64,000 bases of DNA from Ignavibacteria bacterium (lineage in GTDB: Bacteria > Bacteroidota > Ignavibacteria > Tepidaquicellales > Tepidaquicellaceae): positions 1 through 64,000 of the forward strand of contig JABAQZ010000022.1 of the NCBI GenBank assembly GCA_019187405.1, in the 5' to 3' direction. A model generated the notes under the pieces. That model did not search any database. It saw only the letters and a list, made by a program, of their open reading frames with translations, and was not told the origin of the DNA. Made by a program: the position numbers and the translations under genes. The first letter of the stretch is position 1. Each line of letters starts with the position of its first letter. This document shows positions 1 through 64,000 of the stretch, in pieces.

Positions 1-1
1 A

Positions 2-271
2 ATAAAAGAAGAAGCAAAACTGATAAATAATTATCCCAATCCATTTAATCCATCAACAAAGATAAAATACGAACTCAAGAAACCCGGATTCATTGAACTG
101 AAAGTTTATGACGTGACGGGAAAGGAAATTGCAGTAATTGTTAAAGAAAATAAAGCATCAGGATTGCACAGCATAAATTTCGATGGTAGTATGTTTCCAA
201 GTGGAGCTTACTTTTATAAATTGAAAACCGGAGATTTTACAGAAATAAGAAAAATGATTCTGATCAAATAA
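2..271 (+). CDS. C-terminal end of a secreted protein with T9SS-type sorting domain (5' partial)
   Basis: The window opens inside this gene; 89 residues and a TAA stop are visible. The visible part is essentially only the C-terminal sorting domain: NNYPNPFNPSTKIKYEL, then VYDVTGKE, then a SGLHSINFDG segment, and a final basic/hydrophobic RKMILIK tail. In Ignavibacteria and related phyla this roughly 80-residue beta-sandwich tail directs export by the type IX secretion system and is then processed or used for surface anchoring. Nothing can be said about the functional domain, which lies outside the window. It ends two bases before the convergent GH9 gene, with no obvious terminator hairpin between them. 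Confidence 0.9.
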   Translation: MKEEAKLINNYPNPFNPSTKIKYELKKPGFIELKVYDVTGKEIAVIVKENKASGLHSINFDGSMFPSGAYFYKLKTGDFTEIRKMILIK

Positions 272-273
272 CA

Positions 274-2685
274 TCACGGTTTAATTACGCTCACAAAATT
301 TTGAGCGTTATTTTCTGTTAAAACAGCATCGGATGCATCAGTAACCATATCACCGTTAACATCCGTTTTTACATATCCCGTCGTAAATGCATTTGCATCA
401 TTATCAACAAGCAGATTGTCCGTGCCGTCAACTATTTCATTCTGATTTATATCGCCTCCGTATATTCCGTAAATTCCCGGTAAATCATCTATTTTAATGA
501 TATTATTTCCGTATGCTTTAGTTGAATCCGATGTGAAATCAAAATTAAACTGACTTCCTAACGTATAAATTTCTCCTCCGGCTTTGCTCCACGTTTCAAT
601 TGAATTTCTATGTCTGATGACAATGAAGTAAGTACCTGAAGATAAATTTGCAAGAGTAAAATTGCATTTAAAAGACACTGAATCAACCGTTGTTTTAACT
701 GAATCTATTACCGAATATGGGGAAAAATTATTTCTGAAATAAACCCTGACAGTATCTTTCATGTTCATTATATCCAAAACGGAATTGTAAAATCCTTGCA
801 TCACAAGTTTAATTTCAAAACCCGGTGAAGCTTTTACAAATTGTGATACAAGTCTTGCATAGGCTGCTTGAGTGTATATAGCAGGTTCTGTTACTGTCCA
901 TGAATTCTGAGGCCAACTGATATTCCAGTCTTTGTATGATTTCTGCTTAGGTTGATTCAACGGAGGTGTAACAAGCGATGTATTACACAATGAATTGTAT
1001 GAACCGCAGCCTGAAGGACAGCACCCGTCAAGGCTGTAATAGGGATTAGGACCGCCTGAAAGATAACAAGGAGGCGGCAGATTTACCGTATCGGAAAACC
1101 ATGCATGATAAATTCTACTTATGGAATTTTCTGAGCCAAAATTACTCATGTTTGTTAAATAACAATAAGCAGTCGGATTTATTCCATTGAAGTAATTAAG
1201 ATATCCAAGTCCTGCATTTCTGTAATTTGAATTATTTGTTGTGTCAAGTTTGTAATGTATCATGTTATAAAACATATTTCCTTCTCTAGCTTTTGTAGTA
1301 TTACTTCCCCATGTATAATTCTGATCTGTGAGATATGCTCTATATGCATCTGTATTATTAATATATGCTGGTAGATTTTCCGAACTGTTGTTCATAGATG
1401 ACTTGTATGCATTTCTGATAGCAATTGAAACAGATGGTGAAACACCGGGAATTGATGCATAGTAAAGCATTATGTCCTGCTGAGCTGATTCAAAAGGATA
1501 AGCATAAGTCCATTGTATCAGATGCATTTGAGTATAATTATTTTCGAAGAAAGTTTTGTATTGCGAGTTTCCCGTGAGCTTAAATAAAAATGCCGAAGCC
1601 GCCATTTTCCTGGATAAAGTTCCGTACTGATCAGTTTCCTGTTCGCCTGCTCCAATAAGACCTGAATTATAAAAATTAACCGAAGGATTTGCCACAGCCC
1701 AGTTATATGCATTTATTGATGCAGTCTGTAATGTATTTGCGAATGCTGTCTGTCCGATGCTGTTAAACTGAATTGCGCCAAGAGCAAAAAGCGCTGATGC
1801 GGTAAAGCTTGCTGAAGTAGTTGCCGGTCCGTAAATTCTCTGAGCTAAATCTGCAGATGGTGGACTTCCTATTGCATAATTTCTTACACCAACAATGCAC
1901 AGAACAGAGCCATTTGCATTTTGCATTTTTAAAAGCCATTCAAGTTCATATCTAACTTCGTCAAGCACATCCGGTATTCCGTTTCCCGATTCGGGAATAT
2001 TGTAATTATCTTTCCAAACTAATGGATTTTCTTCGTATCCAAGCAAAAGATCAATCATCGGCTCAAATGTAAAGTTCACATATTTATTATAATCTCCAGC
2101 ATCATGCCAGCCACCGGAGAGATTTTTTGAAGTTGAGGGATTGTTATTATTGTACAGTCTGCAGTCAATATCCTGAAGATTTCCAATATGACATTCATCG
2201 TCGGTCCATGGAAATTCAGCATACGGAGAAGATTTTGATGTTCCGCATCTCTGATAATAAAACACTCTCAAAGCTTGTTTTAAAATGTCTGAATGAATGG
2301 AATCACTTATTTGAAACTGATAAGATCTTACATTATTCAACACATCATAAACATAATAATTACCCGGAGTATTTAGCGCGGTGAATTCAAACCACCAAAC
2401 TTTATCCCCGCTTTGAGATTGAGTAACTCCGCCATTCCATGCTGTAATAGTGCCGGAATAAACCAAAACGTCATCACTGAATCGTCTTACCTGATAATTA
2501 TTTCCAGGAGTAAATGGGTTATTGTTATTATAACCTATAACAGGATTACTTATGACAGCAATTTTTCTGTCTTCGGTACGGTAACCGAACTGATCAACTT
2601 TTATATGATTATCTACCGCGGGAACTGCTGAAACGGAATTCTTAATTATCAGCATTAGAAGGAAAATTAAAATTAAATGTTTCAT
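274..2685 (-). CDS. GH9 family glycoside hydrolase (cellulase-like) with dockerin-like C-terminus
   Basis: An 803-residue secreted glycosidase. Residues 1-20 are a signal peptide; about 27-125 form the N-terminal Ig-like (CelD_N) domain beginning with IKVDQFGYR; the GH9 (alpha/alpha)6 catalytic domain follows, with GGWHDAGDYNKYVNF around residues 191-205, supplying the two conserved catalytic Asp (D195, D198). Later signatures are GINPTAYCYLT, IYHAWF (the conserved His) and WTVTEPAIYTQAAYA (the acid Glu with the conserved aromatic context). The expected activity is endo- or exo-hydrolysis of beta-1,4-glucan. The last 60 residues carry two EF-hand/dockerin-like segments (GDINQNEIVDGTD and TDVNGDMVTDASD) and end in VSVIKP, replacing the NPFNPST sorting tail seen in the neighbours. 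Substrate specificity cannot be read from the sequence. Stop codon is TGA. Confidence 0.9.
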   Translation of the reverse strand: MKHLILIFLLMLIIKNSVSAVPAVDNHIKVDQFGYRTEDRKIAVISNPVIGYNNNNPFTPGNNYQVRRFSDDVLVYSGTITAWNGGVTQSQSGDKVWWFEFTALNTPGNYYVYDVLNNVRSYQFQISDSIHSDILKQALRVFYYQRCGTSKSSPYAEFPWTDDECHIGNLQDIDCRLYNNNNPSTSKNLSGGWHDAGDYNKYVNFTFEPMIDLLLGYEENPLVWKDNYNIPESGNGIPDVLDEVRYELEWLLKMQNANGSVLCIVGVRNYAIGSPPSADLAQRIYGPATTSASFTASALFALGAIQFNSIGQTAFANTLQTASINAYNWAVANPSVNFYNSGLIGAGEQETDQYGTLSRKMAASAFLFKLTGNSQYKTFFENNYTQMHLIQWTYAYPFESAQQDIMLYYASIPGVSPSVSIAIRNAYKSSMNNSSENLPAYINNTDAYRAYLTDQNYTWGSNTTKAREGNMFYNMIHYKLDTTNNSNYRNAGLGYLNYFNGINPTAYCYLTNMSNFGSENSISRIYHAWFSDTVNLPPPCYLSGGPNPYYSLDGCCPSGCGSYNSLCNTSLVTPPLNQPKQKSYKDWNISWPQNSWTVTEPAIYTQAAYARLVSQFVKASPGFEIKLVMQGFYNSVLDIMNMKDTVRVYFRNNFSPYSVIDSVKTTVDSVSFKCNFTLANLSSGTYFIVIRHRNSIETWSKAGGEIYTLGSQFNFDFTSDSTKAYGNNIIKIDDLPGIYGIYGGDINQNEIVDGTDNLLVDNDANAFTTGYVKTDVNGDMVTDASDAVLTENNAQNFVSVIKP

Positions 2686-2930
2686 ACGGATAATTATAAT
2701 TAAATTATTTTGGGGGGATTATTTTGACTGTTCAAAGCTAAATCGACAGAAAATTAAATTCAATACTTTAAATTAAAAATTTTGACGTTCAAGAATTTGA
2801 AGGAATCTATTTTCATTCAATCATTTTAAAAAATTCTATTTCCGGTAAAATATATCGAATTGTTAATGAAATCTTAAATGACTATATTTTTTGTTTGAAA
2901 AATCAATAATACAAGCAAAAATTAATATTT

Positions 2931-3416
2931 ATGGCTTTAAAAATCGGAGAAAAAGCACCCGACTTTACTTTAACTTCATTTACCCCTTCCGCAGATCCTG
3001 TGGAAATATCACTAAGTTCTTATTTCGGCAAAAATAATGTCGTGTTAATGTTTTTTCCTCAGGCATTCACTGGAGTATGTACTGAAGAAATGTGTACGGT
3101 TTCGGATAATTTTGATAATTTCAGCGGAAATGACACGATGGTCTTTGGCATCAGTGTTGACGGAACATTCGTTCAGAAGGCATTTGCAAAAGAGAAAAAC
3201 ATTAAACATCCATTGTTAAGTGATTTTAATAAGAATGTAATTAAACTTTACGATGTTGTTCAGGATGTTTTTGCGCATGGGATGAAAAACACATCTCAGC
3301 GGGCAGTATTCTTAATCGGAAAAGACGGGATAATAAAATATGTGGAAGTTACGGAATCTCCCGGAGTGCAGGTTAACTTTGAAAAGCTAAAAGAAGAAAT
3401 CGGAAAGCTGAAGTAA
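2931..3416 (+). CDS. peroxiredoxin (AhpC/TSA, AhpE/Prx5-like)
   Basis: A 161-residue thioredoxin-fold peroxidase that reduces H2O2 and organic hydroperoxides. The peroxidatic site is PQAFTGVC (P43, T47, C50), the PxxxTxxC signature; a second Cys at 55 (TEEMC) could be a resolving residue, although its closeness to C50 is unusual. The FFPQAFTGVC wording is closer to AhpE/Prx5-type proteins than to BCP or tryparedoxin peroxidases. No signal peptide, so cytosolic. The ATG start agrees with the conserved N-terminus (IGEKAPDFTL). It lies 30 nt ahead of ribF on the same strand and may be cotranscribed. The 245 nt upstream is AT-rich and would hold the promoter. Confidence 0.9.
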   Translation: MALKIGEKAPDFTLTSFTPSADPVEISLSSYFGKNNVVLMFFPQAFTGVCTEEMCTVSDNFDNFSGNDTMVFGISVDGTFVQKAFAKEKNIKHPLLSDFNKNVIKLYDVVQDVFAHGMKNTSQRAVFLIGKDGIIKYVEVTESPGVQVNFEKLKEEIGKLK

Positions 3417-3446
3417 AGTTCCGATTTTAATTTACAGAAAAACAAA

Positions 3447-4382
3447 ATGCTGATAATCCGGGATTTTAAGGAAATTAATCATGATATTAAGAGTGCAGTT
3501 ACTATCGGAACATTTGACGGAATACATCTCGGACACAGAAAGATAATAGATAAGCTGATTTCCGTCAGCAGAAATAATGTCGAGCGCAGCATTGTCATTA
3601 CATTTGAACCACATCCTCAGATTATTTTAAAAAACCGGGTTCATGAAATTAAAATATTGTCAACTCTGGATGAAAAACTGGAGATATTTAAGAAACTCGG
3701 GATTGACATTGCATACGTTATAAATTTTAATATCGAGTTTTCAAAGACATCCGCAGAAGATTTTTATCTGAAGTATCTGATTAACGGAACCGGATTAAGT
3801 GATCTTGTAATCGGATATGACCATATGTTCGGCAAAAACCGCGAAGGTAATTTTAATACTCTGAACAATCTTTCGGAAAAATACGGATTCAGAATTTATA
3901 AAGTTGATGAGTACAAGCATAAAAACCGACATGTAAGCTCGACTACAATACGGCATTTGTTAGAAGATAAAGGAGATGTAAATACAGCTTCAATTTTTCT
4001 TGACAGAAATTACAGTATCGAGGGCAAAGTAACAGAAGGCAGAAAACTAGGAAGAGAAATAGGTTTTCCTACGGCAAATATTATTTTAACTTCTGATTAT
4101 AAACTTTTACCTAAAATCGGAGTTTATGCCGTGACTGTAGAAATTGAGGGGAATACATACAAAGGGATGTTAAGCATTGGAATTAATCCGACCGTATCAA
4201 AAGATGGTCTGTTAAAGATAGAAGTGAACATTTTTGATTTCAACGAAAATATATACGGGAAAAAAGTCAGAATTAATTTTCTGGAATATTTAAGGGATGA
4301 AGTTAAATTTGATTCCCTTGAGGAGTTAAAAAAGCAGTTATATGCTGACAAAGAAGAGAGTTTAAAAATAATCAATAATTAA
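3447..4382 (+). CDS. ribF: bifunctional riboflavin kinase/FAD synthetase
   Basis: A 311-residue cytosolic enzyme making FMN and FAD from riboflavin and ATP. The N-terminal nucleotidyltransferase half has TIGTFDGIHLGH (residues 19-30) and EPHP (54-57); GYDHMFGKNREG (123-134) and SSTTIR (164-169) complete the FAD synthetase site. The C-terminal riboflavin kinase half begins with EGKVTEGRKLGREIGFPTANI (192-212), containing the kinase GFPTAN motif, and ends in EYLRDEVKFDSLEELKKQL. Length is normal for the family. It sits just ahead of rpsO, an arrangement common in bacteria, and the 28-nt gap suggests cotranscription with rpsO and pnp. Confidence 0.95.
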   Translation: MLIIRDFKEINHDIKSAVTIGTFDGIHLGHRKIIDKLISVSRNNVERSIVITFEPHPQIILKNRVHEIKILSTLDEKLEIFKKLGIDIAYVINFNIEFSKTSAEDFYLKYLINGTGLSDLVIGYDHMFGKNREGNFNTLNNLSEKYGFRIYKVDEYKHKNRHVSSTTIRHLLEDKGDVNTASIFLDRNYSIEGKVTEGRKLGREIGFPTANIILTSDYKLLPKIGVYAVTVEIEGNTYKGMLSIGINPTVSKDGLLKIEVNIFDFNENIYGKKVRINFLEYLRDEVKFDSLEELKKQLYADKEESLKIINN

Positions 4383-4410
4383 TTTTCAATTAAATAATTA
4401 ACACTAAGAT

Positions 4411-4683
4411 ATGCCATTAACAAAAGAACAAAAACAGGAAATAGTAAAGAAATACGGAAATTCTGAAAGTGATTCCGGCAAACCGGAAGTACAGGTTGCA
4501 ATACTTACCAAAAGAATAAACGAACTTTCTGCAAATCATTTCAATGTTTATGCAAAAGACAATCATTCAAGAAGAGGCCTTCTTAAAATGGTTGGTAAAA
4601 GAAGAAAGCTACTGAAGTATCTTGAGAATAAGGATGTGGAAAGATACAGGAAGATTATTAAAGAACTTGATATTAGAAAATAA
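4411..4683 (+). CDS. rpsO: 30S ribosomal protein S15
   Basis: The 90-residue primary 16S rRNA-binding protein of the small-subunit platform. The family signatures are complete: [15 protein letters not shown], the [20 protein letters not shown] core and the final [12 protein letters not shown]. Full-length with its own ATG. It is followed after 10 nt by pnp, the common rpsO-pnp pairing. In E. coli S15 autoregulates through a leader pseudoknot; the short 28-nt gap to ribF here leaves little room for an independent leader, so such control is not evident. Confidence 0.97.
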
Positions 4684-4693
4684 GAAAAAATTA

Positions 4694-6811
4694 ATGTTAT
4701 ACTCAAAAAGTATTGAGTTAGGGGGAAAGACTCTGACACTCGAAACCGGAAGGCTTGCAAAACAGGCTAACGGTGCTGTAATGGTTTCACTTAACGAAAA
4801 TTATGTATTATGTGCTGTTACTGCTTCAGACGATGTAAAACCGGGACAGGATTTTTTCCCATTAACGGTTGATTATAGAGAAAAGACAGCATCTGTGGGA
4901 AAAATACCCGGAGGTTTTTTTAAAAGAGAAGGAAGACCGACAGAGAAAGAGATTTTATCTTCAAGATTGATAGACAGACCTATAAGACCTTTATTTCCTG
5001 AAGGCTATTTCAATGAGGTGCAGGTGATATGTTCGGTATATTCTTCAGATGGAGAAAATGATGCTGATATAATTGGGCAGATTGGCGCTTCAGCGGCATT
5101 ATTAATATCAGACATACCGTTTACAGATCCAGTATCAGAAGTCAGAGTAACCAGAATAAATGGAGAGATGATAGTAAATCCGACTCATGCACAGCTTGAA
5201 GAAGGAGATTTTGATATAAGCGTTGCAGGAACATTAGATTCAATCATGATGGTCGAAGGTGAAGCAAAAGAAATATCTGAAGCAGAATTTCTTGAAGCAA
5301 TTAAGTTCGCTCACAAACATATAATTGATTTATGTAATTTTCAAATTGAATTTGCGCGTGAGGCAGGAAAAAAGAAAAACGAAATTCCTCCTGCAGCAGA
5401 CAATTCTGAAATGTCATCTGATGTAAGAAAAATCTGTGAAACGGATATAAAAAACTCTACTTCCACAGTAATGACAAAGGAAGAGAGAAAAATGAAGAAC
5501 AGGGAAATTCATGATAACGTCATTAATGCTCTCATTGAAAAATATCCCGAGAAGGAAAAAGAACTTGAAAACATTATACATGATATTCAGTATGAAGTAA
5601 TGAGAGAGATGATATTATCACAACACAAAAGACTTGACGGAAGAGGATTAACAGATATTAGAGAAATTAATGGTGAAATCGGCGTATTACCAAGAACTCA
5701 CGGTTCATCATTGTTTACACGAGGGCAGACACAAAGTTTAACAACAGTAACACTCGGAACGAAAAGGGATGAACAGCTTATAGAAGGATTAAAAGAAATC
5801 AGCACAAAGAGATTTATACTTCATTACAATTTTCCATCATTTAGCACTGGAGAAGTCGGAGGAAGACCGGGTCCTGGAAGAAGAGAAATCGGTCATGGAA
5901 ATCTGGCTGAGCGAGCATTAAAGAATTTGCTGCCAGCCGAAGAAGATTTTCCTTACACAATCAGAGTGGTATCGGATATTCTTGAATCAAACGGTTCTTC
6001 ATCAATGGCAACAGTTTGCGCCGGATCTATGGCTTTGATGGATGCAGGGGTAAAGCTGAAAAAACCAATAGCGGGAATTGCAATGGGACTCATCAAAGAA
6101 GGAGATAAGATTGCCGTGCTTTCAGACATACTCGGAGATGAAGATCATTTCGGTGACATGGATTTTAAAGTTGCCGGAACTGCAGAAGGTATTACGGCAA
6201 TTCAGATGGATATTAAGATAAGAGGGATTTCATTTGAAATAATGGAGAAAGCTCTTCAGCAGGCAAAAGAAGGTCGGCTGCATATTCTTGGAATAATGAA
6301 CAAGTCAATTTCTTCTGCAAGGGAATCAATCTCAAAATATGCTCCTCATCTGTACTCAATGATGATACCTAAAGACATGATAGGAGCAGTTATCGGACCA
6401 GGCGGCAAGACAATAAGAAACATCATTGCCGAAAGCGGAGCAGAAATTGATATTGACGATGAGGGTAAAGTGACAATTGCAGCTGTTGATAAGACACAGG
6501 CTGAGATTGCCAGGAAAATGATTGCGGGACTTACCGCAGTACCTGAAGTTGGTAAAATCTATGATGGTGTTGTTAAAGGAATAAAAGATTTCGGAGCATT
6601 CGTGGAAATACTTCCCGGTAAGGAAGGACTTCTGCATATTTCTGAAATTGATCATAAGCGCACAGTAAAAGTCGAAGATGTACTTAAAGTCGGTCAGGAA
6701 ATTCAGGTAAAATTAATGGGAATAGATGATTCCGGAAAACTTAAACTAAGCAGGAAAGTTCTTTTAGCAAAAGAACCATCAAAACCAAGAGAGCCACAAA
6801 AACATAAATAA
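4694..6811 (+). CDS. pnp: polyribonucleotide nucleotidyltransferase (PNPase)
   Basis: A 705-residue phosphorolytic 3'-5' exoribonuclease, a core component of RNA turnover. I place the start at the ATG at 4694 (MLYSKSIELGGKTLTLETG), not at an upstream in-frame ATG that would overlap rpsO by about 60 nt and add residues unlike the family. Two RNase PH-like halves flank an alpha-helical linker; the catalytic loop of the second half is GDEDHFGDMDFKVAGTAEG with D490 at the position of an active-site aspartate. A KH domain with GPGGKTI near residue 568 and an S1 domain (GVVKGIKDFGAFVEI, roughly 620-690) close the protein. It is separated from the STAS gene by 7 nt, so both are probably translated from one transcript. 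Confidence 0.97.
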   Translation: MLYSKSIELGGKTLTLETGRLAKQANGAVMVSLNENYVLCAVTASDDVKPGQDFFPLTVDYREKTASVGKIPGGFFKREGRPTEKEILSSRLIDRPIRPLFPEGYFNEVQVICSVYSSDGENDADIIGQIGASAALLISDIPFTDPVSEVRVTRINGEMIVNPTHAQLEEGDFDISVAGTLDSIMMVEGEAKEISEAEFLEAIKFAHKHIIDLCNFQIEFAREAGKKKNEIPPAADNSEMSSDVRKICETDIKNSTSTVMTKEERKMKNREIHDNVINALIEKYPEKEKELENIIHDIQYEVMREMILSQHKRLDGRGLTDIREINGEIGVLPRTHGSSLFTRGQTQSLTTVTLGTKRDEQLIEGLKEISTKRFILHYNFPSFSTGEVGGRPGPGRREIGHGNLAERALKNLLPAEEDFPYTIRVVSDILESNGSSSMATVCAGSMALMDAGVKLKKPIAGIAMGLIKEGDKIAVLSDILGDEDHFGDMDFKVAGTAEGITAIQMDIKIRGISFEIMEKALQQAKEGRLHILGIMNKSISSARESISKYAPHLYSMMIPKDMIGAVIGPGGKTIRNIIAESGAEIDIDDEGKVTIAAVDKTQAEIARKMIAGLTAVPEVGKIYDGVVKGIKDFGAFVEILPGKEGLLHISEIDHKRTVKVEDVLKVGQEIQVKLMGIDDSGKLKLSRKVLLAKEPSKPREPQKHK

Positions 6812-6818
6812 GACAGAC

Positions 6819-7124
6819 ATGAAATTTGAAATTGACAAGCAGAAAGATAAGACAATATTCAAGCTTGAATCGAAATCGCTTGACCACACGATAGCTGCAG
6901 ACGTAAAAGCAGAGCTGATATTTCTACAGAAAGAAATAGATAATCAATTTATTATAGATCTGAAAGATGTGACCAAATGTGACAGTTCAGGTTTGTCGGT
7001 GCTTTTACTTTCAGAGAGAATGGAGAGAGAAAAAAACAGAAAACTGATACTGCAAAATGTAAATCCCAATGTAATGGATCTTATGAAAATTGCGAGGCTT
7101 GACAGAGTTTTCAACTTGAAGTAA
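6819..7124 (+). CDS. STAS-domain anti-sigma factor antagonist-like protein
   Basis: A 101-residue single-domain STAS protein of the SpoIIAA/RsbV type. The conserved core IIDLKDVTKCDSSGLSVLL holds the DSSGLS motif (residues 55-60), where phosphorylation of a Ser by a partner kinase normally switches binding to an anti-sigma factor. The end (NPNVMDLMKIARLDRVFNL) also matches the family. No partner kinase or sigma factor is encoded nearby; the gene is tacked on to pnp. A terminator hairpin follows 19 nt after the stop, so it is the last gene of the ribF-rpsO-pnp run. The target pathway is unknown. Confidence 0.85.
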   Translation: MKFEIDKQKDKTIFKLESKSLDHTIAADVKAELIFLQKEIDNQFIIDLKDVTKCDSSGLSVLLLSERMEREKNRKLILQNVNPNVMDLMKIARLDRVFNLK

Positions 7125-7143
7125 TATTTATTACAGAATTAAT

Positions 7144-7178
7144 AAACTCCTTTTGGTTTATACCGGAAGGAGTTTTTT
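7144..7178 (+). terminator. intrinsic terminator after the pnp-STAS operon
   Basis: AAACTCCTT (7144-7152) pairs with AAGGAGTTT (7167-7175) around a 14-nt loop and is followed by a T run. It stands directly downstream of the STAS gene stop codon. Confidence 0.85.
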
Positions 7179-7241
7179 GTTACTCAAAATAATCCGGAGT
7201 GTTATTTAAGAAATATATTTACATAAATATTTTTTTTCATT

Positions 7242-7586
7242 ATGCAAAATGAATATGTAAAAATCTGCAAAATGGAAGATATAAAGGAAGGTATTGGACA
7301 AAGATTTGATATTGATGATGAAAATGAAGCAGCAGTTTTTAAAATCGGAGACGAGTATTATGCTGTTGACAATGTCTGTCCACATAATCATAATGCTAAA
7401 ATATATAAAGGCGATTTGCAAGATAAACACGTGACTTGCCCGGTACATGGATACAGGTTTAGTCTCTTAACAGGCGAACAGCCGGATAAACCCGGGTGCA
7501 GACTGAGAATATTTGAAATAAAAATTGATGGAGGATTTTTGTACATCAAAAAACCCGGAAGGAAAATATTTGATTTTCATTTTTAG
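7242..7586 (+). CDS. Rieske [2Fe-2S] ferredoxin-like protein
   Basis: A 114-residue soluble Rieske protein. The cluster ligands are C46-x-H48 (VCPHNH) and C66-x2-H69 (TCPVHGYRF), the usual CxH-x(17)-CxxH arrangement. No transmembrane anchor, so it resembles ferredoxin components of dioxygenases or NirD-like small subunits rather than cytochrome bc Rieske subunits. No oxygenase partner lies next to it, so its redox partner is unknown. The gene ends in TAG, which shows that TAG is an ordinary stop in this genome. Confidence 0.88.
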   Translation: MQNEYVKICKMEDIKEGIGQRFDIDDENEAAVFKIGDEYYAVDNVCPHNHNAKIYKGDLQDKHVTCPVHGYRFSLLTGEQPDKPGCRLRIFEIKIDGGFLYIKKPGRKIFDFHF

Positions 7587-7657
7587 CAAAATGAATTATG
7601 CGATAATTGGAAATTTGAAGTAATAGATTAAAATAAACAACATCAGTATTAATAATT

Positions 7658-8584
7658 TTGAAAAAAGAACTATCCGATTTCATTAGAAAAGCAAGCGAAA
7701 ATGAAAATTTTATTAAATGCGGATTTTCGAAATTTGAAATTCTGAAAAAAGAAGGAGAGTTATTAAAGGCATGGCTTGATGAAAACAGAAATGGCGAAAT
7801 GAAATGGATGAATAATAGTTTTGAAAAGAGAATCAATCCTTCATTAATACAGGAAGACATTAAATCCGTAATTTCACTCGCTTACATATATGACACGCCA
7901 ATTTTGCATTCCGAAGATTCAAACATTCCGAGAATTTCAAGGTATGCTTGGGGTAACAGGGATTATCATAAAGTAATCAAGAAAAAGTTGAAAAGTATCT
8001 GCAGCGCAATTGAGTCGGGCTTTGAAGGTGTGAAAACAAAATATTACATTGACGACGGACCCGTGATGGATAAAACATGGGCCGTTCGTTCAGGGATCGG
8101 CTGGCAAGGAAAAAACACAAACATTATCAGTAATGAATTCGGCAGTTTCTTTTTTATTGGCACTATATTCATAAATAAGGAACTGGAATATGACAAATCA
8201 ACAGAAGATTTATGTGGATCATGCATGATATGTATCAATGAGTGTCCGACAAATGCGTTATACGATGAGTATAAAATCGATTCAAATCTTTGCATTTCAT
8301 ATCAGACAATTGAAAATAGAGGAGAGATTCCGGAGTCGATAAATATCAAAGGTTGGATTTTCGGCTGTGACATTTGTCAGGATGTTTGCCCTTTTAACGG
8401 TAAAAAAATATTTACATCGGATGAGAATTTTTTTCCTAAAGAGGAAGTGTTTAACAAATCTGCTTTTGAACTAATTAATTTTTCGGAAGAAAAATTCAAT
8501 AAAACTTTTGATGGCACACCTGTAAAGAGAACAAAGTATACCGGCTGGATTAGAAATTTAAAAAAATTTATGGGGACTTTATAA
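7658..8584 (+). CDS. queG: epoxyqueuosine reductase
   Basis: A 308-residue iron-sulfur/cobalamin enzyme for the last step of queuosine synthesis on tRNA (epoxyqueuosine to queuosine). The proton-donor region is YIDDGPVMDKTWAVRSGIGW (D132/D133). Two [4Fe-4S] clusters are marked by CGSCMICINECP (C186, C189, C192, C196) and FGCDICQDVCPFN (C237, C240, C244). The start is a TTG at 7658; the conserved N-terminus begins right there and no ATG fits. Length is slightly below the longer HEAT-containing versions, so this is the short QueG form. Confidence 0.93.
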   Translation: MKKELSDFIRKASENENFIKCGFSKFEILKKEGELLKAWLDENRNGEMKWMNNSFEKRINPSLIQEDIKSVISLAYIYDTPILHSEDSNIPRISRYAWGNRDYHKVIKKKLKSICSAIESGFEGVKTKYYIDDGPVMDKTWAVRSGIGWQGKNTNIISNEFGSFFFIGTIFINKELEYDKSTEDLCGSCMICINECPTNALYDEYKIDSNLCISYQTIENRGEIPESINIKGWIFGCDICQDVCPFNGKKIFTSDENFFPKEEVFNKSAFELINFSEEKFNKTFDGTPVKRTKYTGWIRNLKKFMGTL

Positions 8585-8663
8585 CATTTATGATCTGAAA
8601 GTTCAGGCTTTTGAAACTTTTTATTTCTATTCCCGAATAATAAAAAAAATCAAGGAGTAGAAA

Positions 8664-9026
8664 TTGAAAACCATCAAAATATTATTTACAATTTTCTGTT
8701 TTATTTTAGCCGCCTCAGTAATTGGTTACTCTAAAACTAATAAAACAACAGGTGCAAACACGGCTGATCTTAATAATCAGATTGTTCAGGAAATAAAAGA
8801 CATTCTAAAAACCCCTTATCTTAAATTTGCCGATAAAGATCTAAACGGAGAAGTAATAATAGGCGTAAAAATTAATGAAGACGGGAAAATAACATTCACG
8901 AAGTTAAGCGGAGGGAATGAAAATCTTTCATCAAACGTAATTCAGAAACTCAACTCGCTTAATCTTTGGACAAGTCCTGATTATCAAAAAAATTCCTTCA
9001 GTTATCTGATAAAATACAGAAACTGA
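8664..9026 (+). CDS. small secreted protein with TonB C-terminal-like domain
   Basis: A 120-residue protein with a signal peptide (residues 1-23, IKILFTIFCFILAASVIGYS). It starts at TTG with a clear AAGGAG box 8 nt upstream. After a short polar stretch, GEVIIGVKINEDGKITFTKL-GGNENLSSNVIQKLNS resembles the beta-alpha-beta of the TonB C-terminal fold (VxVxINEDGKI, then xLxxxVIxxLxxL), but with no N-terminal Pro-rich spacer. Probably periplasmic. A strong terminator hairpin follows immediately, so it is a single-gene unit. Function unknown; the family assignment is pattern recognition only. Confidence 0.65.
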   Translation: MKTIKILFTIFCFILAASVIGYSKTNKTTGANTADLNNQIVQEIKDILKTPYLKFADKDLNGEVIIGVKINEDGKITFTKLSGGNENLSSNVIQKLNSLNLWTSPDYQKNSFSYLIKYRN

Positions 9027-9048
9027 AAAAAATTGATTTACCAATTTG

Positions 9049-9083
9049 AAAACTCTGAAGACATTTTTGTCTCAGAGTTTTTT
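9049..9083 (+). terminator. intrinsic terminator (sets the start of the next gene)
   Basis: AAAACTCTGA-A-GAC (9049-9062) pairs with GTC-TCAGAGTTTT (9069-9081) with a single-base bulge and is followed by TTTTTT. It ends the small secreted-protein gene. Because it lies inside the 5' part of the longest reading frame of the following DUF481-like gene, the true start of that gene must be downstream. Confidence 0.85.
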
Positions 9084-9132
9084 ATTGAATATCATAAAGT
9101 CTTCTGCGGGATTATATTGGTTCAAAAAATCC

Positions 9133-9876
9133 ATGACTTTAATCCTGATTTTATTATTAACATTTTTAATTCCTTCGAATATTTTGTCGCAGCAGATTGA
9201 TTCCGTGAATTCTGGCTGGTCGGGTTTTATTTCAGGAGAAGGATTGTATCAGAGCGGCAATACTAATAAATTATATCTTCAGAGTAAAGGCGAGTTGAAA
9301 GCTGATCTGAATAATTTTGAAGGAATATTATATGCGAGTTACGGTTACGGAGAAGCTAAAGGTCGAAAAGATGATAACAACTTCATTCTTTCATTTACCG
9401 GAGATTTTTTCAGAACCCGAAAATTTACTCCTTTTATACTTCAAATATTGGAATATAATTTTGCCAAAGGTATTGATATCAAGTCACAGTCAGGTGCAGG
9501 ATTAAAATATACATTTATAAAAAATAATAAACATAAGTCTTCTGTTTCTGCTGCCATTATTTATGATTACACAAATCTTATCCAAAAGCCCGAAAATTAC
9601 GATATGGAAATAATAAGACTTTCTATGAGACTAAAGACACGGCAGGAATTGTTTGATTCAAGAATGATATTGTCTTTCACCGGGTTTTATCAACCTATGA
9701 TGATTGATTTTTCTGCACATAATATCCGGATAGAATGTTCGGTAGATTTTCCGATTGTACATAAAATATATTTCAGATCTTCTTACCTATATACATTTGA
9801 AGATGTTGTTTCCGTAGGAAGAAAGAGAGCAGACAACAAACTCACATTTGGTTTGGGAATTGGATTCGGTAAATAA
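9133..9876 (+). CDS. DUF481-like outer-membrane beta-barrel protein
   Basis: About 247 residues from the ATG at 9133. The open frame extends upstream to a TTG at 9046, but a perfect terminator hairpin occupies that extension and the signal peptide (TLILILLLTFLIPSNILSQ) starts right after this Met, so I choose 9133. The mature part begins GWSGFISGEGLYQSGNTNK and continues as alternating amphipathic strands (GILYASYGYGEAKG, FILSFTGDFF, AGLKYTFI, KLTFGLGIGFGK), as in YdiY/DUF481 barrels. Probably an outer-membrane protein of unknown substrate. It meets the convergent hydroxyacid oxidase gene stop-to-stop with no spacer. Confidence 0.75.
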   Translation: MTLILILLLTFLIPSNILSQQIDSVNSGWSGFISGEGLYQSGNTNKLYLQSKGELKADLNNFEGILYASYGYGEAKGRKDDNNFILSFTGDFFRTRKFTPFILQILEYNFAKGIDIKSQSGAGLKYTFIKNNKHKSSVSAAIIYDYTNLIQKPENYDMEIIRLSMRLKTRQELFDSRMILSFTGFYQPMMIDFSAHNIRIECSVDFPIVHKIYFRSSYLYTFEDVVSVGRKRADNKLTFGLGIGFGK

Positions 9877-10947
9877 TCATTTAGCAATTAATTCATTGTT
9901 TATATTTTTAACCTTATCAACTCCGCACAATGCCATGGCAAGTGTTATTTCATTTCGTAAGATATTTAATACATCCTTTACACCCTTTTCACCATCGTAA
10001 GCCAAACCCCAGATAACCGGTCTGCCTATTAAAACAGCTTTTGCTCCAAGCGCCAAAGCTTTGATGACATCAGTTCCTTTTCTTATGCCTCCGTCAATTA
10101 AAATTTCAATTTTATCCGAAACCGATTCAGCAATTTCCGGCAGAACATCGATTGTTGCACGGCATGTATCAAGCTGTCTTCCTCCGTGATTAGAAACCAC
10201 TATACCGTCAGCTCCGTTTTCAACTGATAACAAGGCATCTTCAGAGCATCCGATACCTTTGATTACCAAAGGCAATTTAGAAACAGATTTTATCCAGTCA
10301 ATATCTTTCCAAGATAATGAAGGATCAAGATGACTACTTACATATCCGGCAAGACCAGAGTTGTCAACTACGGGAAATTTATCTTTTGAAACAGGGAGAA
10401 GATTTTTAACGGATAGGTGTTCGGGTAATGTAAACCTGTTTCTTATATCTTTTTCTCTTTTACCAATATACGGTGTATCAACAGTTAATACTATAGCTTT
10501 CATACCAGCGCTTTCAGCTCTTTGAATAAGTTCACGTGTTATTTCCCTGTCTTTATAAACGTAAAGTTGAAACATTACCATCTTGTCATTTTCATTAACG
10601 ACATCTTCCATATCGGAATTAGATAATGTGCTTAATATCATTATTATACCTTCAGACGATGCAGCTTTTGATACTGCAATTTCACCTTCCGGATGAGCCA
10701 ATTTATGGAAAGCAGTTGGAGCAATTAAAACCGGCATGGATAATTTTATTCCAAGGAAAGAAGCGGATGTATCAACATTGCTTACATCCCGAAGAACTCT
10801 GTATTTCAGAAAAATGTTTTTGTAAGCGGATGAATTTTCTAGGAGAGTAATTTCATCATCTGCACCACCTCTGAAATAATCATAAGCTGACTCTGAAATT
10901 TTGTCTCGAGCAAATACTTCAAAGTCATTTAAATTCAGAGGCTGCAT
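9877..10947 (-). CDS. FMN-dependent alpha-hydroxy-acid oxidizing protein
   Basis: A 356-residue TIM-barrel flavoenzyme of the glycolate oxidase/L-lactate dehydrogenase (LldD)/lactate oxidase family, oxidising an L-2-hydroxyacid to the 2-oxoacid. Visible signatures are YDYFRGGADDE at the N-terminus, MPVLIAPTAFHKLAHPEGE, the FMN-site MILSTLS, the catalytic SNHGGRQLD (His as base, Arg binding the carboxylate) and the phosphate-binding IDGGIRKGTDVIKALALGA-K plus VLIGRP. No membrane segment, so the soluble oxidase type is more likely than membrane LldD; the electron acceptor and exact substrate cannot be settled. The next gene upstream on the same strand is ppdK, 42 nt away, so pyruvate metabolism links the two. 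Confidence 0.88.
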   Translation of the reverse strand: MQPLNLNDFEVFARDKISESAYDYFRGGADDEITLLENSSAYKNIFLKYRVLRDVSNVDTSASFLGIKLSMPVLIAPTAFHKLAHPEGEIAVSKAASSEGIIMILSTLSNSDMEDVVNENDKMVMFQLYVYKDREITRELIQRAESAGMKAIVLTVDTPYIGKREKDIRNRFTLPEHLSVKNLLPVSKDKFPVVDNSGLAGYVSSHLDPSLSWKDIDWIKSVSKLPLVIKGIGCSEDALLSVENGADGIVVSNHGGRQLDTCRATIDVLPEIAESVSDKIEILIDGGIRKGTDVIKALALGAKAVLIGRPVIWGLAYDGEKGVKDVLNILRNEITLAMALCGVDKVKNINNELIAK

Positions 10948-10989
10948 TAAATATTTTTTACTCTTTTTTTGATTAGAAAACTTATTGAA

Positions 10990-13701
10990 CTAAATCAATT
11001 CGGATCTTGCTGCAGCCAATCTGGCAACAGGAACTCTAAAAGGCGAACAGCTGACATATTCGAGTCCCAGGTCATGACAGAATTTAATAGAATCCGGTTC
11101 TCCGCCATGCTCACCGCAAATTCCCAGCTTTATGTTGCTTCTTGATTTTTGTCCTTTTTCAACTGCAATTTTCATAAGTAAGCCGACACCTTCTGTATCA
11201 ATTGATTCAAACGGATCACGTTTTAGAATTTCTTTCTCTCTATATTCCGGAAGGAATGAAGCCGAATCGTCTCTGGAAATTCCAAAAGTCATTTGCGTAA
11301 GATCATTAGTTCCAAATGAAAAAAATTCTGCATATTCAGCAATTTTATCTGCAACTAATGCGGCTCTTGGAATTTCTATCATTGTTCCGACTTTATACTT
11401 AAAATTCATTTTTTTCTCTTTCATCACATCTTGGGCAACTTTACGAATAATTCTTTCTTGTTCAATAAATTCTTTTTCATTTCCAATTAAGGGGATCATA
11501 ATTTCCGGATAAACCTTTAATCCTTCTTTTATTACAGTAGCAGCAGCTTCAAAAATTGCTCTTGCCTGCATTTCGGTAATTTCCGGAAAAGAAATTCCCA
11601 ATCTGCAACCCCTGTGTCCCAGCATTGGATTGAATTCTCTTAATGCATTAAGCTTATATTTAATTTCATCGACAGTAGTTCCAATTTGAAGAGCTAAGTT
11701 GTTAATTTCGTTTTCTGTATGCGGTAAAAATTCATGCAGAGGAGGATCGAGAGTTCTGATTGTTACGGGAAGACCCTTCATTACTCTGAATATTTCTGTA
11801 AAGTCATTTCTTTGATAAGGCAGAATTTTTGACAATGCTTTTTTTCTTCCTTCGGTACTATAAGCAAGAATCATTTCTCTAACGGCATCGATTCTGTCGC
11901 CTCCGAAAAACATGTGTTCAGTTCTGCATAATCCTATACCTTCAGCGCCGAAAGCGATAGCATTTTTACACTGATCTGGCTGATCTGCATTTGTTCTGAT
12001 TTTTAATTTTCTGATTTTATCAACCCATCTCATGAAAGTTGAATAATAATAGTATGGTTTGGATTTAGCGGGGCTTAAAGTTTTATCAATAAGTACTTGT
12101 AAAATCTCAGAAGGTTTAGCTTTTAATTTGCCTACAATTACTTCACCGGTTGAACCGTCAATAGAAATGTAATCACCTTCTTTTATTACATGGTTTTTTT
12201 TCTTAACTTTTATTGTTTTAAGCAAATAATCTATATCAAGTTCGCCGCAACCTGCCACACATACTTTTCCCATTTGTCTTGCAACAAGTGCGGCATGAGA
12301 GGTCATACCTCCTCTTGAAGTGAGAATACCTTCGGCAGCATTCATACCTCTAATGTCTTCTGGTGAAGTTTCAATTCGGACAAGAATAACTTCCTCTCCT
12401 CTTGCATTGGCATTAACAGCATCGTAAGAATTGAAATAAACTCTTCCGCATGCGGCTCCGGGGCCTGCATTTAAACCAGTTGCAAGCAATCTTCCGCTTT
12501 TAACAGCCTCAGCTTTTTCTGCAGTACTGAATATAGGTCTTAATAGTTGATTTAGCTGTTCGGGATCTACTCTCATCAATGCTTCTTTTTCCGTAATCAG
12601 TTTTTCCTTAACCATATCAACTGCAATTTTCACGGCAGCGTAACCAGTTCTTTTACCGGCTCTGCATTGGAGCATATAAAGAGTATCTTCCTGCATTGTA
12701 AATTCTATATCCATCATATCCCTGAAATGTTTCTCAAGAATTTTTCTGACTTTTTCCAGTTGATTATAAATTTTGGGTTTTGTTTTTTTTAGATCGGACA
12801 TTGGGTGTGGTGTTCTAATTCCTGCAACGACATCTTCGCCCTGCGCATTCATCAGATATTCCCCGTAAAATTCATTTTCACCGTTAGAAGGATTTCGGGT
12901 GAAAGCGACTCCAGTACCTGAAGTATCACCGAGATTTCCGAACACCATTGATTGTATATTTACTGCAGTTCCCCACTCGGCCGGAATATTGTTAAGATTT
13001 CTGTAAACAATTGCTCTATCGTTCATCCAAGATCGAAATACTGCACCGACAGCTCCCCATAACTGTACCATAGGATTTTCAGGAAAATCCATACCGGTTT
13101 CTTTCTTTATAGCTTTTTTAAATTCTTCAGCCAGCTCTTTTAGATCAGCAGCAGAAAATTCGATATCATTTTTAATTTTCTTTTTCTTTTTTTTATTCTC
13201 AATAATTTCTTCAAATGGGTCAATATGATGTTTATCTTTTGGTTTTAAATCCATAACAACGTCGCCGTACATTTGAATAAATCTTCTGTAGGAATCATAT
13301 ACAAATCTTTCATTTTTAGTTTTTCTGATAAGACTTTTAACCGTTTCATCATTAAGTCCCAGGTTTAGCACTGTATCCATCATTCCTGGCATGGAAGCGC
13401 GTGCGCCTGATCTTACGCTTAAAAGCAGGGGATTATCGGAATTGCCGAAGATGCATCCCATATCTTTTTCAATTTTTTTCAAAGCATAAGCGACCTGATT
13501 TTTGAGTTCTTTTGGATATTTTTTATTGTTTTTATAATAGTAATTGCAGACTTCTGTAGTAATAGTAAATCCGGGGGGAACGGGTAGTTTAACATTTGTC
13601 ATTTCTGCCAAGTTAGCGCCTTTACCGCCTAGCAGAGCTTTCATATCTGCTTTCCCTTCGGCTTTACCGTTACCGAAGTAGTATACATATTTATTTTTCA
13701 T
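10990..13701 (-). CDS. ppdK: pyruvate, phosphate dikinase
   Basis: A 903-residue enzyme interconverting pyruvate + ATP + Pi with PEP + AMP + PPi. Domain order is complete: N-terminal ATP-grasp-like nucleotide domain ([41 protein letters not shown]), the swivelling phosphohistidine domain with GGMTSHAAL (H469), and the PEP/pyruvate TIM barrel ([28 protein letters not shown]). A lysine-rich insertion ([10 protein letters not shown] near residue 174) is local. The product of the adjacent hydroxyacid oxidase could be pyruvate if its substrate is lactate, which would then enter gluconeogenesis via this enzyme; that link is inference. Direction in vivo is not fixed by the sequence. Confidence 0.95.
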
Positions 13702-13791
13702 GATTTAGATATTTAGAATTAGAATATATATAAGATTGGAAAAATATTTTTGAATAGAAATTCAATAAAAGTGAGTTGTGGAAAGGAGGGG

Positions 13792-13855
13792 AACCCTGAC
13801 AGCGTTTTTGAGGAATGGGAGATTAGGGAAAATTTTTTTGAACGCTGTCAGGGTT
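13792..13855. repeat. REPIN-like inverted pair 1 (downstream end of the RAYT gene)
   Basis: AACCCTGACAGCGTTTTT (13792-13809) is inverted as AACGCTGTCAGGGTT (13841-13855), about 30 nt apart. The right arm carries the TGA stop of the adjacent transposase-like gene within its CCCTGA core. The same core occurs in two further pairs at 13952 and 14546. Confidence 0.85.
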
Positions 13856-14540
13856 GCTTCTTAAATGTTCGATTCGAATATTCATCATGATATTTTATAA
13901 ATTCCTTAATCCCACCAAATAACTCCAAAACGGCTTTTACATTCAGATTGCAAACCCTGACAGCGTTTTGACAAAACGGTAACTTATTTCCGAATAATTC
14001 TCTATACGCTGTCAGGGTTTTCACTGTCTCTTTAATTATATGCGAATAAGATGAAAATGAATAATGTCTGTAATCAGAGGATATTCCTGATTTCTGTGAA
14101 TAAAAATGTATTTCAGACATCGCTTCCTTTAATTCTTTTTCTGTTTTTATTAGTTCTCTTCTAAACGGAGATTCAAATAATCCTCCCGTTCTTTTAATTG
14201 ATTTGTTAATAGCTTGTGCATAACTATTAAAAAAATGAGATAACTGCAAACTAGGATCAAATTTCAATTTACTTATTATGTTTATAACTTTTTTATCAGA
14301 ATCTGTGAAATTTATATCAATTACATCTTTCTTCTCAGGCTTTTTAACTCTAATCAAAAACTTAAATTCATTCCTTAATAAACAATATGCATACGTATCC
14401 GCAATTTTAACAGCATACTTATTATACTGTTTAAAAAAATAATAATAGTTCCTTGACTCTTTAATTATATCTTCACCGTTAATTCCCCTGTTGCTAATCA
14501 AATAAAAATTCTCCGGCAATAATGGTGTTATCTCTCTCAT
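13848..14540 (-). CDS. REP-associated tyrosine transposase-like protein (RAYT/TnpA_REP) with altered HUH motif
   Basis: About 230 residues from the ATG at 14540 (MREITPLLPENFYLISNRGINGEDI). A longer frame reaches 14624, but its extra codons translate the REPIN-like repeat, so the shorter start is preferred. The first half is clearly the IS200-like Y1/RAYT domain: FYLISNRG, a YYYFFKQYNKY helix, IADTYAYCLL. Where the family has the metal-binding HUH (NHFHFLI), this protein reads NEFKFLI, so both histidines are replaced by Glu and Lys. A later KSIKRTGGLFESPFRRELI segment matches the RAYT region following the catalytic Tyr helix. The gene is bracketed by, and contains, three inverted CCCTGACAGCGTTT pairs, as expected of a RAYT with its REP partner. 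The missing histidines make nuclease activity doubtful. Confidence 0.8.
   Translation of the reverse strand: MREITPLLPENFYLISNRGINGEDIIKESRNYYYFFKQYNKYAVKIADTYAYCLLRNEFKFLIRVKKPEKKDVIDINFTDSDKKVINIISKLKFDPSLQLSHFFNSYAQAINKSIKRTGGLFESPFRRELIKTEKELKEAMSEIHFYSQKSGISSDYRHYSFSSYSHIIKETVKTLTAYRELFGNKLPFCQNAVRVCNLNVKAVLELFGGIKEFIKYHDEYSNRTFKKQP
13952..14020. repeat. REPIN-like inverted pair 2 (inside the RAYT coding region)
   Basis: AAACCCTGACAGCGTTTT (13952-13969) is inverted as ACGCTGTCAGGGTTT (14006-14020). The pair lies in frame inside the 3' part of the transposase-like gene and is translated (arms read as TLTAYREL and QNAVRVCN), so the insertion did not break the frame. Confidence 0.85.
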
Positions 14541-14545
14541 AAAGC

Positions 14546-14638
14546 ATCCCTGACAGCGTTTTATTCCTCTTTCAAAATTTCTTACACTCAATAAATGCAT
14601 TACCACTTTCATTAAAAATACCAAACGCTGTCAGGGAT
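14546..14638. repeat. REPIN-like inverted pair 3 (upstream of the RAYT gene)
   Basis: ATCCCTGACAGCGTTTT (14546-14562) is inverted as AAACGCTGTCAGGGAT (14623-14638), 60 nt apart. It begins 5 nt upstream of the chosen start codon of the transposase-like gene. The outer bases differ from pairs 1 and 2 (AT instead of AA), and differ compensatorily on both arms. Confidence 0.85.
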
Positions 14639-14688
14639 TCTTTTATCCACAAAAAAAAATCTTGAATTATCTGTTTATATAAAGCAGA

Positions 14689-15954
14689 TTGAATGAAAAT
14701 TTTTTGTATAATATCGATTCTGTTAACGAAAAAACCGATCCTTATTCAGCTCTCAGATTCTGGGAGTTCAGAAATTTTACTGTATCCAGACTACTTATTA
14801 CTATTGCCGCACAAATGCAGGCTGTAATCGTAGGTTGGCAGGTTTACGAAATCACAAAAGATCCTCTCTCGCTAGGTCTTATTGGTCTTGCAGAAGCTGT
14901 TCCTTCAATTTGTGTGCTTCTTTTTGCTGGTCACATTACTGACACTAGCGACAGAAAGAAAATAGTTTTGTTCTCAGTTTTCTTTATGACTGTTTGCTCC
15001 TTAATTCTGCTGATTATATCTTCGGATTTTTTCCCAATCATTTCGTCTAATAAAGTAACAGCAATTTACATTGCTGTTTTTTTAAGCGGTATTGGTAGAG
15101 GTTTTTCAGGCCCCTCTTTCTTCGCTTTTGTCTCGCAGCTTGTTCCTAAATCCATTCTGCCAAACGCAATAACATGGAATACTACTACGTGGCAAACCGG
15201 CGCTGTTACCGGTCCTGCAATCGGAGGCCTAATCTATGGTTTCAGTGGAGCTGTAAACTCCTATATTGTAATTATTTTCTTATGGCTGATTGCCATTTCT
15301 CTTATAATTACCATAAAAAATAAACCCGTCCCTGATTTTATAGGATATCATTCTCTGAAAGAAACTCTAACTGCCGGATTGAAATTTGTTTTTGAAAAAA
15401 AAGTTATCCTTGGAGCAATATCTCTCGATCTTTTTGCTGTTTTATTCGGCGGCGCAGTTGCTCTGCTTCCAATTTTCGCCGGCGAAATTTTGTTCGTAGG
15501 TCCTCAAGGTCTCGGAGCATTAAGAGCCGCTCCTTCCATTGGCGCAGTTATTATGGCTGTCTATATGACAAGATACCCTTTAACCAAAAATGCCGGCAAG
15601 AATTTACTTATCAGCGTTTTCGGATTTGGAACTTGTATAATCATGTTCGGTTTATCCAAAAGTTTTCTTTTATCTTTGTTCATTCTTGTTCTTAGCGGTG
15701 CTTTTGATAGTGTTAGTGTGGTTATCAGAGCAACCATAATTCAATTAATGACTCCTGATAATCTTAAAGGAAGAGTCTCAGCTGTTAACAGTATCTTTAT
15801 CGGATCTTCAAACGAAATTGGTGCATTCGAATCGGGAGTTGCTGCAAAAATCCTTGGTACGGTTCCGTCTGTATTATTCGGCGGTATTATGACTCTGTTA
15901 ATTGTTACTCTTGTATCATTAATGTCTCCAGTTTTAAGAAAATTAAAACTGTGA
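14689..15954 (+). CDS. MFS transporter (DHA3/EntS-like exporter)
   Basis: A 421-residue major facilitator with about 12 hydrophobic helices. Starts at TTG (14689). Family marks: helix 1 region LLITIAAQMQAVIVGWQVYEITKDPLSLGLIGLAEAVPSI is typical of the DHA3/enterobactin-exporter-like group (also called MFS_3); the loop 2-3 motif is GHITDTSDRKK, a variant of the GxxxDRxxRK motif; GLPxP-type helix 5 reads VTGPAIGGLIYG. Inner membrane; substrate unknown, likely small-molecule export. It converges with the SRAP gene, only 1 nt between the stop codons. Confidence 0.88.
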   Translation: MNENFLYNIDSVNEKTDPYSALRFWEFRNFTVSRLLITIAAQMQAVIVGWQVYEITKDPLSLGLIGLAEAVPSICVLLFAGHITDTSDRKKIVLFSVFFMTVCSLILLIISSDFFPIISSNKVTAIYIAVFLSGIGRGFSGPSFFAFVSQLVPKSILPNAITWNTTTWQTGAVTGPAIGGLIYGFSGAVNSYIVIIFLWLIAISLIITIKNKPVPDFIGYHSLKETLTAGLKFVFEKKVILGAISLDLFAVLFGGAVALLPIFAGEILFVGPQGLGALRAAPSIGAVIMAVYMTRYPLTKNAGKNLLISVFGFGTCIIMFGLSKSFLLSLFILVLSGAFDSVSVVIRATIIQLMTPDNLKGRVSAVNSIFIGSSNEIGAFESGVAAKILGTVPSVLFGGIMTLLIVTLVSLMSPVLRKLKL

Positions 15955-15955
15955 A

Positions 15956-16627
15956 TCAGTTTTCCTGCTCTTCGAATATAAACTCTTCTTGAGATGGTTT
16001 AAGTTTTTCTAAATTCTCATCGACTGAATCCGTAAAAAAAATAAACACATTCTCATCATCAAGTATTACAGGCATTCTGCTATGAATAGTTTCCATAAAT
16101 TTGTTTGGGGATGTCGTTATCAACGAAAACTCATTTATGCCTTCTTTATTCTTCCAATACAGTCCCGGGACAAGGAATATTTTACCATCTTTTTTCTCTA
16201 TCTTAATTTTCAGCTTTTTCTTTTTCCCTACATCTTTCCATTCGTAAAATCCTTTCATTGGTATTAATATCCTGTTTCTGTCAAATAACTTCTTCCAGAA
16301 TGGTTTTATGCTGATTGTATCATCGCGTGAGTTGAAAATAAGCGGTGTCTTTTTTTCAGGATCAAAACGTATACCCCATTTCATTTTTGTAATAAATTTT
16401 TCTCCGCTCTCATAAATTAATACGGGTATCCTGTGTGTAAGCACAGCATCTTCTGATTCAGGTTTTCCTTTCTGCTCCTCAATCTCTTTTTCGATTTCTT
16501 CTTCAAGGGTTTCTTCTTTTTTATCTATCTCTTCATATAACTTTATTTTTATATCTTCATTGTAAACGGATTTTAGTAATTTCCTTAAACCGGATAATTT
16601 ACCGGCTGTTATAAATTGTCTGCACAT
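15956..16627 (-). CDS. SRAP/HMCES-family abasic-site DNA-protein crosslinking protein (YedK-like)
   Basis: A 223-residue SOS response-associated peptidase-family protein. The start must be the ATG at 16627, because the family needs Cys directly after the initiator Met (MCRQF); four extra residues in the longest frame are rejected. Other conserved points are LIFNSRDDTI (equivalent of the N-A-R-x-E segment), RILIPMKGFYEW (with the catalytic Glu) and HSRMPVIL (with the active-site His). The family covalently traps abasic sites in single-stranded DNA through Cys2. An acidic, helical insertion follows the first 30 residues (EEIDKKEETLEEEIEKEIEE), longer than in E. coli YedK. No LexA box was recognised upstream. 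Confidence 0.9.
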   Translation of the reverse strand: MCRQFITAGKLSGLRKLLKSVYNEDIKIKLYEEIDKKEETLEEEIEKEIEEQKGKPESEDAVLTHRIPVLIYESGEKFITKMKWGIRFDPEKKTPLIFNSRDDTISIKPFWKKLFDRNRILIPMKGFYEWKDVGKKKKLKIKIEKKDGKIFLVPGLYWKNKEGINEFSLITTSPNKFMETIHSRMPVILDDENVFIFFTDSVDENLEKLKPSQEEFIFEEQEN

Positions 16628-16714
16628 TTTTTTTGACAAAATTACGAATTTGAATCAATATTTAACATTTAAATTCATTCCGTTTAAAAAATTTTTTGAG
16701 CATATCAAATATTC

Positions 16715-17539
16715 ATGAAGGCTGTCTTCAGTTTAGAAACTAAAAACTTTAATGTCGATCTATCGAAACCTCATCCGCTTTCTATCCAGCTTGATTTTTT
16801 TGGCGATCAGCCCAATTCATACAATGTTGAAAATGCATCTGCAAAAACTTATGAAACTTCCGGATTTATTGGCGATACGAGAAAAGGCGGAGGATGCAAT
16901 TTTGAAGTGTATAAAATTATTCCCCACTGCAACGGCACTCATACAGAATGCGTAGGACATATTTCTTTCGAAAGAATTTTTATTAATAATGTACTTACAT
17001 CTGTTATTTTCCCTTGTACGCTGATTTCTGTTATTCCGGAACATGCCTCAGTTACCCAGGATATTTATGTTCCGGGAAAAAATGCAGATGATTTTCTTAT
17101 TACCGAAAAAATTCTAAGGGAAAAACTGATAAACACTAATGAAAATTTCCTTGAAGCGTTGATTATCAGAACCATGCCAAATGATGTCTCAAAAATTTCC
17201 AGACAGTATATGAATACTCCAACTCCTTTCTTTTCTTTGAATGCTATGAATTATATTTCAGAAAAAAATGTAAAGCATCTGCTCATCGATTTGCCTTCTG
17301 TTGACAGAACTTTTGACGAAGGTAAACTTTCAGCACATCATATTTTCTGGAATGTAAAACCGGAATCTCATGACGTAGACAAATACGAACATTCACTCAA
17401 TACAATTACGGAGATGGTTTATGTACCTGATTATATAAAAGATGGTATTTATTTTATAAATATTCAAATACCCGATTTTAAAAGCGATGCCGCACCAAGC
17501 AGGGTTTTTCTTTATGACATTATTCAATCAGAAGATTAG
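16715..17539 (+). CDS. cyclase-family hydrolase, putative kynurenine formamidase
   Basis: A 274-residue metal-dependent hydrolase of the cyclase/KynB superfamily, expected to hydrolyse N-formylkynurenine to kynurenine and formate in this context. The metal site reads PHCNGTHTECVGHI (residues 70-83): compared with the usual HxGTHxDxPxH, the first ligand position is Cys72 (next to His71) and the acid is Glu78, with His76 and His82 kept, so this is a variant subfamily. Further marks are RTMPN, FFSLNAMNYI and DLPSVDRTFDEGKLSAHHIFW. It is the first gene of an operon with two Ntn-hydrolase paralogues, kynureninase and kynurenine monooxygenase, which supports the assignment. No tryptophan dioxygenase is visible in the window. 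Confidence 0.75.
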   Translation: MKAVFSLETKNFNVDLSKPHPLSIQLDFFGDQPNSYNVENASAKTYETSGFIGDTRKGGGCNFEVYKIIPHCNGTHTECVGHISFERIFINNVLTSVIFPCTLISVIPEHASVTQDIYVPGKNADDFLITEKILREKLINTNENFLEALIIRTMPNDVSKISRQYMNTPTPFFSLNAMNYISEKNVKHLLIDLPSVDRTFDEGKLSAHHIFWNVKPESHDVDKYEHSLNTITEMVYVPDYIKDGIYFINIQIPDFKSDAAPSRVFLYDIIQSED

Positions 17540-17560
17540 TTAATTTACTCTTTAAATTTT

Positions 17561-18592
17561 ATGGCTATTGTTAATTCTCTGAAGTTCGATTATCAATCCG
17601 GCGCCGTGATTACGGATGAAGAATTTTTTATCGGAGGCAGAAGGCGTGTGCTTTCCGCTGATAACCTTCAGTTTCTCCTCACCGAAGAAATGAGTAACGA
17701 ACTCGGACTTGAAGCTGTTTACGGTGGCGCAGGAAATATCGCTCTGACAAATCAGATAATTGAAGATATTAGAAATGAATTAAACAAAAATTACAACACT
17801 TATATCAAAAGCGGTAAAACCGGAAAAGTATTCAAAACTGTCGAAGACGTTGCAAGAATTACTCTGAGGATTTTTCAGAATTATTCCAGAGAATATGTTA
17901 ACAGAAAATTAAACGGCTTGTTCGGATTCAGTATAGATGATTTTAACAGAGGTCATTATTTTAAAGACGGAAACAAAATTGACATTACCGAAGATAAAAT
18001 CGTTTCAAAAGCAATGGATATGATTTTGCTGAAACCAGATTATATGAAAGACATTAGTGAATTGGAAGGACTTATAATTGGTACGGACAGCAGTTTTGGA
18101 TTTAATATATTCGATTTTTATGGAGGAATGACGCATCTTTATGTTTCCACAAGCATGTATAATTCAGTCGGCTCCGGCTCAACAACTACTTCTCTTGCAT
18201 TCAGTGAACTTATAAACAATATCACGCTTGATGAAAGAAGAAACGGCATTGACAAAATTTTTGGTATGGCTGAACTTATCAGAATTACAAATCAAACTGC
18301 GGAAAAAAACAGCGAAATCGGAGGATATTACAATATCATTTATCTTAACGGTAACTATGCCAATCATTCTGAAAGGTGTACTGAAATTTCCGGCGATTTG
18401 TCCCAATTCATTAAAGAAACAGTTACTGCTTATGACAGTAATTTTGTTTCAAAGGAACTTTGCTATGGTTTAATCGATGATTACATTTTCAAAAGAAAAA
18501 AATTTGTTCCCGAAGAAGCAGAATCTATCTTGTTTGGTAATGCTTCAGATTGCTATAAACTTGAACTTGTTTTAAGAGGATATAAATTCTGA
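17561..18592 (+). CDS. proteasome-like Ntn-hydrolase paralogue A (active-site residues lost)
   Basis: A 343-residue protein that I read as having the proteasome/HslV-type Ntn fold. The start MAIVNSLKFDYQSGAVITDEEFF matches the first beta hairpin of proteasome beta subunits (TT-x-FxxGVIVAxDSRAS), followed by LEAVYGGAGNIAL (equivalent of the GxAGxxAD helix start) and, after an extra helical insertion (about residues 70-180), SVGSGSTTTSLAF and ...IGGYYNIIYL, matching the STGSG-Y and SGG-NxY parts. The position of the Thr nucleophile is Ala2 and of the catalytic Lys is Asn35; Asp19 is kept. It should therefore be catalytically dead, like a proteasome alpha subunit. Its active-looking paralogue starts 16 nt downstream. 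No signal peptide. Function unknown. Confidence 0.7.
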   Translation: MAIVNSLKFDYQSGAVITDEEFFIGGRRRVLSADNLQFLLTEEMSNELGLEAVYGGAGNIALTNQIIEDIRNELNKNYNTYIKSGKTGKVFKTVEDVARITLRIFQNYSREYVNRKLNGLFGFSIDDFNRGHYFKDGNKIDITEDKIVSKAMDMILLKPDYMKDISELEGLIIGTDSSFGFNIFDFYGGMTHLYVSTSMYNSVGSGSTTTSLAFSELINNITLDERRNGIDKIFGMAELIRITNQTAEKNSEIGGYYNIIYLNGNYANHSERCTEISGDLSQFIKETVTAYDSNFVSKELCYGLIDDYIFKRKKFVPEEAESILFGNASDCYKLELVLRGYKF

Positions 18593-18608
18593 ATTAAATA
18601 AATTTAAA

Positions 18609-19649
18609 ATGACCGTTGTAAATGCACTGATTTTTGACAAACACTCCGGCGCAATGTGCTGCGATGAACAAACTTCTATTGGAGAAGTCAGAAAAATGCT
18701 GTCATCAGATAAAATACAAAAAATAGTTCCTTCTGTAGTCAGAAAAAACTGCAGACTCGAAGCTGTTTATGGCGGATCTGGTACTACTGCCATCGGCGAT
18801 GAAATCCGCCGGAGAATTAAATCAAGAATCAGAAATATTTATGAATCAGGATTGGGAAAAAACGACAACTCCTCTTGTCAGCTTTCGATTGATGAGATTT
18901 TTAAAATTGCTTATGATGAAATGATGAATGTTAAGCATAAGCATATAAACGATATTGTAAACGGATATTTTAATTTCGATACTTCTGATTACGTCAGAGG
19001 ATATTATAATGATAATGAAAAACAAAAGATTGAAATAAAACAGAAAGAGATTAAAGAAAAGGTATTCAATCTTATGAATTGGAATAATGCCTCGGAAGTT
19101 GACAGTATTTTCCTTAATTCGGCTATAATCGGAGGATTTGATGAATCGGGAGTTTTTAAAATATGCAAACTCAGCATGAAAACTGAAATGCTCCTGCAAA
19201 TGCCGTATTCAATTTTCGAAACTATTGGCTCCGGATCCGATTCTGCACAAATAATTTTTTCTGATTATATCGGAAGCAAAACCCTCGACGAAAGAAGAAA
19301 TCACATAGATAAAATCGAAGGCATGATTCAGCTCCTGAGAGCAACTAACGCTGCTGCAAAATATAATATGGGAGTTGGAGGATATTTCAATATTGTTCTC
19401 TTTGATTCAAAGCATGATAACCCTGATAAAAGATTTGCTGAAATATTGAATTCAAATTCAAAACTTGCAAGCGAAGTTGTATTTGCATATTATAATGATT
19501 TTATAAATTATGAAAACACTTACAGCATTATCAACGAACTTGTTTTCAAAAAAGAGAAATCTTTTGATGAACTCAACCGGATGTTTTTTAATATGTCTTC
19601 CGATAAAATTAAAATGCAGAGGTTTCTCAGAGGATATAAAGTTTGCTGA
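18609..19649 (+). CDS. proteasome-like Ntn-hydrolase paralogue B (Thr2/Asp19/Lys35 intact)
   Basis: A 346-residue paralogue of the preceding gene, alignable almost throughout (for example LEAVYGGSG against LEAVYGGAG, TLDERRNHIDKI against TLDERRNGIDKI, FLRGYK against LVLRGYK). Here the N-terminus is MTVVNALIFDKHSGAMCCDEQTS: removal of Met would expose Thr2 as nucleophile, with Asp19 and Lys35 (SSDKIQKI) standing 17 and 33 residues after it, against 16 and 32 for Thr1-Asp17-Lys33 in proteasome beta and HslV. TIGSGSDSAQIIFSDY and VGGYFNIVLFD match the later proteasome strands. Family relatives could include Anbu, HslV or connectase-type Ntn proteins; I cannot decide which. Substrate unknown. It sits between the formamidase and kynureninase genes. 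Confidence 0.72.
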   Translation: MTVVNALIFDKHSGAMCCDEQTSIGEVRKMLSSDKIQKIVPSVVRKNCRLEAVYGGSGTTAIGDEIRRRIKSRIRNIYESGLGKNDNSSCQLSIDEIFKIAYDEMMNVKHKHINDIVNGYFNFDTSDYVRGYYNDNEKQKIEIKQKEIKEKVFNLMNWNNASEVDSIFLNSAIIGGFDESGVFKICKLSMKTEMLLQMPYSIFETIGSGSDSAQIIFSDYIGSKTLDERRNHIDKIEGMIQLLRATNAAAKYNMGVGGYFNIVLFDSKHDNPDKRFAEILNSNSKLASEVVFAYYNDFINYENTYSIINELVFKKEKSFDELNRMFFNMSSDKIKMQRFLRGYKVC

Positions 19650-19694
19650 TGCTTAACCATTTTTTTCAACTTCAATAAATATACAAATCAGATT

Positions 19695-20954
19695 TTGAAA
19701 AATTTTACTCGTGATTTATCCTTCGCAATGGACGCGGATCAGGCGGATCCTTTAAAAAACTTCAGAGATAAATTTTTTATTCCAAAAGATAAAAACGGCA
19801 AAGATGTAATTTACTTTGCCGGTAATTCTCTAGGGCTTCAGCCTAAAACAGTCAGAGCTTACATCGAGCAGGAACTCAAAGACTGGGCGACTCTCGGTGT
19901 TGAAGGTCACTTACATGCAAAAAATCCCTGGCTTCCTTACCATGAGTTCCTTACTCAGCAAACTGCCGAATTGACTGGCGCAAAACCCGAAGAAGTAGTT
20001 AATATGAATTCTCTTTCGGTTAACCTCCATCTGCTCTTTGCTTCTTTTTACAAACCCAAAAAGTATAAAAATAAAATTGTAATTGAATCAAATGCTTTCC
20101 CATCTGATCATTATGCCGTTCAATCACAAATTAAATTTCATGGTTATGACATTGATAGTACTCTTGTTGAAGTTAAGCCTCGATTCGGTGAAGATAATTT
20201 AAGAACCGGAGATATTTTAGATTTCATTGAAATTTTTGGAGATTCCGTTTCATTGCTTTGGTTTGCCGGAGTAAATTATTATACGGGTCAGTCATTTGAA
20301 ATTGAAAAAATTGCTAATGCATGTCATAAAAAAAACATAATTGCCGGATTTGATCTTGCACATTCCGTCGGTAATACATTGCTGAAACTGCATGACTGGA
20401 ATGTTGATTTTGCGGTATGGTGTAATTATAAATATATGAACGGCGGTCCGGGATCTATTGGAGGTGCATTTATTCATGAAAAACATCTGAAGAATTATTC
20501 TCTTCCCAAATTTCTCGGATGGTGGGGACATGACAAAACAACCAGATTTCTTATGGGACATGATTATGTTCCTATTCCTACTGCCGAAAGCTGGCAACTC
20601 AGCAATCCTCCCATTCTTCAGCTTGCATCTCTAAAAGCTTCGCTTGATATTTTTGAAGAAGCAACAATGTCTGCTTTAAGAATGAAAAGCGAAATGCTTA
20701 CGGGATATCTTGAATTTCTAATTAAGGATAGCAATAATGACAACATTGAAATCATAACACCTTCGGATATAACTCAGCGAGGATGTCAGCTTTCTTTACG
20801 CATTAAGAAGAATGGAAAAGAAATGTATCATAGGATGATTTCTGAAGGCGTAATTTGTGACTGGAGAGAACCTGATGTTATAAGAGTTGCTCCGGTGCCA
20901 TTGTATAATGGATTTGCTGATGTATGGAATTTTTCAGAAAAACTAAGACAATAG
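19695..20954 (+). CDS. kynU: kynureninase
   Basis: A 419-residue PLP enzyme cleaving kynurenine to anthranilate (or 3-hydroxykynurenine to 3-hydroxyanthranilate) and alanine. Start is TTG at 19695. Fold type I signatures are complete: FAGNSLGLQP (residues 41-50), the PLP-binding GFDLAHSVGN (218-227), the Schiff-base Lys in CNYKYMNGGPG (K246), and GWWGH. The C-terminal CDWREPDVIRVAPVPLYN is also characteristic. The next gene, 18 nt on, encodes kynurenine 3-monooxygenase, so the physiological substrate is probably 3-hydroxykynurenine. Confidence 0.94.
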   Translation: MKNFTRDLSFAMDADQADPLKNFRDKFFIPKDKNGKDVIYFAGNSLGLQPKTVRAYIEQELKDWATLGVEGHLHAKNPWLPYHEFLTQQTAELTGAKPEEVVNMNSLSVNLHLLFASFYKPKKYKNKIVIESNAFPSDHYAVQSQIKFHGYDIDSTLVEVKPRFGEDNLRTGDILDFIEIFGDSVSLLWFAGVNYYTGQSFEIEKIANACHKKNIIAGFDLAHSVGNTLLKLHDWNVDFAVWCNYKYMNGGPGSIGGAFIHEKHLKNYSLPKFLGWWGHDKTTRFLMGHDYVPIPTAESWQLSNPPILQLASLKASLDIFEEATMSALRMKSEMLTGYLEFLIKDSNNDNIEIITPSDITQRGCQLSLRIKKNGKEMYHRMISEGVICDWREPDVIRVAPVPLYNGFADVWNFSEKLRQ

Positions 20955-20972
20955 CCTAACAAATTTTATTTA

Positions 20973-22334
20973 ATGAAAAAAATTACAATTGTAGGCGCAG
21001 GACTTGCCGGTTCATTGCTTGCCGTATATCTCTCAAAAAAAGGTTTTGAAGTTGGGATTTACGAAAGACGTCCGGATATGAGAAAGCATAATATCGGCGG
21101 AGGTAAATCCATAAACCTTGCTCTCTCCACGCGGGGCATTCATGCATTAAAGGAAGTTGGGCTGTATGATGAAATAAAAAAAATTGCGATTCCTATGTTC
21201 GGAAGAATGATTCATACAAAAGACGGCGATTTGAATTTCCAACGATACGGCAAAGATGATTCCGAATACATTAATGCCGTATCAAGAAGCGAACTGAATA
21301 AATCTCTGATGGACCTTGCCGAAAAAAATTCAAACATTAAAATTCACTTTTCCGAAAGATGCTGCGGAATTGATTTTGAAAAAAATGAAGTTAGTTTTTT
21401 AAATGATGATTCCGGCTCTGAGAAAAAAATGAAATATGAGATTTTAATTGCAACCGACGGCGCGACTTCCGCTGTAAGAATGGAAATGATGAAAAGACCG
21501 AGATTTAATTTTTCACAGCTTTATGAAAATTACGGTTATAAGGAATTGATCATACCTGCAGATGCCAATGGTAAGTTCAGAATGGAAGTAAATACACTTC
21601 ATATCTGGCCCCGCGGTTCTTTTATGCTTATTGCTCTGCCGAATCTTGATGGAAGCTTTACCTGCACTCTCTTTCTTGGATATGATAAATCACTTGGGCG
21701 TGAAAACAGTTTCGAATTTCTTGATAATGAAGACAGAGTCAGAAAGTTTTTTGAAACTAACTTTCCCGATTTTGTAAATCTCCATCCGGATTTTTCATCC
21801 GAATTTTTTCAAAATCCAGTCGGCTCTCTCATGACAGTTAAATGTTATCCATGGATTGTTAATGATAATGCAGCTCTGCTCGGTGATGCTTCCCATGCAA
21901 TTGTCCCTTTTTTCGGACAAGGTATGAATGCGGCTTTTGAAGATTGCGTATATCTTAATTCCTGTATTGATAAGTATAATGGTGACTGGGCAAAAATTTT
22001 CAACGAATATCAGAATTTAAGAAAAGTTAATTCAGATGCAATTGCTGATCTTGCTCAGGAAAATTTTATTGAAATGCGTGACCTTGTTGCCGATAAAAGA
22101 TTTTTATTGAAGAAAAAAATCGAAACCGAACTTTATAAAAAATATCCGGATACATTTGTACCTAAATATACTATGGTTACGTTTATGAGAATTCCATATT
22201 CTGTAGCTTTAAGAAGAGGAAGGATCCAAGAAAACATACTTAATAATCTAAGCTCCGATATTTCAGATGTTTCCGGACTTGACTTTAATTTCGCTGATAA
22301 ATTGATAAAAGAAAATCTTGACAAACTTATGTAA
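20973..22334 (+). CDS. kmo: kynurenine 3-monooxygenase
   Basis: A 453-residue FAD monooxygenase hydroxylating L-kynurenine with NADPH and O2. The dinucleotide-binding GAGLAGSLLAVYL opens the protein; GGGKSINLALSTRG is the substrate/FAD segment typical of KMO; SRSELNKSLMDLAE, LIATDGATSAVR and LLGDASHAIVPFFGQGMNAAFED (the GD motif) follow. The C-terminal helical region (FMRIPYSVALRRG) is membrane-targeting in eukaryotic KMO but here not strongly hydrophobic. It ends the kynurenine operon. Requires oxygen, so the organism is at least facultatively aerobic. Confidence 0.94.
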   Translation: MKKITIVGAGLAGSLLAVYLSKKGFEVGIYERRPDMRKHNIGGGKSINLALSTRGIHALKEVGLYDEIKKIAIPMFGRMIHTKDGDLNFQRYGKDDSEYINAVSRSELNKSLMDLAEKNSNIKIHFSERCCGIDFEKNEVSFLNDDSGSEKKMKYEILIATDGATSAVRMEMMKRPRFNFSQLYENYGYKELIIPADANGKFRMEVNTLHIWPRGSFMLIALPNLDGSFTCTLFLGYDKSLGRENSFEFLDNEDRVRKFFETNFPDFVNLHPDFSSEFFQNPVGSLMTVKCYPWIVNDNAALLGDASHAIVPFFGQGMNAAFEDCVYLNSCIDKYNGDWAKIFNEYQNLRKVNSDAIADLAQENFIEMRDLVADKRFLLKKKIETELYKKYPDTFVPKYTMVTFMRIPYSVALRRGRIQENILNNLSSDISDVSGLDFNFADKLIKENLDKLM

Positions 22335-22422
22335 TGCTTTTTATCTTAATGAAAAAAATCTACATTTTATAAAAGTCCGATTAATTTTAAATTAAGCGCA
22401 AAAATCCTACATCAGAACGAAA

Positions 22423-23610
22423 ATGTTTGAAGAATTTGTAGAAAAAAAGATTGAATCTGAAATTGACATTATTAAAAAACTCGCATCTTTAAGTAAGGAA
22501 AATATTCTTAAAAGCGGCATTTCGGAATTTACAAAAAATTTTCTGCTGGTTGAAGCAACTGTTAATTTAAATGAAGAAGCATTATCGAAGAACATTGAAA
22601 AAGCCAATAAGCTTTATTTCAATTATGCTTTGAGACCAAAATGGACGCTTCTTGCATACCTCTTTAACAATTTTGAATCACGTCCACCCGAAGATATAAT
22701 TCATAAACTTGATTATTTTCCTTTCTATAAATTTTATATAGATTCCATAAATAGTTTTCTTAAGCAGAATGCGCAGATATTCATTACTAAAAATGAAATA
22801 CGCTCGATAATCGAAGAAGCTGATAAAGTTATTCTAGAGAAACTTACTTCAGATATTACAAATGATAAAATTAAAAATTTTTTCAAACAGATTTTTCTTT
22901 TGAAATATAATGATGAAGCTGCCGTAAATCTCGAATCAGAAGTACCTTTTTCATTCTTAAAAATATTTCTTTCTGATAAATCTTATGAAGACCTTTTAAA
23001 AAAATTTCAGATTGTATCCGGTCTGCGTGATGACAGCAGTCTCAATCTTAAAGACATTATAAAAATATTATCAGATAAATATGCAAACGCAGAAATCGGA
23101 GCTGATTTAAGTGCAGTTTCTTCAGCTGAAAAAACCAAAGCTAAAACAAAGGAGGATCCAAATCAAATTACCGGCGTAAAAGAAAAAAAAATTATCAAAT
23201 CTGAAACGAAAGAAACGAAAGAAACGGAAGAAACGAAAGAAACGAAAGAAACGGAAGCGCAAAAGATTGAGGATAAAAAGAAAACCGGTATTTATTCGGA
23301 TGAACTTATTAAAGCCGGAAAAAATGAATTGCAAAAAATCCATGCGGAAGAAAAAAATTATACTGTAACCGATTTTAAAATTAATAAACTGCTTTCAGAA
23401 AAACTTAATGATAAAATAACTGAGATAGTTTATAATTCGGATTTAATTGACAAAAGCAAATCCTTCAGTAAACTGGAATCATACAAAACTTGGCTTGAAG
23501 CTTCCGGTCACCTGAAAGAAATATTTAAAAAAAATGAGGTTGATATTTACAATAAAAACGTAATTGAATTCATAAATCTGCTCGAAGAACATTTTAATAA
23601 GATGGAGTAA
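22423..23610 (+). CDS. hypothetical protein, helical, with Lys/Glu/Thr repeat linker
   Basis: A 395-residue protein I do not recognise. About residues 1-215 are predicted helical and charged (EEFVEKKIESEIDIIKKL, EIRSIIEEADKVILEKL); residues about 235-300 are a low-complexity K/E/T linker with repeated KET units; the last 100 residues form a second helical domain (KLLSEKLNDKITEIVYNSDLIDKSKS). No signal peptide or membrane segment. It ends 3 nt before the obgE start codon, so translation is probably coupled. A scaffold or regulatory partner of the GTPase is conceivable but not shown. Confidence 0.7.
   Translation: MFEEFVEKKIESEIDIIKKLASLSKENILKSGISEFTKNFLLVEATVNLNEEALSKNIEKANKLYFNYALRPKWTLLAYLFNNFESRPPEDIIHKLDYFPFYKFYIDSINSFLKQNAQIFITKNEIRSIIEEADKVILEKLTSDITNDKIKNFFKQIFLLKYNDEAAVNLESEVPFSFLKIFLSDKSYEDLLKKFQIVSGLRDDSSLNLKDIIKILSDKYANAEIGADLSAVSSAEKTKAKTKEDPNQITGVKEKKIIKSETKETKETEETKETKETEAQKIEDKKKTGIYSDELIKAGKNELQKIHAEEKNYTVTDFKINKLLSEKLNDKITEIVYNSDLIDKSKSFSKLESYKTWLEASGHLKEIFKKNEVDIYNKNVIEFINLLEEHFNKME
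23202..23257 (+). repeat. 9-bp in-frame tandem repeat coding for the K/E/T linker
   Basis: Six near-perfect copies of GAAACGAAA or GAAACGGAA. The period of three codons keeps the frame (KET/EET units), so copy-number change would lengthen or shorten only the linker. Confidence 0.85.
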
Positions 23611-23613
23611 CTA

Positions 23614-24627
23614 TTGTTTCTTGACCAAGCAAAAATATACGTCAAGTCAGGTAATGGAGGAAACGGATGCGTTAGTTTCAGAAGAGAAAAATTCGTTCCA
23701 AAAGGAGGTCCTAACGGTGGCGACGGCGGTAAAGGAGGAGACATAATTTTCAAAGCATCTTCACAATTATCTACCCTGATAGACTTTCGTTATAAATCAC
23801 ATTATCGAGCAGGAAGAGGCGCACATGGTGAAGGCGGTCTTAAAACGGGAAAAAACGGAAGTAATGAGACTATACTTGTTCCGTGCGGAAGCATTATCAA
23901 AGATTTTGACAGCGGCAAGATTATAGCCGAACTTTTAATTAATAATGACGCAAAAGTTATTTTAAAAGGCGGTAGAGGAGGAAAAGGAAATACACACTTC
24001 AAAAGTCCGACCAATAGAACCCCGCGAATGGCTCAGCCCGGAGAAGAAGGTAAAGAAAAAACTCTGTTAATAGAATTAAAACTTATTGCAGATGCAGGAC
24101 TTGTAGGATTCCCAAATTCAGGCAAATCAACTTTAATATCTAAACTCTCCGATGCAAAACCAAAAATCGCTGATTATCCGTTTACAACTTTAAAACCCAA
24201 TCTCGGTATTGTCCGATACAAAGAATATGACTCATTTGTTATTGCTGATATTCCGGGAATAATAGAAGGTGCATCAAAAGGCAAAGGTCTCGGTATAAGA
24301 TTTTTAAGGCATATTGAGAGAACAAGAGTTTTATTGTTTATGATTGATTCTTCGGAAATTAATGATAATGACTTTCATGATGAGATTTTGGAAGATTATT
24401 TTGTTTTGCTTAAAGAGCTTGAATCTTATGATCCGGTGCTTCTCAATAAACCCAGAATACTGTGCTTTACGAAAGCCGATATTATTTCGGATAAACTCAA
24501 AAAAGCCCTGCAAAGAGTAAAAATTAACGAAGAGAAAATTTTAATATCTTCCGTAACTGGCGAAAATCTGAAGCAGCTGAAAGAATTAATCTGGAAAAAA
24601 ATATCTGAAGCTAAAACTCAGGAGTAA
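23614..24627 (+). CDS. obgE: GTPase ObgE/CgtA
   Basis: A 337-residue ribosome-assembly and stress GTPase. Start is TTG at 23614 (FLDQAKIYVKSGNGGNGC). The N-terminal glycine-rich Obg fold is unmistakable (FVPKGGPNGGDGGKGG; GRGGKGNTHFKSPTN). G domain: GFPNSGKST (G1), DYPFTTLKPNLG (G2), ADIPGIIEGA (G3), FTKADI (G4), SSVTGE (G5). No C-terminal extension beyond the G domain, the short form. Downstream, surE follows after 45 nt. Confidence 0.96.
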   Translation: MFLDQAKIYVKSGNGGNGCVSFRREKFVPKGGPNGGDGGKGGDIIFKASSQLSTLIDFRYKSHYRAGRGAHGEGGLKTGKNGSNETILVPCGSIIKDFDSGKIIAELLINNDAKVILKGGRGGKGNTHFKSPTNRTPRMAQPGEEGKEKTLLIELKLIADAGLVGFPNSGKSTLISKLSDAKPKIADYPFTTLKPNLGIVRYKEYDSFVIADIPGIIEGASKGKGLGIRFLRHIERTRVLLFMIDSSEINDNDFHDEILEDYFVLLKELESYDPVLLNKPRILCFTKADIISDKLKKALQRVKINEEKILISSVTGENLKQLKELIWKKISEAKTQE

Positions 24628-24672
24628 GTTTTTATGTGTTTTAAATTTTATATTAATGAAATTAAATAGTAA

Positions 24673-25443
24673 ATGAAAAAGCCTTTAATTCTTATATCAA
24701 ATGATGACGGCATCGAATCTGACGGAATAAGAACTTTGTGGAGAGAAATAAGAAAATTTGCCGAAGTTGTTGTTGTCGCTCCGCATACTCAGCAAAGTGC
24801 GGTAGGGCATGCCGTAACGGTTTCAAATCCTATTCGAGTCAGAAAAAACTTAATCGATAAAAATTTTTACGGATTTGCAGTGGAAGGTTCACCTGCAGAT
24901 TCAGTTAAACTTGCTGTAAGAAATCTTCTCAAAGGAAGAAAAATAGATCTGCTCCTTTCAGGCATAAATCATGGATCAAATACTGCAATTAATATTATTT
25001 ATTCGGGCACTGTTTCTGCCGCTACCGAAGGAACCATTCTCGGGATTCCTTCGATTGCTGTTTCGCTTGCAAGTTATACATTCAATGACTTCTCTGCCTC
25101 TGCAGTTTTTGCAGCTAAACTTTCAAAGTATGTTTTAAAAAAAGGCTTGCCTAAAGGAACACTTTTGAATGTAAATGTGCCGGCAGTTAAAAAAGAAAAG
25201 ATTAAAGGAGTTCTGATGACCATGCAGGGAAAATCTGTTTGGGATGATCACTATGAATCAAGACTCGATCCTAATAAAAGAGAATACTTCTGGCTAACCG
25301 GTAAAATGAAAATTTTGGATAAAAATAACAGCTGCGATGAAATTGCAGTAAATGAAAATTACATTTCGGTAACTCCCGTTCATTATGACCTTACTGATTA
25401 TGTTACACTTGAAAAAATTAAGAGCTGGAAAATAAAATTATAA
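24673..25443 (+). CDS. surE: 5'/3'-nucleotidase SurE
   Basis: A 256-residue survival-protein phosphatase acting on nucleoside monophosphates. The N-terminal metal site is ISNDDGIESDGI (Asp-Asp pair), followed by VVVVAPHTQQSAVGHAVT, VEGSPADSVKLAV and LLSGINHGSNTAINIIYSGTVSAATEG, all diagnostic. Length is normal. Cytosolic. It is the last gene of the 22.4-25.4 kb run and is closed by a hairpin shared with the convergent cyclophilin gene. Confidence 0.95.
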   Translation: MKKPLILISNDDGIESDGIRTLWREIRKFAEVVVVAPHTQQSAVGHAVTVSNPIRVRKNLIDKNFYGFAVEGSPADSVKLAVRNLLKGRKIDLLLSGINHGSNTAINIIYSGTVSAATEGTILGIPSIAVSLASYTFNDFSASAVFAAKLSKYVLKKGLPKGTLLNVNVPAVKKEKIKGVLMTMQGKSVWDDHYESRLDPNKREYFWLTGKMKILDKNNSCDEIAVNENYISVTPVHYDLTDYVTLEKIKSWKIKL

Positions 25444-25473
25444 AAAAAGCTGTTTGATTGCTCAAACAGCTTT
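25442..25473. terminator. bidirectional terminator between surE and the cyclophilin gene
   Basis: AAAGCTGTTTGA (25446-25457), loop TTGC, TCAAACAGCTTT (25462-25473). The A run to the left gives a U run for the minus-strand transcript; the plus-strand side has only three T. Confidence 0.8.
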
Positions 25474-25494
25474 AATCAAATCAAAAAATCAATT

Positions 25495-26175
25495 TTACTT
25501 ATCAGTTAGAGTAACTTTAATCATTTTTACATCTTCGACAGGTTTGTCGTTTTGACCTGTTTTTACTTTTCCGATTTTCTTTACAACATCCATTCCCTCC
25601 ACTACTTCACCAAATATTGCATGCTTACCGTCAAGCCAAGGTGTAGCATCAAGCGTAATGAAGAATTGCGATGTTCCTGTGTTTGGTCCTCTATTTGCCA
25701 TTGATAGAATACCAGCTTTGGAATGTTTTAAGCCTTCGCCGAATTCGTCTTTAATAGTTTCCTTCGAACCTCCTGTACCGGTTCCCGTTGGATCTCCGCC
25801 TTGTATCATAAATCCGTCAATCACTCTGTGAAAAATCAATCCGTTGTAAAATCCCTGTTTGATTAGCTTCTTAAAATTACCTGTTGTAATGGGAGCTTTG
25901 TCAGTATAAAGCTTAATCTTTATCGTTCCCATATTTGTTTCCATTTTAACAAAGTCTCCATCTGCTGATTTTGTAACTTCGTCTTTTGCTTCGGTTTCTG
26001 TTTTTGTCATTGCTGTATCTTTCTTTTCGGTTGTTTGTGTATTTGTCTGTTGAGTTGTTTTAGTTTCCGTTTTTGGCTTTTCTTCTGTCTTTGTAGTTTC
26101 ATTTTTTTCTCCGCATCCGAGAATTGCAGCCATAAAGACGATTAAAAGTAAAAACGAGAATGATTTAATTTTCAT
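25495..26175 (-). CDS. lipoprotein peptidyl-prolyl cis-trans isomerase (cyclophilin type)
   Basis: A 226-residue secreted foldase. Residues 1-20 are a lipoprotein signal with lipobox ILGC (Cys21 lipidated), then a Thr/Lys/Glu-rich spacer to about residue 75, then a cyclophilin domain: FHRVIDGFMIQGGDPTGTGTG (catalytic Arg and Gln), MANRGPNTGTSQFFI, WLDGKHAIFGEVVEGMDVV. It would assist folding of periplasmic or outer-membrane proteins. A strong AAGGAG box lies 8 nt before the start codon. Confidence 0.93.
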   Translation of the reverse strand: MKIKSFSFLLLIVFMAAILGCGEKNETTKTEEKPKTETKTTQQTNTQTTEKKDTAMTKTETEAKDEVTKSADGDFVKMETNMGTIKIKLYTDKAPITTGNFKKLIKQGFYNGLIFHRVIDGFMIQGGDPTGTGTGGSKETIKDEFGEGLKHSKAGILSMANRGPNTGTSQFFITLDATPWLDGKHAIFGEVVEGMDVVKKIGKVKTGQNDKPVEDVKMIKVTLTDK

Positions 26176-26218
26176 TACTTATTGCTCCTTGTTTATATAA
26201 TTAGTTGTTTGTTAAAAA

Positions 26219-27244
26219 TTAAAACTGTTTTAAGAATCTAATATCATTTTCATAAAAAATTCGGATATCGGGAATTCCGTGTTTTACCATTAGGGTCCTC
26301 TCGATTCCCATTCCGAAAGCAAAGCCGGAATATACTTCAGGATCGTATCCGACCATTTTAAAAACATTCGGGTCAACCATCCCGCATCCTGCAATTTCAA
26401 GCCAGCCAGTATATTTACATACATTGCAGCCTTTTGATTTACAAAGGTAACATTCTACATCCATCTCAGCTGACGGTTCGGTGAAAGGAAAATAAGAAGG
26501 TCTAAGTCTGGTCTTGAGACTCTTGCCAAAATATTCTTTTGCAAAATAATTAAGCGTTCCTTTCAATGCTCTAAATGTAACTTTCTTATCGACATATAAG
26601 CCTTCAATCTGATGAAAGAATGCAAGACTGCGCGAACTGATAGCTTCGTTTCTGTAACATTTACCCGGTACTATTACCCTGACCGGCGGTTTTGTATTTT
26701 CCATAACCCGTATCTGACCAGGAGAAGTATGTGTTCTCAACAGATAAACTCTGTCTTTACCTTTGCCGTCAACATAAAAGGTATCCTGCATATCTCTGGA
26801 TGGATGATAAGCCGGGGTATTTAGTGCGTCAAAATTATGATATTCATCTTCGATTTCATTGCCATAATAAACCTTGAATCCTATATTCTCGAATATACCA
26901 TTAATCTCTTCTATTGCCTGAGCAATCAGATGCTTTGTGCCTTTGTTTCCGGTTCTTCCAGGAAGAGAATAATCCGTTTTACTTTCATTAACGGACATTC
27001 CAGAATTCAGGTCTTCCTTTTTTTTGTCAAAGATTTCCTGTAGAAAATTTTTAAACTCATTGAGCGCTTTACCCGTTTTACCCTTGGATTCTTTATCAAC
27101 ACTTTTAAATTCTTCAAAAAGCGAGTGCAGAATTCCATTCCGGCTTAGATATTTAATTCTGAATTCTTCCAGACTTTTTAAATCTTTTACGGAATCAATC
27201 CCTGCCGAGACTTCTGTTTTAAGATTATTTAATTTTTCAATCAC
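26219..27244 (-). CDS. pheS: phenylalanine--tRNA ligase alpha subunit
   Basis: A 341-residue class II synthetase subunit. N-terminal coiled-coil arm (about 1-85), then YSLPGR, the HPSRDMQDTFYV segment, motif 2 (VIVPGKCYRNEAISSRS, FHQIEGLYVD), and motif 3 (GMGIERTLMVKHGIPDIR). A CxxC-rich insertion (CYLCKSKGCNVCKYTGW) before EIAGCGMV probably binds zinc. It functions as an (alpha-beta)2 enzyme with PheT, but pheT is not adjacent: the downstream neighbour is the cyclophilin gene. A hairpin in the 80-nt gap after rplT may control its expression. Confidence 0.96.
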   Translation of the reverse strand: MIEKLNNLKTEVSAGIDSVKDLKSLEEFRIKYLSRNGILHSLFEEFKSVDKESKGKTGKALNEFKNFLQEIFDKKKEDLNSGMSVNESKTDYSLPGRTGNKGTKHLIAQAIEEINGIFENIGFKVYYGNEIEDEYHNFDALNTPAYHPSRDMQDTFYVDGKGKDRVYLLRTHTSPGQIRVMENTKPPVRVIVPGKCYRNEAISSRSLAFFHQIEGLYVDKKVTFRALKGTLNYFAKEYFGKSLKTRLRPSYFPFTEPSAEMDVECYLCKSKGCNVCKYTGWLEIAGCGMVDPNVFKMVGYDPEVYSGFAFGMGIERTLMVKHGIPDIRIFYENDIRFLKQF

Positions 27245-27273
27245 TTATTGGAAACTTTACATTCAAATGAAAC

Positions 27274-27297
27274 AAGGCGAATAATGTAATTCGCCTT
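27274..27297. terminator. hairpin between rplT and pheS (terminator or attenuator)
   Basis: AAGGCGAAT (27274-27282), loop of six, ATTCGCCTT (27289-27297). On the minus strand it follows rplT and precedes pheS, but the U tract on that side is weak (TTGTTTC), so partial termination is more likely than full. Confidence 0.5.
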
Positions 27298-27324
27298 TTC
27301 AAAATGTATTTTTAGTTTTGCGGA

Positions 27325-27672
27325 TTATTTTAAAGCAAATTTGACAATTTCAGAAAATGCTTCTGTATTGCTATAGGCAAGATCAGCAAGAATTTTTCTG
27401 TTTATGTCAATATTCTTTTTGTTCAGTGCATTAATGAGCTTGGAATATGTCGTGTCATTCAGCCTTGCTGCTGCATTTATTCTTGCTATCCAAAGACTTT
27501 TGTATTCTCTCTTTTTAAGTCTTCTGTCTCTGTAAGCATGAGTCAGACCTTTTTCGACTGAATTTTTTGCAACTGTATATACTTTGCTTCTTGCGCCAAC
27601 ATATCCTTTTGCATCTTTCAGAATTCTTTTTCTTCGTCTGTGAGATGCGACTTTATTTTTTGAGCGGGGCAT
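27325..27672 (-). CDS. rplT: 50S ribosomal protein L20
   Basis: A 115-residue rRNA-binding assembly protein. The family start [29 protein letters not shown] and the core [31 protein letters not shown] are complete. An AAGGAG box precedes the ATG. L20 autoregulates the infC-rpmI-rplT operon in E. coli and B. subtilis; whether it does here is not visible. Confidence 0.97.
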
Positions 27673-27701
27673 TTAATCTCCTTAAAATATTAATAAAAAT
27701 T

Positions 27702-27893
27702 TTACTGAATCAGCCTTTTTATGTTCTTTGAATCCGGCTGTGATACAAGCGTTGCTTTTCCAAGCTGTCTTTTTCTCTTGTTTGATTTTTTTGTAAGAAT
27801 ATGGCTTCTGTAAGCTTTTTCTCTTTTTATCTTTCCCGAACCTGTCAGCTTGAATCGCTTCTTGGCAGCACGGTTTGATTTCATTTTCGGCAT
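27702..27893 (-). CDS. rpmI: 50S ribosomal protein L35
   Basis: A 63-residue ribosomal protein: [33 protein letters not shown], the standard L35 pattern. It starts 1 nt after the infC stop, so translation is likely coupled to infC. Confidence 0.96.
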
Positions 27894-27894
27894 T

Positions 27895-28536
27895 TTATAA
27901 TCCTTCTAACTGTTTTTTTTGCACCGGCGCTGTTGCAGATTTTTCAGATTTTGATGTTGTATCTTCTGCCTGTTCCGGCTTATTTTTTTTTAAATTTTCT
28001 TTATATGCTGTTATTTTCTTTTTATCAGGTAAAAAATATGCAAACAACTGCTTACCTTCCATTTTTGGCGGAGACTCAAGCTTTCCTATATCATTGAGAT
28101 TTTCCATGATATCGTCCATCAGCTTCCTGCCTATCTCCGGATGAGTTATCATCCTGCCTTTAAACATTATGTAAGCTTTTACTTTATGGCCTTCCAGCAA
28201 AAACTGCCTTAAATGTTTCGTCTTGAATTCAATGTCATGCTTGTCAGTGTTTGGATTAAATCTGATTTCCTTTATGTGCATGACATGCTGGTGTTTCTTT
28301 GCAAGTTTTTCTTTCTTTTGTCTCTCGTAATTATATTTTCCGTAATCAACAATCTTGCAAACTGGCGGTTTTGAATTTGGAGATATTTCCACAAGATCAA
28401 GTCCTCTGGCAGAAGCTATCTGTTGAGCTTCGTATCCTGACATTACTCCAAGTGCATTTCCATCTTCATCCACGACTCTTACCTGAGGTGCGCGGATGTT
28501 TTCGTTTATTCTCTCTTTGAGCTGTTTACTTTTAAT
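27895..28536 (-). CDS. infC: translation initiation factor IF-3, AUU start codon
   Basis: About 213 residues if started at the ATT at 28534-28536. The conserved IF-3 N-terminus ([22 protein letters not shown]) lies upstream of the first conventional start (a GTG at 28471-28473, already inside this conserved stretch), and an in-frame TAA stands three codons before the ATT, so the gene must begin in the 11 codons ATT-AAA-AGT-AAA and onward. No ATG, GTG or TTG exists there. AUU is the known autoregulatory start of infC in E. coli, where IF-3 itself rejects the codon. The two IF-3 domains and linker ([14 protein letters not shown]) are complete; the C-terminus has a KKKQLEGL extension. It lies 14 nt after thrS. 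Confidence 0.9.
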
Positions 28537-28550
28537 AGGCTGTTATTTTG

Positions 28551-30482
28551 TTAGTTAAAATTTTCTCTTTTTGCAACTTTCAATTTAAGACTTTCAACAA
28601 ACTCATTCAATTCAAATTTTCCTATATCACCCTTTATGTGCTGTCTTACTGATATGTTCTTTCCTTCAGATTCTTTGTCGCCGATAATAATCATATAAGG
28701 AATTTTCCTGTTCTCGGATTCTCTAATCTTGTAACCTATTTTCTCATTCCTCAAATCAATATTTGCCCTGATTGAGTTTTTCCTTAATTCTTCCAAAACA
28801 TTCAAAGCATATTCCTTATGTGAATCGGTAATAGGAAGTATATTTACCTGCAATGGCGCAAGCCATAATGGAAAATATCCGGCATAATGCTCAGTCAAAA
28901 CCCCGACAAATCTTTCGAATGAACCGAATACTGCTCTGTGTATCATAACCGGCCTGTGTATCTTGCTGTCGCTTCCGATATATTCTAGCCCAAATCTTTC
29001 AGGCATCGAAAAATCAAGCTGAATGGTCCCAAGCTGCCAGTCTCTCTTCAAACTGTCTTTAACAATAAAATCAATCTTCGGTCCGTAAAAAGCTCCGTCA
29101 CCTTCGTTTATCTTATATTTTACTCCTGATTTATCAAGAGCATTTGCAAGCGCTTTTTCTGATAAATCCCAGACTTCTATTGAACCAATGCTTTTTTCAG
29201 GTCTGGTTGAAAGAAATACTCTTACGTCTTTAAAACCAAAAGTATCATATACTTCAAAAATTAATCTTATCAACACGCTTATTTCTTCTTCAATCTGCTC
29301 GGGAGTACAGAAAATATGTGCATCATCCTGGGTAAAACTCCTTACCCTGAACAATCCTGATAAAACTCCGGACAATTCATGTCTGTGAACAAGTCCGAAT
29401 TCATATAGTCTTAAAGGCAGATCGCGGTATGATTTCATTGAAGTCCTGTAAACTAAAGTGCTTCCCGGACAGTTCATCGGCTTAACTGCAAAATCTCTTT
29501 CATCTATGTCGGTGAAATACATGTTCTCTTTGTAATTATCATAATGTCCCGACTGAAGCCATAGCTTCTGATTCAATATAATCGGAGTATTGATCTCCTG
29601 ATAATCAAGTTCAATTAGCTTTTCACGCAAAAAACTCTTGAGATTATTCAGAAGTATCATTCCGTTATTATGCCAAAAAGGAAAGCCCGGACCTTCTTCA
29701 TGAAAAGAAAATAAGTCGAGTTCCTTGCCAAGCTTTCTGTGATCACGTTTTTTTGCTTCTTCAAGATTCTTTAAATATTCATCGAGCTCTTTCTGCTTGG
29801 GAAAAGAAATACCGTAAATTCTCTGCAGCATTTGCCGGTTTTCATCACCCCGCCAGTATGAACCGGAAACAGATAACAGCTTAACACTTTTTACTTTTGA
29901 AGTAGATGGCAGATGAGGACCTCTGCATAAGTCGGTAAAATCTCCCTGTGAATATAATGATACTACACCTTCGTCTTTGGCAATGGTTTCAAGAATTTCT
30001 ACTTTATATGGGTCAGGTCTCTCGGATTTAAAATAATTAATCGCATCTTCTCTTTTTAATTCTTTTCTAAGCGGTTTCAGATCCCTTTTAGCAATCTCAA
30101 TCATTTTCTCCTCGATCTTTTTCAAATCCTCTTCCGAAAATTTCCTGTCGGAATCAATGTCATAATAAAATCCGTTTTCAATCGGAGGACCTACTCCAAA
30201 TTTTGCTCCGGGAAAAAGCTCTTCTATTGCCTGCGCCATAATATGTGAAGTAGTATGCCAATAAACTTTTTTACCCTCATCACTTTCAAATTTATGTAAA
30301 ATAAGACTGGAATCTTGGTTTATTTTTGAGTTGAGATCGACCATGTTGCCGTTAACTTCGGCAACAAGAATTTCCTCTGCAAGTTTTTTACTGATCGAAC
30401 CTGCAATTTCATACGGAGTTATTCCCTTTTCGAATTCTTTTTCAGATTTATCCGGAAATGTTATTTTTATTTTATCGCTCAT
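28551..30482 (-). CDS. thrS: threonine--tRNA ligase
   Basis: A 643-residue class II synthetase. Order: TGS domain (1-60), editing/SAD domain with HTTSHIMAQAIEELFP and the later CRGPHLP, catalytic core with FPFWHNNGM, PMNCPGSTLVY (zinc-ligand Cys), LYEFGLVHRHELSG, RVRSFTQDDAHIFC, motif 3 (HRAVFGSFERFVGVL), and the anticodon-binding domain (QVNILPITDSHKEYA). First gene of the thrS-infC-rpmI-rplT-pheS cluster. A T-box leader is not evident in the 80 nt between it and tRNA-Val. Confidence 0.96.
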   Translation of the reverse strand: MSDKIKITFPDKSEKEFEKGITPYEIAGSISKKLAEEILVAEVNGNMVDLNSKINQDSSLILHKFESDEGKKVYWHTTSHIMAQAIEELFPGAKFGVGPPIENGFYYDIDSDRKFSEEDLKKIEEKMIEIAKRDLKPLRKELKREDAINYFKSERPDPYKVEILETIAKDEGVVSLYSQGDFTDLCRGPHLPSTSKVKSVKLLSVSGSYWRGDENRQMLQRIYGISFPKQKELDEYLKNLEEAKKRDHRKLGKELDLFSFHEEGPGFPFWHNNGMILLNNLKSFLREKLIELDYQEINTPIILNQKLWLQSGHYDNYKENMYFTDIDERDFAVKPMNCPGSTLVYRTSMKSYRDLPLRLYEFGLVHRHELSGVLSGLFRVRSFTQDDAHIFCTPEQIEEEISVLIRLIFEVYDTFGFKDVRVFLSTRPEKSIGSIEVWDLSEKALANALDKSGVKYKINEGDGAFYGPKIDFIVKDSLKRDWQLGTIQLDFSMPERFGLEYIGSDSKIHRPVMIHRAVFGSFERFVGVLTEHYAGYFPLWLAPLQVNILPITDSHKEYALNVLEELRKNSIRANIDLRNEKIGYKIRESENRKIPYMIIIGDKESEGKNISVRQHIKGDIGKFELNEFVESLKLKVAKRENFN

Positions 30483-30559
30483 ACTTGCTTTAATTTTAAA
30501 AATGTATCAAGTCAATGTGTCTAATTACTATTGAAAATTGATAATTTTTAAATATTTTG

Positions 30560-30633
30560 TGGGCGGTAATGGATTCGAACCAATGACCTCTACGATGTCA
30601 ACGTAGCGCTCTAACCAACTGAGCTAACCGCCC
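30560..30633 (-). tRNA. tRNA-Val (GAC)
   Basis: Reading the minus strand, acceptor GGGCGGT pairs with ACCGCCC, the D arm is AGCTCAGTTGGTTAGAGC, the anticodon stem CTACG/CGTAG encloses TTGACAT (anticodon GAC) and the T arm is TTCGAAT-type. CCA is not encoded. Confidence 0.93.
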
Positions 30634-30749
30634 GGTTTATAGGATTTGCAAAATACTCATTTTTTCAATTTTTTTCAATGGAAGTTTAGATGCCAATGAT
30701 GAAATTTTCACTTATAAAAAGAGGAGTTTGTAATTATTTTTCATTCATT

Positions 30750-31587
30750 ATGAAAAATACAGATTCTAAAAAAAGATTTTCAAACAGAGTTGAAAATTAT
30801 ATAAAATTCAGACCGGATTATCCCAAAGAAATCATTCAATTTCTCAAAAAAAAATGTTCACTGACTAAAGAATACTTAATCGCTGATATTGGCTCGGGAA
30901 CGGGAATTTCAGCAAAGATTTTTCTTGAAAATGGCAATCAAAGTATTTTGAGTAGAACCCAATCTTGAAATGCGGACAGCCGGTGAGAAAATTTTAAAAG
31001 ATTACAAAAATTTTATCAGTATTAACGGCTCAGCTGAAATATCGGGACTTAATAAAAACAGTATTGACTTTATTATTTGCTCCCAATCATTTCACTGGTT
31101 TGACAGAATACTTTGTAAAAAAGAATTCTGCCGTATATTGAAAAAAAACGGATATCTGGTTTTAATATGGAATAGTCGGATCTCTAAACACGGATTTATG
31201 GATGAATATGAAAATTTGCTTCTGAAATTTGGTATAGATTATGTTAATGTCAATCATGACAATATTGATGAATCTGAAATCAGAGATTTCTTTTCTCCAT
31301 CAAGTTATGTCTTAAAAAAATTCGGAAATCATCAGGATCTTAATTTTGATAGTTTACTTGGAAGACTGCTGTCATCGTCTTATGTACCGCTAAAAGGCAG
31401 CCCTGACTTTGATGGGATGATCATAGAATTAAAAAAAATATTTAACAAAAATAATTATAACGGAAAAGTTAGAATGAAATATGAAACCATAGTTTATTGC
31501 GGAAAACTTTTTATAGGAAATTTGAAATCTGAATTTTTTGGTATGTCAATACACTTGAATATTGAATTTTCATTTTTAATTCCTTAA
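30750..31587 (+). pseudogene. class I SAM-dependent methyltransferase, frameshift plus stop
   Basis: Two overlapping-frame pieces make one methyltransferase. The first (from the ATG at 30750, KNTDSKKRFSNRVENYIKFRPDYP) contains motif I IADIGSGTGISAKIFLENG and then shifts frame; the second, from about 30943, reads V-F-stop-VEPNLEMRTAGEKILKDY, then SIDFIICSQSFHWFD (motif IV/post), FCRILKKNGYLVLIWN. A one-base insertion near 30938-30942 and an in-frame TGA at 30949-30951 (where Gly would be expected in VFGVEPN) interrupt it. Two independent lesions make a sequencing error less likely than a true pseudogene. Family resembles small-molecule methyltransferases of the YcgJ/ubiE-like type. Confidence 0.8.
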
Positions 31588-31891
31588 CTTGATGTGCAAA
31601 AAGAATAACCTAAATTTGGTTACATAGGATGAATATGAAAAGAAACATTATCTCGATTTAATGTTAACTCTGTAAATTCCGTTAATTGAATTTAGAGTAC
31701 ATTATAAACTCCCCAAATTCAAAGTTTATAACTGTATCAGCTTTTAATATTATTAAATTTAATTCTGGTTTTTATAAATTAAATATCAACAACACAAAAT
31801 CTTGAATAAATAAGTATTAATATCAGGATTTTTATTCAAGCAATACTTAAAAAAAATATTTAACTAACTAAAATCGAAAGGAGAAATAAAA
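31588..31891. other. 304-nt gap without a gene
   Basis: AT-rich, with stops in every frame and no convincing hairpin. It must hold the promoter of the sorted protein at 31892, whose GAAAGGAG ribosome-binding site is at its right edge. Confidence 0.6.
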
Positions 31892-33457
31892 ATGAAAAAA
31901 TTTTTCACATTTTTATTTTGCATTTTCTGCATTACGGGCAGTACATTTGCCCAATGGAGCGAGCAGAGCTCCGGAGCTACAACAATTATTTTCTCCGTAT
32001 CTGCAGTAAACGATAATGTTGTCTGGGCATGCGGTGAAGGTGGTAAAGTTTTTAGAACCGTAAATTCCGGTATTACATGGACCATTACGGCATCTCCAAA
32101 TTCTTCTCTTGATTTTCACTGCATACAGGGAATAGATGCCATGACAGCGCTAGTCGGCGGATCTGATGCTGACGGATATGCATACAAAACAATCGACGGC
32201 GGTGCAACTTGGGTAAATACATTTTACCAGCCCGGAGGATTTATAGATAACATTAAGCAATTCAACGGATTTCCGGGAATCTACGGATTACAGGGTGATC
32301 CGGTAGGCGGACGATGGACTCAGTTTGTCAGCATGGATTATGGATCAACATGGGATTCTACAGGATTTTACAAACCGTCACTTACCGGTGAAGGCGGATG
32401 GAATAACTCTTTCTTTGCTGCTACTCCAAGTTTATTCTCCTGGTATGGAACAAACAACTCCAAACTTATTCAAGCTTTTTCAGATGGATCCAGCATTGAC
32501 AGAGCAACAACTGGGCTTCCAAATTCATATTCGGTTTGGGGCAATGACAATAACAGAATAATGACAGGAGGAGATTCAAAAGTTCTGTATTCAACAGATC
32601 AGGGCGCTTCTTGGACGGATGTAGGAGCTCCGGGTTCAGGCGAAATTGGCGGAATTGTCGGCGGCAGAGGAACTTCAAAATGGTATTATACCAGAGGTAA
32701 TTCAATTTATTACACCACTGATGACGGCGCAACATGGTCATTGGTTTATACATTTGCCGGACATTATTATCTGCACATGTCAATATCACCTAATGGCGGA
32801 TGTATGTGGGCAGTTAGTTTAGACGGAGGAATTTCAAGATACTGCTTTGATATGCCGCTTCCGGTTGAAATGTCATCTTTCAGTTCAAATGTTGTAAACA
32901 ATAATGTAATTCTGAAATGGTCAACTGTTAATGAAAGCAACAACTATGGATTTGAAATTGAAAGATCACTTGCAAAAGGATGGCTGGAAAACGAATGGAC
33001 AAAAGTTGGCTTTGTTAACGGCAGTGGTACTACGAATAATTCCAGCTCTTATTCATTCACTGACAAAAATCTGACTGCAGGTAAGTATAATTACAGACTG
33101 AAGCAGATAGATTTTAACGGAAATTACAATTATCACAATCTCAGCAATGATGTTATAGTCGGACTTCCGGAAAAAATTTCTCTCGCACAAAATTATCCGA
33201 ATCCGTTTAATCCGTCAACAAACATAAATTTCGAGATACCGCATGACGGCAAAGTAACATTGAAAATTTATGACATGATGGGAAAAGAAGTGGCGACGCT
33301 TGTTAACGAAAATAAATCGGCAGGATTTTATTCTGTAAATTTCAATTCATCTTCTGTCTCAGGCGGATTATCGAGTGGAGTTTACGTTTACAGATTGTCT
33401 TTGGAATCAGGCAGTCAGAATTTCACTGCTGAAAAGAAAATGTTGCTTGTGAAGTAA
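31892..33457 (+). CDS. secreted BNR/YCF48-like propeller protein with T9SS sorting domain
   Basis: A 521-residue exported protein. Signal peptide 1-20 (FFTFLFCIFCITGSTFAQ); about 21-320 are beta-propeller blades of the sialidase/photosystem-assembly YCF48 type (SVSAVNDNVVWACGEGGKVFRTVNSGITW; VLYSTDQGASWTDV; SIYYTTDDGATWSLV); a fibronectin-like unit around 325-425 (PVEMSSFSSNVVNNNVILKW...NYRLKQIDFNGNY); and the sorting domain from QNYPNPFNPSTNINFEI to LLVK. A strong AAAGGAG precedes the ATG. Probably a surface or secreted adhesion/recognition protein; no catalytic residues are evident. A terminator hairpin follows. Confidence 0.88.
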   Translation: MKKFFTFLFCIFCITGSTFAQWSEQSSGATTIIFSVSAVNDNVVWACGEGGKVFRTVNSGITWTITASPNSSLDFHCIQGIDAMTALVGGSDADGYAYKTIDGGATWVNTFYQPGGFIDNIKQFNGFPGIYGLQGDPVGGRWTQFVSMDYGSTWDSTGFYKPSLTGEGGWNNSFFAATPSLFSWYGTNNSKLIQAFSDGSSIDRATTGLPNSYSVWGNDNNRIMTGGDSKVLYSTDQGASWTDVGAPGSGEIGGIVGGRGTSKWYYTRGNSIYYTTDDGATWSLVYTFAGHYYLHMSISPNGGCMWAVSLDGGISRYCFDMPLPVEMSSFSSNVVNNNVILKWSTVNESNNYGFEIERSLAKGWLENEWTKVGFVNGSGTTNNSSSYSFTDKNLTAGKYNYRLKQIDFNGNYNYHNLSNDVIVGLPEKISLAQNYPNPFNPSTNINFEIPHDGKVTLKIYDMMGKEVATLVNENKSAGFYSVNFNSSSVSGGLSSGVYVYRLSLESGSQNFTAEKKMLLVK

Positions 33458-33485
33458 TTGTAAAAAATTCAGTTTGTTTTTTCAT

Positions 33486-33527
33486 AAAAAAATCCCGTCT
33501 TTGAAAAAGGACGGGATTTTATTTTTT
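33486..33527. terminator. bidirectional terminator between the sorted protein and prfA
   Basis: AAAATCCCGTC (33489-33499), 10-nt loop, GACGGGATTTT (33510-33520), with A run on the left and ATTTTTT on the right. Confidence 0.88.
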
Positions 33528-33539
33528 ATTTTAATGCAT

Positions 33540-34610
33540 TTACTCTGCTTCAGCCAACTTATCCGCTCTATCTGCAGTCTTAAGCTTATCAATAATTTCA
33601 TCAAGATCACCTTCCATTACATCAGAAAGATTATATAGCGTAAGTCCTATCCTATGATCGGTAAGCCTGTTTTGAGGAAAATTGTAAGTTCTTATTTTAT
33701 CGCTTCTGTCACCTGATTTGACCATGTTTTTTCTCTTTGAAGATAATTCCTTATCGCGCTTTTCAAGTTCTCTGTCATACAATCTCGATCTCAAAACCTT
33801 CATTGCTTTAAGTTTATTTTTAAGCTGTGATCGCTCATCCTGGCATTGAACAACGATTCCCGATGGGATATGAGTAATTCTTATCGCAGTTTCCACTTTG
33901 TTGACATTTTGTCCGCCTGCTCCGCCGGATCTGAATACATCTATCTTAAGATCTTTTTCGTTTATCTCAATGTCAAAATCTTCAGCTTCGGGTAAAACTG
34001 CGACCGATGCTGCAGATGTATGTACTCTCCCTTTAGCTTCGGTTTCCGGAATTCTTTGAACTCTGTGGACACCGCTTTCATATTTCAAATCTCCGTAAAT
34101 ACTCTTCCCGCTTACATTCAGCACAACTTCCTTAATACCTCCCGGATTTGAAGAATCGCTGAATTCCATTAATTCGGCTTTCCATCCTTTTGATTCAAAA
34201 TATCTTGTGTACATTCTGTAAAGATCTGCTGCAAATAATGATGCTTCATCTCCGCCGGTACCCGCTCTGATTTCAATGATAGCATTCTTATCGTCAGCCG
34301 GCTCTTTTGGAACAAGCAGCTCTTTAATGATATGTTCGAGTTCATTCAATCTGACTTCAAGTCTTTCCTGTTCTTCCTTTGCAAGCTCTTTAAGCTCATT
34401 ATCATTTGTCTCATATAAAAGCTGCTTGTTGCTTTCAAGTTCTTTTTTAGTTGAAATATAACTATCGTATGACTTTACAATGTCTTCCAAATCAGAGTAT
34501 TCCTTCGAAAGTTTTCTGAATTCATTCTGATCTGAAGTGATATCTGGTTTTGCAAGCAGATCTGCTATTTCATTATATCTTGATTTGACTTTTTCGAGCT
34601 TCTCAAACAT
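33540..34610 (-). CDS. prfA: peptide chain release factor 1
   Basis: A 356-residue class I release factor reading UAA and UAG. N-terminal helical domain, then EIRAGTGGDEASLFA, KSIYGDLKYESGVHRVQRIPETEAKGRVHTS, the catalytic GGQ loop in RSGGAGGQNVNKVETA (methylated Gln in the family), and the C-terminal DRSDKIRTYNFPQNRLTDHRI. Its presence, plus several genes in the window ending in TAG, shows TAG is a normal stop here. Single gene between a bidirectional terminator and a small membrane-protein gene. Confidence 0.96.
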   Translation of the reverse strand: MFEKLEKVKSRYNEIADLLAKPDITSDQNEFRKLSKEYSDLEDIVKSYDSYISTKKELESNKQLLYETNDNELKELAKEEQERLEVRLNELEHIIKELLVPKEPADDKNAIIEIRAGTGGDEASLFAADLYRMYTRYFESKGWKAELMEFSDSSNPGGIKEVVLNVSGKSIYGDLKYESGVHRVQRIPETEAKGRVHTSAASVAVLPEAEDFDIEINEKDLKIDVFRSGGAGGQNVNKVETAIRITHIPSGIVVQCQDERSQLKNKLKAMKVLRSRLYDRELEKRDKELSSKRKNMVKSGDRSDKIRTYNFPQNRLTDHRIGLTLYNLSDVMEGDLDEIIDKLKTADRADKLAEAE

Positions 34611-34685
34611 TGGTTTTTAAAATTGTTTTAACGCAGTTAATTATATTATGAATGCATTTCTAAAATTATCAGAAAAATCGGCATT

Positions 34686-35051
34686 TCAATATATATTTTT
34701 TTCAACAAGAAAATTTTTAATATCATCCTTGCCTAAATAAGACATTATGATTATTCCGAAAATGAAGCTGACGATGTTGCCAGTTATAATGGTAATTATC
34801 TGAAAAATGGCGGCTGTCTGAACAGTTCCGAAAGTACCTCGCTGATTCAAAGAGTTGAGTTTATTGTATGCTATAAAATCCATAATACAGCTTATCAGAT
34901 TAACAACCGGTAAAAAACCCATTAGACAGCCGATACCGCAAGATGCAATACCGCCGATGATTGTTGAAGTTCCCCATCCAAAAAAAGCAAGGACGTTTAT
35001 TATTGCTGATACAAGAAAGAAAGTTCTTGAAGTTTGTAATTCTGTCGGCAT
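34686..35051 (-). CDS. small hypothetical membrane protein (CCC1/DUF4190-like style)
   Basis: A 121-residue protein with three or four hydrophobic segments (FFLVSAIINVLAFFGWGTSTIIGGI, CLMGFLPVVNLISCIMDFI, IFQIITIITGNIVSFIFGIII) and short polar ends. No conserved catalytic motif. I do not recognise the family. The neighbouring gene upstream also encodes a small membrane protein of the same general kind, but the sequences do not align clearly. Confidence 0.65.
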   Translation of the reverse strand: MPTELQTSRTFFLVSAIINVLAFFGWGTSTIIGGIASCGIGCLMGFLPVVNLISCIMDFIAYNKLNSLNQRGTFGTVQTAAIFQIITIITGNIVSFIFGIIIMSYLGKDDIKNFLVEKNIY

Positions 35052-35152
35052 AAGATAATTTCAGTTTAATTTATTTATGCATTATTACGGAATAAATATA
35101 TATTTGTTTGTAAAAATAATAATCTATTCAACTAAAAAGAATTTTTGATAAT

Positions 35153-35188
35153 AAAAAAAGCAATCCGCTCGGATGAACTGATTGCTTC
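35153..35188 (-). terminator. intrinsic terminator of the small membrane protein gene 35208-35546
   Basis: On the minus strand AAGCAATC (35187-35180) pairs with GATTGCTTT (35165-35157) around a 14-nt loop and runs into TTTTTTTAT. Confidence 0.8.
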
Positions 35189-35207
35189 GAAAAAAATATA
35201 ACTTACG

Positions 35208-35546
35208 CTACTTTACTAAATTGAATTTTTCACCATACTGACCAATAAGAGGTAATGGTTTTACTTCTCCGTTTGCTGCGTTCATGATACCCATTATCAA
35301 AAAAACAATGCACGGTATGTATAAAACAAGTCCAACGCCGCATGTTATTGTTGCAACAATGCTGCAGATAATGTAACATATCAGCAGAATGATTGACTGT
35401 TCTGTGTGATACATTACAAATTTATTCTTCCGCATATCATCCATTAAAAGCGGGATAAAAAAAATCAGGTAGGCTACAATTGCCATTGTTTTTCCAGACT
35501 GTATTTCTTCCGGAGTGATGTTGAGATTTCTTTCAGGTTCTGGCAT
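35208..35546 (-). CDS. small membrane protein, DUF4870/Tic20-like
   Basis: A 112-residue protein with three hydrophobic segments: SGKTMAIVAYLIFFIPLL, VMYHTEQSIILLICYIICSIV and GVGLVLYIPCIVFLIMGIMNAANGE. The pattern (AYLxxFIPLL, then FxxYHxxQSxxLL, then GxxNAxxGExKPLPLIG) is that of the DUF4870/Tic20-like family of small membrane proteins, function not established. The start has a GAAAGGAG box. A terminator follows the gene, so it is monocistronic. Confidence 0.8.
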   Translation of the reverse strand: MPEPERNLNITPEEIQSGKTMAIVAYLIFFIPLLMDDMRKNKFVMYHTEQSIILLICYIICSIVATITCGVGLVLYIPCIVFLIMGIMNAANGEVKPLPLIGQYGEKFNLVK

Positions 35547-35592
35547 AAATTTCTCCTTTCAGGATTAATGAATTTTAATTCACAAATTTAAT

Positions 35593-36006
35593 CTATCTGA
35601 AAATTGCTTTGATACTGCCCCAAGTGCTTCTAATACCGGAGACAGTATGCGAAACCGTAATATGGTCAGTGTAAGTATGATTTCCGCTCGGGTCAATACA
35701 CTTTAATCTGTAAAAATAAATGGCTGATGTCCTTCCGCTTCCTAAATCTACCGAATTATCCTGATATGAATAATATGAATTGTTTCCCGTTGCAGTTTTT
35801 GAATCTATATAAATAAAATTGTCAGGTGAATCTGCGCTTCTTTCTATTTCAAATTTTACTGTCCCTGCTTCGTCACCGGTTTTCCATTCAACCAATACAC
35901 CTTCACCGCTGTCTCTTGCCGTAAAATACTGCAAGGTTACCGCACCGTAAACTGCACCGCTTATTAAAAGGAGGAAAATAAAGATTTTTGTAAAAGATTT
36001 ATTCAT
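35593..36006 (-). CDS. small secreted protein with fibronectin-like fold
   Basis: About 137 residues from the Met at 36006; the longer frame adds seven residues before the signal peptide (MNKSFTKIFIFLLLISGAVYG). The mature part (LQYFTARDSGEGVLVEWKTGDEAGTVKFEIERSAD to YFYRLKCIDPSGNHTYTD) is the same fibronectin-like unit that occurs next to sorting domains in larger Ignavibacteria proteins, here as a single domain without any NPFNPST tail. Probably periplasmic. Function unknown. Confidence 0.75.
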   Translation of the reverse strand: MNKSFTKIFIFLLLISGAVYGAVTLQYFTARDSGEGVLVEWKTGDEAGTVKFEIERSADSPDNFIYIDSKTATGNNSYYSYQDNSVDLGSGRTSAIYFYRLKCIDPSGNHTYTDHITVSHTVSGIRSTWGSIKAIFR

Positions 36007-36132
36007 TTGATTCAAATATAAACTCATTAATGAATAATTTCAAGTATTAATATGATATATCATTCTTTTTTTTAATTGTCAGAAAATTATCCCTGTTGTC
36101 AATTTTTTTACAACGGCTTCGAACGACAAATC

Positions 36133-37206
36133 TTATGAAATTTTATCTTCTTGAGATAAGACTCTTTCAAATTCATTAACTGCCTTATTCCAGGTAAATT
36201 GTTTTATGAAATCATTTCCATTATATGCAGTTTTTATCCTGAATTCATTGTCGTCAATCAGTTTTTTTATCGCATTAACTGCCGACTGACTGCTTTCCGG
36301 TTCAAATAATACAGCCGTTTCGCCATCCAAAGCGTACTCCTTGTGACCGCCAATATTGGTACATGCAAGAGCAGACCCGCATGTCATTGCTTCTGCCGGA
36401 GGCAGAGGAAATCCTTCTGATAAGCTCGGACTGACAAAGACTGAAGCTTCATTATATAATTTTCTCAGCAGTTTTCTTTCAGGTGTCTGATAATAGCTGA
36501 TCCATTCAGGGAGATTTGCAGGTTTCATCGGTACGCCAAAAAGACACACTTTTAATTCCGGAAATTCACTCTTCATAATTTTAAAAGCTTCAAGCCCGTA
36601 TTTACTTCCTTTGAATTCAAGTTCGTTATAAAGCATCATTAAGCTAAACCTGTTTCTGTTTTCAGGCTTTATGTCCATACCGAATTCCGAAAAATCAAAA
36701 GCATTTGGGACATAGTATGCCTTCTCATTCATCGATTCTGCAATTTCATAAAGCCACTTCGCTATTACTATTTTCCTGAAAGGCATTTTCCATGTGGCAT
36801 TTACTTCTTCCTTGGGACCGTTCCATGTTTCATAATGCTGAATAAAATAGTACTTCCTTCCTTTAGATTCGGATAAACCGGCTGAACATTTTGCCGTTCT
36901 CCAGGCGGTGGCAATCAATACATCCGCATCGGGAATGTGTTTGTCATCCAGAGAGCGAACCCAAAGCGTATTAATTTTCTCATCAAGCTTAAACCAGTTC
37001 GGCATATAACTTTTATCAAACTTTCTCTGATAATATCTCAGCAGATATTTAAAATTGTTAAATGCATTTTCTTTGAATGTAAATGAAGGATGAATCAGGT
37101 TAATTTCATGACCTTTAAGTGAAAGTCTGTTGGCATATTCATAAACAATCTTAAATCCGCCGATGGGCTTATTACCGGCAAACGGCAGCAAAAAATTAAT
37201 TTTCAT
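36133..37206 (-). CDS. GT4-family glycosyltransferase
   Basis: A 357-residue GT-B fold enzyme using a nucleotide-sugar donor. The N-terminal domain has FAGNKPIGGFKIVYEYANRLSLKGHEI; the C-terminal donor domain has VSPSLSEGFPLPPAEAMTCGSALACTNIGGHKEYA, the EGFxxPxxEAM (EX7E) motif of GT4, and FEPES. Cytosolic or peripheral. It shares one base with the upstream flippase gene and is the last gene of the polysaccharide operon. Acceptor and sugar unknown. Confidence 0.9.
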   Translation of the reverse strand: MKINFLLPFAGNKPIGGFKIVYEYANRLSLKGHEINLIHPSFTFKENAFNNFKYLLRYYQRKFDKSYMPNWFKLDEKINTLWVRSLDDKHIPDADVLIATAWRTAKCSAGLSESKGRKYYFIQHYETWNGPKEEVNATWKMPFRKIVIAKWLYEIAESMNEKAYYVPNAFDFSEFGMDIKPENRNRFSLMMLYNELEFKGSKYGLEAFKIMKSEFPELKVCLFGVPMKPANLPEWISYYQTPERKLLRKLYNEASVFVSPSLSEGFPLPPAEAMTCGSALACTNIGGHKEYALDGETAVLFEPESSQSAVNAIKKLIDDNEFRIKTAYNGNDFIKQFTWNKAVNEFERVLSQEDKIS

Positions 37207-38783
37207 TAAACATCAGAATTATTATTTCCGGATTCATCGCTGAAAACAGATTTCTTTTTCATTCTTCTGATTAATTCATCAGCAAAATTTACTTTAAACA
37301 ATGAGGTGATAAAATAATAAATTCCTGCGGCAATTATTAAGTTAATCACAATCAGAATAAGCAGGCTTTCGAAACCTTTTTGAAAATGATTTCCGAACAA
37401 ATAAATTTTCAAAATATACAAAACACCGTAAAGCAGAATCCCGCTTAACATTAAAAACAGGAAAGTGAAATAATGGCTTTTTTCATTTCCGATTATTCTG
37501 CCTGAATAAAAAAATAAAAGCAAACCGTAAACTCCTGTTGTTATAAATGTTGCCATCGATATAGCATAGAAACCAAAGTAACTGCTCAGCAGATAATTTA
37601 TTAATATACCTGAAATGTAAACTGCACTTCCTATTTTCGTCAAAAGAGAATATTCCTTTTTCGCAAGATACAGCGCTGTCGGAATAATGTAAAGAATGAA
37701 CGAAATCAGAGACAAAGCATCCCAAAAAAACGGCTTTAAAGTCATCAAAATGCCCGCTTCATCAAAACTTCCTCTCAGATATACAACTGAAAGTATTTCT
37801 TTTGAAAAAATAATGAAAAAAACAACGACGGGAATTATTCCGAATAAAAGAACATAAGTTGTTTTTAAAAATAAGTTTGCAGCTTCTTTTACCTTTCCCG
37901 ATGAAAATGACGTAGAAAGATCGGATATCAGCACGGTAAAAAAAACCGAAAATATCAATGATATAACTGCACTTGTTATCGAACCTGAATAATGCAAAGC
38001 TGCTACTGCGCCGTCCCCGAAATAGGATGCGAAATAATTTTTGGAAAATAGAAACAGCTGGTTGCAAATTACAAGCAGTAGAATTGCGGCAGAACCTTTG
38101 AGGACTTTTAGGGTTACTTCATCGAACTCAATTTTTTGAAACCGGACATAAGCACCGATTCGGGTAAGTCCGGCAAGCATTACAATTAACAAAAGAAAGT
38201 TGCCGGCAAGATTACCGAAAGATAAATTATAAATAACTGCTCCTTTGTAATACGGAAATAAAATCGAAACCAGCAGCAGGATACCGACAATTGCAGGAGC
38301 AATTACGGGCAGAAAATATTTTTTGTTCGCGTTGTAAACCGAATTGAAATACCCAATGAAAACTTTTAAAAAAAGTATTGGGAAAATGATGTATGAAATA
38401 TCTGCAGCTTTTTCTTTTTTTATTCCTTCAAAACCGGGAAGCAGTAATCCTATAAGAAAATCATTAAACAAAATTATTGCGGAAACTACAACAACCGAAA
38501 TCCAGAACAAAATGTTAATCAGATTGTTAAATGATTTCCACATCTGCTCTCTTTGACCAATAGTACTGAAATGCGCATACTCGCTGTTTACCACACCTTT
38601 AATCGTATCAAGCCCCAAAAGTACTATGAGACTATCAGGGATTGTAATCATTGCAGTATAAATATCCGCATCATTAGAAACTCCGAGCGCTGATGCAATT
38701 ACGAGATTCTTGAAAATATCAAATATCTTAATGATGAAAACTATTACAAAGAGTCTGGAGAATATTCGGAATGTACCCTTCAT
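37206..38783 (-). CDS. MurJ-like (MVF/MOP) lipid-linked oligosaccharide flippase
   Basis: A 525-residue polytopic protein with about 14 hydrophobic helices. The first part (FDIFKNLVIASALGVSNDADIYTAMITIPDSLIVLLG) resembles the MurJ/MVIN start (xSRxLGxxRDxxxAxxFG) but with substitutions, and FPILFLKVFIGYFNSVYNANKKYFLPVIAPAIVGILL matches the MurJ helix 4-5 segment. In this operon (Wzz and Wzy-like neighbours) it probably exports polysaccharide repeat units in place of a Wzx flippase rather than lipid II. Inference from context. Confidence 0.82.
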   Translation of the reverse strand: MKGTFRIFSRLFVIVFIIKIFDIFKNLVIASALGVSNDADIYTAMITIPDSLIVLLGLDTIKGVVNSEYAHFSTIGQREQMWKSFNNLINILFWISVVVVSAIILFNDFLIGLLLPGFEGIKKEKAADISYIIFPILFLKVFIGYFNSVYNANKKYFLPVIAPAIVGILLLVSILFPYYKGAVIYNLSFGNLAGNFLLLIVMLAGLTRIGAYVRFQKIEFDEVTLKVLKGSAAILLLVICNQLFLFSKNYFASYFGDGAVAALHYSGSITSAVISLIFSVFFTVLISDLSTSFSSGKVKEAANLFLKTTYVLLFGIIPVVVFFIIFSKEILSVVYLRGSFDEAGILMTLKPFFWDALSLISFILYIIPTALYLAKKEYSLLTKIGSAVYISGILINYLLSSYFGFYAISMATFITTGVYGLLLFFYSGRIIGNEKSHYFTFLFLMLSGILLYGVLYILKIYLFGNHFQKGFESLLILIVINLIIAAGIYYFITSLFKVNFADELIRRMKKKSVFSDESGNNNSDV

Positions 38784-38810
38784 GAATAGGGATTTTGTTT
38801 GTAAGTAAAT

Positions 38811-39998
38811 TTACTTTTCAAGTCCGGCTTCTTTTCTAATTCTGAATGTCAGAGCTACAAGTATCCAAACTGCCGCAGTAGAACCGCCGAATAAACTGAG
38901 GTATGGTTCGAAATTAAATGCGATCAGCAGCGCGACAAAGCTTAACTGCAGAGCATCCAAATATTTTGAATAATCCGGATTGTTGACATAATTACCGAAG
39001 TTAAAAGAATAATAAACTGCTTTGAAAATCAGGTAATAGTACAATACTGCTCCAATAAGCCCCATCTCGAGTATTGATCTGAGATAAGTATTATGCGGAT
39101 GAGGAACATCAACAATAAAATACTGCATGACATCATCTCTGTATAAATAGTAAGTATCAAAACCAAATCCCAGCAGCGGATTTTTTTCTATTATGAGAAT
39201 TGATGAGAGCCAGGCTTGCACTCTTCCTAAAGATGATTTATCCTGCTCAAAATAAATCACTGAAAGCAGCCTGTCCTCAATGATATTATAAAACAGCAGC
39301 AGCAGCAGTCCGAAAAGTATTGCAACCGGAATGATGATTTTTGGTCTTTTAATGAAAAACACGGCAAGCGATATAATAATGGAAAGCCAGACACCTCTGG
39401 TTTGCGTAAGATAAATTCCCAACAAAATGAAAATTATCGTGATCAAATAAAATAACTTCCGGGTTGAGTTTTTGGTTTTTAGAATGAAAGATAGATTGAA
39501 CATAAACAAAATCATGAGATATGCTGCGAGAATATTGTAGTCATTCCAAAATGACGGAACTCTTAGGTTTGATTGCATGCCATAATTTATGAACAGATAC
39601 ACAGAATAAAAGCTTAACACAATTCCCGACAAGAGCAAAGCATCTACGAACCGCATTAACAGCTTATCATTTAATCTTACATTGTCGAAAATGATAAAAA
39701 TTATAAAGGGAATAAAAATCGTGCATACGTAATACTTTGCCGCAACAGCGGGTTTTGGTGTAATGTAAGCAGAATACAACCCCCAAGTAAGTATAAGCAT
39801 CCAGATAAAATAATTTGGAATTGTAATCCTGTGGTCTCTGAAAGTAAGATTTCTTACAAGCAGAAAACCAAAAACGCTCATAAGACTTAACGCCGATAAA
39901 TACCAGTTTCCCGCAATGAAAGTAAGAGGAGTTAGCAGAAGCAAAATTTCCGGAGTGATCTTTATCCGGTCGGCAGCAATATCTAAATTTCCCGGCAT
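38811..39998 (-). CDS. O-antigen ligase/polymerase (WaaL/Wzy-like)
   Basis: A 395-residue membrane protein with about 11 hydrophobic segments and the characteristic periplasmic loop RVQAWLSSILIIEKNPLLGFGFDTYYLY...DVPHPHNTYLRSILEMGLIGAVLYY (Wzy_C signature PHNxYLxxxxExG). It either polymerises repeat units or ligates glycan to a lipid acceptor. It ends in a short basic tail. It lies 1 nt after the Wzz gene. Confidence 0.88.
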   Translation of the reverse strand: MPGNLDIAADRIKITPEILLLLTPLTFIAGNWYLSALSLMSVFGFLLVRNLTFRDHRITIPNYFIWMLILTWGLYSAYITPKPAVAAKYYVCTIFIPFIIFIIFDNVRLNDKLLMRFVDALLLSGIVLSFYSVYLFINYGMQSNLRVPSFWNDYNILAAYLMILFMFNLSFILKTKNSTRKLFYLITIIFILLGIYLTQTRGVWLSIIISLAVFFIKRPKIIIPVAILFGLLLLLFYNIIEDRLLSVIYFEQDKSSLGRVQAWLSSILIIEKNPLLGFGFDTYYLYRDDVMQYFIVDVPHPHNTYLRSILEMGLIGAVLYYYLIFKAVYYSFNFGNYVNNPDYSKYLDALQLSFVALLIAFNFEPYLSLFGGSTAAVWILVALTFRIRKEAGLEK

Positions 39999-39999
39999 G

Positions 40000-41139
40000 T
40001 CAGGCAGATTTAATGAATGATCTTATGAAAAAGAAAATATACGTAAAAAACGCACTCAGCAGCATGACGGCAAGAATTGAAATAATTCTTTTCGGTTTTG
40101 TTTTTTCATCGGGTACAAACGGCTGGTCTAAAATCAATATAGTAGGTATTTCCTTCTTCTCTTCAATTTTTGCCTGCTCAAACAATGGAAGCAGAACTGA
40201 CTGAATTTTATTCTGAACCTCAACTTCTCTTTTCAGCCGGATAAATTTCAATACTACGTCAGGGGATCCTTTGAGTTGAAGTTTAGATGATCCGTCATCG
40301 GAATTTCTGATTTTTGAAAGGCGGTTTTCAAGCGCATTGATTTTCTCTTCCTGAAGTTTGATTTCGTCCTGATTTGAAGTCAGAATTTTCTGCAGGAGTT
40401 CAAGTTTAATTTTTTCCGATTCGATTTCAGCTTCAAGCTGAATTTCAAGTTCGGATGCAATTCTAACCTGCACGTCAGGTGAAATGCCATAACTATCCTG
40501 AAAAATTTTAAGCGAATCTTCTGCGGATGTGAGTTTATCGATAGACTGTTCATATCTTTGCTGAATAAACTCACGCTGGTTTTTAGCATTAAGAATATTC
40601 ATTTCAATATTTATTTTATCAAGCTGATGAATCAGGAATTCACTGATTTCTTTTGCTTTAGCGGGATTTTTGTCATAAACACCAACATCCATTGTGCCGG
40701 AAATCCTGTCTTTTAAAATGTAAAGTATATTTTCTCTGAAGTCTTTTATAGCCTGCTGCATATGCTTGTATTTTTTCTCTTCCATGAAATTATACTTTAT
40801 GATAGTTTCTTCAAGGCAGCGTCTGCTTTTGAGAATGTTCTCATAAAAAGCAAGTTCCTTGGCATAGGATGTTCCGGATAGTACTTCTCCGAAATCTCCG
40901 ATTTCAGTTCCGGGGATACCTCCAAGTGAAAGTCCCACAACTTTTCCTGAAGTTTTTATGGTTCCGTATGACAGAAAAATCGGATCCATGATAAAGAAAA
41001 CTACAATTGCAGTCAGTACGCCGAATATCAGCGCTGTGATATAGATTTTTTTGCGGTATTGTGTGAATACGCTTAAAAAATCGGATAAAGTAAATTCCCT
41101 GGCCGGGCTTTTATTTGAATCTTCAGAATTTCCGGTCAT
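40000..41139 (-). CDS. Wzz-type polysaccharide chain-length regulator
   Basis: A 379-residue polysaccharide co-polymerase. Two membrane segments (about residues 33-54, KKIYITALIFGVLTAIVVFFI, and near the C-terminus, ISILAVMLLSAFFTYIFFFI) bracket a long periplasmic coiled-coil region (EREFIQQRYEQSIDKLTSAEDSLKIFQDSYG style; SEKIKLELLQKILTSNQDEI). The Pro-rich ILDQPFVPDEKTKPKR precedes TM2, as in the family. No cytosolic BY-kinase domain. First gene of a four-gene minus-strand operon; the promoter should be in the gap 41140-41504. Confidence 0.9.
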   Translation of the reverse strand: MTGNSEDSNKSPAREFTLSDFLSVFTQYRKKIYITALIFGVLTAIVVFFIMDPIFLSYGTIKTSGKVVGLSLGGIPGTEIGDFGEVLSGTSYAKELAFYENILKSRRCLEETIIKYNFMEEKKYKHMQQAIKDFRENILYILKDRISGTMDVGVYDKNPAKAKEISEFLIHQLDKINIEMNILNAKNQREFIQQRYEQSIDKLTSAEDSLKIFQDSYGISPDVQVRIASELEIQLEAEIESEKIKLELLQKILTSNQDEIKLQEEKINALENRLSKIRNSDDGSSKLQLKGSPDVVLKFIRLKREVEVQNKIQSVLLPLFEQAKIEEKKEIPTILILDQPFVPDEKTKPKRIISILAVMLLSAFFTYIFFFIRSFIKSA

Positions 41140-41504
41140 AAAAAATAAAATACGGATTTATTCATATTGCGGGATAATTTGTAAAATTTATCCAATAAAT
41201 ATAATGCAATTTTAAAAAAAATAACTTACAGTAGTTGAGAACATCGATGCAGGGTAATTGTGATTTTACATTTCGTAAGATGACTTCAAAAAATAAATTA
41301 AGAGCATTTAATGAATAAAAAAATTTAAACAATGAAAAAGTATGTTTAACATTAAAAAATCCGTATAAATTTATTCTAAAATTTACTATTTTTGATCACC
41401 CATCATAAAGAATGAATTTTTAAGGAAAATCAGATTACAGCATTTAATTTAGATGGCATTATTATTTTATTTAATCAAAAAATTTTAAGGAGTTAATATA
41501 TTTA
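41140..41504. other. 365-nt divergent intergenic region
   Basis: Between the divergent polysaccharide operon and the ATP-grasp operon, so it must hold promoters for both. A-T rich; no strong hairpin. An AAGGAG box (41489-41494) precedes the ATP-grasp gene. A TATTTTTG at 41387-41394 would fit the Bacteroidota -7 consensus TAnnTTTG, but no matching -33 box was found. Confidence 0.5.
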
Positions 41505-42536
41505 ATGAAAAAAATCGGAATATTATTCGGAATGGAAAATACTTTTCCGGAGGCTTTAGTTAACAGGATAAGAGAAAAGAATGTATCCGGAATAGAAGCC
41601 GAATTCGTTTCAATTGATAAAGTTAAAATGGCAGAATGTATAGGATATGATGTAATATTTGACAGAATTTCACAGGATGTACCTTTTTACAGAGGATTTT
41701 TAAAAAATCAAGCGATTACAGGCACGGCAGTTATTAATAATCCGTTTTGGTGGGAAGCTGATGATAAATTTTTTAACAATGCACTTGCAGAAAAACTCGG
41801 AGTACCTGTTCCAAAAACAGTTTTGCTTCCGTCAAATAAAAATCCGCAGGACACAAGTGAAAACTCGTTCAGAAATCTCAAATTTCCGCTTGACTGGGAA
41901 GGGATATTTGAATACATAAAATTTCCGGCATACTTTAAGCCATTCTCCGGAGGCGGTTGGAAAAGTGTATATAAAGTTACAGACCCGCAGGATTTTTTTG
42001 AAAAATATAATGAAACCGACAGACTCGTAATGATGCTTCAGGAAGAGATAACATTTGATCTTTACTTTAGATGTTATTGTCTTGACAGAAGGGATGTGCT
42101 GATCATGCCTTATGAACCGAGAAATCCTCATCACCTAAGATATGTATCGAGCGCGCCGCCTGCGAGTCAGAAACTTCTCGATCAGATAAAAGAGTATGTT
42201 CTCGTACTCAACAATGCGCTCGGATATGACTTTAATACTGTTGAATTTGCCGTAAGAGACGGGATACCTTATGCAATAGATTTCTGCAATCCGGCTCCGG
42301 ATGCCGACGTTCATTCAGTAGGTCAGGAAAATTTTGACTGGGTTGTGGAGGCAGCGGCAAATATGGCAATAAGAAAAGCACAGCAGCACACTCCGGGAAT
42401 AAATAATCTGACCTGGGGAACATTTGTCAGGTCTTCTGCAAACAATGAGTTGTTAACAAACGGATTTGGAGAAAAAAAAAAGACTAAATCAGTAAAAGCG
42501 GAATCAAAGAAGAAATTAAAAGTTAAAGCAGAATAG
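41505..42536 (+). CDS. ATP-grasp family ligase
   Basis: A 343-residue ATP-grasp protein. An N-terminal Rossmann-like domain (KKIGILFGMENTFPEALVNRI) is followed by the ATP-grasp lid and core: NNPFWWEADDKFFNNALAEKLGVPVPKTVLLPS, FPAYFKPFSGGGWKSVYKV (Lys and Gly-rich loop), LMLQEEI-type hinge, and the magnesium site FNTVEFAVRDGIPYAIDFCNPAPD. The last 25 residues are a Lys-rich tail. It should activate a carboxylate as acyl phosphate and join it to an amine or thiol. First of four genes with GCS2-type ligase, M29-like peptidase and a second ATP-grasp-like protein, spaced 17, -4 and 84 nt. Substrates unknown. Stop TAG. Confidence 0.85.
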   Translation: MKKIGILFGMENTFPEALVNRIREKNVSGIEAEFVSIDKVKMAECIGYDVIFDRISQDVPFYRGFLKNQAITGTAVINNPFWWEADDKFFNNALAEKLGVPVPKTVLLPSNKNPQDTSENSFRNLKFPLDWEGIFEYIKFPAYFKPFSGGGWKSVYKVTDPQDFFEKYNETDRLVMMLQEEITFDLYFRCYCLDRRDVLIMPYEPRNPHHLRYVSSAPPASQKLLDQIKEYVLVLNNALGYDFNTVEFAVRDGIPYAIDFCNPAPDADVHSVGQENFDWVVEAAANMAIRKAQQHTPGINNLTWGTFVRSSANNELLTNGFGEKKKTKSVKAESKKKLKVKAE

Positions 42537-42553
42537 AGATTTAAAATTTTAAA

Positions 42554-43732
42554 ATGTCATCAGAAGAAAAATATACATTAGGAATAGAAGAAGAATTTCA
42601 GATTATTGACCCGGTTACCAGGGAGCTACAGTCTCACATTCACTCCATATTCGAGGAAGGCAAAATGCTGCTGAAGGAAAATTTCAAACCTGAAATGCAT
42701 GCATCAGTAATTGAAACAGGAACTAACATTTGCAAAAACATAAAGGAAGCCAGAAGAGAAGTTACGAAGCTAAGAAATTCGCTTGCGATTTTGTCCGATC
42801 AGTTCGGTCTCCGCATAGCAGCATCTGGTACTCATCCTTTCTCGCACTGGCGCGATCAGGCAATAACAGATCATCCCAGATACAAGGAAATAATTAACGA
42901 AATGCAGGATGCAGCAAGGGCTAATCTCATTTTTGGAATGCATGTTCACGTTGGAATTGCAAACAGAGAAATTGGAATTCAAATCATGAATGCCGCAAGA
43001 TATTTCCTGCCGCATATTTTTGCATTATCGACAAACTCTCCTTTTTGGCTGGGAAGAGATACAGGATTCAAATCATACAGGGTAAAAGTTTTTGATAAAT
43101 TTCCCAGAACCGGAATACCTGATTATTTCAGAAGCATTAATGAATATGACAGCTTTATCGAGCTATTGATAAAAACAAACTGCATAGATAATGCAAAGAA
43201 AGTATGGTGGGATATCAGAACGCATCCTTTTTTCAATACTCTGGAATTCCGGATTTGTGATGTACAGATGACCATCGATGAGACGATTGCGCTTGCCGCT
43301 CTGATTCAGGCGGTTGTGGTAAAGCTTCACAGGCTCATTCAGCAGAATCTTGGATTCAGAATTTACGGAAGAGCATTGATGATGGAAAACAAATGGCGAG
43401 CTGCCCGATACGGCATTCACGGAAAACTTATAGATTTCGGAAAACAGATTGAAGTTCCGTTTTCTGCGCTTGTAGTAGAATTACTTGATTTTATTGATGA
43501 TGTAGTGGACGAACTGGAAAGCCGTGAAGAGATAAATTATATTTTTAAAATGCTGCAGCATGGAACAGGCGCAGACAGACAGCTGAAGGTTTGGAATGAT
43601 TCCGGACAGGATTTTAACAAGCTTTTGGATTACATCATAGATGAAACAAATAAAGGACTTGAATACAAACCCACCAATATTAAACAAGACAACAATAAAA
43701 TCTCAAACACATTAAAAACTGTTACAAAATGA
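42554..43732 (+). CDS. GCS2/YbdK-type glutamate-cysteine ligase-like carboxylate-amine ligase
   Basis: A 392-residue protein of the glutamate-cysteine ligase family 2. The N-terminus YTLGIEEEFQIIDPVTREL holds the metal-binding EEE; later come HASVIETGTNICKNI, IAASGTHPFSHW, FGMHVHVGI and NTLEFRICDVQMT, all family marks. It could form a gamma-glutamyl or other amide bond with ATP. Neighbouring ATP-grasp genes suggest stepwise assembly of a small peptide-like molecule. It overlaps the next gene by the ATGA of stop and start, so the two are translationally coupled. Confidence 0.9.
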   Translation: MSSEEKYTLGIEEEFQIIDPVTRELQSHIHSIFEEGKMLLKENFKPEMHASVIETGTNICKNIKEARREVTKLRNSLAILSDQFGLRIAASGTHPFSHWRDQAITDHPRYKEIINEMQDAARANLIFGMHVHVGIANREIGIQIMNAARYFLPHIFALSTNSPFWLGRDTGFKSYRVKVFDKFPRTGIPDYFRSINEYDSFIELLIKTNCIDNAKKVWWDIRTHPFFNTLEFRICDVQMTIDETIALAALIQAVVVKLHRLIQQNLGFRIYGRALMMENKWRAARYGIHGKLIDFGKQIEVPFSALVVELLDFIDDVVDELESREEINYIFKMLQHGTGADRQLKVWNDSGQDFNKLLDYIIDETNKGLEYKPTNIKQDNNKISNTLKTVTK

Positions 43733-44751
43733 AAAATTCGTTTATTGCTGATGTTGATTTTGACGAAGAACTGTCAGAAGGCGCATATAATGCTATAAAT
43801 ACATGCCTTCAGCTTAAACCGCATGAAAGAATCACTATCATAACCGACAATGATTCGATTGAAATTGCATCTTCTCTAATTAATGAAGTAAATAAGATCG
43901 GTTCAGAGCATAGTCTTTTGGTAATTGAAGATTACACAAGCAGACCAATGACGGAAATGCCTAAGCAGATTCTCGACGATCTTTCGAAATCGCAGGTCAG
44001 CATTTTTTGCGCGCTTGCAGGAATGGGTGAACTTGGAGCACGTATTCAGATGACAGCCATTGTTAATGCACATAAAATCAGGCACGGACACATGGTAAAC
44101 ATCAACAAGCAGATAATGAAGGAAGGCATGAGAGCAAATTTTCTTGAAGTAGATGATTTGAGCCAGCGTTTGATTGACAAAGCCAGAAAAGCCCGGTACA
44201 TCAGAGCAAAGTCAAAAGGCGGAACGGACATAGTAGCGGAGTTTTCACCTAAGCTGAAGTGGCTGAAAACAAGCGGTATAATTTCAGTCGATAAGTGGGG
44301 AAATCTTCCCGGAGGAGAAATATTCACTTCACCTCTGAATGTTGAAGGTATGTTTGTCTGTGACGGTGTGGTGGGAGATTACCTCTGCCATAAATACGGG
44401 GATCTTAAAGAAACTCCGTTGTATATCAACATAGTGGATTCAAGAATTAAGGAAATGAATTGTCACAATACATATCTTCTCGAAGAGATGACTGAATATA
44501 CACAAACTGATGAAAACAGCAACAGGGTTGGTGAATTTGCAATCGGTACTAACATTGCTTTAAAAAATGTCATCGGACATATTCTGCAGGATGAAAAGCT
44601 GCCGAGTATTCACATGGCATTCGGACATCCTTATTCGGAGCATACAGGTGCGAACTGGGTTTCGACTACTCATATTGACTGCGTCGGCATAGATTTCGAC
44701 ATCTGGCTTGAAGACGAAAAAGTAATGGAAAACGGAAAATTTCTGATTTGA
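43729..44751 (+). CDS. M29-type aminopeptidase-like metalloprotein
   Basis: A 340-residue protein similar to the thermophilic (AmpS/AmpT, clan MQ) aminopeptidase fold. Marks: NLPGGEIFTSP (first Glu ligand), VGEFAIGTNIAL (second Glu), IHMAFGHPY (His) and THIDC (His-x-Asp). Relatives of this fold also act as ring-cleaving dioxygenases (2,5-dihydroxypyridine type), so peptidase activity is not certain. No signal peptide. Between a GCS2 ligase and an ATP-grasp-like gene it might trim or transfer an aminoacyl group of the product. Confidence 0.82.
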   Translation: MKNSFIADVDFDEELSEGAYNAINTCLQLKPHERITIITDNDSIEIASSLINEVNKIGSEHSLLVIEDYTSRPMTEMPKQILDDLSKSQVSIFCALAGMGELGARIQMTAIVNAHKIRHGHMVNINKQIMKEGMRANFLEVDDLSQRLIDKARKARYIRAKSKGGTDIVAEFSPKLKWLKTSGIISVDKWGNLPGGEIFTSPLNVEGMFVCDGVVGDYLCHKYGDLKETPLYINIVDSRIKEMNCHNTYLLEEMTEYTQTDENSNRVGEFAIGTNIALKNVIGHILQDEKLPSIHMAFGHPYSEHTGANWVSTTHIDCVGIDFDIWLEDEKVMENGKFLI

Positions 44752-44835
44752 TTTTTTTCTGTTTCGTAAGAGTATAATTGAAAATTTTTCTGACTTCAGC
44801 CCATTTTCTAAAATATGTTTTTGCTTTACCTTTAA

Positions 44836-46026
44836 ATGATTAAAAGCCTCAGAGATAAGTACAATTCTGAATTTTCGGAAAGCGTTTATAATAACTTCGT
44901 AAAAGATCTCGATGCAGAATTTAATTTTAAAATTGAGTTCAGGATTGCAGAAACTCCGATTTTCCTGCCTGATGATTTATTAAAAGAAATTTTAAAAGCA
45001 TCGGATGAACTCGTTGCCGTTATTCAGTCAGAAGATTTTTTGGATTACTCCAAAAGAGCTCTTCCCGGTAATCTTGCCGTTCCCAATGAAGATGTGCATA
45101 CTTCTCTGCTTGCAATTGATTTTGCAATATGCAGAGACGACAAAGGAAATTACATTCCTCAGCTGATTGAGCTCCAGGGATTTGCTTCTTTATATTGTTA
45201 TCAGCAGCTTTTAAGCCGGAAACTGAATGAGCATTTCGACATTGACAGCCGTCTTACAAATTTTTTTAATGGGTATGATTATGATCCTTATATTAAAAAA
45301 ATAAAGGAAATAATTGTCGGGGATAGCGATCCAGAAAATGTCATACTTCTCGAAATAGAACCCGAAAAGCAAAAAACATACATTGATTTTTTATGTACCG
45401 AAAAATATCTCGGCATAAAATCAGTCTGCATTTCCGACATAAAAAAAGAAGGAAAAAAACTCTTCTATGAAATTAACGGGAAAAAAATACCTGTTGACAG
45501 AATTTATAACAGGGTTATACATGACGAGCTTGTTAAAAGATCGGATATAAAATATGATTTCAGATTTACAGATGAGCTGGATGTAAAGTGGATTGCGCAT
45601 CCAAACTGGTTTTTCAAGATAAGCAAATTTTCTCTGCCATTCTTGAAAAGCAAATATGTTCCCGAAACAAGATTTTTGAACGATGTGGAAACATTGCCGG
45701 AGGATCTTGAAAACTATGTGTTAAAGCCGTTGTATTCATTTGCCGGAGCCGGAGTTATTTTTGATTTGAAAAAATCCGATATTGACTCTATTAAGGACAA
45801 ATCAAATTACATCCTTCAGAGGAAAATAAAATACGAACCAGTCATAAGTACACCCGACATTCCAGCAAAAGCAGAATTACGATTGTTGTATGTATGGGAT
45901 GACAAGCCGCTGCTAATTAATAATCTTGTCAGATTAAGCAAAGGAAAAATGATGGGAGTTGATTTTAACAAGGATAAAACCTGGGTTGGCTCGAGCATTG
46001 CTTTTTTTAATAAAGATATTGCATAG
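44836..46026 (+). CDS. ATP-grasp-like protein, second of the cluster
   Basis: A 396-residue protein with only weak family resemblance. PKLIELQGFASLYCYQQLL-type and VDRIYNRVIHDELVKRS segments, then HPNWFFKISKFSLPFLKSKYVPETRFLNDV followed by LENYVLKPLYSFAGAGVIFDL look like an ATP-grasp lid (Lys plus Gly-rich loop) and AELRLLYVWDDKPLL like the metal site region. The order resembles glutathionylspermidine-synthase-like or other permuted ATP-grasp enzymes. Probably a second amide-forming ligase. It is 84 nt after the M29-like gene and closed by a strong terminator, so it ends the operon. Confidence 0.6.
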   Translation: MIKSLRDKYNSEFSESVYNNFVKDLDAEFNFKIEFRIAETPIFLPDDLLKEILKASDELVAVIQSEDFLDYSKRALPGNLAVPNEDVHTSLLAIDFAICRDDKGNYIPQLIELQGFASLYCYQQLLSRKLNEHFDIDSRLTNFFNGYDYDPYIKKIKEIIVGDSDPENVILLEIEPEKQKTYIDFLCTEKYLGIKSVCISDIKKEGKKLFYEINGKKIPVDRIYNRVIHDELVKRSDIKYDFRFTDELDVKWIAHPNWFFKISKFSLPFLKSKYVPETRFLNDVETLPEDLENYVLKPLYSFAGAGVIFDLKKSDIDSIKDKSNYILQRKIKYEPVISTPDIPAKAELRLLYVWDDKPLLINNLVRLSKGKMMGVDFNKDKTWVGSSIAFFNKDIA

Positions 46027-46043
46027 AAGATTTATTTAATAAA

Positions 46044-46075
46044 ATAAAAAGGGGACATGCATCCCCTTTTTTTTA
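46044..46075. terminator. bidirectional terminator between the ligase operon and the C25 peptidase gene
   Basis: AAAAAGGGGA (46046-46055), loop CATGCA, TCCCCTTTTT (46062-46071) with further T. Strong in both directions. Confidence 0.92.
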
Positions 46076-46091
46076 TTCTTTAAAATTCCTT

Positions 46092-49000
46092 TTACTTCAA
46101 AACCACAAGCTTTTGTACCTGCGTTTCGGTTTTTGCTTCGTCGTCCATTATGATTTTGTAAAGATATGTTCCATTGGCGATGGCATCTCCATCTTCGTCT
46201 TTTCCGTCCCATTCAATCTGATTGTATCCAATAACGGAGGAAAATTTAATTTCCCTGATCTGTCTTCCAGAAGAAGTATAAATTTTAATTTTGCAAGAAG
46301 TCGGATTGACTCCTCCGGTAAGATTAAAATAAAAGCTTGTTTTATCCCGCAACGGATTTGGAAAATTGTATAACTCTTTTACCGAGAGATTTTCATCTAC
46401 AACAAGATCAACCGATGCAGTATCAAATTTATCTGCGTCTGCTTTGTAAATAACCGAAATAGTATTTTCCCCGGATTCCAGTACAGGATTAAAAGCCAAA
46501 GATCCGTCATTCAAAAAAGGAGCAATGTTTTGTTTAGCGATTTTAGATTTTACATCCGAATACTGTTTTGCATTTAAACCAACGGGTATTACTTTATCAT
46601 TAATCTTCACTGTGATATCGGAAGATTCCACAATATTATCCGCGAGTAAACCGGTTTTTGAGAAACTGATTTTCAATTCAGGTTCTTTTCTTACATAATC
46701 TCCGCTCCTGACGATTTTTCCGTCGCTGTAAAATTCAACTGCAGAAACCGGCAGCTGCTGATAATTTATAGTTAGATTAAATTCCAAAGAGTTGTTGAAT
46801 GTATAAAGTTCATTAGTTTCACCAAGAGGTTTGATTTCAATTAAGACAGGTATTTTGTTATCAGAACCCGGTCTGTGATAAGGGACTTTAAATTTTGCAT
46901 AATAATTTGCAGAACTGTCGATTTTTATTAATTTGTTTATTGTATCGGATTTAATAAGTATTCCCGGAGAAGGCGATGTTTTATAAATATTTACAATCAC
47001 TCCTTCAATATCCTTGTATCCCGCGCTGTGATAATCGAAATAAACTTTTACTTCGCTGCCCGTTGTTACCAGAGTATCTGAAATTTTAAAAGAATGAATA
47101 TCGAATACGAGTTCTGACGGAAGAGTGTAATTTGCTTTCAGCGAATTCAGTTGTGAAGATGTAAAGCCGTAATTTGTATCGATGGAAATTTTTGTCTGCA
47201 GATTAAGGAAAGGGTATAGATATGAATTTACGGTATCAAGTTCAACAAGTGAATTTGATGTTACATTATTCATCAGCAAGGTCTGATTGCCGTTTCTGTC
47301 CATTCCGAATACATCAAATGAAATAGCGCTAAGATGATTCAAAGTCTGTTCCCAGGAAAAATTTGTCCATTGCTCGGCCGGACCAATAACGTTGTTTGCA
47401 TACCCGTATGTTTCTTTAATAATAGAGCTTTTTGAACTGTTGGCTGGTCTCCAGCCTACTCCGGAAGAATATTTATAATATTGTTCAGATACATCAGACG
47501 GACCAGCGCCGAGAGATCCTATAAAACTCCATGTATCGAACTGACCAAACTTCTGCAAGCTGTCAATCTTAGTACTTCCGAAATCTCTGATTTTCTGCTT
47601 TGCGGCTGAGTTCATTACTACTACCTGATTGTATGCAACGTAAGATGCATTTAGAGCCATTAGATAATGCGTCGTATCAAAAGTATTTAAGAAATTAATC
47701 ACAGTATCATTCGAAAGCGAATTTGTCATTCGGACATTTTTGATATCAAGTATGTGTCCGTCGAGTTTTTTTACTTTAATCATGTTAAGTCCCGGATCTC
47801 TGCCTCCGTCAACATTTACATTCTTATCGTTTACAGTAAAAGAAGACATCTCGGCTCCGTTGTTTCCAAATGATGTTACGAGCAATGTCAATGGATAAGT
47901 ATTCATTTGCAATCCCGAATTTACATAGCTGATTTTATACAGATCTGTTGATGGATACTGATTCCCGCCAATCTTTAAAATTGTATTTGCAGAATCTTCC
48001 AGAAGATTATTGCCGAAAGATTTTGTTGCATTAGCCAGAGCAGTAGGATGATATATAAAAGTCTGATAATTTGTCCAGCCTGTGCTGTCAGTATTAATCA
48101 AGGCATTTGTCCTCCAGTAATAAATCATACCGGGAATTAAAACAGGTATGTCGGTTTTGAATTTTGTAATGACATCATTTACATCGTTTCTTACAAAAGT
48201 TCTTTTCAAAGGAGAGTTGAAATATTGAGTCGTATCAAATTCCAGTATGACTTTTACATTATTGTTCAGGTTATTAGAAACGGGATTCAATCCTGCAAAT
48301 TCCACACTGTCGGTTCTTACAACAGAATTATTCAGCGGTTTCATTGTAACATAAGACAAATTCATTATCGGAATTTTGATCGTAATGGAATTATTGTTTT
48401 TATATTCGTTTGGTTCCCAGTTGTCAACGTCAAGAATTACTTGAACTGAGTGATTGTCAATGGAATCCAATTCAAAATTAAATCTAACAGTGTCATAAAG
48501 TTCAAAAGCATATACAACCGTATCGAATGTCTTTACCGTTGTTAAGTTTTTCTTAAGGTTAAACCTGATTTTACAAGAATCGGCATAGAGACCGTAATTT
48601 TTTGGATATATAGTCAGTGTTAGTTTGTCAAACAGCGCCGGATAGGTATTTGAAAGTTTATAATCTGATTCGACTATTGCATAATCCGGCTGAAGGGGAG
48701 TGTTGAACTTAATTGCTGGATCTCCAAGAAGGTTGTAACAATTCACAGTATGTCTGACTGATGATGACAAAGAATCCTGCTTAACCTTGTTGAGTCCGTT
48801 TTTTAAAACTTCACCTATCTGTCTAATGGTATCTTTTGCTACACCGCTAAGCAGCCAGTTCTGCATAATGCTTTGAGAATAAAACCAGCCCCAGCCGGTA
48901 GTACCGACAAATCCAATAGCTCCTCTGTTTGCCATTGTTACAAATTTTTCACCGAAAGATCTTGCATTCGGAACTCCTGTTTTTCCCGTATAGCATGTCA

Positions 49001-50954
49001 TGCTTAAAACAAGCGAAAGTTTTCCGTAATTTTCCAGCGTTGAAGGTTCCTGCATTGCATCTTCCCAGTTCTCGTATCCGGCATGTCCGATGAAGTTAAC
49101 AACCATTGATCCGCTGTTGATGTTTTTTCTTACAGAATCTTTGTAATTGTAAGTAACCGATGTGGATGTATCATTTCTGAAAATTCTTATTACATTTCCG
49201 GACAAAGCAGGCGGAATGATCTGATTATTTATAATGGGATTCATAATGCTTTGAAATGACTGCTGATCGTAAATTGTGCCTCCTCCGATAATGAAGGTAT
49301 GATTTTTCCACCATAATGCAGGAGTAACAGTTTCATAAGTAATAATATTATTAACCATGTCCTGAGCTTCTTGTGAAGTAAAAGCAGGCAGTCTTCCGAT
49401 TCCTACCATTGGCCAGTAAGTAAACCCTGCAGTATTGAAGTTTGCAAAATAATTATCCGATGACGGATTTCCTGCAACGGGAATAAGATTTTTATAGTAA
49501 GTAGAGGAGGAAATATTTTTCTTTGGGTCGAGAGAACCTCTTCCGAGCAGGCAGATAAATTTAAGCTTGGGTAATTCCCAGTTATTGTATGCATAGCGAG
49601 TAAAATTTCTTATAGCGACTGGTTCCTGCAGACCGTAATTAAAGACATCATACACATCTTGAATCTCGGCTTTCGTAAATCTGTAATTATCCTGAGTTTC
49701 TCTGTGATTTTTCAGTTGTTCGGCTTGAGCTTCAAAGATTGAATTGTAAACAAGAATGTAATCAGCTCCGTTTGTTGAAGATACAAAATCGGGTACTTTT
49801 CTTTTTGTAATTTTATAAGGTTTCTTTGTAAGGTTTTTATTATAAACTTCTAACTTTGCATTACCTTTAGCCGAAAAAGTTAAAGTATCTCCGCTGTTAG
49901 AAAAGTCTGTTATTTTATAACCATTTTTAACATCATAGATAAACATTGGATTTGCAGGTACATATCCTGTCAGCTGAATTTTCTTTGTAACTGTATCCGA
50001 TTCAAGTTCTCCTCTGAAATAATTATTTCTTAGAATGAACAGTTTCGGATAACGCAAGTCACCGAAGTCCAGGGAAAGCTGACAACCAGGCGCATCAGTA
50101 ACATATTTGTAGTAAAAATTATTTGTTGAAGATTTTTTTAAGATAGAGCTTGAGAAAGTAAGTGTAGAATCAAATCTTCCGAAATTATCTTTATAGATTA
50201 CTGCGACAACAGTATTGTTGATTAGTAATTCAAGTTTATGTTCATTATAAACTGAAGAATTAATGATATAAGGATAGGCAAAAAATCTGAAAGTACAGGT
50301 TTTGTCAAGAGTATCAGCAATAGGAACATTGAAAGTATCAGAAATAATTTGTCCATTAGTCATGTGCTGCCAGTACCAGCCTTCGCCCTGAAAAAGTTCA
50401 TTGTTGAAATTTCTGAAATCATTAGCGTCTGCTCTTTCGCCCATAGAATAGACTTTGTCTTTTTCCGAATGAACTCGTTCAAACACATAATTAGGGCTGT
50501 AAGATGTATCAGATAAAAATCCATAATCAATATATCTTAAACCGTTGCTGCCGTCCCAGCCGATCCAGTAATAATTTGTATCGGAATACATATTTATGTA
50601 TTCATCCTTTGTATAATAGACGGCATTGTCAATAGTATAATAATTAGTCGGACCGCCGTAAGATCTTATTCCATAAAAATCAAGATAGTCGCTTGCATCA
50701 AAAGTCCCGTCGCTTTCACCCTGGAAAAAAACTGGAATTTCCGAACCTTTATAATAAACTTTAACCGTTCTTGGATCAATAGAAGCAGTATTAATTCCTG
50801 CATTTGTAAAATCGGTTCTGCTAATTCTGTACATTCCGTCTTCAATTACGGCTAATTTCAGATAATCTTTATTTGGCGTAATCCATCCGTAATTTTGGGA
50901 ATGAACCTGACCTGTCAGCAAACTCAATGCAAATACAACAATAAATTTTTTCAT
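46092..50954 (-). CDS. C25 (gingipain/PorU-like) peptidase with C-terminal FlgD-like domain
   Basis: About 1620 residues from the Met at 50954 (KKFIVVFALSLLTGQVHS signal); a longer frame adds 26 unlikely residues. The N-terminal part (LKLAVIEDGMYRISRTDFTNAGI) matches the propeptide/N-domain of the PorU group. The C25 caspase-like catalytic pair is visible: His in NFIGHAGYENW (about H624, from the chosen start) and Cys in LSMTCYTG (about C654). A long set of beta-sandwich domains follows, and the protein ends in a FlgD-Ig-like unit (NFPNPLRDKTSFYFNLTGG...GTYLYKIIMDDEAKTETQVQKLVVLK). PorU processes sorting domains at the cell surface; this could be that sortase or a paralogous secreted protease. 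It is a single gene. Confidence 0.85.
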   Translation of the reverse strand: MKKFIVVFALSLLTGQVHSQNYGWITPNKDYLKLAVIEDGMYRISRTDFTNAGINTASIDPRTVKVYYKGSEIPVFFQGESDGTFDASDYLDFYGIRSYGGPTNYYTIDNAVYYTKDEYINMYSDTNYYWIGWDGSNGLRYIDYGFLSDTSYSPNYVFERVHSEKDKVYSMGERADANDFRNFNNELFQGEGWYWQHMTNGQIISDTFNVPIADTLDKTCTFRFFAYPYIINSSVYNEHKLELLINNTVVAVIYKDNFGRFDSTLTFSSSILKKSSTNNFYYKYVTDAPGCQLSLDFGDLRYPKLFILRNNYFRGELESDTVTKKIQLTGYVPANPMFIYDVKNGYKITDFSNSGDTLTFSAKGNAKLEVYNKNLTKKPYKITKRKVPDFVSSTNGADYILVYNSIFEAQAEQLKNHRETQDNYRFTKAEIQDVYDVFNYGLQEPVAIRNFTRYAYNNWELPKLKFICLLGRGSLDPKKNISSSTYYKNLIPVAGNPSSDNYFANFNTAGFTYWPMVGIGRLPAFTSQEAQDMVNNIITYETVTPALWWKNHTFIIGGGTIYDQQSFQSIMNPIINNQIIPPALSGNVIRIFRNDTSTSVTYNYKDSVRKNINSGSMVVNFIGHAGYENWEDAMQEPSTLENYGKLSLVLSMTCYTGKTGVPNARSFGEKFVTMANRGAIGFVGTTGWGWFYSQSIMQNWLLSGVAKDTIRQIGEVLKNGLNKVKQDSLSSSVRHTVNCYNLLGDPAIKFNTPLQPDYAIVESDYKLSNTYPALFDKLTLTIYPKNYGLYADSCKIRFNLKKNLTTVKTFDTVVYAFELYDTVRFNFELDSIDNHSVQVILDVDNWEPNEYKNNNSITIKIPIMNLSYVTMKPLNNSVVRTDSVEFAGLNPVSNNLNNNVKVILEFDTTQYFNSPLKRTFVRNDVNDVITKFKTDIPVLIPGMIYYWRTNALINTDSTGWTNYQTFIYHPTALANATKSFGNNLLEDSANTILKIGGNQYPSTDLYKISYVNSGLQMNTYPLTLLVTSFGNNGAEMSSFTVNDKNVNVDGGRDPGLNMIKVKKLDGHILDIKNVRMTNSLSNDTVINFLNTFDTTHYLMALNASYVAYNQVVVMNSAAKQKIRDFGSTKIDSLQKFGQFDTWSFIGSLGAGPSDVSEQYYKYSSGVGWRPANSSKSSIIKETYGYANNVIGPAEQWTNFSWEQTLNHLSAISFDVFGMDRNGNQTLLMNNVTSNSLVELDTVNSYLYPFLNLQTKISIDTNYGFTSSQLNSLKANYTLPSELVFDIHSFKISDTLVTTGSEVKVYFDYHSAGYKDIEGVIVNIYKTSPSPGILIKSDTINKLIKIDSSANYYAKFKVPYHRPGSDNKIPVLIEIKPLGETNELYTFNNSLEFNLTINYQQLPVSAVEFYSDGKIVRSGDYVRKEPELKISFSKTGLLADNIVESSDITVKINDKVIPVGLNAKQYSDVKSKIAKQNIAPFLNDGSLAFNPVLESGENTISVIYKADADKFDTASVDLVVDENLSVKELYNFPNPLRDKTSFYFNLTGGVNPTSCKIKIYTSSGRQIREIKFSSVIGYNQIEWDGKDEDGDAIANGTYLYKIIMDDEAKTETQVQKLVVLK

Positions 50955-51335
50955 GATAAAATTAAATGAGATGTTTAGTTGATAAAACATATTTGATAAA
51001 TTATTACAATGCAACATAAAAAACAGACACAATCAAAACTGCGGAAAAAATCAAAACTTTAGAGTAAAACAGATATTAACTGTAATAATGAAGAGATGAT
51101 AAATTATTCTTCTGGCAATATTCCTTTATTAATTGCAATTCGATTAAAAGAACACAAAATTTACTATACAAATTCAGAAAATTTCGAAAAGGAGAAATTT
51201 CATTTCTGTATTGAGTTGTAAAGAATCTTAATATTGGCTATTTTTGTCAAAACTTAAACTGAGTATTTAATCAGAACGCCTGATCCTGAGTTCTCGGGAT
51301 AGGTCGCAGAAAAATAGTTCTTTAGAGATTAAAAC
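50955..51335. other. gap with a possible tRNA-Asp relic
   Basis: No gene seen. At 51273-51307 the sequence AGAACGCCTGA ... AGGTCGC repeats the D-stem/anticodon-stem and variable-loop words of the tRNA-Asp gene lying 60-90 nt downstream, with a different middle that itself folds (ATCCTGAG/CTCGGGAT). It cannot form a full tRNA. Confidence 0.4.
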
Positions 51336-51410
51336 GGAGTCGTAGTTCAGTTTGGTTAGAACGCCTGACTGTCACTCAGGAGGTCGCGGGTTCGAGTCCC
51401 GTCGATTCCG
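51336..51410 (+). tRNA. tRNA-Asp (GTC)
   Basis: Acceptor GGAGTCG pairs with CGATTCC and a G discriminator follows. D arm GTTCAGTTTGGTTAGAAC, anticodon stem around CTGTCAC (anticodon GTC), T arm GCGGGTTCGAGTCCCGT. CCA is not encoded. It forms the left boundary of the accessory region. Confidence 0.95.
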
Positions 51411-51418
51411 CAAGAAGT

Positions 51419-51455
51419 AAAGCCCTGTAAGGATTAACACTTACAGGGCTTTTTG
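51419..51455 (+). terminator. terminator of tRNA-Asp
   Basis: AAAGCCCTGTAAG (51419-51431), 8-nt loop, CTTACAGGGCTTTTT (51440-51454). A similar arrangement, the same ATTCCGCAAG word followed by a terminator hairpin, recurs at 54065-54118. Confidence 0.9.
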
Positions 51456-51485
51456 TTTATGATTATTGGTCAACAATCTATATCC

Positions 51486-51518
51486 GGGAACGATTTGGGA
51501 ACGATTTGGGAACGATTT
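51486..51518. repeat. three tandem copies of an 11-bp unit
   Basis: GGGAACGATTT occurs three times without change at 51486, 51497 and 51508, 75 nt after tRNA-Asp. No reading frame uses it. Such iterons can be binding sites for an excision or replication protein of an integrated element; that is a guess. Confidence 0.85.
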
Positions 51519-51669
51519 ATAGTGAATATTTGAAAGCTATCCGCGAGTATAATTACCATATTAATGGATAGAACATTTTAAATATACCGGAAATTATATA
51601 TCTTCATATACGAAAAATTTAATTCCAAAATTCATTTGACCTTAATGAATAAGGCAAATTATACAATAG

Positions 51670-51799
51670 TGTGGCTATTACGTCCCTCGCAAACACTGAA
51701 GGTTTGCGAAGGACAGCAAACCCCATTTAACCGCCTCGCAATAATATATTCTCGGACGATATAAAAGTGGTTTGCCATCCTTACGGAGGAATAGCCACA
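51670..51799. repeat. 130-bp nested palindromic element
   Basis: The ends TGTGGCTATT (51670-51679) and AATAGCCACA (51790-51799) are perfectly inverted. Inside, TCGCAAAC/GTTTGCGA (51687-51694, 51702-51709) forms a stem-loop and GGACAGCAAACC/GGTTTGCCATCC (51711-51722, 51769-51780) nearly pairs, giving a branched fold. No open frame inside. Could be a MITE, a recombination site or a structured RNA. Confidence 0.7.
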
Positions 51800-51871
51800 T
51801 AATAAAATAGTTTAAATAAATAATAGTAATAATCCTGTAACCAAAATAAAGATTTGTCGAATCAACGTGTG

Positions 51872-51897
51872 GGACTATTTAGCATGCTAAGTAGTCC
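51872..51897. repeat. 26-bp near-perfect palindrome upstream of the Replic_Relax-like gene
   Basis: GGACTATTTAGC-AT-GCTAAGTAGTCC with one mismatch, followed by a pyrimidine-rich TTCTCTTTT. About 65 nt upstream of the next gene: an operator or a weak terminator are both possible. The rest of 51519-51962 shows no gene. Confidence 0.6.
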
Positions 51898-51962
51898 TTC
51901 TCTTTTAGATAGTGAAACAATAGTTATAGAATAGGTATAGTTCGAAATGTGTAAAATATTGT

Positions 51963-52772
51963 ATGACAACTCGAAAATTGCTTCTTAATAATTTGTTGGA
52001 TATTGGTGGTGTGGCGACACTGAATAATTTATATTCTCGTTCTGCGAAGAGTTATAAAGGATCACTACTGTTTGCTCGAAAACTATTCAAAGATTATAGT
52101 GCCGAAGGCTTAATAGAAAGGATTGAACCAATCGGCAAACCCATGAATAAAGCCCGGGAAGTCTTTTATTGTCTGACCAAGAACGGAGCACGATATATCG
52201 GTAGAACTGATGAATACAAATACAAGAAGTATCAGAAGAGTCCCAATAATGTGATGCACGAGAGTATGAAGTTCGATGTGGCCTTATCATTCCTAAAACT
52301 GTTTCCTGACAAAAAATTCACTATTCGCTATGATAGCAGCTTTTACGACGTTCAACCCGATATTCTCATACGCATTGAAAGCTCTGGCCGGAAAGAGTTA
52401 ACCAAGTTTTTGCTAATTGAGATTGAACGGAAGAAGACAGTTGACCGGGTCTTCAATGAAAAGATTAAACGTTACGAGCAGATGTTTAAAAGTATTATTC
52501 GAAACAAATCTCATAATATTGGACAATTCACTGTCTTGTTTATCTATACCGATATTTGGTTTGATCCGTTTGTTCGTCCTCAGCAATATAGCGAACCGAT
52601 AGTATCCGAGCGCATTAATACCGTTAACACACTAGTAAAAAATCTTGTTCATCACTACTGTAATGATTTGCCCGACGACCGTTACCGCTTTACTGCCTTT
52701 CACAATTTTTATAGGTTGCACGAACAGGTCTGGTATAAACCAACCGGAAAACTAACAACCATAACCTTTTAA
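51963..52772 (+). CDS. replication-relaxation-like protein (winged helix + PD-(D/E)xK-like domain)
   Basis: A 269-residue protein resembling the Replic_Relax family found on conjugative and mobilizable elements. Residues 1-80 form a winged-helix-type region (LLDIGGVATLNNLYS, then FYCLTKNGARYIG as the wing). VMHESMKFDVALSF (99-110) is followed by a nuclease-like core: QPDILIRI (D133) and FLLIEIERKK (E155-R-K157, an ExK), then DRVFNEKIKRYEQMF. In the known family the corresponding core reads PDAxF ... ELDRGTE and is thought to relate to DNA processing. It is the first gene after tRNA-Asp and precedes a small gene by 4 nt. Cytosolic. The nuclease reading is an inference. Confidence 0.65.
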   Translation: MTTRKLLLNNLLDIGGVATLNNLYSRSAKSYKGSLLFARKLFKDYSAEGLIERIEPIGKPMNKAREVFYCLTKNGARYIGRTDEYKYKKYQKSPNNVMHESMKFDVALSFLKLFPDKKFTIRYDSSFYDVQPDILIRIESSGRKELTKFLLIEIERKKTVDRVFNEKIKRYEQMFKSIIRNKSHNIGQFTVLFIYTDIWFDPFVRPQQYSEPIVSERINTVNTLVKNLVHHYCNDLPDDRYRFTAFHNFYRLHEQVWYKPTGKLTTITF

Positions 52773-52776
52773 CAAT

Positions 52777-52980
52777 ATGGGCATGAATACCGACAACAAT
52801 CTTAATTTTAGTGATGTAGCATATATTCGTTTTCAAGAACGAAATCGTATCATATCCAACATGAAATCAATTCTCAAGAATTTTCCTGAACAGTTTCCGA
52901 GCCGGAAGCGATACAGAATTGCCACTGATATTTGCAATCTCCTCTACAAAGAAATTGAAGACCGTTTCGGATTGTTTTGA
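52777..52980 (+). CDS. small hypothetical protein of the accessory element
   Basis: A 67-residue protein (NLNFSDVAYIRFQERNRIISNMKSIL...RIATDICNLLYKEIEDRFGLF), mostly helical and moderately basic. It starts 4 nt after the preceding gene, which supports it as real and cotranscribed. Not recognised. Confidence 0.6.
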   Translation: MGMNTDNNLNFSDVAYIRFQERNRIISNMKSILKNFPEQFPSRKRYRIATDICNLLYKEIEDRFGLF

Positions 52981-53027
52981 TCTGCCTGTGTAGTGAGATT
53001 AGATAGCACCTTACCAAATTAAAATCG

Positions 53028-53152
53028 CTTAACGCTATCCGTCTATTAATTTTAGCGTCAGCCCTTCCTGCATCAAGGTAGTAGCTTTGCTCTCCACCTT
53101 GACACAATCGGGCTCCCAGACGCTGTATGTTTTTTTGCCGGATAGCGTTAAG
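53028..53152. repeat. structured palindromic element, copy A
   Basis: A 125-nt fold: outer arms CTTAACGCTATCCG (53028-53041) and CGGATAGCGTTAAG (53139-53152), 14 bp perfect; inside AGCGTC/GACGCT (53054-53059, 53119-53124), AGCCC/GGGCT (53060-53064, 53110-53114) and TCAAGGT/ACCTTGA (53073-53079, 53096-53102). Core words CTTCCT, CAAGGTAGTA, TTTGCT, CTCCACCT and CGGGCTCCC are shared with copy B at 58879-58995. The outer arm resembles the RYYYAAC/GTTRRRY core of integron attC sites only in part. The rest of 52981-53338 holds a broken RadC 5' end. Confidence 0.75.
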
Positions 53153-53338
53153 ACGGGCGCATCGGCTTCATTAATTTCCGTCATTGTACATAATTATGAA
53201 CAATAGAGTAACAGAAGTACTCCAAGCAGTACTAACTGAATTTGAAGCCGGTATACTGATAGTAGCATTGTAATAGCTCAACAACTCGTTGCAACCTTTA
53301 AGACGCTTGAAAATATTCACAAGGCTACGATTCAAGAA

Positions 53339-53818
53339 TTGGTACAGATTAAAGGCATTGGAGTATCGCATGCAGGAAAAATTCTTGCATGCCTAGAAAT
53401 CGCCAAACGACTCAACGAGAACAACGAGGCGAGCAAAAAAACAAATCCAATAACTGCACCGGATATGTTGTTTGAACAAATCAAGAACAAGGTTACAAAT
53501 TACTACAAGGAGCATTTCTTTGTCTGTAGTTTGGACACGCGCAACAATTTAATAGCGGTAGATGAAATTAGTATCGGAACGCTCACGTGTTCACTGGTTC
53601 ATCCGCGAGAAGCCTTTGAAATGGCAATCAAGCGTCACGCCGCACACGTGATTATAGCTCATAATCATCCCTCCGGTGAAACTGAACCGAGTGAAGACGA
53701 TTTGAAAATAACCAAGCGGTTAGTGGATGCCGGAAAAGTAATGGGCATTGAAGTTTTAGATCACTTGATTATCACTCCTAAAACGTATTTGTCATTCAAA
53801 GAAAAATGTTTAATCTGA
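53339..53818 (+). CDS. RadC-like JAB/MPN domain protein, N-terminally incomplete
   Basis: A 159-residue frame beginning at TTG. It opens with the HhH piece IKGIGVSHAGKILACLEIAKRL and contains the whole JAMM metal site: AHNHPSGETEPSEDD (H108, H110, S118, D121), as in RadC. The usual N-terminal helical region is partly visible upstream in the same frame (QQLVATFKTLENIHKATIQELVQIKGIG, from about 53272) but without a start codon, and in another frame (MNNRVTEVLQAVLTEFEAGILIVAL, ending at a TAA at 53271-53273), so a frameshift seems to separate the two. RadC-like proteins are frequent on mobile elements; the role of the domain is not established. Confidence 0.7.
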   Translation: MVQIKGIGVSHAGKILACLEIAKRLNENNEASKKTNPITAPDMLFEQIKNKVTNYYKEHFFVCSLDTRNNLIAVDEISIGTLTCSLVHPREAFEMAIKRHAAHVIIAHNHPSGETEPSEDDLKITKRLVDAGKVMGIEVLDHLIITPKTYLSFKEKCLI

Positions 53819-53831
53819 AAGGAGTCAACGT

Positions 53832-54011
53832 ATGGATAGTGAAATAGTTCTTTCCAATGATGATGAGGAATTTCTCGATTCTCTTTTTAAAGAAACAGCT
53901 TATGTGTGTGTAAATTGTCTTTCATCCGCAGATGTTGATGAAGACCAGAAATATACATACTGTGAATTTTGTGAAGCATTCACTGAAGTCAAGAAAAGAG
54001 ATACAACATGA
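53832..54011 (+). CDS. small zinc-ribbon protein (59 residues)
   Basis: A 59-residue open frame from ATG to TGA with a good AAAGGAG box (53818-53824), too short for ordinary length cut-offs. The C-terminal half has VCVNC (C26, C29) and YCEFC (C44, C47), a four-Cys zinc ribbon; the N-terminal half is acidic (NDDEEFLDSLFKET). It starts 13 nt after the RadC-like gene, so the two probably share a transcript. Function unknown; it may bind DNA or a partner protein. Confidence 0.75.
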   Translation: MDSEIVLSNDDEEFLDSLFKETAYVCVNCLSSADVDEDQKYTYCEFCEAFTEVKKRDTT

Positions 54012-54064
54012 GTTCATTTCTCAACATCTCACAATATCATATCTTAAAAGTCCTAATAGTGTTC

Positions 54065-54074
54065 ATTCCGCAAG
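54065..54074. other. candidate attachment-site repeat (copy of the tRNA-Asp 3' end)
   Basis: ATTCCGCAAG at 54065-54074 repeats the last bases of tRNA-Asp plus flank at 51405-51414, and, as there, a terminator follows. This would delimit a 2.66-kb insert (Replic_Relax-like protein to zinc ribbon). Ten bases is short for an att core and no integrase gene is present between the copies. Confidence 0.35.
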
Positions 54075-54089
54075 CTGTTATTACACAGC

Positions 54090-54118
54090 AAAGCCATTCT
54101 GAAAAGAGTGGCTTTTTT
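54090..54118 (+). terminator. intrinsic terminator after the RadC/zinc-ribbon pair
   Basis: AAAGCCATTCT (54090-54100), loop GAAA, AGAGTGGC plus TTTTTT (54105-54118). One G-T pair in the stem. Confidence 0.85.
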
Positions 54119-54235
54119 AACAGAACATACTATATACATGAGAGGAATCTTAAGTAATAGTATCTTTAAATTATTCTAAACTCATTCTATTTTCAAACTA
54201 ATCTTGGATATTGTTAGTTCATCGTTTCAATGGTA

Positions 54236-54355
54236 TTACTTTATTAAAAGCATTTTCTTTATTTCTGAATACTCAGCAGAAATTATTTTGCAATAATAAA
54301 TCCCAGAGCTTAAACCATATCCATTAAAAATTACTTCGTATACTCCCGGTCTCAA
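54236..54355 (-). pseudogene. orphan T9SS sorting-domain tail
   Basis: On the minus strand, codons 54355 to 54236 read LRPGVYEVIFNGYGLSSGIYY followed by C-K-I-I and end in KKMLLIK and TAA, the last 39 residues of a sorting domain. An in-frame TAA lies just upstream, and the galactose-oxidase-like remnant ends in a different frame 45 nt earlier, so this is probably the displaced tail of that broken gene. Confidence 0.75.
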
Positions 54356-54399
54356 ACTCTTTTAAATGATGAATACCGAACGCTGTATTGTATGATATT

Positions 54400-55740
54400 T
54401 CAAGAGTTGAAAATTTCCGGAGGGTCTCCTTCAAACAAATATCCCGGTTCATAAATCTCCATGTGCTTTACAACATCAGCTTCTACACCACCACCGCTTC
54501 CGGTAAGCCATACTCTACCATCAGGTAAAAGCAATGCTGTTGTATGATGTTCTCTTGGGTAAACATGAGCCGGTGCCATGCTTGACTGTAAATTAGTTTG
54601 TGTAGTATCGATTATTTCAGTACTCCTGACAGGTAATTGTCCAAAATCAAATTGATTTCCTCCAACGACAAACAATTTATCATCAGGAAGAATAACAGTT
54701 AAATGATTTTTTCTTGCAAAAAATGAGAAATTATTCAAATGTGTCCATTGCGGAGTACCAGATGCAATGTCTATTATATCTGCAGACCTGATTGCATAAC
54801 TATCATATCCAACTTCGCTAGTGCTTCCACCATTCAATATAACTTTAGCAGAAGTCTAAGGAGGGAGAAGAGGTAACATGGTAGATGTTCCATTGAGACG
54901 GTATTCATTTCGAGCTGATCCTAACGGTTGCCAATAACCCCCATTTGGTATGCCATTCCAGTACGGATTAAATATCCATGATTGCTTAAAAGGTAAACAA
55001 TAAAAAATTTTCCCTGCATTAGGGCCTGACGGGATAAGGTGTGCGCTTGGATAATATTCAAAATGTCCATTAAATGGTTGTGTTGCTTGTGAATAAGGGA
55101 AATAACTCCAGCCCTTGTTTTCATCATAATATTGTGGCTCTCTTGCTAAGATCCAAGTGCCATGAGGATCATCATCTACTATCCATCCTGACATTACCAC
55201 AATCTTACCTTCAAATCCTTGCGGTGTTACTCCAAGTTGAGTTAAAGTGGGATAGAATCTGTCGTCTCCCATTAAAAACGGTTTACCGGTTTCTACACCT
55301 GCGGGCTGCCATTCCTGCCCCGGAGCAGAAAACGGATCAAATATATATGTATAATTTATTCCCCTAAGTCCTGGTGTAGGGTAATGCGGAACATCCTCTG
55401 GAGTGGGGTCAGCAGCTTTAATACCACCTGCCATCATTATTTTCCCATCTGCCATTTGTAATTGACCGCAGCAAAAAAGCCTTGGAGGAATAACTGGATC
55501 ATAAGGTATTGGCTAATCTGGAATATCCTGCTGAGTTGGAGGTTCACCTGGATTATTTGGATCCCATATTCGGGATTGAATTAACTTATTTTGACCTTCT
55601 CTGGGAAAGGCAAAGTGAAAAAGAACTTTCCATTCTTGATTCTGTAAATTCGTGCAAATCAAACAAGCATGTGCGGCAATATGTTCTGTATCAGAAACAA
55701 TGTAAGGTTGTTCTTCAGGTTGGGGAGTATTAAATACAAG
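54400..55740 (-). pseudogene. galactose oxidase/Kelch-like secreted protein, broken by in-frame TAG codons
   Basis: A single minus-strand frame carries a Kelch-type copper-radical-oxidase-like protein: HIAAHACLICTNLQNQEWKVLFHF, then after a TAG (55513-55515) PIPYDPVIPPRLFCCGQLQMADGKIMMAGG, YTYIFDPFSAPGQEWQPAGV, MGDDRFYPTLTQL, and after a second TAG (54856-54858) TSAKVILNGGS, VVGGNQF, PREHHTTALLLPDGRVWLTG and YLFEGDPPEIFNS before a TGA. The frame is otherwise preserved for 1.3 kb. The 5' end is fused to a transposase fragment and the sorting tail is out of frame further on. A normal RF1 gene and TAG-terminated genes in the window argue against recoding, so I call a pseudogene. Confidence 0.8.
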
Positions 55741-55998
55741 CCAGTTAATTGCATCGGCATTCTTCTTAAGCTTTGCTTCTAGCAATTCTATCTTTTTTTC
55801 CTGGGCGGAATTGATTGCTGTGGATTTTCCCTCGAAAATTGAAGCTGCATTCTCGAAGAGTTTTTTCTTCCAGTTGTAGATATCATTAACATGTACGTTG
55901 TACTTTTCAGCGACCTGGCTGACCGGAGTGTTATTCTCAAGAAGTTCTCTGAGAATGGTGATCTTTTGTTCTGCGGTGTAACGTTTTTTCTCGTTCAT
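55741..55998 (-). mobile_element. IS3-type orfA transposase fragment
   Basis: The first about 85 residues of the frame (MNEKKRYTAEQKITILRELL, then NTPVSQVAEKYNVHVNDIYNWKKKLFENA, EKKIELLEAKLKK) are the helix-turn-helix and coiled-coil of an IS3-family orfA (HTH_8/Tnp_8). At about 55741 the frame passes directly into the oxidase-like pseudogene, with no orfB. The insertion or deletion thus created a chimeric reading frame. No clear terminal repeat was found. Confidence 0.75.
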
Positions 55999-56084
55999 TT
56001 TGGAATTTCCTTTGGTTAAGTTTACAAATATAATTATTCAGAAATTCCATTTCCACTTGAAGCATTACATATAGATATAGCTGC

Positions 56085-56438
56085 ATGATAACCAATTTGG
56101 ATTTACCCTGTGAACAGATTTGGAATATTTATAAACAAAGAGCCGATACGGAAAATAGAATAAAAGAACTAAAATATGATTTTGGATTCGATAGTTTCAA
56201 TATGAAAGATTTTTATGCAACTGAAGCATGCCTTAATATTGCTATGATAGTATACAATCTGATGAGTTTATTCAGACAAGCATTGATTAAACATGACGTT
56301 TAAAATACTCTGTCAACACTCCGATATAAATTTATGAACATTGGAGCATACATGATCAAAGATGGAAATCATACGATATTAAAGTTATCGTTAGCAATAA
56401 AAAGAAGAGAATGGTTTAAAGGTTTATGGGCTCAATAA
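56085..56438 (+). mobile_element. IS1380/IS4-type transposase C-terminal remnant
   Basis: The frame ITNLDLPCEQIWNIYKQRADTENRIKEL, FGFDSFNMKDFYATEACLNIAMIVYNLMSLFRQ is the C-terminal DDE part (Y-x2-R-x3-E-x2-IKELK with the last acidic residue) of IS1380-like transposases. A TAA at 56301-56303 interrupts it, after which the same frame goes on with TLRYKFMNIGAYMIKDGNHT and RREWFKGLWAQ to 56438. N-terminal two thirds are missing. Inactive. Confidence 0.8.
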
Positions 56439-56689
56439 AATCAATTTTGTTGGCCGTTTTCATTCACTTGATAATTTTCTAATGAAAAATCTGGGTTTAA
56501 TACTCTTTAAATTTTATTTATTTTAAAATTTGAGGTAAACAGATTGAATTTATTTACTCTAAATTTAGGGAAACTATCAAATTTATTAAGTTAATTGAAT
56601 CTTAGCTTTTGGTACTCTGCTTAAGAAATTTAGTTTATACAATAAACACAAAATCTATTATTTTAAAAATCAAAACGAAAGGAATCGTC

Positions 56690-57511
56690 ATGATAAAGTA
56701 TTTTCTACTCTTAATTTTCGTTTCTGCAAATGTATTTGCCCAAAACAATTTTACTGTAGAATGGGATAGCCCTACAGGATGGGCTACTCCTAATGGTCCA
56801 TATGATTATGATGGTATAGTAAAACTTTTTTCCACTTCGAATATTTATCATATTGTTTTAGTGGACGTAAATGATGAACATAATGTAAGATTTTACAATG
56901 GTTCCACCCACAATCTAGATTATAGCTGGACTTGGTCCGGCAGCGAACCGTTTTATGCTGGTGGAATCGCTGGTGTTTATTACGGTGATTACTTTACATC
57001 CAACAAATTTGATGTAACCGGTGATGGGATAAATGAATTCATTCAAGCTTATAACAAAATAGTTAACCCGGTAAATGGAAACGTTATTTATTCACCAGTA
57101 GCGGGTTACAACGTGACGTACATTATTGATATTGATGGAGATGGATTTTTAGAAATAATTGAAAAAAGTTCGACTTTTCCCCATCGAATTAGAATCATCT
57201 CAACTCCCGCCCAATCTGTTTCTGTAGAAAATAATAACCAGATTGTAAAGGATTATCAGCTGAAGCAAAACTTTCCGAACCCATTTAATCCATCTACAAC
57301 AATCGAGTACACTCTGAATAAAAGTTCATATGTGAAAATAGTTATTTATAACATTCAAGGTAAGGAAGTGAATGTATTAGTTAATCAAGAACAAATTCCC
57401 GGAACCTATAAATTAAATTTTAGCGGAAGTAATTTATCTTCCGGAACATATTTTTACAGTTTGATTGTCGACGGAATGACTGAATCGAAGAAGATGATCG
57501 TGCTTAAGTAA
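56690..57511 (+). CDS. secreted protein with T9SS sorting domain
   Basis: About 273 residues from the ATG at 56690 (IKYFLLLIFVSANVFAQ signal peptide; AAAGG box upstream); a longer frame reaches 56609 without a signal at its start. The middle part has FG-GAP/VCBS-like calcium segments (DVTGDGINEFIQAY; DIDGDGFLEIIEKS), suggesting a beta-propeller or calcium-stabilised repeat domain, and IVKDYQLKQNFPNPFNPSTTIEYTL to MIVLK is the sorting domain. Surface or secreted; no enzymatic motif. Placed within the accessory region, so it may be recently acquired. Confidence 0.82.
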   Translation: MIKYFLLLIFVSANVFAQNNFTVEWDSPTGWATPNGPYDYDGIVKLFSTSNIYHIVLVDVNDEHNVRFYNGSTHNLDYSWTWSGSEPFYAGGIAGVYYGDYFTSNKFDVTGDGINEFIQAYNKIVNPVNGNVIYSPVAGYNVTYIIDIDGDGFLEIIEKSSTFPHRIRIISTPAQSVSVENNNQIVKDYQLKQNFPNPFNPSTTIEYTLNKSSYVKIVIYNIQGKEVNVLVNQEQIPGTYKLNFSGSNLSSGTYFYSLIVDGMTESKKMIVLK

Positions 57512-57626
57512 TTAATAACTTACTGATGATTTTGTGGGAGGGATAGTGATCGGTTCTTTTGAAAATTGAATTTTTATGAAACTAATTTCATTTGTAACAT
57601 GCTCCTTCATTAAAAAAATAATAGTC

Positions 57627-58855
57627 ATGAAAACTTTAATATTTATTTCAGTAACGTTTGTTTTTTGTCTAAATGCTCATTCCCAAAGTGGCTGGTTCAG
57701 TCAGCCAAGCGGTTCTGGTGAGCTTTTGACTTCCGTTTATTTTGTAAATAATTCTACGGGCTGGTGTGTCGGTTATAACGGTACAATTCTAAAGACAACT
57801 AATGGTGGTTCAAGCTGGACAGCACAAATAAGTGGAACAAATTCAATTCATTTTAATTCAGTTGATTTCTCTGATGTGAATACCGGCTGGATAGCGGGGG
57901 GGTTTCCAGCAACAATTCTAAAGACAACTAATGGAGGTTTAAATTGGTCACCAAGTACTCAAAGCGGAACAACTAATTCTTTGACATCTATTTATCTCAT
58001 TGACAGTAACACAGGCTGGGTAGTAAGTGATGTAATTCTCAAAACAACAAACGGAGGTTCAAATTGGATGACTCAGTTAAGCTTATCCGGAAATTTTCTT
58101 CATTCTATTTGTTTTGTTAATAGTTTGACAGGTTGGACTGTTGGTACATCAGGGAAAATACTTAAGACAACAAATGGCGGTTCAAACTGGGTTACGCAAG
58201 TGAGTGGGACATTTTTAACATTATATTCGGTATATTTTCTGGATGTTAATTCAGGCTGGGCAGTGGGTAGCAGTGGATCACACCTCAAAACAACAAACGG
58301 AGGTTCAAATTGGCTGTACCCAAGTGATACAATTACATTTGCTGGATTGACATCAGTTCATTTTGTTGACAGCAACACCGGTTGGGTAACTGCTGGTGGT
58401 TCACGGATATTTTCCATACAACTAATGGTGGTTTAAACTGGGGTGAACAGACAAGTGGTATAAATAGTAGTTTGAATTCTGTTTATTTCATTAACAACAA
58501 CACGGGCTGGGTAGTTGGTAATTCCGGTATAATTCTGAAGACGATAAATGGAGGGACGATTGGGATTCAAATGATTTCATTAAATATACCTAAACAACTC
58601 TCCCTTTACCAAAACTATCCAAACCCCTTCAATACAGCAACCAACATCAAATTCGATATTCCAAAGAAATCATTTGTGAAGCTGATGATTTATAATTCTT
58701 TGGGTAAAGAAGTTTCGAGGTTAGTCAATGAGGTATTGAATGCGGGAAGTTATAAGGCGGACTGGGATGCTAATAGATATCCGAGCGGAGTGTATTTTTA
58801 TAGAATTCAAACCGAGGATTTTGTAAAAACTAAGAGTCTGGTGTTGTTGAAGTAA
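57627..58855 (+). pseudogene. YCF48/BNR-repeat secreted protein with T9SS sorting domain, one frameshift
   Basis: Signal peptide from the Met at 57627 (KTLIFISVTFVFCLNAHSQ), then about seven repeats of roughly 45 residues with the pattern SVYFVNNSTGWCVGYNGTILKTTNGGSSW (photosystem-assembly YCF48/BNR blades). At about 58410-58413 the frame slips in a TTTT run (IFS in place of IFHTTNGGLNW): a single extra T. The plus-one frame then continues with GEQTSGINSSLNSVYFINN and ends in QNYPNPFNTATNIKFDI...SLVLLK. One frameshift in a homopolymer may be a sequencing error, a phase-variable site or a true break. The near-identical DNA repeats also favour recombination. Confidence 0.82.
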
Positions 58856-58878
58856 TAATAGGTACCAACTTTTAAAAT

Positions 58879-58995
58879 TTGCCTTTTTTTAAGTGTAGCA
58901 ATAGCTCTTCCTCAGTCAAGGTAGTATTTTGCTTCACAAAATCTCCACCTGTGACTTCGGCGGGCTCCCTTTGCTATTTTTATTTATAGAGGCAA
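58879..58995. repeat. structured palindromic element, copy B
   Basis: Homologue of the element at 53028-53152. Arms: TTGCCT/AGGCAA (58879-58884, 58990-58995), TAGCAA/TTGCTA (58896-58901, 58971-58976), AGCTC/GGGCT (58903-58907, 58962-58966), GTCAAGGT with ACCTGTGAC, and an extra hairpin ATTTTG/CAAAAT (58926-58931, 58937-58942). Where copy A has AGCGTC/GACGCT, copy B has TAGCAA/TTGCTA: both arms changed together, while the loop words CAAGGTAGTA and CGGGCTCCC are kept. Confidence 0.7.
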
Positions 58996-59020
58996 GTAAG
59001 CAGATTGCCTCTATTTTTTT
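58988..59020 (+). terminator. terminator sharing an arm with the structured element
   Basis: AGAGGCAA (58988-58995), 9-nt loop, TTGCCTCT (59005-59012), then ATTTTTTTA. The left arm can pair instead with TTGCCT at 58879-58884, as in an attenuator. Confidence 0.8.
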
Positions 59021-59044
59021 ATTACTGCTTTTAAAAATAATTAT

Positions 59045-59185
59045 ATGTCTCAAAGACATAATGAGTTCAAGGAACTTGAGAAAAAAGTCTGTGCGTGGCT
59101 ACAAATACAAGAGCATGCAATTTGTAATCTTGATGAAAGGGATTTGTATTGGAAGCGTTGGCATAGTAAAAGCCGGAAGACCTAA
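59045..59185 (+). CDS. possible 46-residue protein
   Basis: ATG to TAA frame reading SQRHNEFKELEKKVCAWLQI then QEHAICNLDERDLYWKRWHSKSRKT: rich in Trp and charged residues, unlike random AT-rich sequence. It lies between two terminators (58988 and 59207), so would be a single small unit. No good ribosome-binding site. Not recognised. Confidence 0.3.
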   Translation: MSQRHNEFKELEKKVCAWLQIQEHAICNLDERDLYWKRWHSKSRKT

Positions 59186-59206
59186 TACAAAAGATGTCGA
59201 TGTAGT

Positions 59207-59235
59207 GAGAGACGCGAGAGCAGTCTCTTTTTTAT
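59207..59235 (+). terminator. terminator-like hairpin
   Basis: GAGAC (59209-59213), loop of nine, GTCTC (59223-59227) followed by TTTTTT. Short stem. Confidence 0.6.
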
Positions 59236-59269
59236 TAAGAAGTAATCTAATTTAACTAATTACAATTAT

Positions 59270-59440
59270 ATGGAGTATATTTTTGAAGATTATATTGAGA
59301 GGATAGATTTTAAGAATGGAGGAAGTATGTTACCGAGAATTAAGATAAATGGTAATTGGTATTTCGTTGATTGGAGATTAAAGGAGTTTAGAAATGTAGA
59401 TGATTTTAGTGATTCGATTCGGTTTGATGAACTAGAATAG
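59270..59440 (+). CDS. small hypothetical protein (56 residues)
   Basis: ATG to TAG frame: EYIFEDYIERIDFKNGGSML, then PRIKINGNWYFVDWRLKEFR and NVDDFSDSIRFDELE. The mixture of Trp, Tyr, Arg and Asp looks like a real folded small protein of the kind carried by mobile elements. It precedes the truncated conjugation ATPase by 180 nt, in which no other gene is seen. Function unknown. Confidence 0.5.
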   Translation: MEYIFEDYIERIDFKNGGSMLPRIKINGNWYFVDWRLKEFRNVDDFSDSIRFDELE

Positions 59441-59622
59441 TAGGAATAGGTATATTGATTAGAATTTGACTAATTAAGTGGTGAGTATTTTTATGCTTCG
59501 ATTAGAAAGATGTGTGATAATTGTTTGAATGTTTTAATAAGGTTTATGAAAGGAATGTTTCTATGTTTTGAAATTGATTAGAATAGGTTAATGGATTATG
59601 AAAGTTGTTGGAATAGAGTTGA

Positions 59623-60744
59623 ATGTGGAAGTTAATATTATTTTTAGGAGGAAGGAAGAAGGAAGAAGTTTTCATAGACCCTTCCGGTGTTAGTTGCCGA
59701 AAAATTTATCACAATATTCAAGACAAGGAAAAAGTAATCTACATTTCAATTGAGTCACCCAAAATCATTAATCCTATTCACAAGGAAGGATATAGTCTTG
59801 ATATTCTCATCCAAGAATTTATACAAATCTTAGACGTTCTAATTACGCTTACCGCATCAAATCCCGAAAGCACTGTTATGATGAGATTAATAATTGGTCA
59901 TGCTATGAGGGCAATAAGCCGGGAAGATCAAAAGAATATACAATTCATTAATGACTTGTTGCTTAATAGGGATACGAGAAAAATATTGGCTAAACAATTA
60001 GAGCAAGAAAAAAGACAGCATACAGAAGAATACAGATTTTGGAATACATTTGATCATTCATCGAATTGGCAAAGGTCAGAAAGTGCTCAAAGAGTTGCTG
60101 CACGACTTTCTGAAATCTCCACCGGAGAAATGAAGCAGTTTACTATTGGCAAGAATGAGTTGGATATTGAAGATATTGTAAAGAATAAAAAAATTGTTTT
60201 GGTTGATACTTCACGAATGACAAAGAACAGTAAAATCTATCTGACAAATCTTTTAGTGTATGCAGTGTATTCGTATGCATTATTTTCAGAAAATATGTTT
60301 CTCAAAAACCCTGATCCATTGATAGTCTATGTTGATGAGTTTTCAATTGTCGTAAGTGATTTATTCGATGAACTCCTTGCTACTACTCGAAAGCAATCAA
60401 TCGGGTTTGTCCTGGCGCATCAGAACTTTAGCCAAATTCCAAAAAATATTTTGGATACTATTATGGGTGTTGTTGATACCATGATTAGCTTTACTTGCGG
60501 AGATACTGAAGCAAAACGGTTTGGTGAAATTTTTGACGTCAAACCACGAGAGTTAATGGATTTATCTCCATACTCAGCCTGGATACGCTTAGGCAATGAT
60601 AACATCTTAACGGACTTGTATGAGCCGGTAATGGATTATGTTCCACCATTGCCCGAAAAGATAATTTCGCCTAAACCAATAGACACTAAAACTGAGTATT
60701 GGTTTTTGGCTGACGAGGAGGATAGTTGGCAGTACATAAGCTAG
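59623..60744 (+). CDS. VirD4/TraG-like conjugation ATPase, C-terminal part only
   Basis: A 373-residue frame corresponding to the C-terminal part of a type IV coupling-protein-like ATPase. The Walker B region is DPLIVYVDEFSIVV (about residue 231), followed by LFDELLATTRKQSIGFVLAHQNFSQIP (the sensor/arginine segment), TMISFTCGDTEAKRFGEIF and LSPYSAWIRLG. Upstream there is VIYISIESPKIINPI and an all-alpha region (QFIQILDVLITLT), but no Walker A (GxxGxGKS) and no membrane anchor; the first 20 residues (ILFLGGRKKEE) look like foreign sequence. So it is 5'-truncated, or its first part was lost in the insertion. With the Replic_Relax-like gene 8 kb away it points to a degraded conjugative or mobilizable element. 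Confidence 0.75.
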   Translation: MWKLILFLGGRKKEEVFIDPSGVSCRKIYHNIQDKEKVIYISIESPKIINPIHKEGYSLDILIQEFIQILDVLITLTASNPESTVMMRLIIGHAMRAISREDQKNIQFINDLLLNRDTRKILAKQLEQEKRQHTEEYRFWNTFDHSSNWQRSESAQRVAARLSEISTGEMKQFTIGKNELDIEDIVKNKKIVLVDTSRMTKNSKIYLTNLLVYAVYSYALFSENMFLKNPDPLIVYVDEFSIVVSDLFDELLATTRKQSIGFVLAHQNFSQIPKNILDTIMGVVDTMISFTCGDTEAKRFGEIFDVKPRELMDLSPYSAWIRLGNDNILTDLYEPVMDYVPPLPEKIISPKPIDTKTEYWFLADEEDSWQYIS

Positions 60745-60835
60745 ACTCATATCTCACCATTCAATTTTACCTACATTTCAATTCTTAAATTATTATGGTA
60801 TATTCAAATCAATATATTTTAATCAAAGAATCACT

Positions 60836-61033
60836 ATGACAACTATAGGAAAAAACATAAAGAAATACAGGGAAAAGGCACAAATATCTCAGGACAAACT
60901 ATCTAAATTAGCAGATATTTCAGCAAATACGGTAGCAAAATTAGAGTTAGAGGAAAGCTCTAATCCTACAATAGAAACTTTACAAAAGATAGCTAAAGCG
61001 TTAAATGTAACTATTGATGATTTAATCAAATAG
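60836..61033 (+). CDS. XRE-family helix-turn-helix regulator
   Basis: A 65-residue single-domain Cro/CI-like DNA-binding protein: IGKNIKKYREKAQISQDKLSKLADISANTVAKLE (helices 1-3 with the recognition helix ISANTVAKLE), NPTIETLQKIAKALNVTIDDLI. It is followed by the SNF2 helicase gene with only 3 nt between stop and start, so it is probably the autoregulator of that operon. Dimeric binding is expected. Confidence 0.92.
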   Translation: MTTIGKNIKKYREKAQISQDKLSKLADISANTVAKLELEESSNPTIETLQKIAKALNVTIDDLIK

Positions 61034-61036
61034 CTT

Positions 61037-63985
61037 ATGAATAGAATTACCCCTTATCACGCTAAATATTTTGCACATGAATTAGCTAAAAGATGTTCAT
61101 CTAATAGTCTTGAGAAACTGTCGTCAACTCTTTCGAACGCACAAGTTGATTTGAACCCACACCAAATTGAAGCAGCACTTTTTGCTTTCAAATCACCTTT
61201 GTCAAAAGGTGCAATTTTAGCTGATGAGGTTGGATTAGGAAAAACTATTGAAGCCGGTTTAGTGCTTTCACAAAAATGGGCTGAACGCAAGAGAAAATTA
61301 CTTTTAATAGTCCCATCCAGCTTAAGAAAGCAATGGAATGCTGAACTACAAGAAAAATTCTTCTTACCTTCCCTGATTTTAGAAACAAAATCATTTAATC
61401 AAATAATAAAAGATGGAAATCTCAATCCATTTAATCAGGAAAACGCAATCATTATTTGTTCATATCATTTTGCAAAAGCAAAATCCCCATATATAAAGCA
61501 AACGCCATTTGATTTAGTAGTAATTGACGAAGCGCATAGATTACGTAATGTTTACAAAGCAAGTAATGTGATTGCCCGCGAAATAAAAAGTGCAATTCAG
61601 GATTACCCAAAATTGTTATTAACAGCCACTCCATTACAAAATTCATTACTTGAATTATATGGGCTTACAAGTATTATTGATGATCACGTATTTGGAAACT
61701 TAAATAGCTTCAAAGCAAACTATGCAAAAGTTTCAAGAGAACAGGACATTTATGAAAATGAAGATGGTGTAATAGAGCCTAAGAAAGAAATGTTTGAAGA
61801 TTTGCGAAACAGATTGAAGACTATATGTATTCGTACACTTCGCAGGCAAGTATTGGAATACATAAATTATCGGGATAGAAAACCAATAACTCAAGACTAT
61901 ATACCAACAGAACAAGAGATTGAGCTTTATAACAAAATGTCAGAGTATTTACAACGACCAAGGTTGTATGCATTACCTTATAGTCAACGTCAATTGATGA
62001 CACTTATTCTTAGAAAGCTTCTGGCATCATCCTCTTTTGCTATTGCAAGCACATTAAATGGATTAATTTATAAACTCGAGAAATTAGAAGAGAAAGTCCG
62101 GAAAGAATCCAGTCTCAAAGACAATGAATTCTTATTAGGTCTTGAGGAAAACTACGAGGACCTAACAAATACTGCTGATGAGTGGATTGACGATGAGGAA
62201 GAAGATGACAATGATACAGAAGGAGGTAAAGAAAAGAAAAACTATACTCTTGAAGATATTCCTCGTATCCGAGCCGAAAAAAAAGACCTTGAACAGTATA
62301 GAGATTTAGCTAAAGCAATTTTTAAAAATTCCAAAGGAGAGTCTTTATTGATAGCTTTGGAAAAAGGCTTTGAAATGACAGCAGAACTAGGAGCTCAAAA
62401 GAAAGCTGTTATATTTACAGAGTCGAGAATTACACAGAATTATGTATGGGACTTACTTTCTGAAAATGGTTACAAAGATAAAATTCTTTTATTCAACGGG
62501 TCAAATAATGATCAAAAATCCAAAGAGATTTATTCCGAGTGGCTGAAGAAATATAAAGACAGTGATAAAATTTCCGGCTCTAAAACTGCCGATCTAAGAG
62601 CTGCCCTTGTGGACTACTTTAAGACGGATGCTGAGATAATGATTGCGACAGAAGCAGCTGCTGAGGGTATTAATCTTCAATTCTGTTCACTTGTTATAAA
62701 CTATGATCTTCCCTGGAATCCTCAAAGAATTGAGCAAAGAATAGGACGCTGTCATCGGTATGGACAGAAGCATGATGTAGTTGTAGTTAACTTTGTGAAT
62801 CGTAAAAACGCAGCTGATCAAAGAGTGTATGAATTACTCGACCAGAAGTTCAAACTTTTTAAAGGCGTCTTTGGAGCAAGTGATGAAGTTCTCGGCAGTA
62901 TAGAATCCGGTGTAGATTTTGAAAAAAGAATCGCAGTTATTTACCAGTCATGCAGGACTGAAGATGAAATCAATTCTGCTTTTGATACTTTACAAAAAGA
63001 AATGGATGAATCTATTCAGGAAGGAATGAAAGGCGCAAAGGAAAAACTTTTAGAAAATTTTGATACCGACGTTCATGAAAAATTGAGAATAAATTTACGT
63101 GAAAGTAAGGCTTATCTGGAAACGTATGATAAATGGCTTTGGGATGTTTCACAATATTTTTTAGGAGATAAAGCAGTTTACACTGATGGTGAGTATTCGT
63201 TTACTTTAAAAATCAATCCATTCCCCGGTGATAACATTGATGAAGGTCCATACAAAATCGGAAAGAACATTGATGATGCGCACATCTATAGACCGGGACA
63301 TCCACTTGCTGAAAATATTTTAAAAAATGTTAAAGCTGAAAAATTACCTGCTGCTGAAATCATTTTTGATTATACAAATTTTGGACAGATTATTTCACCT
63401 TTAAAAGAGCTTGTTGGAACATCCGGCATTTTAAAGGTATCTGAATTTACAATAGAGTCTTTTGAAACCGAAGATAACATCCTAATTACTGCAATTAAAA
63501 ATAATGGAGAACTAATAGAGGAAGATATTGCAAAAAAACTATTTTTGTTAAAGGGAGAAGTTAATCAGAAGAACCCGGATATAACAGATGAAAGTATTGA
63601 ACGAAAAGAAAAAGAAAGAATAAATACTCTGACAATGAGCATAGCTGAACGTAACAGTGCATTTTTTGATGAAGAAGTTGATAAACTTGATAAGTGGAGT
63701 GATGATGTTAAAAAGAGTTTGGAAATTGATCTGAAACGGATGGACATTGATATTAAAGCTATGAAAACTATGGCTAAAAAAGTGCTAAACTTAGAGGAAA
63801 AAATAAAACTACAAAGAGAAATAAAAGATAAGGAAAAAAAACGTAACGAATTGCGACAATCACTTTATCAGGCACAGGATGAAGTTGATGTGAAGAAAGA
63901 AAATCTGCTGGATAAAGTAGAAGCACAATTAAAACAGAAAACGAGTCTCACTCCTTTATTTACAATACAATTTAAGATAGTATAG
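61037..63985 (+). CDS. SNF2/DEAD-box helicase of phage-defence type
   Basis: A 982-residue superfamily 2 ATPase. Q-like HQIEAALFAF, Walker A DEVGLGKT (63-70), DLVVIDEAHRLRN (DEAH at 164-167), LLLTATPLQN, and the second RecA lobe with FTESRITQNYVWDLL, FNGSNNDQ, ATEAAAEGINLQFCSLVINYD, and motif VI RIEQRIGRCHRYGQ (about 565-578). An acidic insertion (DEWIDDEEEDDNDTEGGKEK) separates lobes and the C-terminal third is coiled coil (EKIKLQREIKDKEKKRNELRQ). This group (HepA/RapA-like) recurs in defence loci with a DNA methyltransferase. The next gene begins 4 nt after its TAG and leaves the window. Confidence 0.88.
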   Translation: MNRITPYHAKYFAHELAKRCSSNSLEKLSSTLSNAQVDLNPHQIEAALFAFKSPLSKGAILADEVGLGKTIEAGLVLSQKWAERKRKLLLIVPSSLRKQWNAELQEKFFLPSLILETKSFNQIIKDGNLNPFNQENAIIICSYHFAKAKSPYIKQTPFDLVVIDEAHRLRNVYKASNVIAREIKSAIQDYPKLLLTATPLQNSLLELYGLTSIIDDHVFGNLNSFKANYAKVSREQDIYENEDGVIEPKKEMFEDLRNRLKTICIRTLRRQVLEYINYRDRKPITQDYIPTEQEIELYNKMSEYLQRPRLYALPYSQRQLMTLILRKLLASSSFAIASTLNGLIYKLEKLEEKVRKESSLKDNEFLLGLEENYEDLTNTADEWIDDEEEDDNDTEGGKEKKNYTLEDIPRIRAEKKDLEQYRDLAKAIFKNSKGESLLIALEKGFEMTAELGAQKKAVIFTESRITQNYVWDLLSENGYKDKILLFNGSNNDQKSKEIYSEWLKKYKDSDKISGSKTADLRAALVDYFKTDAEIMIATEAAAEGINLQFCSLVINYDLPWNPQRIEQRIGRCHRYGQKHDVVVVNFVNRKNAADQRVYELLDQKFKLFKGVFGASDEVLGSIESGVDFEKRIAVIYQSCRTEDEINSAFDTLQKEMDESIQEGMKGAKEKLLENFDTDVHEKLRINLRESKAYLETYDKWLWDVSQYFLGDKAVYTDGEYSFTLKINPFPGDNIDEGPYKIGKNIDDAHIYRPGHPLAENILKNVKAEKLPAAEIIFDYTNFGQIISPLKELVGTSGILKVSEFTIESFETEDNILITAIKNNGELIEEDIAKKLFLLKGEVNQKNPDITDESIERKEKERINTLTMSIAERNSAFFDEEVDKLDKWSDDVKKSLEIDLKRMDIDIKAMKTMAKKVLNLEEKIKLQREIKDKEKKRNELRQSLYQAQDEVDVKKENLLDKVEAQLKQKTSLTPLFTIQFKIV

Positions 63986-63989
63986 AGTT

Positions 63990-64000
63990 ATGTCAAACAA
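63990..64000 (+). CDS. start of the next gene (3' partial)
   Basis: ATGTCAAACAA at the window edge, 4 nt after the helicase stop codon. Only three codons are visible, but the spacing suggests the third gene of the XRE-helicase operon. Its product cannot be named. Confidence 0.5.

Follow-up and report, generated by a model that had tools for sequence, protein, structure and literature searches.

A pair of proteasome-like proteins

The hallmark of the 20S proteasome, a stack of four heptameric rings, is the division of labour between its alpha and beta subunits. Anbu is encoded by one gene, has alpha-E and transglutaminase as partners (PMC6376114) and comes from operons that include an ATP-grasp; for the Anbu operon, an amide-ligase-coupled system had been proposed (PMC5666114, PMC6376114). 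Anbu with an intact triad exhibits no peptidase activity in vitro (PMC6376114). The survey of Fuchs et al. (2021) states that the catalytic triad is common to all of its proteasome homologues, and the connectase described there shows that a monomeric state is possible for proteasome-like proteins (PMC8665760). A term search of this survey found no active/inactive tandem pair, and a term search of a 2026 proteasome review likewise gave no sign of one. The locus described here encodes such a pair. The literature searched describes no other example among the prokaryotic homologues of the proteasome, and the combination of a proteasome-like protein with a dead partner is considered new.

The A/B gene pair

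The window is a stretch of 64,000 nucleotides from the genome of an Ignavibacteria bacterium (contig JABAQZ010000022.1) and contains two adjacent proteasome-like genes on the forward strand. The first, gene A (17561–18592), encodes a catalytically degenerate protein of 343 aa, and the second, gene B (18609–19649), encodes a triad-bearing protein of 346 aa. Both assignments draw on the ORF, the predicted fold and a set of homologues (35 for A, 40 for B). The genes are separated by an intergenic gap of 16 bp, and their products align end to end with 33% identity over 345 residues (E = 3e-54) and four gap positions. An earlier reading, made from the sequence only, had placed two adjacent ORFs of about 345 residues each at these positions, with Thr2-Asp19-Lys35 in B and Ala2-Asp19-Asn35 in A, and the translations bear out both statements.

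The B product begins with M-T-V-V-N and carries Thr2 (codon 18612–18614), the predicted N-terminal nucleophile. It also carries Asp19 (18663–18665) and Lys35 (18711–18713), the equivalents of Asp17 and Lys33 of the proteasome, and Ser208 (19230–19232), which lies within a GSG motif and is equivalent to the Ser129 region. The A product begins with M-A-I-V-N and carries Ala2 and Asp19, with Asn35 (17663–17665) at the position of the lost lysine, as seen in the ORF translation and by comparison with homologues. Relative to the proteasome (T1-D17-K33), the Thr-to-Asp spacing of B is longer by one residue and the Asp-to-Lys spacing is equal. These residue equivalences are deduced from strand order, from spacing and, for the GSG segment, from a profile alignment. 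Both proteins feature a near-invariant C-terminal L-R-G-Y-K motif, located at 18572–18586 in A by homologue alignment and at 19626–19640 in B. The motif is of low confidence in both monomer models, and these tails may dock in the partner subunit.

Predicted structure

For the AlphaFold2 models, ten homologues of each protein were aligned as input. The B model has a mean pLDDT of 84.4 and a pTM of 0.83, and the A model has a mean pLDDT of 86.8 and a pTM of 0.85. Foldseek analysis against the PDB gave 994 matches at E ≤ 0.001 for the B model (best E about 5e-8) and 1052 for the A model (best E about 6e-9). The best 50 matches of each model are all proteasome or Anbu chains, and the target TM-scores among them are mostly 0.6–0.8. 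By prediction, both proteins adopt a proteasome-type Ntn sandwich composed of two sheets with flanking helices H1–H4, and on this point the models and the Foldseek matches agree with the fold proposed in the sequence-only reading.

The N-terminal hairpin of the B model is formed by S1 (residues 3–8) and S2 (residues 13–19), with Asp19 at the hairpin end. S3 begins just past Lys35 and a Gly-rich turn (G55–G58) precedes H1, giving the same order of features as Thr1, Asp17, Lys33 and Gly47 in the proteasome. Candidates for the equivalent of the oxyanion-hole residue Gly47 are G58 (40/40 B proteins) and G55 (36/40). An insertion composed of a hairpin and helices follows H1/H2 and precedes the next core strand, at approximately residues 122–170 (18972–19118; boundaries approximate, from DSSP of the model), and a helical C-terminal extension covers approximately residues 301–340 of the model. 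An extra helical insertion had been anticipated from the sequence, and the model adds the C-terminal extension to it. The A model opens directly with the first core strand and does not contain an N-terminal H0 helix.

As with the alpha and beta subunits of the 20S proteasome, a single Ntn fold is represented here by two paralogues, only one of which carries Thr-Asp-Lys, and the likeness extends to the fold matches and to profile matches with both alpha and beta chains. However, A has no counterpart of the N-terminal H0 extension found in alpha subunits, B has its Thr directly after the Met with no propeptide, and both proteins carry the post-H2 insertion and the helical C-terminal extension. 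Neither matches PF00227, and no conserved AAA+ partner or linked unfoldase was seen among the A/B neighbours. The logic of alpha/beta rings that was first suggested for this locus stands as an analogy only; the presence of one active and one inactive copy fits it, and the absence of an alpha-type H0 from A does not. Fuchs et al. 2021 (PMC8665760) raise the possibility that insertions after H1/H2 hinder the formation of rings or act as a cap, and for this reason we make no claim of stacked rings for A and B.

Other members of the superfamily show partial likeness to the pair. PHI, PMI-3 and PMI-4 share the insertion after H1/H2 and a patchy distribution, and the group II proteins of the same survey resemble both alpha and beta subunits, as is the case here (Fuchs et al. 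2021, PMC8665760). B could fall within a PMI/PHI cluster, the comparison being one of published descriptions. Anbu is among the best fold matches, has its Thr directly after the Met, and has an ATP-grasp in common with some A-B operons, but exhibits no detectable close sequence similarity to A or B. Its alpha-E and transglutaminase partners were not recognised among the A/B neighbours examined, which are partly annotated. Since Anbu showed no peptidase activity in vitro (PMC6376114), the intact triad of B is no guarantee of peptidase activity. The connectase shares the Ntn fold and the exposed Thr (predicted in B), but it lacks H1/H2 and carries a two-helix insertion between S3 and S4, whereas B has H1 and H2 with the insertion following H2.

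Sequence relationship to known families

Scans of A and B against Pfam (including PF00227), NCBIfam and PADLOC did not provide a credible match. Family profiles built from the 35 A and 40 B proteins were run against the PDB sequence set. The best matches of the A profile are proteasome alpha subunits (E = 0.0018), and those of the B profile are proteasome alpha and beta subunits at E = 0.06 and above. The kinship to the proteasome that these profiles suggest is remote and weak, but consistent with the predicted fold.

The PHROG "peptidase HslV family" is matched by 17 of the 40 B proteins (best E = 5.2e-6) and by no A protein. B shares with HslV these weak matches and the Thr-Asp-Lys residues, but differs in having no PF00227 match, no HslU encoded beside it and no in-register profile alignment, as judged by a local hhalign comparison with 12 low-diversity HslV sequences. 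The same genome encodes a separate, genuine PF00227 protein elsewhere, which is most likely HslV. Matches of A/B relatives to DUF5773, urocanase and CARF were weak and limited to single proteins, and these were discarded. The fold matches found in BFVD were also discarded, being ordinary phage HslV-like proteins with coverage of the core only. No A/B relatives were detected among plasmids, phages and IMG/VR at the sensitivity used.

Conservation of the active site

A total of 75 different relatives were collected and sorted by profile score into 40 B and 35 A proteins. Thr2, Asp19, Lys35 and Ser208 are each present in 40/40 B proteins, against a mean column identity of 46%. The G207-S208-G209 motif is also invariant (40/40) and aligns with the AIGSG segment of the proteasome. 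The Thr is found next to the initiator codon in all 40 B proteins, with the start codon placed by conservation. Among the A proteins, Asp19 is retained in 35/35, and neither Thr2 nor Lys35 occurs (0/35 for each). Position 2 of A is occupied by Ala (21), Gly (7) or Ser (7), and position 35 by Asn (18), His (6), Ser (5), Tyr (2), Cys (2), Phe (1) or Ala (1). Some residual chemistry in A is possible given the Ser at position 2 of seven proteins. Because the triad is invariant in B at 46% mean identity and its Thr and Lys are missing from every A protein, the pattern is not due to chance. What the earlier reading had seen in a single genome, a triad in one copy only, is therefore a conserved rule, and Thr2 and Lys35 do not vary freely among the homologues surveyed.

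Since the sorting profiles had contained the active-site columns, the tree was rebuilt with these columns masked. In this quick tree, made with no bootstrap, A and B form the two sides of one branch with an SH-aLRT value of 99. The persistence of the two clades indicates that the A/B split predates the spread over phyla, or that the cassette was transferred as a unit.

Pairing, co-divergence and distribution

B is located downstream of A on the same strand for 35/35 A genes, and the reverse order, B followed by A, was found 0 times. The distance between the genes is within 100 bp in 34/35 pairs, 14 of which exhibit a 4-bp overlap. The only interrupted pair is from a planctomycete (L029/L099), where a methyltransferase-like gene (L099, 3655–4323) lies between A and B.

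Pairwise distances among the A proteins correlate with those among the B proteins (r = 0.90; 0 of 5000 permutations as high), and the correlation is 0.86 when the Ignavibacteria are reduced to one representative. This parallel divergence shows co-inheritance, as expected of an obligate partner, and falls short of proving contact. Purifying selection acts on A almost as strongly as on B, with pN/pS of 0.14–0.26 where dS is saturated and dN/dS of about 0.05 elsewhere. The possibility that A is a decaying pseudogene is ruled out by this selection together with the conservation of A. The residue rule, the masked clades, the tandem order and the parallel divergence (r = 0.90) mark A and B, on sequence evidence, as an ancient and co-inherited pair of an active enzyme and a pseudo-enzyme.

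The relatives belong to four bacterial groups, namely Ignavibacteria-type Bacteroidota, Planctomycetota, Eremiobacterota and one small phylum. Within the window's own family they are present in 7/29 genomes, and 395 genomes drawn from the window's phylum yielded no relatives outside those seven. They occur in 3/294 genomes of Planctomycetota, in 2/149 genomes of the Eremiobacterota phylum and in 7/8 genomes of the small phylum, which was reached through a "Zod_Metabat" metagenome genome. Several single genomes encode two to four separate pairs, and nearly all of the paralogues are still paired. The many paralogous pairs within the one small phylum suggest a function of real weight there.

Proposed function of the pair

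We interpret A and B as two subunits of a heteromeric proteasome-like Ntn hydrolase, with B as the catalytic subunit and A as its non-catalytic partner, and place the probability of this reading at about 0.72. A hetero-complex is the most likely arrangement of the pair. The sequence-only reading had proposed one, and it is now strongly favoured by the tandem order, the 4-bp overlaps, the selection on A and the parallel divergence, although contact between A and B is still inferred. The two proteins would be produced together through translational coupling. Methionine aminopeptidase is predicted to remove the Met and expose Thr2 of B, the hydroxyl of which, activated by Lys35, Asp19 and Ser208, would attack an amide bond. 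After Met removal, B would thus be a Thr-nucleophile amidohydrolase or transferase. A, which has the same fold and has lost the nucleophile and the lysine, may be a structural, gating or substrate-recognising partner.

A wider proposal, which we regard as evenly balanced, is that the pair represents a distinct lineage of the proteasome superfamily, confined to bacteria and with its own alpha/beta-like split. It would then be a near-obligate two-gene cassette that occurs in several phyla and has been duplicated repeatedly as a unit of two. Its product would be a heteromeric Thr hydrolase or ligase that is self-compartmentalising or gated in some other way. A second alpha/beta-like case would provide a comparison point for how a catalytic subunit gains a non-catalytic partner, be it the outcome of an independent duplication or a sister to the duplication of the proteasome. 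The recurrence of the couple in distantly related bacteria points to an unstudied two-part machine with a proteasome-like division of labour, and at two genes it is small enough for testing in E. coli.

Putative ligase and peptidase genes near some pairs

Some of the neighbouring genes suggest a role in amide-ligase-coupled peptide synthesis, tagging or trimming, in which B would be an amidase or transpeptidase. This role is compatible with the heteromer and is held as a tentative possibility. In two genomes of the collection (G918 and G919), an M20 peptidase is encoded 21–30 bp before A and a circularly permuted ATP-grasp 51 bp after B. In a third genome (G467), one A-B locus has the M20 peptidase only and another has an M29 peptidase 60 bp after B. 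As Anbu operons also carry an ATP-grasp (PMC5666114, PMC6376114), the role is a reasonable lead, though one drawn from few loci of one small phylum, and no genes of this kind adjoin the pair in the window. The three loci with A-B directly behind the M20 peptidase (L114, L117 and L034, the first two followed by the circularly permuted ATP-grasp at 51 bp) belong to one A/B subfamily of this phylum.

The window does contain an operon at 41505–46026 that encodes an ATP-grasp-like protein, a GCS2 protein of the glutamate-cysteine ligase family (PF04107), an M29 peptidase and another protein of ATP-grasp type. The first of the two ATP-grasp-like proteins has no Pfam match, and both ATP-grasp calls are a reading of the sequences. 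From its gene content, the operon looks like an amide-ligase/peptidase system, and it is present in a subclade of the window's family. Its co-occurrence with A/B in the family is significant by a Fisher test. This association was set aside as confounded by ancestry, since A/B, kynU and the operon track nearly the same set of genomes.

Ser/Thr protein kinase genes are located near A-B pairs at four loci from three phyla (L097, L101, L102 and L037), which may be chance; some of these kinases carry AAA/TPR or repeat domains. Elsewhere in the window, at 46092–51032, a protein of 1646 aa carries a C25 peptidase domain of the gingipain family, with FlgD_ig/CHU_C-type sorting regions at its C terminus, features that are typical of type IX secretion cargo.

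B genes without A

A is found directly upstream of B for 35 of the 40 B genes. Among the five B genes with no A, two are at contig ends with a partial A, one is the second B of an A-B-B array, and two are apparently single. The single genes, both intact and both from Eremiobacterota, are found at L038 and L052, and from these B may work alone. It could accordingly be a homo-oligomeric or monomeric Ntn enzyme in its own right, with A as a regulator or decoy that binds the substrate or, transiently, B. The A-B-B array and the precedent of the connectase as a monomeric protein (PMC8665760) lend themselves to this explanation. It is nonetheless unlikely, given the regular placement of A upstream of B, the nature of three of the five exceptions and the parallel divergence of the two proteins, and the heteromer of A and B is retained as the preferred reading.

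The solitary, triad-bearing B gene at L038 (genome G466, 5167–6255) forms the deepest branch on the B side of the tree; it could resemble the state before duplication or reflect loss of A. The solitary B gene at L052 is located beside a transposase. In the A-B-B array (L035 of G467, 5201–8437), both B copies keep T2/D19/K35, and one of them is the longest branch of the tree.

The kynurenine operon

The gene directly upstream of A (16715–17539, forward strand) encodes a formamidase-like cyclase with a Pfam match to PF04199, with a score well below the TIGR03035 arylformamidase cut-off. B is followed on the same strand by a kynureninase gene (19695–20954; TIGR01814, E = 3.9e-136) and by a gene for an FAD monooxygenase (20973–22334; PF01494), which from its context is predicted to be kynurenine 3-monooxygenase-like. 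The pair was originally described as lying between formamidase and kynureninase, and this gene order is confirmed.

The position between the formamidase gene and kynU is kept in five of the seven family genomes that carry the pair, and in the other two (G006 and G018) the pair is far from kynU. An empty site is present in G011 (L178, 4215–6317), which is of the same genus as a genome carrying the pair; here 48 bp separate the formamidase gene from kynU, and A/B is missing from the gap. In the other phyla, the neighbours of the pair are unrelated to the kynurenine operon. A/B is a removable cassette within this operon. A part in tryptophan/kynurenine breakdown, for example in the turnover of a pathway enzyme, as the sequence-only reading had hinted, is highly improbable and does not hold as the core function: the conserved position in five genomes and the restriction of A/B to kynU-positive family genomes (kynU in 7/7 A/B genomes vs 7/22 others, p = 0.002, uncorrected for ancestry) are outweighed by the two relocated pairs, by G011 and other genomes with the operon and no A/B, and by the unrelated neighbours in other phyla. 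Downstream of the monooxygenase gene, the window encodes a 395-aa protein (22423–23610) that has no Pfam match; in four further family genomes it is conserved next to kmo and, in most cases, obg.
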